A stretch of 64,000 bases of DNA, from positions 83,193 to 147,192 of the forward strand of contig JASANE010028394.1 in assembly GCA_030248225.1 (NCBI GenBank). Reading direction: 5' to 3'. The notes beneath the pieces are model-generated. The model was given only the letters and a program-made list of their open reading frames with translations. It did not search any database and had not been told where the DNA came from. Below are positions 1 to 64,000 of this stretch, piece by piece; within the stretch, counting starts at the first letter, position 1; each line of letters opens with the position of its first letter. The position numbers were made by a program, and so were the translations under genes. Origin of the DNA: Trileptium ribeirensis. Taxonomy: Eukaryota; Nematoda; Enoplea; Enoplida; Thoracostomopsidae.

Positions 1-41
1 TATTTGTATTGAGTCGATTTCGGTTTATATCGGCTCGTTGT

Positions 42-1087
42 TTATACGGTTTGACCTCCGTTTGTATTAAAGTGTCGATTTACGTTGTGCCAATCTGAAT
101 TTGCACCGCATTGATTGTTATTTACTTCAGATTGATTAAAGTTCACATAATTTACGTCGTTTCGTCCACGTAATTGTTCATTGTTTGAATCGATTTGATC
201 ATTATTTCCAATGTTTCGCGCTTGAATCATACTAACATGATTTTGGCTTGTACCAATTTGGTCATAGTTTATGCCATTTTGATTTCGATACACATTTAGT
301 CGTCTCGGGATGGCCCCGAGTTGATATTGCCTTGAATCCATTTGGCTCATTTCGCTTTGGGTTCCAATTTGGATTTCACTTATTTTATTAGTTGTCACTG
401 ACTGTTGTTGTGGTTCCGTTATTTGCTGAATTTCGACCGTACTCCGTTCCACGTTAGTTGTTGCTTGATCACTACTCGTAATTGTCATTACTTTCGTTTG
501 TTCCAAATTGTTGCTACTCGACAGTGTTGTATATAATTGAACCGTATTGAAAGGTCCGTCGTATTCTACGCCTTGAATTACAATTTTCGGTCGATAATGA
601 TTTTGGTTTAGCTCTATCGATTGTTCTTCACTGCCAATAATTTGTCGAATTATCGTTATTTCGTCATAATCCGTATTTCGCGGTTCCGTTCTTGGCTGAG
701 CCGACGCAATTTTCGGTTCGCTCGGTTCAATATTTTGACAGAACTGTTGTAATTCTTCTGTTAATGTTGCATGCCTTTCTATGAACTGTATTTGTTTTTG
801 GCATTACAACTTTTGGATGGTACTCCGGGTATCTTTTTCCGGGTTTTTCATATTTGAAAACAGCTCTTCTGTGCTTGTTTCTTCATGAAAAATTTCAGCA
901 TGCGTTTGTTGCAAGCTTTCCTGTTCATTTCTTTTCGGTTCCGTGCATTTGGGTCGAACTCGCGCACTATCTCTTCGAGGTCTTTTGTTGTATTGTTCGA
1001 TATTTGATCTTCACTATTAGTATTTTTGGGTTTGACTGACAGTTCTTTTTGTGCGTTTATTCCAGGTGGCGTTCTTAGGCGTGGCAT
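42..1087 (-). pseudogene. degenerate gag-like coding fragment of an LTR element
   Basis: Two open minus-strand stretches (1087 to 848, starting with an ATG, and 506 to 42) are linked by a readable stretch in a shifted frame between them. That stretch carries one in-frame TAA near 790 and shows the same Q/N/T/S-rich composition. The first part is lysine-rich (residues 45-75); the last part is extremely asparagine- and glutamine-rich, with no zinc knuckle, protease or RT. The position downstream of an LTR-like region (1100-2390, reading leftwards) suggests the N-terminal part of a gag-type protein, but no gag family motif is visible, so the assignment rests on context. At least one frameshift and one stop make it non-functional as read. 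The rest of the element would lie left of the window. Confidence 0.35.
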
Positions 1088-1089
1088 TT

Positions 1090-2390
1090 TGGTATTTTAA
1101 ATTTTAGGCTGGACTTCCGTAATTCGCCCAGATTATGTGGACTGTTAATTTTTACTACAATATAAATAATGTTTATTTTGGCTTATGCCTTATTTGGGAC
1201 TGGGCTCAATTTCAATTTTTGTGAAAGTACTGACCAACTTATTTTATTAAAATTATTCAACACTTTTACACGATATCGTGGTCAGCATGTTATTTTTTAT
1301 GGTTTTGATGGGGGTGGGGGTTGAACTATAATTTCTTATGGCGGCTATCGGATTATTAAATTGGGACGGGATTCGTCACTCGGAGATGTGTGGTCCGTAC
1401 GCGTGGCCAGTAGTATGCCGGTGGGAATTATTGATTGTTCCTTGGCGCGCGTTGTTCAGGTCGCCGTACCTCTATTTATTACGGCGCTGCGGCGTGGCTA
1501 TTCGAATTCCTCTGTACTTGTTTCCGATATTGAGGCAAACCAGCCGAAGTTATGAATTTTATTCAAAGCGAGTAAACGCACAATAATTGACAATACTGGT
1601 TCGGTTCCGCGTAACGCTACTATTTAAGCACTTTGTCTTATGACTTCTGAGTATTTGACCACTTCCAATATATATACTTTGTTTCACAACTCTAATGTTC
1701 GAACTCCAGATATTCTCGACGCTCCGTGATTAAAACTTGTAGCATCTTGACAGCATTAGATTTCCGTGACTAAGCCTTGTACCGAATATTTTCTCCCAAA
1801 CTCACTTTTGAGCGCACTATTATTCTAAGTAAGTTATTTATTACTTACAGTTAGGGTATGTATTGTCAACTCCTCTTGTGAGGTTTGTACGAGACCGCCG
1901 GACGGTTCGATCCGTACGTTTATTTGAATACCTTAACCTTTGACTTAGATTTACTTTAGTACTTCTTTATGAGTTCCTCTTTTGAGGTTGGCACAAGATC
2001 GCCGGACGGCTCGATCCGAACGTTTACGTATCTGAGTACCTTAACCTCTTCCTTAGAATTACGCTATTTAGTTTCCTTACAGCTACTAGTGCCGGACGGT
2101 TCACTGATAGATCATGATCCTGAGTAATTGATATCTATTACTTTCCCTTTTGGGTTGGTACGTAGCCGCCGGACGGTTCGGCTCGTACGTTTATTTAAGT
2201 ACCTTAACCTTTTCTTTAGATTTAAGCTAGTTAGGTTCCCTATGTTAACGTTCCCGCTGCTGGACGGTTCGGCTAGACGCGTGTTATTTATAATACAGTT
2301 ATGATTAAATAACGCTCGTGCTCGCTCAGGTTTTATTTGGGAATAATAATAGGAATACGGTAAATTACTGAACTGATAAATACCTAACTA
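1090..2390 (-). repeat. LTR/leader-like non-coding region with spaced CCGGACGG repeats
   Basis: No coding potential was found. Between about 1885 and 2280 a core GCCGGACGGTTCG (variants CTGGACGG, GACGGCTCG) recurs five times, near 1897, 2002, 2092, 2168 and 2262, each with similar flanks (a TTTGAGGTT-like segment before it, and TACCTTAACCTYTT after most copies). This is a degenerate tandem array with a period of roughly 75-105 bp. Lying just upstream, on the minus strand, of the gag-like fragment, it may be an LTR or leader with a repeated protein-binding site. No LTR partner is in the window. Confidence 0.4.
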
Positions 2391-2954
2391 GCTGTAAAGT
2401 AGATCCCACTCAATTCTCCTCCGTACCCCACTTTCCATCGTCCCCCTACTCACTCCCCCCTCCCCTCCCCCCCAGCGACGCGCCCCCCGCGCCCCAGGCA
2501 AAAACACAACAACGACCCACAACCCCCCACACAACCCAACACAAAACACACACCACAAGCGACCACAAAAAACAACCCAAAAAAAAAAAAAAAAAAAAAA
2601 CGTAAGAATCCAGGAAGGATGCCAAGGGTTCACATGCAGATCCATGCTACAATTCCCACGCCCCCCCCCTCCCCAAACCAGCACCGCGCGTCCCTCGCCC
2701 CCCAACAACCCCCGACAAAAACACCACCCCAGCCCCCACCCCCCCCCACCCACCCCCAGCCCCACCAGGACCCACCCCAAGCAACAAGCAAAAAAAACCA
2801 CCCAACCCCCCAACAACCAAAAAAAAAAAACAAAAAAAAAACCCAAAAAAAAACCACAAAAAAAAAACAAAAACCCCAAAACAAAACAAAAAAAAAACCA
2901 AAAAAACAACACGAAACCAGGAAACAACAAACAAAAGAAAAAATAAAAACAGAG
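2388..2954. repeat. A/C-only low-complexity tract, probable assembly artefact
   Basis: From about 2455 to 2945 the plus strand is almost only A and C: long C runs first, then A runs broken by single C's, with one short normal-looking island (about 2600-2655). Open frames across it are a consequence of composition (poly-P/Q/K on one strand, poly-F/W/G on the other) and are not genes. It sits exactly where the outer end of the left giant LTR should be, so that end is not readable. Confidence 0.7.
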
Positions 2955-5039
2955 GAGTTTATCGGACTTCTCCGCGGCACGTTTCTTACTAAAACGCAAC
3001 CGACATCTGCAATGGTGGCCACAGGGAAAGGGGTGGAAGCTGAGAGCGAGTTCGAGAATTGCCCAAGAAGAAATGGAATCAAGAATTAGGGGTAGGAGCC
3101 ACCAAGGGATGCACCGGTCTACCAGCGGTCGGAGATACCCTTTATCACTGGATGAAAGTTGCGCGAGTCTCCAATGGTAGACATGTCATTGTCCTGGGCA
3201 GGGATATCAAGTTTAGGTCAATGTCTGGTGCTTGCTTACGAGCTAAGCTGGATAGGCCGTGTGAACGTATATACACGAGAACAAATTGCAGTTAAAACAA
3301 TTATGTTTTGCAACCTAAACAGGCTTAGACCGTTGGTTGTACGAAAAAGTAAATTGCTCTGGAATAAAAATTGTGAGTTTAGGTAAGGATAGGATTGGTG
3401 CGTTCGGCATCCTTTTAGGTATGGCCTTTTCAGAATTAAGCTAAGACTAAATTGAATTTTGGTTAGCAAAACTGCATACTCGTGCTAATACTGCCTAAAC
3501 CCTGGCGAGTCCGGAGAACGTGCCGTGGGTAATTAATTTATACTAAAAATGCCTAAATAGAACTGGTGAATTTCAAAATTTAACATGAAAATTTTATCTA
3601 ACGTTATTGAATATGAAGACTCAGCTCCTCAACGGTTGTACCCTGGCTAATCCGACTGACAGGCCATGGGACGTTGATAACATTTTGAAGAAAAGTAAGA
3701 CATGACATTAAGTAGAACTTTGTAAAAGTTTGAATTGTAAAACCGAATACATTGAAGACCTGATTTAAAAAGTTTTAAAAAGAAATTGTAAAGTTAAAAT
3801 GAACAGTCCAGAAAACAACATTAGAATATTGCGAATTAAAACAATGATCTATTTAGAGATTTCTTAAATAGTTTTGTATGGCGGTGTCGTGTCCGTTTAG
3901 ACTTGCCCACACACCCTAAGTTAGAATTTACCAGAACGTGTCCGAGATCACAGGTTCTGAGTGCAATACTTATAAATTTCATGCAAAATGTTTTAGGCAA
4001 AAATGTCACTACGGCGAAGAGTCCGCATAACCGTCCCGTAGTGCGTAGTAGAAAGAATTTGAATAAGTTTTGGCATAGTTTTTAAAAAGTAAAATTGGAA
4101 AATTGGAATCAGAAAGTTTGTACCAAGAAATTCTATCGTGGGTGGAATCGGAGTGGGAGTGAACTATATTAGTTCTGAAGGCATCCAAGCTCTATCTCAG
4201 CCCGACAAGCGGCCAGAGTTGAGATACGGACTGGAGCAAGAAGGGACTTTTCATAAGTTCGTTAACTTGTGAGTACACGATAGAATTTTCCGTCATCTAG
4301 GATAATCAGGTCCTACAAACAATAAAGTTTGGTGCTTTACCTTTAGAGATCGTAATATTAATGTTGAAAGATTGCACCAGAACGCTAAAGCTATGACTAT
4401 TTACAGGTCGTCTGAAAATAAAAGAGTAACACTTTATAATATTGAGGTTAACAGCCAGTTGAACAAGAAGCTTTTGCTAACAACTTTAACCCATATTACC
4501 CATAAAGTGCCAACCAAGCAGGTACTGAGAAAATAATGTGGCCCTGCCACCTTGAGCATTTTACCGAAAGTAGGGCTAGCGATGGTGACCTGCACCATCC
4601 GTCGGCTGTAGATCGTATCCGGCAAACTATCAGTAAAATAAGAAATACAACACCTTCAGCTCCTACAGGTCAATTAACACGCACTGTCGTGTATGGAAAA
4701 TTTATTCGACATTAGCTGAAAACTTTTTAAAGATTATATGGTAACACGATTAGTATAACAAAAGTTTACAGAGTGAAAACTTAACAAAAACCCCTGGCCT
4801 TATGCACCAGGTATAACAAGAATAGCATATTTCCTGCATAGCGAAATTTCAGCGAAAAAACCAAAAGTTTTACACCGCGTAACCATCTGTTTCGATAACA
4901 ATTTTTATAATTTTATATTTTGACTAGTTTGGGACAATAGCGTGCGATCATGCATTAAAGGATACATGTACCTTAAATCGTACTACCTGGAGTGTTCGTG
5001 TGTTTCGTAAACCTGAAAAACTAAAGGATTTTATGTGTT

Positions 5040-5460
5040 AGTGTTAGGGACAAGTGACACAGGATTCTCCCCAAATAGAACGTGGGTGTTGGCCCATAGC
5101 TGCCAAGCCCCCTAAGCGTGTAATTTCCCCGGCCTGTGCATTGGACCACCCCTAGGCGAGGCTTGCGCTAAGGCATAGTTCCGACAACTATGTCCCACCC
5201 TAAGGAAGGTTTACAATGTCACAGCCTTCGACGATAGAGCAGCCCATGGTGTGGCAGCCTGGGGTCCAACGGGTGGTGAAAAGGTGCCGGAAAGGTAGAA
5301 AGACCAATCCCACCCAGAGGTTCCCGTTTAAGGAATGGGCTGCCCTTTTTCTGGTCTGCCTTATAACCCGGCTAGGGCTTACTATGCCTAGCACACCCGC
5401 CTCCTCGGCAGGTTCCAGAAATGCAGGTAACCTCCTGCAAAGTCACTGCGAGTGAACCTA
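5040..5460. other. highly conserved block of the giant LTR, with overlapping small ORFs
   Basis: This block and 22836-23250 differ at only about ten positions, fewer than the flanking LTR sequence. It contains a plus-strand frame from ATG 5216 (79 codons; a basic segment near residues 22-31, then a hydrophobic stretch around residues 42-55) and a minus-strand frame of 64 codons (5394-5200). Both frames are preserved in both copies. On the minus strand GGGTTATAAGGC near 5360 could be the TATA box of the LTR promoter. Neither protein resembles a family I know. A conserved promoter/R region explains the block as well as a gene does. Confidence 0.3.
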
Positions 5461-5629
5461 AATATACTTATATGCGTGTGTAGGTATGTATGTGACCTTA
5501 TGCAATGTGTACGGCTACTGCGATGTGTGGGAGTATGTAGCCATATAGGACAGAATTTTAAAAAGTAAGTCCTGACAAAAATACAAAAATATTCAAAGAA
5601 CGCGTGTAGCAAAATAATTACAATGCAAA

Positions 5630-5935
5630 CATTAATAACTACACAAGTTAACCATCAAAAACTAAACGCATGGAAAAGAAAAAGATGAAAAAAAAATATA
5701 ACCATATAACAAAATTTCACATTAGTAAACAAAGCAAAATAAACGAAAATTAAAAAAATAAAAAAAAAGAAAAAAAAAAAACAACGTAAAAAAAATCGCA
5801 CATAATATAACAAAACTAATACATAACACGCAACAATAATACAATAAACTACACACCTCTAAAACTAATACGAATAAAAAACAAAAACTAACAAAGTAGC
5901 TAGCCTTACACAACAGAAACGAAAACTAGCTAGCT
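5630..5935. repeat. A-rich low-complexity segment in the left LTR
   Basis: The plus strand is dominated by A with scattered C and T. The equivalent part of the right LTR (about 23480-23850) is ordinary mixed sequence of similar length, and both resume identity at GTAGCTAGC. This fits a poorly resolved consensus better than real divergence. Confidence 0.5.
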
Positions 5936-6799
5936 AAATTTATTTAATAATAATAATATATTTATAATAATATATATCAAATTTTGAGGAGAAAATTTTT
6001 CAAGAGTTTTGGGGGTTAAAAATAGGGTCATATAGAGGTATCCCATAGGGGTTAAATATATTTCTGGATAGGGATAATTAAGGGGAACCCCATTGGATAG
6101 TTTTAAAGGTTTAAGAAATTGTATAGAGTTGGAAAAAGTCAACTATTGGTGTATTTGATTTAAGAAGAAATTAGTGAAAATTTAGTGAAAAACCCAAGGT
6201 TAATAAACGAATAGAGAAATAAGGGAATTAAGGGGGTTCACCTCCAACACAGGGAGAAGATAAAATAAATAGTCCGACATACTAGGGAAAAGTTGTACCC
6301 AAGTTGGAAAATATCTTAACGAATTTGTAAATTTGATAGAAAAGTAAAAACATTGATTTTTTTAGGTAGAATGGAATATCAAATCAAGGCATAGGGGTGA
6401 TGTACCCCGATATAGGAGTAAATAATGGGTTCTCCCGAGTGGGGATAAGTGTGAACGTACCCATTATGGACTATAACCCACCCCACCGGGAGCAAATAAT
6501 AATAAAACCAAGAGAAATGTGTTATTTGAGTAAATATGGGGAAATTGTAAATTCTAGATTTTGAGTCAGTTTTAAGGGGTAATATATGGGTAAGGGATGA
6601 GAAATAAGAGAGTGTAATATAAAATTTAGATAGTTTTCTCCCCCCCGGAGATAAATATAGGAGTCACCCCTGTGGGAGAATGGATATCCCCAGGGGAGGA
6701 TAATGAAATTAAGTATAATTTTGGAAATTAGGTCAAAACCTATGAAATATTGTCTAGGAGGGAGGGAAATACAAGGTTGGACCTGCCCAAAAGTTGACA

Positions 6800-6820
6800 T
6801 CCCCCGGACCCGACTCCTCA
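6800..6820 (-). promoter_or_regulatory. polypurine tract next to the 3' LTR
   Basis: On the minus strand a purine-rich run (GAGTCGGGTCCGGGGGA) ends immediately before TGTCAAC, the start of the left LTR. This is the position and composition of the primer for plus-strand DNA synthesis in LTR elements. It independently supports the LTR boundary and the minus orientation. Confidence 0.6.
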
Positions 6821-8161
6821 ACGTCCCTGTTGAGTATGTGATCTAAGGAGCAGGTTAAGCTTGTATTTGAAATTTTTATCTCTATTTGATGGAAAATTAT
6901 CTTATAGTGAACCCATATATATTAGAAACAAAGAATAATCACCTGTCATACATTTTGAAAAACAATTAACAACGTTAGATATATAAGGCATCCATGAAAT
7001 GATTATAATGAAATATAACATATTATCAATGCGAACAAAAGTAAAATATTATGGCAGTAAAAGATTAATACTGAGCAAACATATTACACACCGTATACAA
7101 TTAATTAGCAAAGTTATTTGGACATAACGTTACATCAAACATTGAATTACACAAAATAGTTACCCGAATCAATGATATAAAGCAATATGAAATTGGGTGA
7201 ATTAGAAATTTTTAGTTCGTACGAGTTTGAAAACCCTCTTAGTTGAAATATAGAAAATGCTCGTATAGCTATAAAAATATTGGAAATAGTTTTATTGGTT
7301 GCCAAAGCAAAGAAAATGGTTCCATAAACCGAGTTATAATTTGTGAGTAAAACTTGGTTGAAAAATGATATTGTGATTTTGGTTCTGCCTAGCCTAAAAT
7401 TCATACAAGTTAACATTTAACCAAGATTGTATTATAACATATTACAATATGAAATACAAATAACATAATGAATTAAACACAAAATACAACATACCCTGGT
7501 AATCGAGCTCGATACACTATTATAGAGGTAGGTACTTAGTGAAATTTACCATGAGTATATTGGAAATTCTTATAAGTTCTATAACTTTGTGAAAACCGGT
7601 AGGTTTAGAAATAATTTTAACATAAATTTTCCTGAAAAATCAATTAATCCAAGTTGATGTTAAGTTAAAATTCCGTATTATCCCGAATAAAAGTTTGATT
7701 TTTATTCCCCCCAAAGCGGAACCGGATGTTTAGCTTTAGGCTATTTTGAAATAAAAAGAAGATCCAGTGACTTTTCTGATAAGTAAAAGGAAATTTGTTA
7801 CAAAGTCTGTTTCAAAAATTCAGTTTTACGTAAATTTTATCTCGGTTTACATGATCTCATAGCAAGCATTTTCCTATTACCACGCAATTACCAAATTATA
7901 TATATCCGTTCTAACTGTATAAAAGAAACATAAGTAACGTTAATAATGACTATATAAAAAATATAAGCTTGGTTCATCACAATTAATGTCCATATTCTTC
8001 ATTCTTCTTTTGGCATATCGTGAAGAAATAAAGTGTTAATGGCACAGTGTTCATTGTTGATATAAAGCAAATTGTCGATAATTGTTATTACAGCAAAAAG
8101 TCGAATCCAGAATATAATCACTAATAGTTACAAGTTATTATTGCTATTAGCATTTTATCAA
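6821..8161 (-). other. 3' non-coding region of the giant element
   Basis: About 1.3 kb of AT-rich sequence between the stop codon of ORF3 (8162) and the polypurine tract. Only short open frames are present, none with recognisable motifs. It probably serves as the 3' untranslated region of the element transcripts. Confidence 0.5.
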
Positions 8162-11100
8162 TTATTGATGATTGTAGACGCCCCATTCAGCATTTGGCAT
8201 TTCCGGTAGCGGTTGATCCAGAGAGGCGAATATACCGAAATCGTTCTGATTGATACGCCGAATCTGCTCGGGTAGATAACTAATTGGCCGTAGATAATGT
8301 TCAGGCGCCAAATAAGGTGGAGCGCCGAAGCTCGATAAACAAGATCGATATCCCGCGTATAGACGACGCATACGATTGTCCGCACCATCGACCTGTGCCG
8401 CAAAGAAGCGATGAAATTGACGTTGATGTTGCTGCCAGAATGGCTCAATTCGCGCACGTCGACGATTAGCAGTATTCAGCCATTGATTTCGCTCCGGATG
8501 AGTATGCATCACGGGTTCCTGCAGAAGACGAATTTGAATGTCCAGTTTCTCCAGTGTGCTACGAACCTTTTCCAAAGCATCCCCGAGTTGTGGTCCGAAT
8601 CGTTCATACCAAGCTCGAACCTTTCGTCTAATGCGAGATTTATACACGTTTTTCGGATGTTGCTCTAACGCCGTCATCTGTCGATTCATTTCGCTGAGAT
8701 TGAACAGCAATAAAATTGGAAACGGGGTCCGATGCATGACTTTGGTAATGTTCAATGTTTTACTATAAAAATTAAACCGAATTTGACTCGCGAGTGCTTG
8801 TAGAACGACTTGGTAGATTTGATTCGCTCCCGGTTTCGTTAGTTTCGTTTGAAAGTATTGAAACGCCGTAAGCCCTACTCGCTCGATAACCTCGATGTAG
8901 TCGATGGTTCGGACTGGTTGTGGCAATTCCGCTACCAATTGGAAGAAACGCACTTGAAGCTGATTGAAGTACTCCCTTTCCGTCCGTATAAAAGCATTTG
9001 GGGTATACCTTGGTCGCCACTGTATTAACTCCGGTAGCAGTGGTTGATACCGTAATTCTTCCGTGCCAGGTTGTTCTGCATAATCCGATAACCAGGTAGC
9101 ATCGGTAGCTGCAACGGTGACCATATCAGTACCCGAATCTTCTTCCGGCAATGCAAATCCTCGTATTTCCTCCTCCGGTGATGAACAAGGCGCTGACGTC
9201 GGAGAACCGTAGAAACTATAGACACGTTGTTGTGTCCCTGGTTCGGCTACCCTTTGAGGAATTGTGATTTTTCCGAGGTGAGTTCGCAACGTCGATACTG
9301 GTCGTTGTGTAGTGAACGGTTGCGTACCTCGAGAAACTTGCGAATCTTCGCGGATGGTCGTTCGTCGTTCCCGTTTCGCAGTTGGTTGCTGCGTTGATTC
9401 CACACGTGCAAGAATCCGCTTAGCTCGTTCCACCGGATCAGTTGTTTTACCGACTACCATTATGTCCGGACGTGCTGGCTGTTTGCCTGAAGCGGACGGA
9501 GCACCGACAGCATCTTCATCCGAGGTAGAAGTCGATTCATCCTGAGATTCAGAGGAAGACTGACGTCGTCGCTTGACTTCCCTAGATCGTCTTTGCTTTT
9601 CAGCTCCGATAACAGCTGAAATTTCATCGCACTGCACCATCATGTCTGCAGTGACAGGTCGCGCTTGCAAAGCAGTAATTTGCGTTGCTTGATCTTGAAT
9701 TCGCTCTTCCAGCGTCGTGATGCGAGCGCGATACTGATATATACTCTCTTGCATTGTTTCGTTTTGACGCTGCAAACGCGTCATTCCTTGTTGAGATTGC
9801 GTATTCTCCGTTTGTGAATCACGCAAAGCTTGTTCCAGTTCCGCGTTACGTCGCTCATTTACAGCATTGACTTGCTGTAGTTGTACTAATTCCGCTTGTA
9901 CGCGAATCATTTGTTCTTCATCACTGCGACATATTGTCGGTACTGTTCGAATGGCATTATCAGGCATGGTCCATGTAGTAGGTCTTGTGCACTCTGGCAT
10001 ATCTGCTTGAAGTCGAAATTTAGCAAAACCTTGTTGTCGACGTGATCGAAAAGTACGACTGATCGGTATATCGACATTGTCTATCTCCGGAGTTCCCGCA
10101 TGGATTTCCGGATGACCATCATCGTTCAGCATACGTCGTATCGGAATAGATAACTCCAACGCAGTTGAACAGCCGGTATGATAATCTTGTCCACCGCAAC
10201 AATCGGTGGTAGCGTGATCTGGGCATAACAGCTTATGACAATGTAAACACTGTACGTATGGCACAGCCACGCAGACATCACGCAAAATGTGCTTCGCTTT
10301 ACTCCATACCCATCGTCCAAAAGCACAATGCCCAATCGCTGTTGGTTGAGAATGGCATCCATGTTCTGTGATATGCCCACGACAAAAATTCAACCGACAA
10401 TGTGCACACGTGAAAATAGACATTCGTTGGCAAGTGACCGTTTGACATCTTATATTGGTTTCCACCGGCCAAGTCGGCTGCCGTCTAATAACGAACAAAG
10501 GCTCGTATTGACCATGATCGCCAATAAAGTCTTGTAACCCACTTCGCTGGAAATTCATATAAATATTCGATGACTGGCCAACAACGGTATCTCCCATCGG
10601 AACTTGCCCGGAAATCATTGGCGCCATTACATATGGGATAGTACTGGAGCCAGACGCAACCGTAGACAATGTCCCCAGTCCAAGCACAAGATTAGAGATA
10701 GTTTGTGCCGTTGAGACGATAGAAGGTTCCATCGGCATTTGTAAAGCTGGCGAATAAGTAGTCGGTGCACAGAGTGGCATTATCCAATCCGAAGTTGTAG
10801 TGAGGCACGTTGTTGCCGTCGACTGTGTCCAAGTATGCACAGGTGGTGGAACTGTAAACGCCAAAGTAGTACCCAATGGTCCCACTATCGAAGGCACTAG
10901 TGTAGTAACATCAGCCGAAGGTAACGACGGTTGTTGCACTGATATCGTTAAGGGTTCCCAGATTGGATTCAATTGTTCGGGTTGAATGCTAGTTGCTACC
11001 ACCGTTTCCGTAACCGCGACAGCGTGGCCGGATGCGGAGCTAGTCGCCGGTTCCAAATACGTTTGGTAATCTGCAGCCAGCGTTTCTGTTTCAAACCATC

Positions 11101-12947
11101 GATCAATGTAAGCTGGTGAATTCATTGCGCTGACTGACGTCGGTGTCGTATCTTTTGTCGAAGGGACATGGCCCATCTGTGGTGGTGGCACCATTTGAGG
11201 TATTGGCTGACCTTGAGTAACCTCAGCTTCCGAAATCTGCTCCGTAATACGTACTGCCGCAATAGCGTCTTGTAATTGTTCAGCCCCAACGATCGTAGTT
11301 CCCATTGTATCAGCCAACGGCGACTGAACGGTCACATCGCTTAACTGCACGTTCGCTGAAGATACAACCGCCGACGTGGGAGTAACTGATGGCTCCGATA
11401 AATTCGGTTGGGTTGCCGCAGATGTACTTTCCTCGACCGACTCTTCCTGCCCTATCACCTCGTCCACAATCTCCACATCGGGACTAGATTCCTCCGAAAA
11501 AGTTTGCTGTTGCGCACGTTGCTGCACTCGTTCTCGTTGTTCTTCTACATGATAGGCATAATCCGATAAAATTGTCGGTACCACGCCAAAACGTCGTCGC
11601 TGATCCTCGATTACTCCGTATCGTAGCGATGCATTGATGATCTTGCTTTTTTCTTTCGTTAAACGAACACCGTGCAGGTTGTAATCAGGTCGTGGCAACT
11701 CCCAAGCACTCCGATATTTAGCAGCTACGGCGCTCCAACGTATCTGTTCCGAAGTATCCAACGCCGAATACATATATTTGATGTCCAGTTCATCTGGATC
11801 ACGGACATAAATCATCGGATAGGATTGATGAAAATGAAAATCCTTGCAGGTCCGTTGACACAGCTCGAAATACTTTGGCATAAAACCTGCTTCCACGTCT
11901 GGATACTGTTTCGCTTTTTGAAAACTGAATTCGATTTGCGGCATTTTCAAATAATCCATCGGCAAAAATGTCCATATCAAATCTTTCATCCATTCCTGCA
12001 CATCTTCGACTGTTCTTATTCCTCCATCCATAGTTGAACGTTCTTCGGCTGCCATGATCGCTAAATCAGGTATTAAGGCATCCATTGCAGCGTATACTAT
12101 GAATTCACGATACGATACTCGTTTTCGTGGAGCCGTCTGCCGGTATTCCTTAACTTTCTTTTTGTATTCCTTAGGTGGTGGCGGAAAATAGTCGTAGATA
12201 GTTTCGCCAAACGATCGCATTGCTATTTCTCCCCAGGGAGTCATTGCAGGTCGTTCCTGGTACAGCGTTTGTCGAAACTGTTCATCCAGTCGATTGCTTT
12301 TCGGCGCATACTGCTCGTGTTCGTACTCCATCTTCAAAGCTTGAAGATCGAGCCAGTGATCCGCTTTCAGCGGTGGTTTTCCACGCAGCACTTCGAGACG
12401 TGACAAATAATGCCGATCGCAATGGCCAGCCCACGTAATAATATACAGGGTTTCGTCTTCCAGAAACTGACGCAAAGAGTCCGATATGGTAAGATAAAAG
12501 GCAATCAAGTCGATGAAGACAACTAAGCCTTCCATCGTAGCCAACTGGATCGTTGCAGCAAAACCCTGCTTTACTCCGAGCCGAGTCATATTTCGGACGT
12601 TAAACCAAGACTTGGATAAAAACGGTGCCACACGTCCGTAACGCGAACGTCGGGGATAACGTGTTGCCAACGTTACTCCGATGCCGAGATCATCCTGGCT
12701 TAGCAAATCCCGTGCGTTTTCATCCTTCAACCACTGTGGTACTTGAAACGCTTCACTGTCTAGACCGAATATATTCCAGCTAGATTCCCTCAGCAATGCC
12801 AATGCCATGTCCAACTGAGGTTGGGTCCGGACACAGATAACCATTCGTGCCAAACCAAGTCGACGATAGAACAGTCGAGCGTACGTAATAATCTCGATTT
12901 GATTTTTGGTGCGCTCTTTGATGGTTGTATCCACCAACTCCGGCGGT
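8162..12947 (-). CDS. ORF3 of the giant element: DEDDy exonuclease-like, zinc cluster, coiled-coil protein
   Basis: An uninterrupted frame of about 1591 codons in the place usually held by env. Residues about 35-300 resemble an RNase D/EXD-type 3'-5' exonuclease: motif I LDSEAF (D60, E62), motif II AGHCDRHYL (D174), a DHWLDLQALK segment near 193, and motif III VYAAMDAL (Y282, D286). Residues 470-800 are S/T/P/Q-rich linker. Two Cys/His clusters follow: C831, C836, C844, C847, C852, H855, H859, C861 (AN1-like spacing), and C889, C897, C900, C905, H908, C913/C914. A coiled coil spans 1006-1095 and a nuclear-localisation-like basic run lies near 1114-1126. Residues 1295-1591 form a conserved-looking domain I do not recognise. 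There is no signal peptide or membrane span, so it is not an envelope. The first ATG is codon 32; upstream codons are open back to a stop at 12965, and a splice acceptor (TTTATTCTAG) lies at 12949, suggesting this is a 3' exon. The exonuclease call is motif-based. Confidence 0.75.
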
Positions 12948-13522
12948 CTAGAATAAATATACGTCTATGATTATACAAATTACAGCGTCTCGCTCGCCAT
13001 GAGACATAACAAATAAAAATATTACTTCAAATGAACATTTCAAGTTCAATTTACGTATAATATCGCTAATTTAATACATAAATTTGAAACAGCCACAATC
13101 AAAATTATAGCGCTTTGACAAATCTCGTCTAAGGGTTCATTTTATAATGTTGAAGGACTTTTGAATCAAGTGACCAGTATTTGTAATATAAAATGTTCCG
13201 AATTGGCTTTAGTAATGGGAATACTCAATATCACATATTAAATCAACCGTAGTAAAAATTGGGAAGTGGTATCAATAGTTACAAAATTTGTCATTCCGCA
13301 TGACTTTACACTTGTTGTAATACCATGTCTCATATAATTTGGCTCAAAATCCAAATATGTCATACCATAACTCCATTATAACAACTGCTTTGGCCACAAT
13401 CATAGCAACTTTAAATCCTGAATTTCACTAAACAAAAATTTACCAAATACCATTTAGCAAAATTTTAAAAATTATTAGAATATCTATTACGAATAAACGC
13501 GAAAATTATATCAGCAAAGTTG
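12948..13522 (-). other. pol-ORF3 spacer with candidate splice acceptor
   Basis: An AT-rich spacer of 575 bp without an open frame. Its end next to ORF3 reads TATTTATTCTAG on the minus strand (AG at 12949-12948), a good pyrimidine tract plus AG. The exon would begin with one base before an intact codon. A stop-start or readthrough link from pol is excluded by the distance, so ORF3 is presumably expressed from a spliced or internally initiated RNA. Confidence 0.45.
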
Positions 13523-16500
13523 CTACAACTGTGTTCCCACACTACACTCAGCACAAAACCATTGTTCGGATACCGTTGGTAATTTATTAAGCCCCACACA
13601 ATCTAAATGAAACCAATGAGGTTCGGAATGAGCCCCATCGCAAGCTACCCATTCATTTAGACGCCGTGGTTTATTTTTACCAGGTACTTTAGGTGCATTA
13701 ACTTGATGACAAACCCTACAAAGATCTCTAATTTTAGGGTTGGTAGGCATTTTACCCCGTAAATAGCTTAAGTATTGTTCTATATTACCCAGGTATAATT
13801 TCACCATATCCTTGTGGACTAGTAAATCCCGACCCCGTGGTTGATTAATTTCCCGAATTTCTAGATTATGACCATCCACCCGTTGTACCCTATACAAGGT
13901 GCGAAATAGGGGTTCCAACTTTGGGTGAAATCCCCGACCACGAGCAGTCTTTTCCAACAAGAATACTAAGCTGCCCTCGACAATGTCCGCTCGATTTGCC
14001 GAAACACGTCGATCATATTGTTTGCAGTATTGTTCCTGAGTCCGCTGTAACTGATCTTTACATTCGGTCCATATTACTTGTAGTTCAGTGTACAAATCGT
14101 GTACATATTTTTGTACCGAATCCGAATGTACTTGTAGTCGCCGTGGTTCCTCTGCCAGATCCATATCGCGTCCATAATTCATACGATAAGGCGTTTCACC
14201 AGTAGCTGCGTTGGGTGTAATACGATACGCCATGCAGACAAGTGGTATATATTCATCCCAACAATCCGGATTCTCATCGGCAATTTTACGTAGGACACGA
14301 ATAAGTGTTTGATTCCAGCGTTCTACCAATCCGTTGGATTGATGATGATCTGCTACGACAAAATTGAGTTTCACCCCACGAGAACTCAAAGCCTTTTGAT
14401 GTGTCTCTGCCATAAATCCAGCACCGCGATCGACGATGACAGTTTTCGGATGACCATGTCGACTGGAGACACCTTGAATAAATGTAGCCACAATTGATTT
14501 TGCCGTCGTATCTGGTACAGGAAACGCTTCTGGCCATTTCGTCAGATAGTCTATCCATGAAATAATATATTTATTGCCATTTTCCGTAGCAGGTAATGGA
14601 CCGACGATATCTACACCTACTGTTTCCCAAGGTGCATACGGTATAGCAATAGGATGTAACGGAACTTTACGACTTCCACCTGGGTTGAAGCGATTGCAAA
14701 CAATACAATCTCGTATAAACACATGTACATCCGCTGCCATGGTTTGCCAATAATAGCATTTTGCAATTAATGGATAAGTTCGCTCCCAAGCGAGATGACC
14801 GGCAAAGTCCTCATGGTATCTTTGCAGTAATTCCTGTCGAAAGACGTTTGGTACAACCAACTGGGTGAATGCTACAGCACGTCGCTGATGCCGATAGCGC
14901 CAGTGTAGATGGAACAATAACTGATCGCGTAAAAAGAAATCGCCCTGGTTCCGGCATAGCCACCGATAACGTTCATTCGGTAGCCCTGCTACTTCACCGT
15001 TGGCTAGCTTGAAAGCCCGAATTTCCTCAATCTCCGGATCCAATTGCTGTTCCCGAAGGATTTGTGCTTGCGGCCACGGCCAATCTTGGTCGATAATATT
15101 ATGACGCAAGTTTACCACATCATGTTGAATCGGACCGCGATTTCTTGCTTGTTGATCCTTTTGATCAGCAGCTTCAACATCCACTGCGTACGCTACCGCA
15201 TCGTCTCGTTCATAAGCTGCAGGCGAATAAGCTTTCTCGATATCTTCCTTTGAAATTTGAAGCAGAGGCGGTCGACTCATACCATCGGCATTCGTTAACT
15301 TAAGCCCTGGCATGTACTTTACCTCAAAGGAATATTCTTGCAACTTAATGGTCCATCTAAAAAGTCTACCCGTAAGCCCATCTAAATTCCGACGGCCGTT
15401 CAGTATATACGTTAAACATTGATGGTCAGTATACACTGTAACGTAATTACCTATGAAATATGGTCGATATTCCTTAAATGCACGGACTATAGCTAAACAT
15501 TCCTTCTCAGGTATGCTATAGTGCATTTGAGCAGGTGAAAATTTCTGCCCGCCATAAGCAATTACACGAAGTCGACCATTTTCATCTTCCTGTTCTAATA
15601 CATTGCCGACACCGTAATCACTAGCGTCCGTAAACAAAACAAAAGGTTTTGTATAATCCGGATAGGCTAAAATTGGCGTCGTAGTGAGCGCTTCCTTCAG
15701 CTGCTCAAAAGCTGCATCACATGCTTCCGTCCATCCTGACGAAAACTTGACTCCTCTAGGACGCTCCTTCGTAGTTTCATACAGCGGTGCCGCAACAGTA
15801 GCGTAATTAGGTACAAACCGTCGATAGTAATTGGTAAGACCAAGGAAACTGCGTACTTCTTTCACACTAGTGGGTTTAGTACATTTTTGCACCTTTTCGA
15901 TCTTACTAGGATCCGTACTTATTCCATCACGTGAAACAACGTGTCCAAGGAATTGTACCTTTTCCTGCGCAAAATGACACTTTTTCCCTTTGACTTTAAG
16001 ACCGGTGTCGCGTAATCGTTGCCAAACTTGATGTAAATCAAATAAATGCTGCCAAAAATTTGCTGAAAATACAATTATATCGTCGATAAAGCACAGACAA
16101 CTGATTCCCAGCAATCCCAGCAACACAGTCTGCATAGTTCGCTGAAACGTAGCAGGTGCGTTGGTTAACCCAAACGGCATACGATCCCATTCGTATAACC
16201 CTTCGTGGGTGACAAAAGCCGTTTTAGGTTTACTTTCTTCATCCATACGAATCTGCCAATAGCCCGATTGTAAATCCATGGTGGAGAAGTAACGTGTTCC
16301 ACGAAGTGATTCCAATTGTTCATTGGTACGTGGCAATGGAAACGCATCTTTCACCGTTAAAGCATTTACTTTACGATAGTCGATACAAAATCGTAACGTA
16401 CCATCCTTCTTGTGCACCATCACTACTGGACTGGCCCATGGACTGTTTGATGGTTGTATCGCTCCAGTAGCTTTCATTTGCCCAATTTGTCGCTCAATTT

Positions 16501-17044
16501 CCTGTCGCATTGCGTGCGGCGCAGGATACGCTTTTTGCCGAATAGGTGGCGCAGAACCCGTGTTGATTGTATGCAACGCAACACTACAATCGCCGAGTTC
16601 CTCATTCGACTTAGCAAAAATATCACGATGTTCATCCATCAGCAGTTGTAGATAGCGTTTTTCCACATCATCCAATACTGATGACGATAAATCAACACCA
16701 GGTATCGGTTCCAGTTGATCCTTGCAGCTATTTTGAGTTATGAGATGTTGCTGCAACTGCTCCGGATTTATCCAATGCCGTTGCATTGGCTTAAGCGCCG
16801 AGCCCAACTCGATGTCACTAGTTTGTACCTGACCGATTTCCTCTATCTCCTCGTCTGGTGGATAAATATTGTAGTTGGCTATAGGCTCGATCCTAACGCA
16901 AACGAGTCCTTTTGGAACAATTAATGTTGAATTAGTGGTATTGACGATAGGCACCCAGAGTTGACCACTAGATTGGACAACTCCCACAGATCTCGCGACC
17001 AGCACCGTTTGGAAAATGGCCGCGCCATCTTCTGTCGCTTCCAT
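13523..17044 (-). CDS. pol: Pol: reverse transcriptase, RNase H, integrase with C-terminal PHD finger
   Basis: 1173 residues. The reverse transcriptase spans about 120-420, with MDLQSGYWQI (D257) and FIDD (319-322), the catalytic aspartates intact. RNase H spans about 460-600 (FTDAS D473, PEKE near 513, YTDH D540). The integrase has a zinc domain H744, H750, C780, C783 and catalytic residues D812 (VDIVGPL), D872 (VDRGAGF) and E908 (GLVERW). A divergent GPY/F-like module lies near 1040-1060. Residues 1109-1167 form a PHD-type zinc finger: C1109, C1112, C1135, H1139, H1146, C1149, C1164, C1167, with WFHLDCVGL as core. PHD fingers usually read histone H3 tails, so this may tether the integration complex to chromatin, as chromodomains do in chromoviruses. 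The protease is not here; it lies at the end of gag. All active sites are intact. Confidence 0.95.
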   Translation of the reverse strand: MEATEDGAAIFQTVLVARSVGVVQSSGQLWVPIVNTTNSTLIVPKGLVCVRIEPIANYNIYPPDEEIEEIGQVQTSDIELGSALKPMQRHWINPEQLQQHLITQNSCKDQLEPIPGVDLSSSVLDDVEKRYLQLLMDEHRDIFAKSNEELGDCSVALHTINTGSAPPIRQKAYPAPHAMRQEIERQIGQMKATGAIQPSNSPWASPVVMVHKKDGTLRFCIDYRKVNALTVKDAFPLPRTNEQLESLRGTRYFSTMDLQSGYWQIRMDEESKPKTAFVTHEGLYEWDRMPFGLTNAPATFQRTMQTVLLGLLGISCLCFIDDIIVFSANFWQHLFDLHQVWQRLRDTGLKVKGKKCHFAQEKVQFLGHVVSRDGISTDPSKIEKVQKCTKPTSVKEVRSFLGLTNYYRRFVPNYATVAAPLYETTKERPRGVKFSSGWTEACDAAFEQLKEALTTTPILAYPDYTKPFVLFTDASDYGVGNVLEQEDENGRLRVIAYGGQKFSPAQMHYSIPEKECLAIVRAFKEYRPYFIGNYVTVYTDHQCLTYILNGRRNLDGLTGRLFRWTIKLQEYSFEVKYMPGLKLTNADGMSRPPLLQISKEDIEKAYSPAAYERDDAVAYAVDVEAADQKDQQARNRGPIQHDVVNLRHNIIDQDWPWPQAQILREQQLDPEIEEIRAFKLANGEVAGLPNERYRWLCRNQGDFFLRDQLLFHLHWRYRHQRRAVAFTQLVVPNVFRQELLQRYHEDFAGHLAWERTYPLIAKCYYWQTMAADVHVFIRDCIVCNRFNPGGSRKVPLHPIAIPYAPWETVGVDIVGPLPATENGNKYIISWIDYLTKWPEAFPVPDTTAKSIVATFIQGVSSRHGHPKTVIVDRGAGFMAETHQKALSSRGVKLNFVVADHHQSNGLVERWNQTLIRVLRKIADENPDCWDEYIPLVCMAYRITPNAATGETPYRMNYGRDMDLAEEPRRLQVHSDSVQKYVHDLYTELQVIWTECKDQLQRTQEQYCKQYDRRVSANRADIVEGSLVFLLEKTARGRGFHPKLEPLFRTLYRVQRVDGHNLEIREINQPRGRDLLVHKDMVKLYLGNIEQYLSYLRGKMPTNPKIRDLCRVCHQVNAPKVPGKNKPRRLNEWVACDGAHSEPHWFHLDCVGLNKLPTVSEQWFCAECSVGTQL

Positions 17045-17046
17045 TA
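17042..17046 (-). promoter_or_regulatory. TAATG stop-start junction between gag-pro and pol
   Basis: The gag-pro frame ends in TAA (17046-17044) and the pol ATG (17044-17042) shares its last A, giving TAATG. Such overlaps support termination-reinitiation, known for example in the SART1 retrotransposon. Frameshifting or stop readthrough is not required. Confidence 0.7.
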
Positions 17047-20000
17047 CAACCTGGGTGCCAGACGGAAAACCTGTGGATCCGCCTGTATCTCCAATACAGC
17101 TACCGTTCGTCCGTCAATTTCTTGTTGCTTTGCAGTAAATCCACAATTCCGATCCACCTTTTGGTAATCGGCAGCCCTGAAATTCCACGTAAATACCTCC
17201 ATTGGTATACCCGCAATAGAGACATCGGGTCCCGGATAAGCGATTGTAACCTGATATTGTTCGAAGAATTGATGACCCAAAATAACTGGATATTTCAGTT
17301 CCTTGACTACATAAAAAGGATGAAATTCCACCGTAGTCAAACCAACATTGACCGGTATTCGTGCAATTCCCATGCATGATAATTCGCTTCCATTAATTGC
17401 ACGAAGTCGCTTTGCACCACTGATACATGGCCAAGCGTTCCAAGACGTTTCGTATAACTCTGCATTGACTAAGCTAACGTCTGCACCGGTATCGACAAAT
17501 GCCCGAGCAATAACGCCATCCAACACTACATCGATAAAGACTCGTCCAGTTTGCCGTCGCTCTTCCAGCGGCTGCGCAATAACGATCCGATGATCATCGC
17601 TGGATTCTAACGAATTTGCTGGGTAATTATTCCCAACCTGGAAAATATCGGCTTCGATAAGACCGAAATCCCAAACCACTTCGTCATCGGTGTTTGTTCC
17701 CGTAGATTCCACATTTGCTTCCTCATCTACGTCTACCGCATCCATCCACTCTGCGATTTCCGCTACATGTGGAACGGATCGATCTGTCGAAACTCCAGAT
17801 CGATTTGGATCCGTAGCCTGCCCTGCCGTTGTTGTCGGTAACGAAGGACAATTAGTCGAAATATGACCAAAACCAGTACAGGCGAAACACCGTCGTCGCG
17901 TATTCACCAATGGATTAACGCGCAAATTGGTTCCCGTACTCAACAGAGTACCGCCTCCAATGCGTTGTGGTCGTCGTATTCCTTCTGAAGCAACGTTACC
18001 ATTACGTTCACTAATCCACTGTCTCCGTGCAGTTGTACTCTCCGATACCGCATTAGCCCTCGGTGTTGTTTGCAATTTCATCTGCTCCAAGAATTGTTTC
18101 ATCATTTGTTGCAATTCCGTCGTAGATGATTCATGATTCTCAGCTGCAGTGCTCTTCACCTTCGTTTCGTTCACAGTTGTTGACTGGGTAGTGACCGGAA
18201 ACGTCGATACGCCTGTCGAACGAACTGGAGCCGCAGTAGCACGAGGCACAAATCCACTACGCGTGACTGTCTGTGCTACCGCTACTTGTGGATTCTCATT
18301 GTCGCTATCCTGCGGATCGGCAGCCATTTCCATTTCAGCTGCGGAAACATCCTTCATCCTGACCGTTTTTCGCAAAATTCCCGGTCGAACATTTCCATCC
18401 GTTCCCTCCTCACGGAAATGCGTATCACAACGTCGTAGGAAATCATAGCGTTCCACTGCAATTCGAGCAGCTTCCTCCACATCATGTCGATCTCCACATC
18501 GAGTTTGTATATCTGCTCCAATCCCATGACGTAAGCCTTTAAGGAACGTGAAGAAACATTCCGAATAATTGTGCTGTTGCTCAATCAGACTGAATTTTCG
18601 TAACCATGTGGCTTGCAATCTTGCTTTAAACGCCATAATAGTTTCACTCCGACCTTGCACCATACTCGCTTTGAAATCATTCAGCCGATCACCAAAGGAT
18701 TTCAAAAGATCGTAATGACGAAGAAATCCGCGTACATAATCCTCATAATAAGCTGGTTCCGGTAGCGTCGATTCAACTGCTCGAAGAACGTATCTGGCTG
18801 ATTCTCCAGCCATTGCTAAGGTGAATAACGTTACCTTATGCGTATCCAACCGCACATGGAAGCTACGCACTGTTCGTTCGAAATCTTCTAACCAGCCAGG
18901 AAAATCATCGCCTTTGAATTTTTCCCATGGATGTCGAAGCACATAAGCCGGTATTTCTGGCATACCAGAGAATGTTGACCAAGCTGAAGCCCGACCAGTG
19001 GCATTCGCATCAGTTCCACTATGCAGCTGCCTTCGTAATTGTTCTCGTGCAGCAGGTTCTTGAACTGACAAGATACCAGGTGCATTCGCGGTAGATGTTC
19101 TTTGTTCCGTTGGATTGGCCTGCGAAAGTGCTGGACCTCGCCGCCGTCGATCGTCTTCCTCCTGCATAGTAGTACGCAAGATATCCAATTCAGTAGGTTT
19201 GATATCCGGAACTGGTCGCCGAGTTTCCTGTTGAATTTCGCCAACCCAATCACGATAGCGAGATTGCGTGTGTTCATACACCGGTTCCTTCACCACCGCT
19301 TCACTTCGTACCGGTAATCGAAAACGATCACCAACATATGCAGAACGAGTGGGATCCGCTTGAATTGTAGTCGGAAGACCACCACAAACAGCATTTTCCA
19401 ACGCTTGATACAATACATTCTCAGCCTCACGAACCTCAAACTCATCCGCAGAAGAGTGCCGACTGATGACGCTGCGGTAGTGTTCGATCTCCTGGGCCAA
19501 CGACTGCATACGCCGTTCCGCAGTATCAACACCTTGACTTATTCGCTTCACCCGAGTACTGTTTTCACCTGGCTCCCTATAAGCAGACTCTACGCGACTG
19601 CGAGATCGCTCAACTGCAATGCGATCTTCAGGTCCAAACACATCAAGTCCCCGCTGAGGTTCATCCGGACCCAATGGATAAGGAGGTGGAATATATGGTG
19701 TTGGTCTCGCTGCACCCACTGTTCTTCCATATTCCGACTGCTCAGAAATTACAGGTTGTCTACGCCGACCTCCATTATCACTAGTATCAGTACTACTTTG
19801 TTTTGCTCCTCGCCATTTATCTGCCATTTTCCGACAATGGTCCTGAGCTCGCGTTATCTCATCATCCAGATCTGCGAAATAACGTCGTCGTCTTGTAGTT
19901 GAAGACAATTCCAATGGAATATCTCTTTCCACACCTGGATTCGCAGCTATTACTGTAACGTCTGGTTCAAGCGGAATAGGTTGCCGCCGCACTTCTGGAC

Positions 20001-20199
20001 GCCAGCCCGTAGAAGCTGTAACTCTGGGTCGTCGTGGTATCCGAGAGGTTGTTCCGACTCCCGTCGTAGCAGCAAACGTGAAGATAGGTGGTGCCACCGT
20101 GGAAAACATCACACGTTCAGTGGTTGTGGTTGATATAGTTCGTTCAACCTGGTCTTCACATTCAACAAACACACTATCTGGATCCCTATCAGATTCCAT
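17044..20199 (-). CDS. gag: Gag-protease polyprotein
   Basis: 1051 residues starting at an ATG with a stop a few codons upstream. Residues 1-400 are charged, S/T/R-rich and probably disordered. Residues about 425-595 are a Ty3/gypsy-type capsid (WEKFKGDDFPGWLEDFERT at the start, then helical sequence ending near AVERYDFLRR). A single CCHC zinc knuckle (C771, C774, H779, C784) follows. Residues about 885-1000 are a retropepsin with the active site FVDTGADVSL (D903) and a flap/C-terminal motif VILGHQFFEQ. Protease at the gag end, with pol in a separate frame, differs from the usual gypsy layout of protease at the start of pol. The unusually long N-terminal extension is unexplained. It presumably forms the virus-like particle and processes it in the cytoplasm. 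Confidence 0.93.
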   Translation of the reverse strand: MESDRDPDSVFVECEDQVERTISTTTTERVMFSTVAPPIFTFAATTGVGTTSRIPRRPRVTASTGWRPEVRRQPIPLEPDVTVIAANPGVERDIPLELSSTTRRRRYFADLDDEITRAQDHCRKMADKWRGAKQSSTDTSDNGGRRRQPVISEQSEYGRTVGAARPTPYIPPPYPLGPDEPQRGLDVFGPEDRIAVERSRSRVESAYREPGENSTRVKRISQGVDTAERRMQSLAQEIEHYRSVISRHSSADEFEVREAENVLYQALENAVCGGLPTTIQADPTRSAYVGDRFRLPVRSEAVVKEPVYEHTQSRYRDWVGEIQQETRRPVPDIKPTELDILRTTMQEEDDRRRRGPALSQANPTEQRTSTANAPGILSVQEPAAREQLRRQLHSGTDANATGRASAWSTFSGMPEIPAYVLRHPWEKFKGDDFPGWLEDFERTVRSFHVRLDTHKVTLFTLAMAGESARYVLRAVESTLPEPAYYEDYVRGFLRHYDLLKSFGDRLNDFKASMVQGRSETIMAFKARLQATWLRKFSLIEQQHNYSECFFTFLKGLRHGIGADIQTRCGDRHDVEEAARIAVERYDFLRRCDTHFREEGTDGNVRPGILRKTVRMKDVSAAEMEMAADPQDSDNENPQVAVAQTVTRSGFVPRATAAPVRSTGVSTFPVTTQSTTVNETKVKSTAAENHESSTTELQQMMKQFLEQMKLQTTPRANAVSESTTARRQWISERNGNVASEGIRRPQRIGGGTLLSTGTNLRVNPLVNTRRRCFACTGFGHISTNCPSLPTTTAGQATDPNRSGVSTDRSVPHVAEIAEWMDAVDVDEEANVESTGTNTDDEVVWDFGLIEADIFQVGNNYPANSLESSDDHRIVIAQPLEERRQTGRVFIDVVLDGVIARAFVDTGADVSLVNAELYETSWNAWPCISGAKRLRAINGSELSCMGIARIPVNVGLTTVEFHPFYVVKELKYPVILGHQFFEQYQVTIAYPGPDVSIAGIPMEVFTWNFRAADYQKVDRNCGFTAKQQEIDGRTVAVLEIQADPQVFRLAPRL

Positions 20200-20209
20200 T
20201 ATTATTACT

Positions 20210-20534
20210 CTGATACCTACTATAAGTACGTATTATGAATTCACTGAAATTTTCAACACCTGATTCCTTGATTTCCCTAAAATCATAACTCCTTATCAAC
20301 AGTTTCCAACAGCTAAAATAAAACACAATTCATTATCAAGTTATCATTATGTACAAATACCCCATTTCCACCCAACCCCTCCCAGGTCCAGCCCGGGGGT
20401 GAGATATGGGTACCCTTCTCTCAAGACGTACCTGTGTCACATTACAAATTATTAGTGCATAAGCGAGTGCAAAAAGATCAATTATATATAAAGAAATTTT
20501 ACAATTACCAACAAAAGACTTTACTAATACTTAC
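20210..20534 (-). other. candidate intron between leader ORF and gag
   Basis: A consensus 5' splice site GTAAGT (minus, 20534-20529) overlaps the stop of the leader ORF. An AG at 20211-20210, ten bases before the gag ATG, is a possible acceptor. Splicing would leave two bases upstream and one downstream, keeping the leader frame open into gag. A second donor-like CAG/GTACGT lies at 20431-20426. The acceptor pyrimidine tract is weak, so this is a hypothesis. Confidence 0.35.
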
Positions 20535-20824
20535 AAAATCGGTGGAGGCACATAGTTTGGCTCCCTAAGCGCTTGCCGCAAGTACCGTTGAGCACGTAAC
20601 GCATGCCGTTGTCGCGTTTCAGCTTCGGTAGGAGGTCGCTCCGGATCATCAGCCGGAGTCGATGCCCGTGAGGGTTGCGCCGATTTCCCCCGCGGTGGTG
20701 TCGCCGTCTTACGCCGCTTGCGTGAACGCCGTTTAGGGGGTGTCCAATCGCCCTCGCTATAGTCGCCTTCGGATGCGTGCGTTTGGTATCCGCTAATAGT
20801 TACCTCCTTGGAAGTAGAAGCCAT
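20531..20824 (-). CDS. small basic leader ORF of the giant element
   Basis: 97 codons starting with ATG at 20824, the first ORF downstream of the 5' LTR. The N-terminus is acidic/serine-rich (residues 15-27), followed by a strongly basic nuclear-localisation-like stretch (PPKRRSRKRRK, residues 29-39), a P/S-rich segment, and an arginine-rich helix (residues 65-90). No known domain is present. Its last codons overlap a strong GTAAGT donor, so it may be a first coding exon that supplies an N-terminus to gag and/or ORF3 rather than an independent protein. Confidence 0.5.
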   Translation of the reverse strand: MASTSKEVTISGYQTHASEGDYSEGDWTPPKRRSRKRRKTATPPRGKSAQPSRASTPADDPERPPTEAETRQRHALRAQRYLRQALREPNYVPPPIL

Positions 20825-21197
20825 GCTGGAATTAGAAAAATATTACAACATTACTTTCTTATTACAATATTTCCATGCAAACCACCATATATAGGTTCCT
20901 TTCCATTAAATATTAACAAGAACAAGTTCTATCACAGCAACGAACAAATCGTGCTGGTAACGTGCAACAAGCAGATATAAAATTAACAATTAACCGATAA
21001 CCTTTCAAAGAGTTTATTTCAGGCTAAACCACCTTTCTACCTGCCAGCAGTACTTTTACAGTTAAGATGTCCAGCATCATACTCTTACCATATAACAAAA
21101 TAGCTAACCCTATATCTAACAAATTGGATTTTAACCAACTTTAACAAAATATGTGTAACCTAAACTTCGACAATGACATGCCTCGTCATGGCCACCA
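20825..21197 (-). other. 5' leader of the giant element with possible primer-binding site
   Basis: About 370 bp without a convincing ORF, lying between the 5' LTR and the leader ORF. Directly next to the LTR edge the minus strand reads TGGTGGCCATGACGAGG (21197 leftwards), which starts with the TGG expected of a tRNA primer-binding site. I could not match it to a specific tRNA, so the site is only a candidate. Confidence 0.35.
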
Positions 21198-24100
21198 TGT
21201 GAGTTTATCGGCCTTCTCCGCGGCACGTTTCTTACTAAAACGCAACCGACATCTCCAATGGTGGCCACAGGGAAAGGGGTGGAAGCTGAGAGCGAGTTCG
21301 AGAATTGCCCAAGAAGAAGTGAAATCAAGAATTAGGGGTAAGAGCCACCAAGGGATGCACCGGTCTACCAGCGGTCGGAGATACCCTTTATCACTGGATG
21401 AAAGTTGCGCGAGTCACCAATGGTAGACATGTCATTGTCCCGGCCAGGGATATCAAGTTTAGCTCACTGTCCGGTGCTTGATTATGAGCTAAGCTAAGTA
21501 GGCCGTGTGAACATATATATACCAGAATAAATTGCAATTAAACCAATTATGCCCTGCAACCTAAACAGGCTTAGACCGTTGGATTGAAAAAAAACAAAAA
21601 AAGAAAAAAAAGCATCAATAAAAAAAAACCAACCCCGAACGCAAAAAAAACAACTCATAACGTTATCGAATATTGAACACTTAGCTCCTCAACGGTTGTA
21701 CCCTGGCTAGGTCCGACTGACAGGCCATGGTGGACATTGTAAATAAAATATTTAATATAATAATGAAGCAAAAAAGAGAAAAAAAATATAACAAAAATAA
21801 AAAAGTAAAAATTTAATAAACAAAAAGTAACAATTTAGGACCTAAATAAAAGAAGTTTTTTTAAGAAAAGAAATTGAAAGTTAAAGTAAAATAGAATAAA
21901 TAAAAAAGTCAAGAAAACAACAGTAGTAGAATGGATTGCGAATTAAAAAACAATAATATAATTAGTTCTGAAGGCATCCAAGCTCTATCTCAGCCCGACA
22001 AGCGGCCAGAGTTGAGATACAGACTGGAGCAAGAAGGGACTTTTCATAAGTTCGTTAACTTGTGAGTACACGATAGAATTTTCCATCACCTAGGATAACC
22101 ATGTCCTACATACAATAAAGTTTGGTGCTTTACCTTTAGAGATCGTAATATTAAGAGAGCAGGATTGCCCCAGAACGATAAAGCTCCAACTATTTACATG
22201 TCGTCTGAAAATAAAGGAAGAACAATACCATTTAAAATATTGAGGTTGACAGTTAGTTGAAACAAAAGCTTTTGCTAACAATTTAACCAGTATTACCACT
22301 AAAGTGCCAACCAAGCAGGTACTGAGAAAATAATGTGGCCCTGCCACCTTGAGCATTTTTTCGAAAGTTGGGCTAGCGATGGTGGCCTGCACCATCCGTC
22401 GGTTGTAGGTCGTATCCGGTAAACTACCAGTAGAATAAGAAATACAACACCTTCAGCTCCTACAGGTCAAATAACACGCACTGTCGTGTACTGAAAATTT
22501 ATTCGACACTAGTTGAAAAACTTTTTAAAGATTATATGGTAACACGATTAGTATATAACAAAAGTTTACAGAGTGGAAACTTAACAACAACCCCTGGCCT
22601 TATGCACCAGGTATAACAAGAATAGCATATTTCCTGCATATTGAAATTTTAGCAAAAATCAAAAGTTTTACACCGCGTAACCAAGTTTACTTATAACAAT
22701 TTTTATAATTTTTATATTTTTGACTAGTTTGGGACAATAGCGTGCGATCATGCATTTAAGGATACATGTACCTTAAATCGTACTACCTGAAGTATTCGTG
22801 TGTTTCGTAAACCTGAAAAACTAAAGGTTTTTATGTGTTAGTGTTAGGGACAAGTGACACAGGATTTTCCCCAAATAGAACGTGGGTGTTGGCCCATAAC
22901 TGCCAAGCCCCCTAAGCGTAAAATTTCCCCGGCCTGTGCATTGGACCACCCCTAGGCGAGGCTTGCGCGAAGACATAGTTCCGACAACTATGTCCCACCC
23001 TAAGGAAGGTTTACAATGTCACAGCCTTCGACGATAGAGCAGCCCATGGTGTGGCAGCCTGGGGTCCAACGGGTGGTGAAAAGGTGCCGGAAAGGTAGAA
23101 AGACCAATCCCACCCAGAGGTTCCCGTTCAAGGAATGGGCTGCCCTTTTTCTGGTCTGCCTTATAACCCGGCTAGGGCTTACTATGCCTAGCACACCCGC
23201 CCCCTCGGCAGGTTCCAGAAATGCAGGTAACCTCCTGCAATGTCACTAGACGTGAACCCAAATTCACTGTATAATGTGCGGGTGTATGCATGGTGACCTA
23301 GTCGCGAATGCAAACGATCTATGTGTGGGGGAATGCATAGACAAGTTATGCAATGCGATACGGCAACCTGTAAACTGATCAACAACCCGCCAATATACCT
23401 AAATCAGGAATATAGCGCGTATACCGCATCAATTACCACGGAAACAGGGAGTCCATTCAAAATAGCAAGAACATACTATTAATAACTGTCCGTCCGCTCG
23501 TGACAAAAATGGGAAAAATGAAAAAGCTCGAAAAGAAAAATAATCCAACGCGTTAGGCAAAACATGTCATCATAGAAGACAAACTACAACGAAAAAGAAA
23601 AAAAACGAAAAATCTGCGCGCATAGCACAATGCACACTATATTGATACATAATAATCCAGCACAACAAAACTCGTTACACTACACTACGTAACAGCAAAA
23701 CATACGTAACGAATATAATAAAATACTCCTCCGTCGCACAACTAACAACATAATAATTAATACGTTCTCACACAGCCACAACATTAAACACGTCGACTAA
23801 TAGGAACAAAACTAACAAAGTAGCTAGCTTTACACAACAGTAACGAAAACTAGCTAGCTAATTTTATTTATTAATAATAATAATATATATTAATAATATT
23901 TTGAAAATTTTAAGAAAATTTTTGGAGAGTTTTGGGTGAGAAACAGGATTATATAGAGGTATCCCATAGGCGTTAAGTATATTTCTGGATAGGGATAATT
24001 AAGGGGAACCCCATTGGATAGTTTTAAAGGTTTAAGAAATTGTATAGAGTTGGAAAAACTCAAATATTGGTGTATTTGATTTAAGAAGAAAATAGCGAAA

Positions 24101-24695
24101 ATTTAGAGGATTCTGAACCCGATGAAAATGGAATTAAGGGGTTTCCAACGCAGGGAGAAGATAAAATATAGTCCGATGCTAAGGAAAAATTGTATCCAAG
24201 TTGGAAAAATCTTAATACTTTTGTAAATTTGATAGAAAAGTAAAAACATTGATTTTTTAGGTAGAATGGAATATCAAATCAAGGCATAGGGGTGATGTAC
24301 CCCGATATAGGAGTAAATAATAGGTCCATCCGAGTGGGGATAAGTGTGAACGTACCCATTATGGACTATAACCCACCCCACCGGGAGGAAATAATGATAA
24401 AACCAAGAGAAAGGTGTTATTTGAGTAAATATGGGGAAATTCGTAAATTAATGAATTTTGAGTCAATTTTAAGGGATAATATATGGGTAAGGGATAAGAA
24501 CTAGGAAATGTAATATGAAATTTAGATAATCTCTCCCTCCCGGAGATGAATGTAGGAGTCGCCCCTGTGGTAGAATGAATATCCCCCAGGGAAGGATAAG
24601 TAAGTTGACTATAATTTTGATAATTAGGTCAAAACCTATGAAATATTGTCTAAGAGGAAGGGAAATACAAGGTTAGACCTGCCCAAAAGTTGACA
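21198..24695 (-). repeat. 5' LTR (right copy) of the giant gypsy element
   Basis: A direct repeat of 2955-6799, about 3.5 kb. On the minus strand it begins TGTCAACTTTTGGG (24695) and, if the edge is at 21198, ends in ...ACTCACA, giving the canonical TG...CA. Similarity to the left copy stops abruptly after TTGACA at 24695. The next bases, GTATG, would be one copy of a 5-bp target duplication. It is shorter than the left copy because segments near 21585-21665 and 21735-21950 are replaced by A-rich low-complexity sequence. Confidence 0.8.
21585..21960. repeat. A-rich low-complexity patches in the right LTR
   Basis: Two A-dominated patches (21585-21665 and about 21735-21955) flank a normal conserved island (21665-21735, matching 3600-3672). 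The left LTR has ordinary mixed sequence at the first patch position. As with 2455-2945, poor consensus is the simplest explanation. Confidence 0.5.
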
Positions 24696-27600
24696 GTATG
24701 ATCACTCGTGGATCTTTTCAGGGAAGCGCGAATCGACCAAAAAGACACCCCGAAAAAGGGAACCGAAAACCCCCCAGAAAAAAAAACACCCCTTAAAACG
24801 TCACTTGGAATAGTCAGACGCGGGATATCTAAGATACTGTCCAAAAACAAAAGCTAATTAGACACAAATTTACAACAAAGCGTGAACAAAGCCATTCAAC
24901 AACCCAATCACGAGACCTTTCCACGCGTTCCATTGTTCCATGCTATTCTTTCAATTTTTTGCCGAGAAATTGTCTCAACACCGCCAACAATTTTTGCAAC
25001 TGTTGAACATAGCAGCTGTGTATTTGCTGTGAGGGGACAGAGATATTTCAGTCGGCAGAACGTCCACTTGCGAATCTAAAGACGGAAATCGTCATTTCCA
25101 ATCTCATCAATTTTCAGGCGTAATATTTCGGCGGTTGCTTTTCACGTCCTTTCATCGTTAAACATCTACAGAAACGAAAAATTGTCTACATAGTAGTTGC
25201 TAGAATTTAAACTAGTATCTTATATGCGACGGCGAAACGGAACGATCGGGGTTTCATTTATCTGTTATCATTGCGTGTGAATACCTATAATAGTCTGTGT
25301 TTCAAGTATATACCACCTAAATTCTCGGCAGCCCAGAACCTAATGCAAATTCTAGAGCGTCATCGAAAACTGACGACGCACGAAGTATTTGTGCTGGTCC
25401 ATATAAACCCAAACCATCGTATTCAGCCTACCCAACACCCTATATAGACAATTATTGATGCATTGCACGCAGTACATAGCCGAGATACTCAAGAAATGCT
25501 ACTTCCTAAAAATCTGGTGTATTTACTTTAAATTCTGAAAATGTATCCAATATACGTGCTGTTCTCCAGACAACCGTACCGTCGTGTTCATCGTGCCGAA
25601 AAACATACATGCAACATGACACGCAACATGACAAAATTTGAAAAAAACAACGTTTCTGGTAAAGGGTCGACGAACCATGTTCAGGTCCGCACCGGCCCAG
25701 AGAGTATTCCATCAAAATAGTGTTGATCAGCAAGGTTGTAGATTTCGATGACTTGATTTCGAAGGGTGGTCTCCGGACAAGCTTTTGTCACGAGGTATGG
25801 GCTGTTAAACACCGGCACCCATATGGCTAGGCAAAAAACCCTAAAAACGTGTGTCTTTTTGTCTTTTTGACTCCGAAGATGGGGTTGGGGCTGTTCCCGA
25901 CAACTAAAGTGCACACCGGCGTCACTTTTTGCTATCGAACAAAAAAATTTATCGATACCAATCCACCCGAAAATGAATGACATTGTCAAGCAACAAAAAG
26001 AAATTTTCTTGACTTCCCCCAAGAGCCCTCATTGAAACTCCGCCGCTTCGCACTCTCAGCTTTCATGACGGGCCAATGTGTCTCTTAGCAGCGGAAGCGG
26101 AATGCATGCCATGCCGTTCTGGATATACTAAGCCTAAGCATTGTCCTGTGTTAAAATCCAGTTATAGGCCATACAACGAGCCTGAGCCCATGCGCGACCC
26201 CGCTCTAAGCTGTACTTTTCTGTAATGATCAGACCCTATAGGCGACACAGAATAACGAACAAAGCAATGCACTATATTTGCTTCTTACACAGGTGTCAAA
26301 CTTTTATATAACGAAAAGTTGAACCACTTATACACGGCTCCTTTGAGAGATGTCACGCCAAGCCCTGACCATTTTTATGGATTTCCAGGGTTTTTTCGGG
26401 ATACATATTCGGTTTAAGCATGTGGGTAAGATCCGAGGAATGAACCCCAATTTAATATTGGTAGATGTAATATTTCAAAACGCCGGGTGGGTGTATCGCC
26501 GACATAAATGTCTCTCTCGTGTCTCGGTAGCCGATTACAGCTGACGCAGATCTACTCTGTTTAGTCGTACAAACACCAATTTCTAATACAACCCGTTGTT
26601 CGCCACTACTAGTTCAACTTTTGCGTCATTTGTAGCCTGTTTCGTTAAGGCATCGCCCAGTTTTACTGTTCACAACACGAAAAAGGGCAGCCCAAAATCC
26701 AGCCATAGACGCCACAAGTACGTCTGAAGACGACAAGTAATTACCTTTACTTTAGGGAATAACATACATTAATTTGCAAAAATCCAGGTTGTAATACTTG
26801 AAATGAAACATGCTACGTCATATTGTAGTCAAGATCAGACGCTACATACGAATCATATAAAGATTGGAGCAAGTTCTGCATTAAGTGGAATACACAGACC
26901 ACCGATCAGTAAAAATTGAAATCTGTTAAAAGTTCGATCCAGGATTTTCTGTAAATGTTAGCGTTAGGACAATTCGTTTACAGCAATGTTATCACGCGCG
27001 CATCATTGCTTGAAGCTAATAAATCTCCATGCCAAAATCATATTTTTGCAGATTGGGTACTTTTATGTCACAAAGCAAACCCCAAGCTAACCCTAACGAT
27101 ATAGTTTTCATTTTAGATAATGATCTTTTTATACTATAGGCTTATTTCATAGGAACCTGATTTGAGGAAATGCCCTGGGGAATTTGAAGTTTGCGTCATC
27201 GATTTTTTGGCTTGTTTGTTCTACATTTAGTTTTTGTGTGTTTGATTAGATGTACATCCGTAATGTGTAGTCTACTATTTTTCTCTATGTTTATGCGGAT
27301 GTGTAAATTAGCTATTTGTTTACTGTATGGGTGCAAGATATCGTATGTATTATGAGTTGCAACTTAAAAAACTGTAATTTCTGATTGAAAATTTTTCGGT
27401 ATGCTAAAATATAACATAATATTAGGACTGTGTAAATCTGGCTACTTTGGTCAGGGGGATTGACTGGGTCAAATTAGGATTTTAATGCCAAATGCCACAG
27501 AGCACACTGTTGATTATCCGGTTGCCAGCAATTATATTAAAATCTAACGGGTTAGAGGGATTTTAGAGCCAGGTTTATTTGGGTTCCAAGAATTAGGGCT

Positions 27601-28050
27601 TCAAAAGATTATTTAATGGCTCGCTTCATAAACTTAGAGCCTTATTACGCTACAATCGGTGATCAAATTGGTAAAATCGTTCTGTGTTTACCAACACTTA
27701 GAATTATATTGCGCTGCTTATAAACGTAAGTGTCTGTTTTTGTGCATGAATATTTGTTTTATAATACCTTACATGTGTAGCAAACTAATGGCAAAACTAG
27801 TATATTTATTTGATCCCAAACTTAGACCTCACGTGGGCTACATTTTGGTGGCGCAAGCCTGGAAGAGGTACGCTCAAGTATGGGTAAAATTTGAACTAAA
27901 TTTGCATAATCAGAATTCGGAGGCTTTTATTGACAAAGTTTATCGACGATATACAGGTGGCATCTGCCTAAGTCAACTAATCCCCATTGTAATGCCAGGG
28001 TGTATTGAGGGACACCAAATGGATTCCAATCCGAGAATCTAGCATGAAAA
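24696..28050. other. no recognisable gene
   Basis: A short A-rich patch lies at 24745-24800. Minus-strand open stretches at 26022-25681 and 25733-25506 could be parts of a decayed coding region in two frames (aromatic-rich, several cysteines), but I recognise no family. The rest is AT-rich with many stops. A 127-codon plus frame at 27659-28042 has no motif and probably occurs by chance. Confidence 0.4.
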
Positions 28051-28199
28051 ATCGCTTATGGATACCGAGCGATTGAGATCAAAAATTTTCCATTATACTG
28101 CGGAAATGTTGGTGATGATTTTGAAGAGTGACTAGGTACATTTGAGAGGATAGCCCTGGCGAACGAATGGAGCCATGGAAAAATGGCACGTCTGATGCC

Positions 28200-29115
28200 T
28201 GCGTATTTACAGCATGAGGCCGAGCGGAAATTCAATGCTCTCCCTCCAGGGAATTCAGAAAATTTATGAGCTGGTTAGAGCCTCGCTTAAGGAATTTCTA
28301 ATATCTAAAGAAACAGCAGATCAATATAGCATTCAGCTGCGTCCTAAGAAACGCATGGCCCTAATAAACCGGAGGAAATATATGCTAGAGATATTGAGCG
28401 TTTGGTGAGGAAGGCTTATAATACCATAGACAAAGACTGGATAGCTATGGATAACTTTTTAAACGGACTGAAGAATTCTATTAAGAGGCTTGTCATGACC
28501 TCAAACTTCATGTCCTTGCAGGTGGCTATTTCTAGAGCATGTGAGCAGAAATGCAATGAGCGGATGGTTGAGTTTACTATCTAAAAGAGCTTAAAATTGA
28601 AAGCTATGTTCTCAAATGTTGAAAAAGTTGAATATTCGAGTAATATTGAGTCAAAATTGGAAGCTATTATAAACTTGAAGAGGGAATTACTACAAGCAGC
28701 GGTTAGTCTTAAGGGTAAGTCAAATGATAGCTTCCGCGCTGTAAACCTTGAACAAAATAGGCGTAGAATGACGAATGATGATAGGAAAATATGTGATTTC
28801 TGTAAGAAGTCTGGTCATATAAGATTCAACTGCATTCAACGACAGCAGAATTTTCCACAAAATTCTCACTATAGATCTTTACAAAATATTAATAGATGGC
28901 CTCCAAATAGACTTCCTCAACATTTTTGGCAGCCCCAAGTGTTGCCAGATAATGGACCAAGACAAACTTTTAACGAACCGCGGATTCCAACTGTGCAGAC
29001 TACTCGATGTAGGAGCTACACTGAACAACCCGCATGGTTGAACGACATTTGTAGAGCGAATACTTTAAGATATGCTGGTCAACTAGGTGACTGGGTGGCA
29101 GAAATTACAGACTAA
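28200..29115 (+). pseudogene. gag remnant with zinc knuckle
   Basis: Three overlapping open stretches in different frames (28214-28408, 28402-28584, 28597-29115) give capsid-like helical sequence. A CCHC knuckle CDFCKKSGHIRFNC (about 28790-28835) follows, then a proline/asparagine-rich tail. Frameshifts near 28400 and 28590 break the frame. The order and the knuckle fit a Ty3/gypsy gag. Confidence 0.75.
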
Positions 29116-29539
29116 GAGAATAGAACGAAATATTAGCTAATAGAATAAATGGACAATGATGCTTCTACTTCGCAGTTACACTCTGCCATGATGTGCCATT
29201 TCCAAAATTTAAGAGTCGCATCAACCGGAAAGGACATGTCTGCCGTGTGACTTACTACAATGAGAAGTTACTCTATGATGGTGCCGACCCATCTGATTTA
29301 CTATTAAAACAAATGAAGGTTCTGAGGAATCACATATAATAAAAACAAAAAATAGCGTTTTACGTCGTTATACTGCTAAACACGCACCTATTGCTAACCA
29401 CGATGAGTGTAAAGTGCCTATATGCTGACAATTCATTCTCTGAGGATTGAATACGAGCGCTGAATCGTGTGCTTAGATATCGACCCTATAATATTGAAAC
29501 TCTTTTCTAGAAAAATGGCACAAAGCACCCCTATGGGGG

Positions 29540-29800
29540 TTTCCACGTGGCCGAGTGGTTAGAGCGCCTGCTTCATAATCGTGAAGTCAGGAGTTCGAAT
29601 CCAGTGGTCGCTCTAATCTCCTTGGGTAGGGGACTCAGCCACAATTTCTTCGCAGTACCTATGCGTTAAACAGGTACTAGACCTTGGTCTAGGCGGATAA
29701 GACGATGGGTGGTGTAAAGGGCAATCATCATGGCTAGCCTAAACATAATGCTTCGGCATAATAACCCGGATTGTCACCTAGTGCCAACTGCATGTTTATC
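29540..29800 (+). repeat. tRNA-like head, possibly a SINE inserted in the decayed element
   Basis: Positions about 29546-29613 contain an A-box-like TGGCCGAGTGG and a B-box-like GTTCGAATCC at tRNA spacing, with a CTTCATAATC anticodon-loop-like segment. Acceptor and T-stem pairing are poor, so it is not a working tRNA gene. It lies between gag and protease remnants, as expected of an insertion. The 3' limit is a guess because no tail repeat or target duplication is obvious. Confidence 0.45.
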
Positions 29801-29859
29801 CGACTTTTTATGGCGGTTTCCACAGCAACACATCAACCTGCAGAAAATGGGAAGTAACT

Positions 29860-30790
29860 AGTATAATACTGTATGCCGCGGCGGGCATATCCAGATCGGA
29901 ATTTTATAGGCCCTGGTACCAAGCATCGGGCGAACGTGGAAACTGCAGACGACCCCAAAATTATACGGGTGTCGTTAGTAAGGGATAAGTACTATATGGA
30001 TCTGTTAAATGCCTGTCTTCCTAAGGTGGACGAGCTGGTTGAGTTGGAGGAGAAGGACATGTGGACCCATAAGCGGGTTATTGTGGTGATCGTGGGACAG
30101 GCATTAAGGGGGAGGTTAATTCTATTCTTGCTAGAAGACAATAAAACATCAGGTTGGTTGACGTTAAAAGGCGACATCTCTATGACATCGATGGTAGTAT
30201 ACGAAATGTCTCGTCATCCTATCCTAGTAAACACACCGCCATGATTTCGCGTGGAGTTATATAACTTTATGCCACCGCACGGGTACGTCCACTTTGGCCC
30301 GTATACCTTCAGCTTCCTGCAGCGTTTCGTTAACCAAGAGGTCATTATCCATTTTGTTAATATGGGCATCGGTGATTGCTTCACGGTAGAGATGACAAAT
30401 GGTCCTAAGGTATAGCGTGAGTGAAATGTTAGTCGCCCAGGAACAGCGACAGTTTGACAACGTCGAGAATGCTCGTCCCAAAGGGATCAACCTGCCTGAG
30501 ATGTTATCGATGGATGAAATCGAGGTCCTGCGACAAAACGGCAAGCTACCATTGTCTGTCATGCTATTCAACTGGTATTGTGGTATTGGTAGACGCCTGG
30601 CTTGATGAGAAGATCGCAATACCTCAAGCGGGGTTCTGCTTAGAATGTGGGCACGAGTAGTACCACATGCCGAAAGCGACAAAATCGACGCCATTCTTCC
30701 GAGCGTCGGAATAGGCAGCCAAACGTGCTGGCCACGATAGGCCTACGCACAGTCAACGACAAAATGTTGAACGTATCCTACCAGATCCAC
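29860..30790 (+). pseudogene. unidentified coding-like block of higher G+C
   Basis: A run of plus-strand open stretches (29873-30244; a second from just after a TGA at about 30243 to 30414; a third from about 30427 to 30605) uses GC-richer codons than the AT-rich neighbours. The first contains FIGPGT followed by RDKYYMDLL. This faintly recalls the calcium loop and HDxxY motif of parvovirus-type phospholipase A2, but the catalytic histidine is absent. The others match nothing I know. Stops between the stretches indicate a decayed gene or an insertion of other origin. Confidence 0.3.
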
Positions 30791-30929
30791 TCTAAAAGGT
30801 AAGGATAAGCTTAATTTTAAACCAAAAGTGTGATAAAACGTCAATCAGAAGAGTGATAGACATCTATGTATACACAAATGCCATGTATGTGTACATAAAG
30901 GAAGTTCATACATTTCAGATATCAGCTAC

Positions 30930-31410
30930 TACGAATAAGTAAACCTATTGATGAACCTGATGGAGTTTTGACGTTTTTCGTATTATCCAATCACTTTTTA
31001 GCAGTGTTGAAAACCAATGGTAATGAATTTGACTATACCGAACAATATTATATGTTTTGCCAGTGTTATTATGCTCAAGATTACGTAGCAGCCAATGTGG
31101 TATACATTGAAATGAGTCTCAGGAGACAAAAGTTAATTACAAAGCAGTCCATCAACGTATGTAAAAATAGGAAAGCTTGAATTACGTCTGAGACGGCGTG
31201 AAACATAATGCTACAGGCCAATATACTAAAATTTGTAAAGAACAGCTGCCTGAAAGATGTTTTAATCAGTACTGGAAATACATATTTATCTGAAGCTAGT
31301 TTAGACAAAATATGGGGATGTGGACAGAGAGAGGGGAATAAAAACATTAAGAACGTCCAGAAACATACAGGAAACAACTGGCTGGGTAAGATTTTGATGT
31401 ATATAAATAC
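30930..31410 (+). pseudogene. NADAR-domain (YbiA-like) remnant
   Basis: Two plus-strand frames (30950-31180 and 31208-31410), offset by a frameshift or small indel near 31180-31208, together show the NADAR (YbiA/DUF1768) pattern. The first has FFVLSNHF, then NGNEFDYTEQYYMFCQ, the typical SxEQYxQ region. The second has KFVKNSCLKDVLISTGNTYL followed by SEASLDKIWGCG, the characteristic E-A-S-x-D-x-x-W-G-x-G signature, and NNWLGKILM. NADAR proteins act on N-glycosidic or ADP-ribose substrates, including guanine-linked ADP-ribose. It lies between gag and protease remnants of a gypsy element; whether it was cargo or an independent insertion is open. It is broken as read. Confidence 0.65.
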
Positions 31411-31679
31411 AAAATTACGTGATAGAAAAACTTATAGTATCCAAAGCAATTACGAAAATAGCTATGAATTTAGAACCGGCAATTTTTGTGTTTACACTGG
31501 CAAATTTAATCCTAACAATATAAACCTAAACCGTACCTCTCTAATATTGCGCAAACTTTTTGGGAAAATACCCGTAGCGATTTTAGTGATACTGGAGATA
31601 ACATTTGTTTGTTAAAGTTTCAGACAGCTTCACGCCTGGTTAATTTACAGAACATATGGCCCGCGGCTACTGGTAATAA

Positions 31680-31880
31680 ATGGCGAAAATAGTGAGTGGT
31701 CAAGGATTGGAATTGTTGGAGGTATTGGACACAAAGTGACAAATTAGATCACACCGGTATGTTCATGCTGCTTCTTTGAGTAAGGAGATTCCATATGACG
31801 TCATTTTAGGTATAGATTTCATGATAAATTATAATTGTGTCCTAAACGTGGCTAAATGGTAATATATATTAGATGATCAA
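31680..31880 (+). pseudogene. retropepsin remnant
   Basis: An EVLDTK segment near 31715 looks like a decayed DTG active site. In a shifted frame it is followed by PYDVILGIDFMINYNCVL, the conserved C-terminal part of gypsy proteases. The substitution of the glycine and the frame change imply loss of activity. Confidence 0.55.
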
Positions 31881-32149
31881 GTTATATAAATGTGGGGCTC
31901 AAAGAGTATAGGTGATAAACGGGTAGCAAATGTCACAATACAGTATACAACTAAAATCCCCGAGGGTGGTGACTGTAATGTTGTAAGCGAGTCTCATCCA
32001 TTGTGCGAGTATGAGATTAATATTCCCAACTAATCCTTATCGGAATGTGAGCTAACAAATGTCTAGAAAAATGCTGTAGCATTTTCTCATTTTCAGATTA
32101 TGACCTTGGACGCCTAAAATTCGTTAAACATGCGAGCAACTATATGATA

Positions 32150-32880
32150 GCTCGCCAAAACACTAAATACCATATAGAATACCTCAAGCAGCTAAGGAGC
32201 ATTTTAAAATGCAGTTAGATAAAATGAAAAATCATGGTATAAACAGACCATCAGCATAGCCGTGGGCATCGCCCCTTGATATCTCACGTAATATGGACGA
32301 TAGTAATCGGATACGCGTCGATTTTAAAAAAACCTAAATGCAATGACGATGTCTGACGTCTTCCCTATTCCAAGAATTGAGGATTGTTTGGACAAATTAA
32401 ATGGTGCGAAGTATTTTTCAAGTTTGGACTTAACTAGTGTTTATTGGCAGACGTAGATTGAGCAGAACGACAAGGAAAAGACTGCGTTTATATCCGATAA
32501 TGGTCTGTTTGAATTCAATGTAATGCCTTTTGGATTGAAGTGTGCCCCTAGTTCGTTTATGAGAGCAATGAAATTTCTACTAACTGGACTGCAAGGTAAA
32601 GTATTGTCGTATATTGGTGACATTCTGATTTATTCGGCATATTTGGGACAACAAATACAAGATCTATCCGATGTTTTCGAACCGCTACAAAGAAATGCAA
32701 TTTTAGACGGACTAAAATCAAATTCTTGGGACATGTCGTTTCTGGAAATGGAATCGAACCAGATCCCGATGAGGTGAAAGCAGTTAAACAGTGTACGGTA
32801 CCAAAGACGAGTACTGTTTAAAGCAAGTGAGAGGGTTATTGGGTCTGGCTTCATATTATCTCAAAATTTATTAAGGATTT
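32150..32880 (+). pseudogene. reverse transcriptase remnant, active site mutated
   Basis: Segments in several frames recall gypsy RT: a substrate-contact SPWASP-like region near 32265, a SSLDLTSVYWQ-like stretch near 32420-32450, and a longer open stretch 32523-32777 starting MPFGLKCAPSSF. The catalytic box reads YIGDILIYS near 32610, where YIDD is expected, so one essential aspartate is gone. A GLLGLASYY segment near 32840 marks the connection to RNase H. Confidence 0.8.
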
Positions 32881-32929
32881 CGCGTCAAGAGCTTCTGCCC
32901 TAAATACATTATTGAAGATGGGCATTGTT

Positions 32930-33616
32930 TTCGTTTGGACCCCAGAATGGCAAGCTGTTTTCCAAGATTTAAAAATCATATTACTGAATACCGTATTTTA
33001 AAAACTCCTGATTTTGAAAAACCATTTATTTCTATAACTGACGCACGTAATGAAGATCTTGGTGCAGTTCTATCGCACGAGTACGATGAAATGGAACATG
33101 TGGTCGCTTATGCCTCAAGGACCCTAGCTCCAGCTGTGAAAAATTACGCCATTACCGAAAAAGAAGAATTAGCAATCGTCTGGACCGTTAAGTATTTTCG
33201 CCACTACTTGTTCGGAAAAAACGTTTAGAATAATAACCGATCGTTCCGCTTTAAAATGGTTAATGAATTTTTCAGAACAAAATGGTCGCCATTCAAGATG
33301 GTCCCTACTTTTGTCGGAGTGTGATTTTGAAGTGCAGTATAGACCTAGTAAATTTGATGCCAACAGTAACGCTCTATCTCGGAGTCCAGTTTTGCTATAT
33401 TCTGAAACGGATCAAGAAGATGAAGATGATGAAAACTTGTGTTTTCGTAGGATGTATAATGAAGTAAACAATATTATGTCCATGAATTTTTTAAATTCAG
33501 GAGCAGACAAAAACCAGGATGGAATCAAGATTGGAGATGGTTGGTCCTTCACAAAAAATCTGCTTAACTTACAAGGAGCCGACGTAGAAGTGCGAAAGAT
33601 TATCGATTTATCTTGA
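32930..33616 (+). pseudogene. RNase H and pol linker remnant
   Basis: An open stretch at 32935-33228 carries the RNase H motifs ITDARNEDLGAVL and ITEKEELAIVW. After a frameshift near 33225, a second stretch (33230-33616) continues with RIITDRSALKWL and RPSKFDANSNALSR, the usual end of the domain and start of the integrase linker. The first aspartate motif reads TDAR rather than TDAS. Confidence 0.8.
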
Positions 33617-33739
33617 GGGGAAAAATGAACATGGCAGTAAGGAAAAAGAGCATGGTCGCAGGTATGAAACTTAAGTAATTATAAATGACACATTACACCA
33701 CATTTGGCAAGAAAAACGGCCAAACCGTAGGTCCCCCAT

Positions 33740-34850
33740 TTGTTATCAGTCGGTAGTTCCACAAATTTTACGTGCTGAAATAATGGAAAGTTTTCATGAC
33801 GATCTACTAGTGAGAGAGCATTTAGGATTTGCCAGAAGCCTTGCAAAAATTCGGGAGCTGTTTTGTTTTGATTTAATGTATCATGATATTAAAAATTGGT
33901 GCTATTGTTGCGTATTTTGTGCTACCAAAAACCCAGCTAAGAAAGTTTACGCTCCTTTACATTCAATCCCCGCTTCAACTAAACCTCTTGATATTTTAGC
34001 CGTTGACTGTGTGGGGCCCCTAAAGCAAACCGGTAACAAACATATTGTGGTTTTCACTGAATATTTAACCAAGTGGGCTGAGTTATTTGCAGTTCCGGAT
34101 ATGAGTGAAACTATAGCTAAACTAGTCGTGGAGGAAATTATGTCCCGTTACGGAGCTCCTTCAACGTTATTGTCTGACCGTGGCGCAAATTTTATGAGTG
34201 AGTTGATTTGATTTATGTTGCATTTTACTCATACCAGAAAATTTAATACTTCCCCTATAAACCGTTAACTGACGGACAGTGTGAGCGGCTAAATATAAAC
34301 TTGATCAACATGCTTTTCCGTTATGTCAACACAGGTTACACTAATTGGGACAAATATTTTAATTTTGTCTTGTTTGCCTACAGGATTGCGGTGCACGAGT
34401 CTACAAAAGGGTCCCCGTTCTTTTTGTTATATAGTAGGGATCCTCGTTTTGGCATAGAATTCGGCTTATGATTCTGTAACCACTTACAAATCGATTCCCT
34501 TGAGGAATACCGCGAAACACTTGCAACTGGATTTGAAATTGATCAAAAAATGGCGGCTGATAACGTCGAAGCTGCTCAACAGCTGTATTATAATAAAACG
34601 GCCACCAACCATAAACTGAGAATGGGACAGAGAGTGCGGTATTACTGCACTGCTGTGAAACAGGGCAAGACACCTAAGCTATGTCACTTATGGCATGGAC
34701 CATATCGCATCATTAGTGACGTAAACGTTCGTCTTCGACCATGCAAAGTCTTCAAAGTTGGCAAAACTGTACACATAAAATTTGTAAGCCATGTTTCGGA
34801 GATGACAAGCCTAATATTAAGGTGGGAGATGGAAATGGCATAGCATTGGC
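33740..34850 (+). pseudogene. integrase remnant
   Basis: The zinc domain (HDDLLVREHLG, then CYCCVFC) and the first two catalytic aspartates (AVDCVGPL, LSDRGANF) lie in one open stretch, 33783-34211. After a stop at 34211 the GQCER glutamate motif follows in another frame near 34280. A C-terminal GPY/F module (LWHGPYRII) lies in 34550-34843. Several frame changes lie in between, so it is not functional. Confidence 0.85.
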
Positions 34851-35032
34851 TGAGTGTGACTTATATGAATAACGTAGGATGGTGGAGATGAACAATGATA
34901 TTGACGATAGATTATCGTATAATTCTAACAAAAGTATTCCAGAAACGCTAACATTTGGTCGAAATTTACAAACTTCAAAGGCAAGTACTGATTTGGGACC
35001 TATTATTGAATTAGACGAAGGAACGTCTGAAA

Positions 35033-36740
35033 GTGGTGATGGTCAAAATGCATGAGGTATGGGTACGGAATGGCAAGGGCGTTTACACAAAAAGTAAAGA
35101 TATATCTTGTTTGGAAGAGGGATCTGTCACTAGTAAGTATTTAATTTTATACTATATTTTCATATGCTTCCTTTCAAGTTATGTCTTTAATAGTACATAT
35201 CCCGCGAAGTCGATTGTAAAAATTAATAAGCATTTTTCGGTAGAGTTCAAACGGGAGGGAATTTTAGACAATGTTCAAAATTTTATTGAACGCCATGTTG
35301 TAATCCCCTTGCAACTTAGTGTTCAATATCCAGAACTACATCCTTTGTGTTTTAACGCAGACAAACAAAATATCTCAGATTCTGTTGATTTCTTAAGACA
35401 ATTTTGTATCATGTCGACAGACATGAATAAAGCCTTTATCTCAACCTATAAGAGAGTTAAGAATAAACTAGAGAACTTATGTGAAAATGTAAAGCTTTTT
35501 ACAAAACCAAAAACTAACCATAGAAATAAAAGAGGGATATTAGGCGGTTTTGCCTGTTTTATTGAATCGATATTTGGAGGGTATAATATTGGAGTAGGAG
35601 CTGAAGCTAGTAAAGTCAGAAAATCCCTTTATTCCGTAATAACCGGGTAAATGGTGTATCTTCGTAGGTAGTGAGAGTGAGTGACTGTTTGATTTAATTG
35701 GCTAGGTTAGTAGCAAAAAGGTTTCAAAATGAAGAAAAACGGATTAATGTAATTTCAGATTTAATGATGAAATTAGGAGAGGTACATTAACGTTTCATAA
35801 GGTCTATTAGTACCTTGGTCTAACTATGAATCAAATGGTACAGTTGGGCGTGGAATTAAGTTTTAATGTAGACCTAATTTGGTGGTTAAAGAGTTTTTGT
35901 TGTGGATGAAACAAATTGGAGACGTGTATAATAGTTTAGTAAATTCTATCAGGGAATTTTAAAAGGGATACATTTTGCCTGATATTATTCCTCCTATAAG
36001 CCTAAAAGAATACCTTCTCTCGCTTAGAGATAAAATTTCTGAAGGTGGTGTTCAACTAATGTGATCTTAGTAATGTGAGTAAATATTATATGGTGCATGC
36101 GGTTAAGGCTGCGTACTCTTGTAGTGATAGTTTAATTGTAGCTTTAAAATTTCATATTGCAAGGAAAAATATGGAATTTAGTCTTTGTGGACTCACCTAT
36201 GGTCAATTGGATTTAGGGAATGATACATACCTACAGGTGAGCCCTAAGTACGATATATTGGGTCTTCATAACTTTGGCTCACAATTCGCGTTTTTGAAAA
36301 GAGAACAGATCACCAACTGTATTGGCACAAAATTTATGCGATGTCCTACAGTGTTCCAGATAGTTCCACGACAACTAGGGTCAGTTAGGTTGAGTTATTT
36401 CAAAAAAACGCCACCGCTTTAAATGTCTGTGATATTGTCATTACGAACAATAGGAACCCAGTCGAGGCCTTTGACCTAACAGGTGGTTTTTGGTTTATGT
36501 CAGCAGTACCTTCAGATTAGCGACTATTTTGTGAGTAAAAAGTTCCAAAGAAAATAAAATCATGCTCTAAGTGCGTTATTTCTATAATAACTATCGCCAT
36601 ATCTCTTACTATATGGGTATAATCAATAATCTCTGTGTTATGAATTATGTTTACACATGGTACGTGTATGCTGTCTTTGGGGCATTTTGTATTTATGTAA
36701 TTTTTGTCTTTTTGTTATTATGTAAAAAATCGTTAATGCT
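35033..36740 (+). pseudogene. F-type envelope remnant (errantivirus-like)
   Basis: An open stretch at 35033-35650 has a hydrophobic, signal-like segment (near 35130-35190). Near 35530 it has a furin-type site, RNKR, directly followed by a glycine-rich hydrophobic stretch typical of a fusion peptide. A stop at 35648 and further stops follow. A second stretch, 36075-36422, carries the cysteine-containing part of the ectodomain (SLCGLTYGQL, NCIGTKFMRC). Near 36670-36735 a hydrophobic anchor followed by lysines (LLLCKKS) marks the membrane span. The order matches the baculovirus F-like envelopes of errantiviruses, which mediate cell entry. Multiple stops and frame breaks show that it is dead. Confidence 0.7.
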
Positions 36741-37136
36741 ATGAAACAATGGTGGGGAAACTAGTACACATTATGTTATAAAACTTGCAAAATTTCCATT
36801 ACATTTCTCATGGTCCAGTACATTTGTCTTCAGGTAACTGAACAATATGTTAAGGTTGTCGGTGCAACACAATAGTAATGTTTAGCGAAGCGAGTCCTAA
36901 TAATTATGTTATTAAAAATCTTATTATGTAATTTATGTCGTTTTGTTATTATGTAAAAAAATTGTTAATTCTATGAAACAATAGTAGGGAAACTAGTACA
37001 CATTATGTTATAAATCTTGCAGAATTTCCATTACATTTCTCATGGTCCAGTACATTTGTCTTCAGGTAACTCGACAATATATTAGGGTTGTCTGTGCAAC
37101 GCAATGGTAATGTGTAGCGAAGCGAGACCTAATGGG
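36710..37136. repeat. direct duplication of about 195 bp downstream of env
   Basis: Positions about 36712-36904 and 36944-37136 are similar over their length (shared segments such as GTCCAGTACATTTGTCTTCAG and AGCGAAGCGAG), with an offset of 232 bp. The end motif TAGCGAAGCGAGTCCTAATAA recurs in diverged form near 53085. It may be a duplicated LTR or element end, or an unrelated short repeat. Confidence 0.6.
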
Positions 37137-37139
37137 TAT

Positions 37140-37760
37140 ACAACTTTTTCAGCGATGAACTTGTGTAATGGTACCACACAGAACCTGAAAGTTCACTTAT
37201 TACACAAATATAATAAGCAACTAACCTAATATTACTAAAATAAATAGTAGTACGGCAATAAAATAATGAACTGTTGAATTGACAAGGTGGATCCAAGTAT
37301 CCAAATAATAAATTAATATTAACGCTCGAGCAAACTTTATGAACTATAAGGTGGATCCTTGGATCCGGAATAAGCTTCGACTTAAGCTTAGCTTAACCTA
37401 GTCAATAAAATTTTATCGGAGCACCCTTGTGCTCTCAAACAAAATTTTAGGAGTAGCCTGTCTGCTATCAATAATCCCCAAAATTTGTTAAACTCGGAAT
37501 CAACGCTACGTCTTAGCTTGTAATAACCACTGCCTAGCTAGAACAGTGTTAGATAATAAGGTGCCGTGTGGCAATTAAGCTAAGAAATGAACTGTAAAAC
37601 AATAAGAGACTACTTACTCTGAATCTCTGATCGCGACTGACTCTGCGAACTAAGTGCTGCAACTAACTCTGCAGTCGATGGCAGCAACTGCCTCTGGGAA
37701 CTAAGGCAGCAACTGTCTCGCTAATGGCAACAAAATTTCAGTTTATATAAACCCGAGATC
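37140..37760 (-). promoter_or_regulatory. promoter/LTR-like block
   Basis: Minus-strand reading gives a TATA-like GTTTATATAAAC near 37740, a leader with repeated GCAGTTGCTGCC-like segments, and a GAGTAAGTAGTCTC donor-like site near 37615. The same order (TATA, GCAGTTGCCGCTGG, GTAAGTAGCTC) recurs at 53930-53995. This suggests the 5' end of a dispersed element, but no coding part is attached here. Confidence 0.3.
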
Positions 37761-40700
37761 CAGGCTAGCTGGGTTTAGATAGAGGTTAATAAGACTCAGA
37801 ATTTTTATATAATCATTCAAGAATTCTAAAAATAATAAACCAATCATGCAACAATAATAGTACCAGCGCAGAGGTACACCACAGACCAATAATTTAAAAC
37901 TATCGCCCATGACGGGCACTTTGTATCTCAAAAAAAACTTCATATTCCAATAATCTATCAGAATATTCAAATAAAATATTATTTAAGGTCAAAAAAACTA
38001 TAGCGCATACTGTAAAGCTGGAACAGAAGACGTTTAAGGACAACAGTGCATGAAAAATAAAGTGGTGTGTTGAAAAGACTGCATCATATTTGTTGTTAGC
38101 TTCGAAAGCCGCTTGGTATATAACTTAATGTGGTGTCTTGATTATATATGAGCCATACAACAATTATAATTTAATGTTAAATTTACAGCCCCGTGCGGCA
38201 TATTGTTATTACAACCATAAAAAACTACAACAAAGTGTGCATGGTACAACGCCAGTCATGATATATATTGATTCAAAGTAAAGATTATAGGTCGCCGAGT
38301 GCCACAAGAAAAAGATATATAATAGCAGCCGCAGCAAGCTGACATTGGAGTGCACTTAATATAGGCGTGATTCAGGCACTTTGATATAAATGGAAGTATG
38401 TTTTATTTCGAAGTAAATGGATATAAGCAACAGATTCTTACATGAAACTTACAAAAAATATTTTGGGATAAAATCCGACAAATGTTGTAGTGTTTTTGTA
38501 TATTTTGGCACTCTATGTGTTTTAGTTCTCATTCCATGTAAACAGATATGTATGCAGCTAGCATGTCGATGGAAATCTACTAAATTCTTATTGGAAGATT
38601 CTAGGTCCAACCGATAAAATTTTCGAAAAGAATTGACATTGCTCGACGGATGAAATTGGCTTTTGGGATTCGTCTGGGCACAAGTCGGTATAGTTTGTAA
38701 TTGAAAGGAGTATTTACATATTTGGACACTTACATATGATATTTAGGATTTATACCTTGAAGGTATATCTGCTTAAAATGTGAATAGATATAAAATGATA
38801 GAGTCAATGGTCATGAAAAATCAATTTTTTTCTCTCTTGGAACTAGTAAAATACGTTAAAAATAGAATTACTTCTCTAACCTACAAAAAATTTATGAACA
38901 TATAAAATGCAAATGAGATTATGTGAATTGGATTATTTAGGAAAGAAAACTATCCTACGAAATAAAACTAGACAGCTAGAAAGTTTGACTAGCAGCTAAC
39001 CTTAGTATAACCATGGGTTTCAATATAAAATGTGTGTAAACAATATTGCCTGATTAATGTCACAGAAAATTCTTTTTACTGCTTAACACAGGTTACACAA
39101 AAGGAAGAGTATTCAGTTAACTTTCAAAAAATATCTGTATAGATAAAGGTGTATAAATCTGCCGATCAACATACTTAACATACATTGACATGGGATTAAG
39201 CTGACGAAAATTTAAACGTGTAGCGAAATTTAATGTGAGTGGTGGCTGGAAATAATGAATGTGAATAAGTAGGTTGAACAGGGACATAAAAAGTGCTATG
39301 CCAAGAGGTCGTCAAAGAAAATCCTTTACCGGTTATAAAGGTAAACAAACAAAACTAAGCTATAAATTTTTAAAAAATCATTTAAATATTTTAAAATAGA
39401 TTTTTCAAAAATTTTTCTAATTTAGGTGATTAGTCCTGTTGGTCCTAGGCGGGTGACAACGCTCATTTTTTTCACAAAATTTTACGGTTGCTTGCTGGGA
39501 ACCGAGAGCAGCGCTTTCAAAATTTACTAACGGTGTTCTCCAGAGACTCTAAAATCAAGTGTCTCTTGCCGCCCGAACTGTGCCTGGAACTGGGGGAACC
39601 CCTACGCCGTTGGGTGTGTTCCAGTCTGAGTGAGCTTCTCTTTGTTTGCTCATTCAGACCGACCCATCACTGACCAGTAAAGGCAGTACAACGGGGGCTG
39701 GGAACAACCAGGATTGGTCGGATAGACATAGGGAGACCTTATATTGTTTCCGTGATTTTTTGGACCCTCAGTAAAAGATGTTAAGCCTTAAAACCTGATG
39801 TACTGCTAGCGTATCTTTTATATATGTGTTATTTATATACATTACCATCTGTTTTCGGCTAGGCTCTAGTTTGACGGCCATCTAGCTGCGCGTATGCCGT
39901 GAATCTTGTGCTCAATGGTGCAAAAATAGATTTTAAAATACCCAGAACCCAGAGCATGTGCCTGTTATATGCTTATTATCGTTAACACTAACTATGTTGT
40001 CCTTTATGACAAATGGTTTGCGAACTGGGCTCCGGTTTAGTGGCCATCCAGTTCGACATTGCTTGGGTGCATATGTTTTGTCGGGGGTGTGATCCCGTGC
40101 AAAAAGGTGTAAAAATAGTTTTCTCGAGTGAGCCTTAGAATATGTTGTTTTACAAATCACATTTGTGTTTGCAGGTTTCGCGTTATGTGCCATTGCACTA
40201 CAATGCGGAATTTTCTCCCTCATTTTAAAACTCACCTCAACTAATATCACTGTATATTTTTTACTAATTACTAGAAAGGAAACACAACGGTTACAATATA
40301 AAAAGAAACTTAATATCTAACAAGCTGTGCAGTCGTAGGTGCACAAAATACTTTCTTCTAAACGAAACATAACTGTATCGTGTTATTACATTAACATTTT
40401 TGCGAATATATACATACCACTCATGCTACCTGTTGAGAAGTCTGAAATGGAACAAACATGTTATAAGATATTTTGCTAAGATAAAGGATAATAGCTTAAT
40501 ATTCTATACAATTGTATGTTAGTAATTGTATATGAGCTAATCGCTGTTGATATTATATATCACAAAACTGTAATTTGAATTTTTTTATTCCAAAACGAAC
40601 AAATATTTTTTCTCCGCATTAGATTGTTTCAACCTAGAAATACGTGAAAGCGATTTTAGCAACTTTTAAGTGAAAATGGACCTGACATAACGTAAGGCTA

Positions 40701-43700
40701 AGTGGTTTCGACGTAGCCTAATCATGTAACGTAGTTTAAATAATTTAATAAGATTTTATGTAAAGTTTTACATTATTACTCTTTCCGTAATCTATTCAGT
40801 TCGTATTCTATTCGTATTGCCCGAATATTTTTACGTAGATTGATTATCGGGCTTGACAATCTCCGCCACTAAAAACAAAAAAATTATAACTTTGTGAGTA
40901 ACAGATTTTTCCTTAGACTTTCGGGTTAAAACTTATTGAGCATAAAGGTTCTAAAGTAGAGTACCGCGTTTCCTTTATTGACTAGTAACTTACTTCTAAA
41001 TAGAATAGAAACCGACCTTATCTATGTTAACAAAATGTTCTAATGGAACAATTGTGCAATAGCTGGTATGTCAGATAACGTGAATGAAAATAATATCCTT
41101 AAAAGTAACAACTAACTTAACGAGTTGATGCGGGTTAACCGTGTATTAATACTATATTTAATATTTATATTGCAGGTGAAAAAGATGACCACCTGAACAA
41201 ATATATGTTTGATTTAGTTTTGAATAGAATTGGGCAAGATTTTAAATTGTATCCAAAATGTTTAAGATGAATTTCCGATAGGCTCATGTTTTAGATCAAC
41301 TAGATGACCAACGCGAATTATTAACTTTTTAAAAAGGCGCATAAAATTGATATTTATCGTGATTATATAATTTATTGTAGAAATATGTTTCGCAAGGACA
41401 AGTCGAGCCCAATATAACATTAGAATAATGGCATATTTTACCAGTTCTTGGGTATTATGTCTGCGTAAACAAAAAACATAAGTGGTCGAACGTGTATGAA
41501 ACATAAACCGCAAGCATGTGTTTTTTCTCCATCGACTATAAATTATTACATATATCCAGCTATTACATTTGATTTTAAAAATAGGGTTGCTACACAAGCA
41601 TATATTGCATACAAAAAGAAATATATATATTTTACGATACTACAGTGTGCTTGGAAATTAAATCTTATTAATTTTTTCAAAAACTCTCATTCCGATTGTT
41701 CCATAGTGCTTTAGTAAAATTGTTATAAAACTCAAAAATAAAAGCAAAAATTTTTAATTGTAGCATATTAAGTGTGTAGCGTTCTAAACTCACAGTCAAA
41801 CATCTACGGAAACTAGCTGAAGCATTGTACGAGAGAGGGGAAAAGCAATAATATAAATCTTTAATTTAAGCTCAAGCTGTGACAGCCATAGACTAAAAAA
41901 CTTCCACATGAATAAAACAATAAAACGAAAACAACGATAGCATGAAGCTGAAAATGTCAAAGAATATAAAACACACTGCAGATGGTGTTGTTTTTTTGAA
42001 CAAAATACTTACATAATCTGTAATCTCACAATAAAAGCTATATATGACCTAATTTTTTTGGTCTGTGGCTTAACCACGGTAAGTTCGGTATACTGCACCG
42101 TTGAGGGAGGGGAGTTACGCTCCTAGGCCTTCGAAACAAACTTACTAACCTATATTTGCCCCATCGGGCTCGGTCTATACCCGTATTTGCTCTCCTAACC
42201 GCGGAAGTTTAGTGCTTTCTTCTACTTTAGTATTTGGTCTCACAACACGGGTTCGTAGCATTTAGAATATATACCGTCTGCAGTCAATCATAGTCTTTAA
42301 TAAATATGTTTAATATTTTTTTGTATACTTTCAACTTTTTTTACTGTCGTATCTATTGTTGTAATTTGTCAAATAATTCCTTTTATTTCAGAGTGAAAGT
42401 TCTCAAATACGACATATGTGACAAAATTCAAAAATTGTAAACCAAAATATATATAATATAAATAAAAATATTTACAACCTGTTCAATAGAACATTTAGTT
42501 CGAAATTCACAAATCAATAGTTTAAAATTAACCTTTATATGTCTAAAAATATATATTTTCGTAGATTACAACAAATTACAAACTACACAAATTAAACACA
42601 TAAACGGCTGAACCGTACTCACCTTAACTGCACAGCTTCTGAGAACGACTGAGGCCCTGATCTAAATGCGCAATCGCTTAAATAAACATTTGTAGCTCAA
42701 TTTCAGAGAACTCAAAAGAAACCTAGTTCTGAAATCTCTTTAACCCGTTAATTTTTAATATACTTGCTGCCAACCGGGTTACGAATTTCTAGAATTATGT
42801 GAGATTCGCTCTTTAACATTAAGTTTTAATTTTTGCGTTAGGGAAACCCTTTTTATGAAATTACCGGAATCTCTAACAAATTTTGGAAAATCCAGCAGAA
42901 ATACATATACATTTGCGCTAATGTAGCCTTAATACTTAAGGCACCCAAGGGCTACACTCAAATTCAATATGTAATCACTTAGCCCTAAACACACAAATTG
43001 TAAAATTTTATATTATTTTGTACTCTCCTAAAGTTATAATTTCAAGAAACTATGAAATTCAATATGTAACTCCTTAACGAAAGGGCCAATTGAAGCCAAA
43101 TTTGGTACAAGGTAATCTACAGAGTGCTCTACGGCATTTGGCGTCAAAATCCGCATCAGACCAAACCATCCACGCTGCCCGGATTTGTATAAATTTCTGC
43201 TATGGATACAATATGCTGAGAACTTTGATGTTTTCAAAACAACAAATCTTTTACGATTTTTATACACACGGCACAAAATATAATATATACACTTCACACC
43301 ACTATTATATATATTTTCTATATCATACTCATACAATTCTTACAAACACAAACAGTAAATAAATTCACACGTGTTTGTATAATATATGTTTGTATAATAC
43401 TACAATACACGCAGGTAAACATCACGTTCTACAAACATAACACACTGTATAAACACAAAGATGACGCAACTTCATTTAGATTTCCACACTTTATAAAAAC
43501 AAATTCGCTCATGTGAAGTGAATTTAAGGGCTTCGGCCCGTCGTGTTTGGAGTTCGCGACTTAGTACGTCTTCCAGCTTCATATGAGGAATTTTGTTCTC
43601 CAAGGCAATACATCGTTACATTACCCCTCTGTCACACAAAAATTTGTCCACAAATTTCCTTAAGTCTAAATTGAAAATATTATGCGCATAGCAAGTATCA

Positions 43701-45300
43701 TCTTCAATTTCCAAGTGTACAGATAATTAAGTATTGACATTAGCCAGTAATATTCTATTCATAACCTTTCATATCAGTTAATTATATAACGCTTCACATC
43801 AGCCGATTGAACAACTGTTCAGCCCAAAGAATTTATCGGTTTTCAATGTTCGCGATATTTAATCTGCCGAGATATAGCCCTGCATTCACTATAACCATGA
43901 TAATTGTTTATTGTTGAGACCACGACCCCGTGCGATTCGTTGATTGTTTATACAAAAACCATTCGCATTGATACATTACGATACCCATTATTCAAGCCAA
44001 GTCAGGCATGAGATCACATATATAAAGTTGCTGACTAATAACACATCACGGATGTCGTACAGAATTGTAATTGTAAGAGTTTACCGTTTTTGGTTTTACG
44101 AGTAGTACACGCTGATTTGTTAGCATTTGTTGAAGTATAAACAACCGGCGATTATATCAGGCTATAATACAGGCACTATTAGACGTATTTTACTTCGACT
44201 CATATGAACTTTGTTTTCCAGTACAATCTAGACTCCTTGAACTGGTACACACAACGGATGTGTAACCGACACACGTGATAGCACATATACCTTCAGTAGA
44301 TAGAATCATTCACATTGAAATTTTTCACACAAAACTTAATTTACTAAAAGGTTACGTAAATTACAGATAGACATTCACAGTAACATTTTAGGAAATGCTA
44401 TTCTTGTGTTTTTAATTTTAATTTGTACAACATGAAAGTACTTTTTAAAATCACCATCATAATTATTCCTAACTAGAACTGACACTAAATTGTTAGAAAC
44501 GTATTTTTAACGCGAGTTAATTACTATATATGTTCTTCCGAACATATATTATAATGGGCTATTCTATCAATTTATCCGCCGTTCAAACGGTTCACTCAGA
44601 GGCAGGAGTAAAGCCACATGTCTGTTATAATGTGCAATAACAACACAATGTAAGACGGAAAGCTCAGCACTTAGGGTGAACTGAAATTCATCTCGAACAA
44701 TTTTAATTTTATTTCTGAGAAACGGATAGGTACATGTATCCTACTCTTAGGCGTGATATTTGGCGACAAGAAACTCGTAATAATAGCATTTGAAGCTCAC
44801 TCAAATTATATATTTTGTCATTAATGTTTTATTCTTAGTAAGTAATGTGTCAGTGCTGGGGCTATTATAACTAGCCATTTTTGCCAAGTATTAACACTGT
44901 AGGAACATATCGTAAAGTTGACAAATTTTTAACGCATCCTTTTGACAATAAGTAAATCTTAACCACATAGCATTTATTGCAACCTAGCTTATTTTTCACC
45001 GCGTGTGGCTGGTGTTTACATTTATATAAGCCATGTACATACATATATATGTTTATTTTAAACACTTGAAGTTTCAATTTCGTTTTTACATGTTTATCCC
45101 AGAAGCGCTGAACAGAAATTTAAGCAACGGCCAAACAACAATGTAGGCGATTTTTATGGAGATAGTACAAGCAGAACAAAACATAAGCTTTGTGGAATGT
45201 GTATTTTTAAAAAACCAAAAGAGAGCGCAGTTTTTTATATTTTAATATATTTTTATACAAGTGATATATTTTATAACAGTTATATAAACACAGGCTTACA
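37761..45300. other. no recognisable gene
   Basis: AT-rich sequence with only short, motif-free open frames (longest about 110 codons). I see no rRNA, tRNA or known element. A compact GGGC-TTCG-GCCC hairpin occurs at 43528-43539 and a somewhat GC-richer stretch at 39430-39720. Neither has an obvious function. Confidence 0.4.
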
Positions 45301-45432
45301 TGCACTGACATAATTACATATATGCATATATATACACATATATACATACATATACATACATGTACATACACACATATACACATATACATATACAAAAATA
45401 TATACTCATATACACATATATACATATAAAGC
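45300..45432. repeat. TATACA-type microsatellite
   Basis: Irregular repeats of ATACAT, ACATATAT and ATATACAC make up this tract. Open frames through it encode only M/Y/I/C-rich repeats. It lies about 100 bp beyond the 3' end of the Penelope-like element. Confidence 0.75.
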
Positions 45433-45568
45433 AAAAACAGCAAGAATACAAAATAATATAGAAACGCAAATATTAAAATTAATTAATTTTAATTATGGAA
45501 AAAGAGCAACGGTTTGAGTGCTGTGATATCGTTGAGTTTGGGATTCTTGTACCTAATATGCAAGTTCT

Positions 45569-46677
45569 CTAATATGCGAAGAAGTGCGTCAGAGTTACGT
45601 GCTTGATGGTTAGCTTGAGCCAGAATTGAGAAATCTTCTTTTTAAGAGTGGTACAGCAATTTAAGCCGTGTTGAAAGACTGCTGAACTGTTCATTTGTCC
45701 ACTGTTTAGTTTTTTGTCAGTTCTGACAGACACGCCGATATGCTCAGAGATCCTCGTCGAGAGATGTCGGTAGGAACTACCGATGTAGTCCGCTTCACAA
45801 GCGGAACAGCAAAATTTGTAGACAACGAAAGATCTGAGAGCATCAGGGATGGTGTCCTTGAAACCAAAACAGTGTTTGATTCTTTTGCCTATTTCAATGA
45901 CTATGCGTAGTTTCAGGTGGGGAAACGCTGCATTAAAAGCTCGTTGGCTGTTTTTTCTTAAGCTGTGCGTATAGGGCCCCAGATAAGGAAGCTTCAAAAT
46001 GCAGTACCGATCGCAAGGTTCAGGATTTTCATCGTTGTTATCCAAGGTTTGCTGCGAAATTGTACTGGAAGCTGATTTGTTTAACATCCATTTGTCAACA
46101 AACGTTTTGATATTCCTATCAACCAAGTTGCCAGGGAAACCATTATTACAGAGCAGTTTGCGGACAAAAGGGATTTCTTGATGTATGGTGCTAAAGTTGG
46201 ACCCTATTTCAAATGCACGATGGAGCAGGCAATTAATTAGACCAGTTTTGTACCTAGGTAAGACATAAGGGTCATATTTCATGGTAAGACCGGTAAAGCT
46301 TGCCTTACGATATGTGGAGGTGACGAGCTTGTCATTGACATTTGATATTTTGATGTCAAGGAATGAAATCTGATTGTTAAGCTCTGTTTCAACCGTGAAC
46401 ATAATGGTGTCATGTTGATCATTCAGATATTGGAGAAAACGTGTACATTGCTCCTGATTATTAAACATAGTCAACGTGTCATCGACATAACGCTTGTAAT
46501 AAGATGGCCGAAATTGTTGCGGGCAAGAATTTAGCCATTTGCATTCAGATTTGTTCATGAATATGTGGGCAAGTGTGGGCTCAGAGGGGAACCCATGACT
46601 ACACCGTCAACTTGCTCATAGAGTGTGCCGTTGAACAAAAACTGGACGTTTTGCACGCACATTTTAATGCTCTTAAT
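45569..46677 (-). pseudogene. 5'-truncated Penelope-like element: RT C-terminus and GIY-YIG nuclease
   Basis: A 329-codon frame (46558-45569) contains the RT catalytic box KRYVDDTL (residues 23-30) and the NQISFLDIKI region. After a linker it has a GIY-YIG endonuclease (VVYKFCCSACEADYIGSSYRHLSTRISEH, near residues 245-274, preceded by a CXXC-like pair). This combination is diagnostic of Penelope-like elements, which prime reverse transcription with this nuclease. Upstream, 46559-46670 continues the RT in a neighbouring frame (FLFNGTLYEQ, then DGVVMGSPLSP), offset by one base near 46585. The frameshift and loss of the N-terminal half make this copy defective. Confidence 0.85.
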
Positions 46678-46709
46678 CAAGAGATGTACCGGTAACGGTA
46701 CATCTCTTG
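46678..46709. repeat. perfect 14-bp hairpin at a Penelope junction
   Basis: CAAGAGATGTACCG (46678-46691) and its exact reverse complement (46696-46709) are separated by GTAA. The left arm belongs to the minus-strand Penelope RT; to the right, a plus-strand Penelope-like fragment begins. It is probably the scar of an inverted insertion or template switch. Confidence 0.7.
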
Positions 46710-46835
46710 GTTTCGCTACTCGGCTACAACAAACATCAGGCCCATATTAACTTCCTTAAGCACTGCATAAAGTATAACATCACTCCTAAATTCGTCAGAA
46801 TTAGAAACCAATCAATTATTAGAAAAGACCACGAA
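46707..46835 (+). pseudogene. short Penelope-like N-terminal fragment, opposite orientation
   Basis: The plus strand reads through about 40 codons containing KHQAHINFLKHCIKYNITPKF. This resembles the helical segment with A-x-x-x-F-L-x-x-C and I-x-P found near the N-terminus of Penelope-like proteins. It starts right at the hairpin and lies head-to-head with the minus-strand copy, a known arrangement of Penelope insertions. The similarity is short, so confidence is limited. Confidence 0.4.
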
Positions 46836-47936
46836 CAGACACCCCCCCAAAGTGGCAATGATGGTAAGGGCGCTTTAGTCGACCGTCCCGAGTTAACGGG
46901 GCGACTGGCGGTGACCCGCCGAGTATTTTTGGAGACGTCTCCACGAGACAAACACAATGAGGGGCGGTTCGCCCGTTTTGGAATAAAGGGAAAAATCTCG
47001 GATAATTGGCGCCCACTAGTGGTTGGCGCCGGAAACTGGGGCATATTTGAATGACTACAGCGGGTCAGCGGGGAATCTGGCGGCGGCCCGGTACATGTCG
47101 TTGGATTTGTTTAGGTGAGATGAGCAAAACGAGTGGTCACATGCACCAGAGGGGTGAGACACCGAAGATGTAGGAAGGTGGGAGCTTGTATCAGTCGTAT
47201 GTTACAACGGAGTAATAGGTTAAAAAGGACGATTTCACCTGAGATACACTCAGGGAAGGGACGTTCAAGGTTGTGAGGAGAGACACAGGTGCCTTGTATC
47301 CCCACGCAGTCGCCTAAGAGACACATACACACATATATATAGTATGATATAAGTATATAGAAAAAGTAACAGTCCTGTTTCTGTCACGACAATCCAACTT
47401 AGCGTAAGTAGCCGTGGTCATTTCGAATTAAGAGTGGGTCTCTGGTACGGTCCGGGGTAGTTCTATCTCCAGCAATAGTCGTCAAAATTCTCTACCGACA
47501 TGCTCCGTTTATTTCCCGGATCAGGGTACTCTAGACGGTTAGGGGCCGTTAAATTAACCCGGCATCCGTCGTTTTCTGTAATCTGGAAATCCACAGTATT
47601 CGTAATTTCATCTTGTTGCGGCTTGTTGTTTTCCAAGGCCATTACTCAATACACAGCTCAAACCTGGTAGGCGTGATATTGTCAGTTTCAATCTCAACAA
47701 ACCTATTGGTTGGACTTTATCAGTCAGGGGCCTCCTATTCCGGGACGGTCCTAGCCGTAAAACCCTAGTGTTCAGTGACGACCGGTTAAGCTCCGAGTGA
47801 TTCCTTTTTTTATCGGTAAAGAGGCTCGATTTCCAACTAGCATAGCGCCTCTCAAATCAGTTGGAGTAACCTAATTTCTCGCTATTCGATCCTAACCGCT
47901 TTGCGTACCACTCGTCCCAACAATCATACAAAATGT
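46836..47936. other. no recognisable gene
   Basis: 46840-47110 is GC-richer than its surroundings and open on both strands for about 100 codons, but shows no motif. The remainder is unassigned non-coding sequence. Confidence 0.4.
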
Positions 47937-48114
47937 CATCAAATGATAATATATGGCATAGTATGGTAAAAAGTGATCAATTGATAATATACGGCATTAA
48001 TTTAGGCATACAAAGTACGGCATAATAAGGTAAAAATGTGATCAACGGATAATATACGGCATTAATTTAGGCATACAAAGTACGGCATAATAAGGTAAAA
48101 ATGTGATCCACTGA
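47937..48114. repeat. 65-bp tandem satellite, left part
   Basis: Units begin GTGATCAA at 47973, 48038 and 48103 (period exactly 65 bp), containing TAATATACGGCATTAATTTAGGCATAC and CGGCATAATAAGG. A truncated unit precedes. The array is interrupted in the third unit at 48114 and resumes at 48982. Confidence 0.85.
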
Positions 48115-48981
48115 TTGAATTCGAGTGGAACGAGAATTTTCAATTTTGGCTTTGGAGGGGGGTTGAGGAGGTCCTGTCTGTGTGTGTCTATGTGTGTCTG
48201 TGTGTGTCTGTCGCACCTGGATCTCGATCACGGTTGGGCGGATTTTGATGCAAGATAGCTCATTCGAACCACAATCATCCATTTAGATCTAATGACCCAC
48301 CCCGATTTTTGATTTTTATGCCGTGGGAAAAGTTATGGGGCAAAATGACGTCATTTGGGCCCATTTTTCGGACACCCCTTCCAGTTTTTGCTACCTTTCT
48401 CAATAAGTACACGAGGTACCCGCAAACTAACAGGCCTATTCCATGTAGCTTTAGCAGTGCTTTCCAATGATGTATAACAAGTTTTTCAACTACTTCCCAA
48501 TCTGGAGTCTATAAGCTTATAGTTGGCGCCAAATTTCATATTTGGTGAAAAGTCGTGGGAAATGCACCTAAATGTGTGCTTATTGTTGGTTTTAGTGTCG
48601 GATATGGGGTTTTCTGGGCAACAAGCTGATTGCGAGTGTCAAAAATATTATGTGGCAAATATTTTTCACACTTCTGCTTCATACTTGGTACGAAAAATAA
48701 GATTTTTCTCAAGTGTCGGTTTGAATTCTTTAACGTTCTTTTCACGGTCAGTTTATGGTTTTATTAATTATTAAATTGTTAGTTGATTGTTTTTGTACTC
48801 GTTGTATGACGTTTTGTCTACTGCATACGTTGGCTATCAAAAGAGGCGGGCGTAACTATGACTCATCACTCACGGTTTATATAATGCTTCACCTGCGTAC
48901 TGCGTATAGGCTCCTTCTACAACAGACTTCGGGGGATAGTTCTCACCACTCGAATTATGGCTCGCAAGCGAGCTTCACTAG
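48115..48981 (+). mobile_element. non-autonomous Helitron/HINE-like element, copy 1
   Basis: No coding capacity. Inverted subterminal repeats AATTCGAGTGG (48118-48128) and CCACTCGAATT (48946-48956), a 3' hairpin GCTCGCAAGCGAGC (48960-48973) and a terminal CTAG (48978-48981) fit Helitron/Helentron-derived elements. It interrupts a 65-bp satellite unit between A (48114) and T (48982) with no target duplication, as Helitrons do. A TG/TC-rich microsatellite lies at about 48170-48212. The 5' end TT differs from the canonical TC, hence HINE-like. Confidence 0.7.
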
Positions 48982-49222
48982 TAATATACAGCATTAATTT
49001 AGGCATACAAAGTACGGCATAATAAGGTAAAGCTGTGATCAATTTGTAAAATACGACGTATTTTGATAAGCAAGAAAACAACGTTGCCACTGAGCCACGG
49101 CACCGAGCATCATACCATGCCTACCCCAAATGAGTTCCTTGATGTTCTTAGGCGATTTTGACGCCAAAATCATGAAAAATACGCGTAACGGGCCGGAATG
49201 GTCCTGTTACAATTATACCGCA
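48982..49222. repeat. satellite remainder and spacer
   Basis: 48982-49047 is the rest of the interrupted 65-bp unit plus the start of the next. 49048-49222 is unassigned spacer without coding potential. Confidence 0.7.
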
Positions 49223-50014
49223 TTCCACTCGCGAGCGAAGCGAGGGAGTGGAACGAAAATTTTCAATTTTGGCTTTGGAGGGGGGTTGAGGAGGTCCTGT
49301 CTGTCTGTGTGTCTGTGTGTGTCTGTGTCTGTCGCACCTGGATCTCGATAACGGTTGGGCGGATTGTGATGCAAGATAGCTCATTCGAACCGCAATAGCC
49401 GATTTAGGTGTAGTGACGGAGCCCGATTTTTGAATTTTCTAGCGTGGGAAAAGTTATGGGGCAAAATGACATCATTTTGGCCCATTTTTCGAGCATCCCC
49501 TCCAGTTTTTGCGAGTTCTCTCAATAAGTAAACGAGTTATCCGCAAACTAATAGGCCTATTCCATGTAGCCTTACCAGGCCTTCCAATGATATATAACAA
49601 GTTTTTCAACTACTTCCCTATCTGGAGTCTGTAAGCTTATAGTTGGCGCCAAATTTCATATTTGGTGAAAAGTCGTGGGAAATGCACGTAAATGTGTGTT
49701 TTTTGTTGCTTTTAGTGTCTTATATAGGGTTTTCTGGGCAGATAAACTTAAAAATATTGTTGAGCAAATATTTTTTACACTTCTGGTTCGTACTTGGCAT
49801 AAAAAATGACGTTTTCGAAATTTTTGGTGAGAAGTCGTGGGAAAAGCACCTAAATGTGTGTTTATTGTTGGTGTTAGTGTCGGATATGGGGTTTTCTGGG
49901 CCGACAAGCTCATTGCGAGTGTCAAAAATATTGTGTGGCATATATTTTTCACACTTCTGCTTCGGTGGATTGTTCTCACCACTCGAATTCTGGCTCGCAA
50001 GCGAGCTTTACTAG
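49223..50014 (+). mobile_element. non-autonomous Helitron/HINE-like element, copy 2
   Basis: Similar to copy 1 from GAGTGGAACGA onwards, with the same 3' hairpin (49993-50006) and terminal CTAG (50011-50014) before a T. The 5' end instead carries CCACTCGCGAGCGAAGCGAGGGAGTGG-type nested inverted repeats (49225-49251). An internal segment is duplicated in tandem (about 49665-49805 and 49828-49965). The flanks again read A at 49222 and T at 50015. Confidence 0.65.
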
Positions 50015-53000
50015 TTAATATTGTTATTTTTTAAGCAGCTTAATAGGTATTCAGTGATATTACTGTCAATAAAGTCAGTATAATATGTTACTTTTAGCAA
50101 AGAGAAAAGTCTAACAATAAACAACACATTATGTGTAACATTGTTTAACAGCTGTACATTTGCATTCATCTGACTTAATTTTTTCAATTCTAATTATTGT
50201 TTAAAACATTGCTCTTATTAAAAATACTGCGGCAAATGCATATTTACGTATTTTAATCATTATTAGTACAATACAGCAACACTGCTCTCACAACATTTCC
50301 ACATTCTCGAAGCGTACACAATCTGTGTTAACATTAACAGTATTTGGTTAAATTCAGCAACACCACTGCAAATAACGCTATTTGTACCACCACACATACT
50401 ACTAAAAGCACGCTGGCATAATGTTTCAAACAACATTGCTTTTATGGTGAAAAATATTGACTGGACTTAATGATAAGCTGAAATATACACAATAATGTAG
50501 CTACCGTTGTAGGTTATAATTAGGTTTAGTTGATTTAAAGTATTAGATAAGTTAACAAATATTAACAAGTATGTTTAAAAATACTCAAGCAATAGTTTGT
50601 TGTTGTGAGTAGCAAATCTTCAGCTAGTATAAAGTGCAAATTGGTACTATAAAGCTATTACGTATCATAATACTTTCTGTTTATTAATGCAGAGTTTCTG
50701 TGTAATATTGTGTTTTTAACTTATTTGATATTATGTCTTAAGTAAATATAGCGCAGTAGTTATATCCCTGTTTTGGAATCTATCAGAAATAATTTTGGAT
50801 ATTATGCTTGAATGTTTCATCCTTAAGATATGTAAACTTGCCTTGAATTTATCGAATTCTGGTTTAGAGAGATTATCTATCTATGGCAGTATATACCTTA
50901 CCGGTGTATCTATTGTTTCCAGTAATTTTCTTGCTACATGTCTACAACATATAACATTGAACAAATCATGCTTTCAATCTTAACTGAAATGTTATGATAC
51001 AGAAGAGTCCGATGAGAACAATGTCGTTCTAGGAAATGTAAAATGACTTTTGCCCCTTGTTTGTTGTTGGCGAAGTAGTCAGCGGATTGTTGGTTTTAAA
51101 TGTATAAATCGGTGGTGCTTGCCATGCCAGGCAACAGGTAATGATTATACAAGCTAAGGGAAAAGCGGGAGATTCGGACCCCACCCGTCGGGGTGAGCGC
51201 CGATCCCGCCTTACTCCGAGCGCCGAAGACGCGCGGAAATTTTTGCAAAATAACTTGAGTTTCTATTGAAAGTTTATGATGTCTTCACGTAGCTGTAGGA
51301 TTTTGTTGCTTTCGTTGATTTATGTACCGTATCCGTTGATAACAATACAATGTAAATCAAATTAAAATTTGCCTACTCTATTGCGTATCTAGGTTAATTT
51401 CCATTTATTTATTTGTTCATGAAGCGCATGAAGGGAGAACCAACCGGTAAGAACATTGTCGCTTTGCGTAGTTACACAATCTATGTGATTAGGTTCATTT
51501 CTGAAATCGATGTTCATCAAGCACCCCATCCGACGTACAGTTAATACTCCACAAATACCGTTAATTCATTTATTATGCGTACCTCGTAATCAAAAATATA
51601 TTGCTTTTGAGGTATAAGTAAAGAAATGCAAATTCGTTTTCTTGTCTTGCTCTGGTATTCAGCCAAGCATTTAGTGTTCTTTTTTAATTCCTAACGTAAT
51701 TAATATTAATACTGTTTGGATTATCGACTTTTATATTTTTGTACAATCGGGACGCAAACTTTCAGGAGTTTCATAGGAACATATGAATTATGCTATCTGA
51801 AATAGATTAGCCACATACATCTAGTTGCATAATATTAGGTTACCACGTCTCGGTTTGCCCAAAAGGTAATTACTATCATTAACTATATGCACTTCTTTCA
51901 AATATTTAGCGGTTACATTTAATTCTTTCGTGCCCACTAGGTCCAAACGGAGATTGTGAGTCGCTGTGTTTACTCAGTTTATAGCATGCTGTACGTTTGC
52001 ACGTGCGTTATTACTTGTGAGGTTACTTAAGAAACCGAGCAACCGCACCCAGATAACGTAGTGGTTTGCGCACACAACTTTTAACCTTAGGTCTAGGGTT
52101 GGATCCCTAGCGGCGGCTTAAGTTTGCCAAACGTTCCATGATATACAAATTAATTCAGGCATGAAAGTGTTAACAAACGATTCTGAAACTGCCATTAGAT
52201 ATACACATGCACTGAGTGTCTGTATATATGATGTATATATACTGCATCCAGAAGCTAAAGCTTACTGGATATCTTTAGAAAAATTCGACATATTAAGTAC
52301 TGTAGCATTCACAGAGACTGGTATGCAGTCACATCACATCGTAACAAAGTTTCGAAAAAGCTGCTACGGAAAGTGTGTCACTTTTCGAAAAACTGCAACA
52401 GAAACTGTGTGTTACTTTAGAAAAAAACTAGACCAGTTTAAGACCAGTTTTTTTTCTGAATTTCCACGTTTGCGCGCATCATGAGTCATTGTGGCTGTTC
52501 CATATATTGCTTCGTAAATTGTTAAAAGTATATCTTTTCACGAATAGCATGAATTTCAATAAAACATCATGGTAATCCGCAGATAGCACAGCAACCCACA
52601 ATGCAAGGGTATCGCCCTAATTAGTAGTATCTGGCTGTACACTGTTTCCAAACGGCTTTATTATTTCCAGATTTTAACAATCGGTACAGCACTATAAATA
52701 TAAGTGTAGTGTACAAAAAAGCTTTGCCAACTGGTACCCAATTTAGTTGAAACTTTGGCGTAACTCGTCGTCACATTTGTTATATCCACAACGCCAGCTA
52801 CTTTTATATACCTTCTGATTTATCACTGTTGACTGCGGGTGTTTATTACCGTATCGATGCATTTTATCACAATGTCATATATTGTACTCATCGATACAAA
52901 TTACAATGTCCTCATGTATTATTGTGCTAGTTGAAGAGTACTGAAATATTTTGCTGAAATTGATGATATCCGTGAACAGAAATACTTTTGACACTTTAAG

Positions 53001-53330
53001 AAACATTATACTGAACCACCGTGCAAATTCAGAAAAACCAAAAAGCAAGGGTGCACAAATTGGGTTTGACTTTTTGTAATTGTAGCAAAGCTAGTCCTAA
53101 TAAGTTTCAACAAGAACCCGTATTATGTATAATGTAGCACTCAGGACCTAGGACTCAGCTCACCACACAAGCTTAGTATGAACCTCCAAGAAATATTAAG
53201 GACACAGGACTCCCTGAACAAAATCAGTCACGGCTAAGTTAACTAATTCAATCTTAAACACAGAGACACAGAAAGCTAGGACGCACACTCTCTAAAATTT
53301 CTCCTATTATTGCCCCAAGTATTTTACTAT
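50015..53330. other. mostly non-coding, no recognisable gene
   Basis: AT-rich sequence with scattered short open frames and no motif. 51175-51230 holds a GC-rich hairpin-forming island (ACCCCACCCGTCGGGGT). A tRNA-like segment near 52045-52125 is listed separately. Confidence 0.4.
52045..52125 (+). repeat. tRNA-like SINE head
   Basis: TAACGTAGTGG resembles an A box and GGGTTGGATCCC a B box at about the right distance, with a CTTTTAACC segment like a lysine-tRNA anticodon loop between them. Stems are imperfect. I read it as a tRNA-derived repeat rather than a gene. Confidence 0.35.
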
Positions 53331-53334
53331 GGTC

Positions 53335-54000
53335 AAGAATAAACAACAGTTGAAACGGTGAGAGCGACCGTGAGGTCTAATAGTGCTATAGGGCAACCAC
53401 AGTTAAAATTCTCACAAATCAAGGAAGGGGATAAGCGTCCTCCCAACAAAACTCTACCCTATAATATAGGAAGGGAATAACTCGTCCTTCCTCGCACAAA
53501 CAACTTTTAATGCTAGTGTAAATTAATTGAAGAGCTACTTACCAGCTGCGGTTTCTTCGGAGACTAACTCTCCTATAGGTATACAAAGTTACGAGTTTGC
53601 AGTATGTATGCCCCAAGCTATCTTTAGGTATATTATGTAACAGGGTACCCAAGAGAACAATTGTTGAAAACGGTGAGTGTGACCGTGAGGTCTGATAATA
53701 GACAGATAAATCTCCAACCAATACAAGCTAAAGATACCGAAAGGAAGGGAATTAGCGTCCTTCGCTGCTACACACTTAACTCTTAAGCCACTAGAAGACG
53801 ACCAAACGTCTTAGCTAATAGGGTACCACAGTTACTCAAACTCCACCACTAGTTTCCCAATTGCTACTGTGTTACAGTGTGCTTATACTCAACACTTAGA
53901 AAAATTTCAACATAAATAATAATAGAGCTACTTACCAGCGGCAACTGCTTCGGAGAGAACTCACCGACTGAGCTGTGCAGCTGGCTTATATACACAGAAA
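53335..54000 (-). repeat. duplicated promoter/LTR-like block
   Basis: Two copies (about 53335-53570 and 53650-53960) share CGGTGAG..GACCGTGAGGTCT, GGAAGGGAAT..GTCCTTC and GAGCTACTTACCAGC. On the minus strand each ends in a donor-like CTGGTAAGTAGCTC. The right copy also has TATATAAG (53992-53985) followed by an initiator-like TCAGTC (53971-53966). The arrangement suggests tandem 5' ends of a dispersed element, transcribed leftwards. No coding part is attached. Confidence 0.4.
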
Positions 54001-57000
54001 TCCTAGACTACATCAATTCTAGGAAAATGTTTAATTGCCTCAAGAACAAACCGAAATGCCACTATACTCAGTGGTTCGGGTTTTGTTAACCTTTCAGCAA
54101 TATTAAAATAAAACCCCACACATTCAAGTAGAAATCGTCTAATTCTCAGAAGTCAGCCACCTATAATGTTTTAAAATAAATTTTAAGATTATTAATTCTT
54201 AAAAAAATAAAAAATTTAATAAAAATAAAAAATCAATAAATCACCACACAAACACACTCATAAACATTTATATATATATATATACACATATACATGTTTG
54301 CAAAATGTCAGCTCAATCAACTGCGCACTCAGTAAGAACACCTTGAAGCCACAACAACAACATAGTAATAACAAGTCTTGTATTAACTGGGGTAGAAAAA
54401 AATCCAACCCTTACCATGGCATGTTATCTTACTGCCAGACGGGTAGAAAAAATCGTACTCGGTCCAATTGAGGTCATAAATCATACATGCTCTTCGGTCG
54501 TGAGGGGAAGGCCTGCGGAGGAGCGGTAGCTTAGACGTAGCAGTATAGTAACCAACGAAATTTTAAGCTAACTGTACGTTCATTCACCACCTGAGTGATT
54601 GTTTATCCCCACGTTCTTGATTGTTTGAGCTTGAGTAATAGGAATTTTCTCAGATTTCTGCCTTAAATCAATCTGTTTTGAAATTCAAAAAGCATCAAAG
54701 CTTAACTTATTTTTTAGCTTACACAAATTTTTCCAAAACACGGGGTAACATAAGATTTTATGAAATTAGTTGAGAATTAAATTTAGGATATAATGGATAA
54801 CTAAACTCGCGCTACGCTTGTCTTGGTTTATTCAGCCTCAGCTCTATTTGTGGCGTTTCACTCGGTACGTACCTGCAACTATAGCACCCGGAAAACACCC
54901 GTGTCAAAGCAAACTTGATGTCATACGGTCTCCAGTGCCAGGCAACCGCTGCCCCACATCCGACCGTTTGTTTGCCACCCTTCCCCGTCGTCGCCCATTT
55001 ATCAGCCCCGAAGGAACTGTAGGCTCCAACCATGCAGACTCTCCTATGTCGCAGAGCATTCGTCTTGCACACTGTTAACGAGTTAACAGGGCCGCCACTA
55101 CCGAAGTAAGTAGCGCCGACAGTCTGCATGACCGGGTCCGTTTCCAGACCTAGGGTACCTTCGCAGGGAGCGGCAAACGCACAATCGAACATGGGACAAG
55201 CCAAGCCACCTGACACCAAAGCGACATCACAGACATCAGACAAAAGTCCCCAATGACACAGATATCGCCGAGCACCAAACTATACGCGTAAATTAAAGCC
55301 TCAAACTCGAACTAAAAGAATCCTCAGAACACGGCAAGGTGATGCAAGATTAATTGTGTCGTTCTCATTTGAAACCTGGTGAACTATGTCTATGTTGAAA
55401 TAATAATGTAAAAGCTTGTGAAATGTAACTATTATTTTCACTTTTGCCGACGTAGAATCAACTTTACTTCGCTGTGTACCAAGTGAACCAAGAACAAAAA
55501 TACAGCAAACACAATTTGTGAAGACTTCACACGATCATTAAATAAAAAACCCTTACATACAAATCTTAAAAGCCTCAACTCTTTTCAAACTTTATCTTTA
55601 CACCTTACATTACAAGCTTGTAGCACCACTACTACAACTGACGCGAAACAAAACCACTGCCGCGCAATAAAAAAACAAAAAAATGCGATGCAGTGTTTAC
55701 AAGAGCAAAGGGCCGAAAGTTAAAGCTACATACGAAACGCGGTTATGTCAAACTACCTGCCCGCTACTGTTGTCATTTCCGACATTAAAGCATGTGAAAC
55801 CCCTGCAGCCAGAGAAACGTATAAAAATTTAAAGCAGCAAAATTAGAACAATTTATTGAAACCAACATTATGGCTGAAGCATTTTTACCATAGCACAGGT
55901 ATCGATCGCAATGTTTTGTCTGTCCCTGCATTGCAGCAGGCAGCCACACAACGTACACCAACCGCATGCAAAATATTCTTTAGATTGGTTTCGTATTCAA
56001 GGAAAGGGTATTCAAATTAACGATCTCCCTGCAACTTCCAACTACAAAAAGACGATAATATTATTGGTAAATAAATACTTGGATAATAACTAAATAATAA
56101 GGTAAACATTGTTTCTGGTTTGAATTAAACTGATAAATACGATGTCGAACCCAGCGATTCCAGCGCGTCACCTGGTAGCCAATATATTATAAAGCCACAT
56201 GTAGAACACTTTACGATCAAAAAGCAAAGATATTCTCGCAAGCTAAGCTGTAATATACCACCAAACATGCACTGTTTATAGCAGCTTTCTAGAATTTTTC
56301 GCAAATCGACAAGTTTTACAACATCAAAAATTACAAAATTTACACAGCGCCAGAAATTGTAAATATGTGCGCAAAAAAACTTTGCAAAACTGAGTCATCG
56401 GAAAACCGTCACCAAATGTTTTTTTAGAAACCGTGGTACACATTATTTTGAAAGAGCTCAATGTTAGAACGAGCTTCGAAAAACGAAACTTCTTTAATGA
56501 TGGCCAGAGGCGTTGTACATATGGTTTGAGAGGGGTCCGACCCACGGGTTACCTCTTATCGACACCTATGATGTAACGGTTATCACAAGGCCTGAGTTCA
56601 TGCAGCGCAGTGCAATACTGCCTCTTACCACGAGCACTAAATTTGACGTTATACATACTGGATTGACTGGGAAACATTTAGCTCCACCGAACCGATTGGA
56701 AGCTCACTCAAGCCACTACAATACATTCGGTTGGTGCTTGTTAGACGAGCTATAAGTGATGCTCTCATATAATGTCACCTAGTCTTTTGGATTTCAGTAA
56801 CATCATGGAGGAAGTAACGAGTAAGCTAGCTCGCGTAAGTCTGAGAACCTCATATCCCATTAATAAATAAATATATATATATTTGGATTAATATTACTTT
56901 TTCAGCTTGTATTCTTCAGTTCTGAAAAGAACAGCTAAAATTGAAATGACTCAGAGGAGGGTTACCCAGGACGTTGTCAACATTTTTGCTTCAGCTAACA

Positions 57001-57590
57001 CACCTTGAGCTTTCCACAGTGTGCTCGAAATTCAATATCCACTTCTCGAACCGAGGGGTAAATTAGCAAGGTTCAACAAATATATATATGGTATTATCGT
57101 ATTTCACTAACACTAATCATAATAGTAGTTACTAGAGTTCACGATTGAACAGTGAAACACAATTATCCCGATTATTGAAGATTATCATAGATAAAATCTT
57201 TCTTAATATGCATTATGAAACTTAAGGTGGCCATGCACACGTATTTCACTACAAAATTATTCATATTTTGTATTTATATATTCATCACGAAATCGTTCAT
57301 ACTTTGTAATCAACGATATGTATCATCCTGTTTCACGATCCTCAGGACACGAGACGAAGCTCCCGCGAGTCTAAAAAATTGTTATGATCATAATTGCTTG
57401 CCACACAACTGTCTCATGCCATTATACTATATTTTAAAACAATTACCTCGATTAGCAACTCAAATAGATGAACTCAACTCTAGCACGGTGTATATCATGG
57501 TATTCAGTTGTGGTGACGTTGCCTATTGACTATATCAAGAGAGTTAATACACTCTACACACATGGATGATGTGACAGAAAAAAGTAAAAA
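54001..57590. other. non-coding, one doubtful ORF
   Basis: A 143-codon minus frame (55243-54812) lies in a locally GC-richer stretch, is cysteine- and glycine-rich, and matches no family I know. An 86-codon plus frame overlaps it, so it may be chance. A short TATATA run occurs near 54265-54295. I see nothing else of note. Confidence 0.3.
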
Positions 57591-57594
57591 GTAT

Positions 57595-57955
57595 TCATAT
57601 TGGCGAGTGAGCCCTTATTGACGAAATAAGCTAATCTAAAGAGGTCAATATAGAGAATAATGTAGCATGTGAATGGTGAGGACGCCCTTGTGGGCTGAAT
57701 ACAAGAACTCTGCGAAGTATAGCACGTTATAAATGCAGCAGAAGACAATAAATAGTTTTTTAATGGCGAGTTCGCCCTCGTGGGCTGAGTACAAGATATG
57801 AGCGGAATATATCACATTTTAAATACAGCGAAAATGTTTTTTGTAATGGTGAGTACGCCCTCGTGGGCTGAATAACTATAATAACCACAAAACCACGATA
57901 TACTAATATAATATTTGGATGGTGAGAACGCCCTTGTGGGCTAACTACTACTGAT
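57595..57955. repeat. hairpin-bearing minisatellite
   Basis: Five degenerate units of about 70-90 bp each carry a core ATGGYGAGNACGCCCTYGTGGGCTGA (near 57602, 57672, 57762, 57845 and 57918; the first is the most decayed). In the other four the core forms a GCCC-TYGT-GGGC stem. Between cores the sequence is AT-rich and less conserved than the cores. Confidence 0.6.
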
Positions 57956-58095
57956 TTGCACGAGAAAATACAGTATTTTTTAATCATTTTTGTATGTAGA
58001 CGTATACATATACACAGTAAGCATACCAAGAAATACCATTTTTTTGTATTTTTTAAATATAAAATAACAAAACAGTTATACAGAAACACAATTAA

Positions 58096-59048
58096 CTAGA
58101 AATTTCTGACCTTGTAGCACCAAGTCGCGACCATGCACGTGACAAAGATGCCAGAATTTTCGTAAAAATAATATGGCGAATATTGGTGATATGAAGTGTA
58201 ATACGATGTCCGGAAGTCAAAGATTACGCCGGTAAAACGTAACACGTTTCGAGAATTGTAGCAAAATTCTATACACAAGAACAATTCCGGCGATGCAGTA
58301 CAAGTACCATAAAGTGATACCAGCGAACCAATGAAAATCAAATCGTGTAAGAATTAAACGGATTCTAGAAAGAATAGATTACATAAGTATCGTGATAAAG
58401 AATAATATGCACAGTATATCTATTATAAGGAAGGCAGTTCTGGCAAAATATAAGAACAAGTTAGTTAGAATTTAGAAACATAAGCTTTGATTAAAACAAA
58501 CTGACTTGTCTAGAAATGTGCGTTTAGAAAATTGAATAATAGGAAAATTACAACACTTCGTTAAACGAGATTCGCTAAAAGTACTTTAAATCATATATTA
58601 AAAAATAAAAGTGCGTAATTATTGTAACATGCTCTAGAGACAACTTGTAGAGAAAATCTGAAATCATATGTCATTTGTATAACCTCACGCCACGGTCAAT
58701 CTTACTGGATATCCACAAGAGATCTTGCGATCGTCCAGTCGGAACTCGAACCTAATACTTTAATTTGCATGAATAGGGCGATATTACCATACCACAAGCA
58801 CCGATTAACTCTCGTAATAGCCACTCTTTTTCCACTAGCGTAGCGAAACGATACTTTGACCCTATTATGACATCATTGCAAGCTTAGAATTGTCATATTC
58901 ATATTTCAATCAACGCATGAAAAAAACGGAAACCAAACATCGGACCTATTGACATACAAGTCTAGAAGTGTGTTAAGATGCTCAAATTACTATGCCATAA
59001 TGTATAATCTTAAGTAGCCCAAACGTGATCACCATTTAAAAATTAAAT
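58096..59048. other. spacer downstream of the third gypsy pol; tRNA-like repeat inside
   Basis: No coding region. This is where the 3' LTR of the minus-strand element should begin, but its partner lies outside the window and I cannot fix a boundary. At about 58805-58700 the minus strand has GGTGCTTGTGGTATGGTAA and a B-box-like GGTTCGAGTTCC, suggesting a tRNA-derived repeat. Confidence 0.35.
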
Positions 59049-62000
59049 CTATGTAGATGAAAGTACTTTCTTTGATCTCAGATTATAGTCATGTGTAGGT
59101 TTAATAGGATCTTTGTGCACCAGAGCCGGTTGGGCAGTCAGATGACCCTCTCCCTGTGTAGCAGGTTCAGCTGCTTGGACATTGTCTTCTGAAACTGGCG
59201 ACTCCTTGCCGTCACTTACGATTTCCTCACCCTCTTCATTTATTTCCGGGGAATTTTTTATCTTCCTTGATAACAAAGGTGGGTCATAAGGACCATAAAA
59301 AGGTTTTATTCGCTCAACATGAACACGTTTTAGTGGTTCCTTTGAATTAGTAATAGATTTCAAAACTACATCTGGTTCTATAATTTCTGAAATTTCATAC
59401 AGTCCTTGCCACTGGTGGGCCAATTTTTTGGTTTTGCCTTGCTTATTAAAAGGGACATGTAGCATTACTTTTTGACCAACCCAATACTCTATTGGTGAGG
59501 CTTTTCGGTCATGAACCTCTTTCATACGAGCTTGTGCTTTCAAGATGTTTTCTCTAGCTATTTCCCAAGCTTGTTTTAAGTACAATTGTATGTCACGGAA
59601 ACAATCTTCTTCGTCTATATAATTAACATTAGAAATAGGGAGGGCTGTGTCAATTGGCAACCTGGGTAATCTCCCATATACCATTTCAAATGGGCTTAAG
59701 CCTGTTGATTCATTTATGCTCACACGATATGCAAAACAAGCAAATGGGACAAACTCGTCCCATGTTCGTTGTGCCACGTCTACATACTGTGATACCATAC
59801 TCATTAAGGTCCTATTGATACGTTCTACAATCCCATTAGTTTGTGGACGATAAGGTGTTGTAAATACTTTTCTAGTACCAGTAAGTTGACATATTTGTTC
59901 CACTAATTGACTTCGAAAATTCGTACCATTATCACTTACAAGTACATAAGGTGCCGAGTGTCGGCACACTATTTCAGTCATGAACAATTTGGCAATAGTT
60001 GTAGCCTTCTGATCTGGGGTGCATATAGCTTCAGGATATTTAGTAAAGCGATCTATGAATATAACGACGTATTTATTACCGTTGTATGTCTGTGGTAGTG
60101 GACCTAACACGTCTACATGATATGTGTGATTAGGTTGAGTCGCTGGAATTGGGTTTAGGGGTGCTTTTGCTCTATAAGGACCAGATTTTCGCTTCGCACA
60201 TTCTAAACAGGACTGAACCCATTTGGTAACATCTCTATACATACCATCCCAATAGTATTTTGAAAGCAATTTTTGATAAGTTTTCGAAATACCAAGATGC
60301 TGTCCTCCGACAACATCATCGTGATGCGCAGACATTACTTCCTCTCGCATGGAAAAAGGGACCACTAGCTGTTCAAGTATAAACCCTTGCTTAAATTTTG
60401 GCATAGGGTAGTGGTGAAAAAGTAACCCATCTTTAATAACAAATCGGGGTCGGACCGCTGCAAAATGAGCCGCAAGTGTAGAGTCGTCAGGGCGTTTATT
60501 ATCTCTCAAATACAATTTTAAAGCCTTTATTTCAGGATCCTGGTCTTGTTTTTCTGAAAACTTTGTTCTCTTCAACTCTTCCTCACTTGTTTTATCTTCT
60601 TCCTGTTGTGATTTATCTGTATGAGTAGTAACCATATATGCAAATTTTATATCTTCATCCTCGATTTGCTCATGTATATCGTGAATTTGTTTGTTTGGTA
60701 ACTGAATGTCGGCGCGAGACAGTGCATCTACGTGTCCCATTTTCTTACCAGCCCTGTGCTCTACAGTAAAGTCAAATTCTGTAAGGGACAACGCCCAACG
60801 CTGTAGGCGTCCTGAAGCATTCTTATTAGTTAACAACCATTTTAAAGCCGAATGGTCTGTTATTATTGTAATTTTCTGACCATAAATATAATTTCGAAAG
60901 TATTTCATGAAATATACCACTGCCAAAGCTTCTAACTCAGTGGCTGTATAATTCCTTTCGGCTTTTTGTAGTAAACGGCTTCCGTACGCTATAGGATGTA
61001 ACTTTTTATCATCATCAGTTTGGGATAAAACGCCACCAATGGCCTTATAACTTGCATCCGTCTCCAGAAAGTAGGGACTAGACGGATCTGCCACACGAAG
61101 AATAGGGGGATTAATTAGTTTATCTTTCAAAATTTCGAAGGCTTTCTGAGCATCACTATTCCATTCAAACTTCTTGAGAGTGCTAGTGAGCTGACTCAAT
61201 GGCTTAGCAATTGAAGCAAAATCTTTTATGAATCTGCGATAATAACTGCAGAAACCGATAAAACTCCTAACCGATGTAATATCATGAGGTACTGGATAAG
61301 ATTTAACAGCTTCAATTTTTTCGGGGTCTGGTCTAAGTCCATCAGCCGAAATAATATGTCCTAGGTAAGGCACTTCATTTCTCAGAAATTTACATTTTCT
61401 AGGTTTTACTTTTAACCCGACATATTTTAATCGTTCAAAAACTTGTCTAAGTCGGTTTAAGTGCTCCTCAAATGTTTCTGAGAATACGCATATGTCGTCT
61501 ATGTATATAAGGCAAATTCTTTCTACTAAACCATGCAAAGTAGCTTCTAACGTTCTCTGGAAGGTAGCTGGTGCGTTACACAACCCGAAAGGCATTTTTG
61601 TGAACTGGTATAACCCCGAAGGCGTTACAAAAGCAGTTTTCTCGATAGAGTCATGGGCCATAGGAATTTGCCAAAATCCAGACAATAAATCCATTACACT
61701 GAAATATTTAGCTTTACCCACACACTCTATTAAATCATTAATATTTGGTAATGGGTAGCAATCTTTCTTAGTAACGGCATTTAATTTTCTGTAATCCACG
61801 CAAAGACGTAATGCGTCACTATCCTTTTTACCCACTAAAACAATAGGACTAGCCCAGGGGCTAGTGGAGGGCTCTATTATTCCGTATTCCAACATTTTGT
61901 TTAGTTCGACATCGACTTTTTCTTTGCGCTGAAAGGGTATGCGATACGGTCGTTGTTTTATCGGGATCGCATCCCCAGTGTGAATACTATGTTGGATAAT

Positions 62001-64000
62001 TGTTATGTTACCATAATCATAATCGTGGTTCGCAAAAATTTCTGAAAATTCAGTGCAAAGATTGATAAATTGTTTCTTCTGCTCCGGAGTAATCTTAGCT
62101 TGTTCTAGATTCAGTTCGCTGAAAAATTTGGGTTCATCCACTTTACAGGTCTCTACGGAAAATACTGCCAACCCATCAGCACTTAAGGGTTCTATTGTTC
62201 CGAGAGGTGTGTTTTGATAAAGTTTTACAGGATAGTGTGACATATTTAATAATCTCACGGGAACATTGAGTTCAATATCATTAGACAGCAAGCTAGAAGG
62301 TGCTTGTAAATCAAAATCGACTCCAAGTTTTTCACTAGGTTCAAAAACCGTATACTTGATGTCTTGATACCCAGTAACCTTACAAGGAATTACTACTTCA
62401 GAACGAGGTGGTATAACAGTGCTTGCGTCTAAGCGTACTGTTTTTGGCAGATGTCCCCCTAGTTGATAGATTATTCCGTCTATTATTAGCTGATTTTTAC
62501 TGTAGTTAATACTAATTGTTCCTAATTGTTGTAAAACATCTACACCGATTACAACTGAATGTGTACAATTGTCAGAAACGAACACATGAAAATCGAAAAC
62601 CCTATTACCTATTCCCAATGCTACTTTGACTGCTCCTTTCATCGGTAAGTCATGTCCCGTTATACCTACAGCCGAAGTCCAAGGGACTGATATTAATTCA
62701 TCTACTGACAATCCTAAACTGTCAAAAGTTTTGCTAGACATTATTGTAATATTGCTGCCGGTGTCCAAAACGCCAGTAAACGTTTTGTCTTGTAGTGTTA
62801 CTTCAATTTCTGATGCTGCTTTGCCAACTGTAAATACTGTTTCAGCAACCTCAGATGATTCTAACTGTTTAACGTTAGTATTATGAAGTTTTCCTCGGCA
62901 AAAAGGCAAATCACATACCTCAACTATATTGTCAGTGTGAGAACTTTGTAGACAGGGTGTAGAACAATGTAACTTAACCCGACGGTTGTCTTCTGTTCCA
63001 CTATGTATACATGGTTTTAAGGATTTCTTTGGATATTGTACTAATTCTATATCTTGTGTATGTTCTTTTTCTCTTTGCTCACGCGACCTTTTGAAACATC
63101 TCATGAACTTTTGAAATTTTTTTCGAATAGAATAGAGGATACACAATAATATACCTAATATAACGGCTGGTATTATGTAACTGGCCTCAACAGGGAAATC
63201 AAAATCATCCTGTGATAAGTACATGAGTTCACGTTTTAATCTCTGGTCAGTTAAATAAGAATTGTACTTGACATCTTCTAACTTACTCCAGGTCGGTGGA
63301 GGTATATCTGAAAAGTTAAACGTGAATTCTCCCATATGTTGCATGAATACTTCAAAATCTTGTACTGGGCGAAAATTCGACATTAACACTTGGTCTCCTA
63401 CAATTATCATTGAAAAGTTCGCATGTGAGAAAAACATAACCCCATGTTCAGGGACTGTTAATTTATCAGCTTTTGTAACTTTACTACCTGGTTGAATTCG
63501 TGTAACATACACAAATTTTTCTGAAGTACGCACTAATATGCCTACTCGCGTGCTTTCTATAATAGTTTCTGGAGAATTTTGTTTAATATCAAAAGTACAA
63601 GAATTTTTAACCGAAGAATTTTTCAAATCATGTAAACAGTGGTCACTCTCACTTGTCGGGAGAGCAGCTCTATCACAGTACCAAAGTCCGGGAGTCTTTT
63701 GACAATTACCTGCCTTAACCTCATAAAAATAACCCTTATTAAGTGTGGTATCATACGTTATATATTGAGGTAATGAAATGCGCAATGTAGTATTAGTATT
63801 CTTGTCGTTAAAACCAACATTGACAACTTTCATAAGCGGGAGAATATTCTTAACCCTTATACGAGGAATTTCTAATATAAGCCCGAATCTAGTATTCATA
63901 ATGTCCATGATAACTGGATAAGCTTTTACAAAATGGTAAAACAGGCTAGGGTCGTGCAAATACACTGAATCATGTAAAGTGGGTTCCTTTTCGACTAATT
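59049..64000 (-). CDS. gypsy polyprotein: envelope-like domain, protease, RT, RNase H, integrase (5' incomplete)
   Basis: The frame is open for more than 1638 codons and continues past the right edge; residues are numbered from the GTG at 63965. Residues 1-255 are extracellular-like, with paired cysteines (C88, C97, C110, C123), several N-glycosylation sites and similarity in layout to the C-terminal half of F-type/errantivirus envelopes. Residues 261-283 are a membrane span followed by a basic tail. Then come a retropepsin (VLDTGSNITI, D401), RT (MDLLSGFWQI, D759; YIDD 821-824), RNase H (ETDAS D970, TDHSA), and an integrase with H1214/1215, H1223, C1253, C1256, D1285, D1345, E1381. A GPY/F-like module (HQWQGLYEI) lies near 1518. 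All pol active sites are intact. Env normally follows pol, so an envelope-like domain in front of the protease is unusual. Confidence 0.9.
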   Translation of the reverse strand, partial: LVEKEPTLHDSVYLHDPSLFYHFVKAYPVIMDIMNTRFGLILEIPRIRVKNILPLMKVVNVGFNDKNTNTTLRISLPQYITYDTTLNKGYFYEVKAGNCQKTPGLWYCDRAALPTSESDHCLHDLKNSSVKNSCTFDIKQNSPETIIESTRVGILVRTSEKFVYVTRIQPGSKVTKADKLTVPEHGVMFFSHANFSMIIVGDQVLMSNFRPVQDFEVFMQHMGEFTFNFSDIPPPTWSKLEDVKYNSYLTDQRLKRELMYLSQDDFDFPVEASYIIPAVILGILLCILYSIRKKFQKFMRCFKRSREQREKEHTQDIELVQYPKKSLKPCIHSGTEDNRRVKLHCSTPCLQSSHTDNIVEVCDLPFCRGKLHNTNVKQLESSEVAETVFTVGKAASEIEVTLQDKTFTGVLDTGSNITIMSSKTFDSLGLSVDELISVPWTSAVGITGHDLPMKGAVKVALGIGNRVFDFHVFVSDNCTHSVVIGVDVLQQLGTISINYSKNQLIIDGIIYQLGGHLPKTVRLDASTVIPPRSEVVIPCKVTGYQDIKYTVFEPSEKLGVDFDLQAPSSLLSNDIELNVPVRLLNMSHYPVKLYQNTPLGTIEPLSADGLAVFSVETCKVDEPKFFSELNLEQAKITPEQKKQFINLCTEFSEIFANHDYDYGNITIIQHSIHTGDAIPIKQRPYRIPFQRKEKVDVELNKMLEYGIIEPSTSPWASPIVLVGKKDSDALRLCVDYRKLNAVTKKDCYPLPNINDLIECVGKAKYFSVMDLLSGFWQIPMAHDSIEKTAFVTPSGLYQFTKMPFGLCNAPATFQRTLEATLHGLVERICLIYIDDICVFSETFEEHLNRLRQVFERLKYVGLKVKPRKCKFLRNEVPYLGHIISADGLRPDPEKIEAVKSYPVPHDITSVRSFIGFCSYYRRFIKDFASIAKPLSQLTSTLKKFEWNSDAQKAFEILKDKLINPPILRVADPSSPYFLETDASYKAIGGVLSQTDDDKKLHPIAYGSRLLQKAERNYTATELEALAVVYFMKYFRNYIYGQKITIITDHSALKWLLTNKNASGRLQRWALSLTEFDFTVEHRAGKKMGHVDALSRADIQLPNKQIHDIHEQIEDEDIKFAYMVTTHTDKSQQEEDKTSEEELKRTKFSEKQDQDPEIKALKLYLRDNKRPDDSTLAAHFAAVRPRFVIKDGLLFHHYPMPKFKQGFILEQLVVPFSMREEVMSAHHDDVVGGQHLGISKTYQKLLSKYYWDGMYRDVTKWVQSCLECAKRKSGPYRAKAPLNPIPATQPNHTYHVDVLGPLPQTYNGNKYVVIFIDRFTKYPEAICTPDQKATTIAKLFMTEIVCRHSAPYVLVSDNGTNFRSQLVEQICQLTGTRKVFTTPYRPQTNGIVERINRTLMSMVSQYVDVAQRTWDEFVPFACFAYRVSINESTGLSPFEMVYGRLPRLPIDTALPISNVNYIDEEDCFRDIQLYLKQAWEIARENILKAQARMKEVHDRKASPIEYWVGQKVMLHVPFNKQGKTKKLAHQWQGLYEISEIIEPDVVLKSITNSKEPLKRVHVERIKPFYGPYDPPLLSRKIKNSPEINEEGEEIVSDGKESPVSEDNVQAAEPATQGEGHLTAQPALVHKDPIKPTHDYNLRSKKVLSST

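Follow-up and report, generated by a model that had tools for sequence, protein, structure and literature searches.

The third open reading frame (ORF3) of a giant Ty3/gypsy-type retrotransposon from the nematode Trileptium ribeirensis is probably, to judge from its sequence, a spliced accessory nuclease in the env position. The frame is intact and combines a complete set of DEDDy-type exonuclease motifs with Cys/His clusters, a likely coiled coil and an unrecognised C-terminal region. We put the probability of the whole account, in which a spliced env-position DEDDy accessory protein would process the nucleic acid of the element, at slightly above one half. All coordinates refer to the window, the 64,000-nucleotide stretch of DNA analysed here, and all of the features described lie on its minus strand.

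Architecture of the element

The initial annotation had placed ORF3 in a gypsy element, and both the pol domains and the paired LTRs bear this out. The element spans 21.7 kb in the order 5' LTR, gag-protease, pol, ORF3 and 3' LTR. The 5' LTR (21198..24695; 3498 bp) starts with TGT and ends with ACA, and immediately 3' of it lies a primer-binding-site-like stretch beginning with TGG (21181..21197). The gag-protease ORF (17044..20199; 1051 a.a.) contains a zinc knuckle and, at its end, an aspartyl protease, both as sub-threshold matches, and its stop codon overlaps the ATG of pol (TAATG). The pol ORF (13523..17044; 1173 a.a.) encodes RT, RNase H and integrase (Pfam RVT_1, E = 1.6e-36; RT_RNaseH, E = 5.6e-34; rve, E = 2.5e-9), and these domains, together with the sub-threshold protease, follow the Ty3/gypsy order. 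A G-rich, polypurine-tract-like sequence that is not pure purine (6800..6816) directly precedes the 3' LTR (2955..6799; 3845 bp), which starts with TGT and whose end is lost into a low-complexity T/G tract. Apart from this lost end, the TG..CA termini of the LTR pair and the two flanking priming-site-like sequences are those of a Ty3/gypsy element. No target-site duplication was visible beside the low-complexity tract into which the 3' LTR passes, and neither Rfam at the gathering threshold nor a tRNA scan returned anything across the window. Viral contigs queried with pol and with ORF3 gave no match, and a query with a pol alignment found one related stretch among 88, an 81-residue integrase match at 27%. 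A second gypsy element in the window carries an env-like part.

The C-terminal end of pol holds a PHD-finger-like segment (13544..13720; Pfam E = 0.00057), in which the Cys4-His-Cys3 pattern of a PHD finger is present and the score for PF00628 is below the cutoff (20.3 versus 24 bits). Counted with a pattern that we wrote ourselves, a similar segment also occurs in four of the 120 pol relatives listed (P0003, P0014, P0017 and P0029).

ORF3 is intact and has compatible splice signals

ORF3 (8162..12947) had been described as an intact frame of about 1591 codons downstream of pol, and it indeed runs uninterrupted from the mechanical start (12937) to 8162, a length of 1591 codons. The frame is open upstream as far as 12964, preceded by a TAG stop codon (12967-12965), and the start of the predicted exon was taken as 12947. 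The only GTRAGT donor within the 11,748 bases upstream of ORF3 is a GTAAGT at 20534. It directly follows a predicted upstream exon (20535..20825; ATG at 20824; 96 codons plus 2 nt), whose ATG-led frame it ends in phase 2, the same phase that is required by the TTCTAG acceptor at 12948. The predicted 3' splice site (12947..12950; TATTTATTCTAG then A) would open the ORF3 exon in this matching phase. Since the sole upstream donor of this type joins in frame with ORF3, ORF3 is probably expressed by splicing as an env-position accessory nuclease. The mature mRNA would thereby join to ORF3 a short exon that encodes a nuclear-localisation-like basic cluster (KRRSRKRRK). This putative spliced leader, predicted from the donor and the phase, is newly recognised here.

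The position downstream of pol often holds a coat-protein (env) gene in elements of this kind. The highest 19-residue Kyte-Doolittle mean in ORF3 was 1.81, whereas the env-like part of the other gypsy element reached 2.35; because ORF3 has no strongly hydrophobic stretch, we set aside an identity as a retroviral or errantiviral env. The earlier proposal of an exonuclease-like, zinc-binding, coiled-coil protein in place of env is thus supported by this hydropathy, by the motifs and by sub-threshold Pfam matches. That ORF3 nevertheless serves an env-like function or cell-to-cell transmission despite its lack of env similarity is very improbable. Its location downstream of pol would fit such a role, as would splice signals that look like those used to express env; in addition, PMC11952523 reports envelope-independent transmission via a small transmembrane ORF in Drosophila MDG1-group elements. 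The missing hydrophobic stretch, the basic nuclear-type clusters and the enzymatic motifs all argue against it.

The N-terminal domain carries a complete DEDDy motif set

The DEDDy exonuclease-like domain occupies residues 32-312 of ORF3 (12002..12844). As initially annotated, the DEDDy-type motifs stand in RNase D order, and all five residues were located: D60 and E62 in LDSEAF, D174 in AGHCD, and Y282 and D286 in YAAMD. The domain shares with RNase D and the DNA_pol_A_exo1 family (PF01612) the order of the catalytic motifs and several local patterns, AGxxD and YAAxD among them; it differs from them in a large insert after ExoI, between ExoI and the second strand, in its sub-cutoff score and in its fusion to unrelated modules. 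The Pfam match to DNA_pol_A_exo1 had an E-value of 0.19 with the whole of ORF3, 0.0049 with residues 1-320 and 0.0042 with residues 125-312, and its scores on the domain (17.1-17.4 bits) never reached the curated gathering score of 23.6. The ExoI piece alone (residues 31-81) matched no family. In an unguided MAFFT alignment, AGHCD paired with AGSED of RNase D, LDLQ with IDTQ and YAAMD with YAAAD, so that ExoII and ExoIII were in register and ExoI was out of register. We regard it as likely that the N-terminal domain is an exonuclease.

When short motifs are sought by eye in a long ORF, such a resemblance may arise by chance, and several results lean in that direction. The hhalign comparison with a nine-sequence RNase D-like profile was not significant, with equal or higher scores in 6 of 200 shuffles and in 1 of 16 other ORF3 segments; the ExoI piece was unmatched; and no fold match emerged. 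AlphaFold modelled the ORF3 N-terminus with low confidence (mean pLDDT 34.0 alone and 46.7 with 22 enterobacterial RNase D rows), and Foldseek on the second of these low-confidence models returned 118 matches at E ≤ 10, none of them at E ≤ 0.001. The motif triple arose in only 2 of 20,000 ORF3 shuffles, with a pattern that was written after seeing the sequence; when residues 30-128 were shuffled, an hhD.E motif appeared in 2.4% and the looser hD.E in 6.7%. Against chance stand the rarity of the triple and the Pfam match, which spans ExoII to ExoIII at E-values of 0.004-0.005 with ExoI just upstream. We consider coincidence unlikely.

Sequence searches with the N-terminus did not retrieve an exonuclease: the PDB gave 7 and 3 weak matches with no exonuclease among them, PHROGs gave none, and NCBIfam gave one irrelevant match (E of 0.2). 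A search of 5.8 billion proteins with the whole ORF3 gave 4083 candidates, of which not one reached E ≤ 0.01, and a search of the protein database with its N-terminal 330 residues gave 2587 candidates, all of them above E = 10. Neither these proteins nor the viral contigs yielded a second copy of ORF3. Two leads were discarded. The structure 5v5f (RICE1), which we take to be a DnaQ-like exonuclease, stood in row 29 among the best 50 of the 118 Foldseek matches, with a meaningless E-value of 3.5. The portion of PMC5348765 consulted, a paper that PMC6338049 cites beside a DnaQ-like domain, contains neither of the words exonuclease and DnaQ.

Further modules of ORF3

Beyond the nuclease-like domain, ORF3 carries two Cys/His clusters (residues 831-923; 10169..10447), a likely coiled coil (about residues 1001-1115; 9593..9937), a stretch with basic patches (9362..9574) and a C-terminal region (residues 1295-1591; 8165..9055), in this order. 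The AN1-like spacing that had been noted for the clusters is present in two stretches; the match to zf-AN1 (PF01428; E = 0.003) is weak and lies under the curated cutoff (18.1 versus 27.9 bits). The coiled coil that had been noted was likewise found. Of the basic nuclear signal, the patches exist (KRRR at 1122 and KRERR at 1188), but the signal is modest within ORF3 itself. The C-terminal domain had been called unrecognised and stays so in Pfam and NCBIfam: the last 301 residues of ORF3 (1291-1591) matched no significant family (best Pfam E-value 0.08; 0 NCBIfam families).

Alternatively, ORF3 may be mainly a structural or RNA-binding protein, acting through its zinc and coiled-coil parts, with the nuclease-like domain a dead remnant comparable to inactive DEDD derivatives. 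The sub-threshold profile score and the minority of ORF3 covered by the domain would suit this idea, but all five catalytic residues are kept, which is unexpected for a decayed domain amid divergent sequence, and we judge it a little less probable than a chance resemblance.

Discussion

In the preferred reading, this giant Ty3/gypsy retrotransposon encodes in the env position, as ORF3, an accessory protein that combines a DEDDy-type 3'-5' exonuclease domain with a zinc-binding module, a coiled coil and its own C-terminal region. Its most likely job would be auxiliary nucleic-acid processing in the cycle of the element itself. ORF3 may assemble on the element RNP or cDNA by way of the zinc module and the coiled coil, and the nuclease would trim RNA or single-stranded DNA at the 3' end. 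What the sequence shows is an LTR element, an uninterrupted ORF3, the motif set, the order of the modules and splice signals that fit; the fold, catalysis, splicing, nuclear location and substrate are inferred, as is the role in RNA or DNA processing or in anti-silencing that had been suggested earlier.

Instead, ORF3 could be a counter-defence factor, a nuclear or silencing-granule exonuclease that degrades or trims host piRNAs, siRNAs or their precursors, letting the element escape silencing. The basic clusters, the zinc and coiled-coil modules and the DEDDy-like domain are compatible with this, and mut-7, EXD1 and Maelstrom are named in the sections of PMC5408684 used here as DEDD-type proteins tied to silencing. 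The same sections, however, find no unambiguous link between the bdelloid extra ORFs, as a group, and copy number, and they describe Maelstrom and EXD1 as inactive, whereas the catalytic residues of ORF3 are intact; we judge a counter-defence role unlikely. Less probable again is a more specific version. In it, a lineage of giant gypsy elements whose pol ends in a PHD-like segment would have gained, independently of bdelloids, a DEDDy exonuclease that is spliced, nuclear and equipped with zinc and coiled-coil modules, and this enzyme would suppress silencing by acting in trans on small RNAs of the host or on the precursors of these.

An accessory DEDDy protein of this kind is not unprecedented, since DEDDy-type ORF3s of LTR retrotransposons from bdelloid rotifers (Juno and Vesta) were published in 2017 (PMC5408684, in the sections used). 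There, as here, an extra ORF with RNase D-like DEDDy motifs lies downstream of pol and env is absent. According to those sections, the DEDDy ORFs of Vesta2 and Vesta5 carry a Cys-His-Cys motif and one bdelloid ORF3 type unites DEDDy and GDSL; neither zinc-type motifs nor fusions are therefore peculiar to our ORF3. Other features differ. The DEDD motif of bdelloid DEDDy ORFs is reported as altered to DEED; the pol of Juno, Vesta and TelKA has a dUTPase between PR and RT, whereas no dUTPase matched at E ≤ 1 (Pfam) in our gag or pol; bdelloid LTRs measure 159-551 bp, as against 3.5-3.8 kb here; and the DEDDy ORFs there are described as having no coiled coils, in contrast to the likely one here (PMC5408684, same sections). 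Its size, the two AN1-like clusters, the long C-terminal region and the PHD-like end of pol also set the present element apart from what those sections describe.

Terminons, the giant Athena Penelope-like elements of bdelloids, resemble our element in being giant retroelements with a DEDDy exonuclease among their accessory genes, but, in the parts of PMC6431247 and PMC5408684 considered, have a Penelope-type RT in place of a gypsy-type RT, integrase and LTRs. Burro, a giant gypsy element of planarians, is another very large animal gypsy with extra coding domains; these and env reside in one giant ORF1, with some accessory ORFs (PMC6431247), whereas the present element keeps its three long ORFs apart, and its ORF3 is exonuclease-like.

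Taken together, ORF3 is a probable further case of a DEDDy-type nuclease in the env position of an LTR element, structurally different from the rotifer ones. With its intact catalytic set, predicted spliced leader and extra modules, the target of the nuclease is directly testable. Our analysis suggests that such enzymes may benefit retroelements outside the published rotifer cases.

Architecture of the element

The minus strand of the window carries one large Ty3/gypsy-type element with a total span of 21.7 kb, bounded by a 5' LTR of 3498 bp (24695..21198, TGT..ACA) and a 3' LTR of 3845 bp (6799..2955). On the same strand, the 5' LTR is followed directly by a primer-binding-like stretch starting with TGG, and ahead of the 3' LTR lies a G-rich tract. 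Between the LTRs lie a gag-protease ORF (1051 a.a.), a pol ORF (1173 a.a., within 13523-17070), which clearly matches RT, RNase H and integrase, and a third ORF, ORF3 (12937 to 8162), in the env position. The gag stop and the pol ATG overlap as TAATG, rather than being joined by a frameshift. A minus-strand T/G-rich low-complexity tract (about 2400-2954) abuts the 3' LTR, whose final bases are missing there, as is any target-site duplication; this tract is possibly poor-quality assembly.

The alignable parts of the LTR pair differ by 187 mismatches (6.9%) and 32 gap openings over 2721 alignment columns, and the pair contains further non-homologous blocks. Had all of this difference accumulated since insertion in the absence of selection, the three ORFs should together contain about 18 stops and 67 indels, yet all three are open throughout, with 11.4 kb of intact coding sequence. 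This discrepancy could reflect recombination between copies, mixing in the assembly or constraint acting on the ORFs; because of the non-homologous LTR blocks, we favor recombination or mixing over constraint.

ORF3 carries a likely DEDDy exonuclease domain

The initial annotation described ORF3 as a long intact frame with DEDDy motifs in RNase D order, and both descriptions hold. The frame runs uninterrupted for 1591 codons from 12937, a mechanical TTG start, to 8162; it is open back to 12964, and its first ATG is residue 32. Residues 32-312 carry LDSE (ExoI), AGHCD (ExoII) and YAAMD (ExoIII), which supply D60/E62, D174 and Y282/D286. The feature is real. The motif triple occurred in 2 of 20000 ORF3 shuffles, for a pattern written after the sequence was seen. 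Pfam DNA_pol_A_exo1 matched the whole ORF, residues 1-320 and residues 125-312 with E-values of 0.19, 0.0049 and 0.0042, respectively, all under the curated cutoff; of the 173 profile positions, the match takes in those from 37 or 42 up to 159. ExoI falls immediately before this region, with an insertion of about 60 residues in between, and its piece (residues 31-81), searched on its own, hits no family. In an unguided alignment to 22 RNase D sequences, register was kept at ExoII, at the LDLQ/IDTQ strand and at ExoIII, but not at ExoI.

Other results stand against this reading. The hhalign score of a nine-sequence RNase D-like profile against ORF3 was not separated from controls: 6 of 200 shuffles reached or exceeded it, as did 1 of 16 other ORF3 segments, although its alignment, over residues 130-174, has the expected register and ends at the ExoII aspartate. 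The AlphaFold models had mean pLDDT values of 34.0 on the sequence alone and 46.7 once RNase D rows were added, and Foldseek gave no match at E<=0.001 for the latter; models of this quality do not weigh either way. NCBIfam gave a single irrelevant match (E 0.2), PHROGs gave none, and no exonuclease was among the matches in PDB sequence searches. An exonuclease reading of ORF3 is likely, with a probability of roughly four in five.

Other ORF3 modules

The two Cys/His clusters annotated as AN1-like are present (residues 831-861 and 889-923), and both have the core spacing C-x7-C-x2-C-x4-C-x2-H. The Pfam matches to zf-AN1 (E 0.003) and to the Tc5 transposase C-terminal family (E 0.0055) are below cutoff. 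A coiled coil, also proposed previously, is likely at about 1001-1115, as supported by a heptad register with L, I, V, M or A at 56% of the a/d positions and by weak coiled-coil family matches. The C-terminal region had been noted as unrecognised, and its 301 residues indeed gave no significant match in Pfam or NCBIfam. No ORF3 stretch reaches membrane-anchor hydropathy (maximum 1.81, versus 2.35 for an env-like stretch in another part of the window).

Expression of ORF3

A scan for GTRAGT found a single donor, at 20534, within the 11,748 bases from the element 5' end to the ORF3 acceptor. This donor closes a 96-codon frame, which contains a KRRSRKRRK cluster and whose ATG at 20824 directly follows an acceptor-like TTCCAG. 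The donor leaves 2 bases over, precisely the number required by the acceptor TATTTATTCTAG at 12948. Since the phase match alone has a one-in-three chance, splicing of ORF3 to a putative nuclear-type leader is well but not conclusively supported.

Other elements in the window

A 329-a.a. ORF (45569-46558, minus strand), with no Pfam match at E<=0.01, resembles by eye a Penelope-like RT end with a GIY-YIG-type tail. A degraded gypsy element with RT and integrase pieces (28597-35650, plus strand) is followed at 35033 by an ORF that looks env-like by eye, with a basic NHRNKRG site and then a hydrophobic stretch, and has no Pfam match. Near the window end, a 1638-a.a. ORF (59049-63965, minus strand) carries, ahead of protease-RT-RNase H-integrase and in the same frame, a region that looks env-like by eye and includes a hydrophobic stretch (about residues 259-277); Pfam matches are confined to the part from protease to integrase. 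An env in frame before pol is described as a first case for Burro in PMC6431247.

Relatives of pol and the PHD-like end

The C-terminal end of pol is PHD-like, at 20.3 bits against a Pfam cutoff of 24 and hence below it. Among 7968 scored proteins, 7561 were pol relatives at E<=1e-10, of which the 120 listed were examined. By our own pattern, 4 of these 120 (P0003, P0014, P0017 and P0029) have at or near their end a PHD segment similar to that of the query pol; in P0014 it is followed by a PF08719 domain (source name ribA/ribD-fused). P0003, an 847-a.a. fragment, is the closest listed relative in alignment (50%). A midpoint-rooted tree was built from 119 of 122 sequences, leaving out P0012, P0013 and P0016 because of gaps. 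It places P0003 as the sister of the query pol (support 1.0), joined by P0014, P0017, P0018 and P0036 (0.999) and next, weakly, by P0029 (0.548). Because P0018 and P0036 show no PHD by our pattern, the segment is frequent in this group but was not detected in all of its members. PMC2836005 places a PHD in a Ginger1 transposase, whose integrase is gypsy-related; among the matches listed in mostly open-access literature, titles and abstract beginnings mentioned no gypsy pol ending in a PHD.

Comparison with bdelloid elements and possible role

In bdelloid rotifers, the LTR elements Juno and Vesta are described as carrying RNase D-like DEDDy ORF3s (PMC5408684, 2017), which were gained on at least two occasions and have relatives in Penelope-like Athena elements. 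The same text reports a Cys-His-Cys motif in two DEDDy ORFs and DEDDy together with GDSL in one ORF3, describes the DEDDy ORF3s without coiled coils, and finds for the extra ORFs neither a clear tie to copy number nor a significant departure from neutrality. Such exonuclease domains in retroelements are restated in PMC6431247, PMC5718144 and PMC6338049. Titles and abstract beginnings among the matches listed, mostly open-access, gave no DEDDy ORF3 outside bdelloids. The present element resembles the bdelloid elements, though it is not classed as a member, and differs in having no dUTPase match, long LTRs, a likely coiled coil and a PHD-like pol end.

For the bdelloid proteins, 3'-end processing of retrotransposon RNA has been proposed (PMC5408684). 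An anti-silencing role of ORF3 would be the bolder option; as the best mechanism, ORF3 may act as an accessory nuclease that works on the nucleic acids of its own element.
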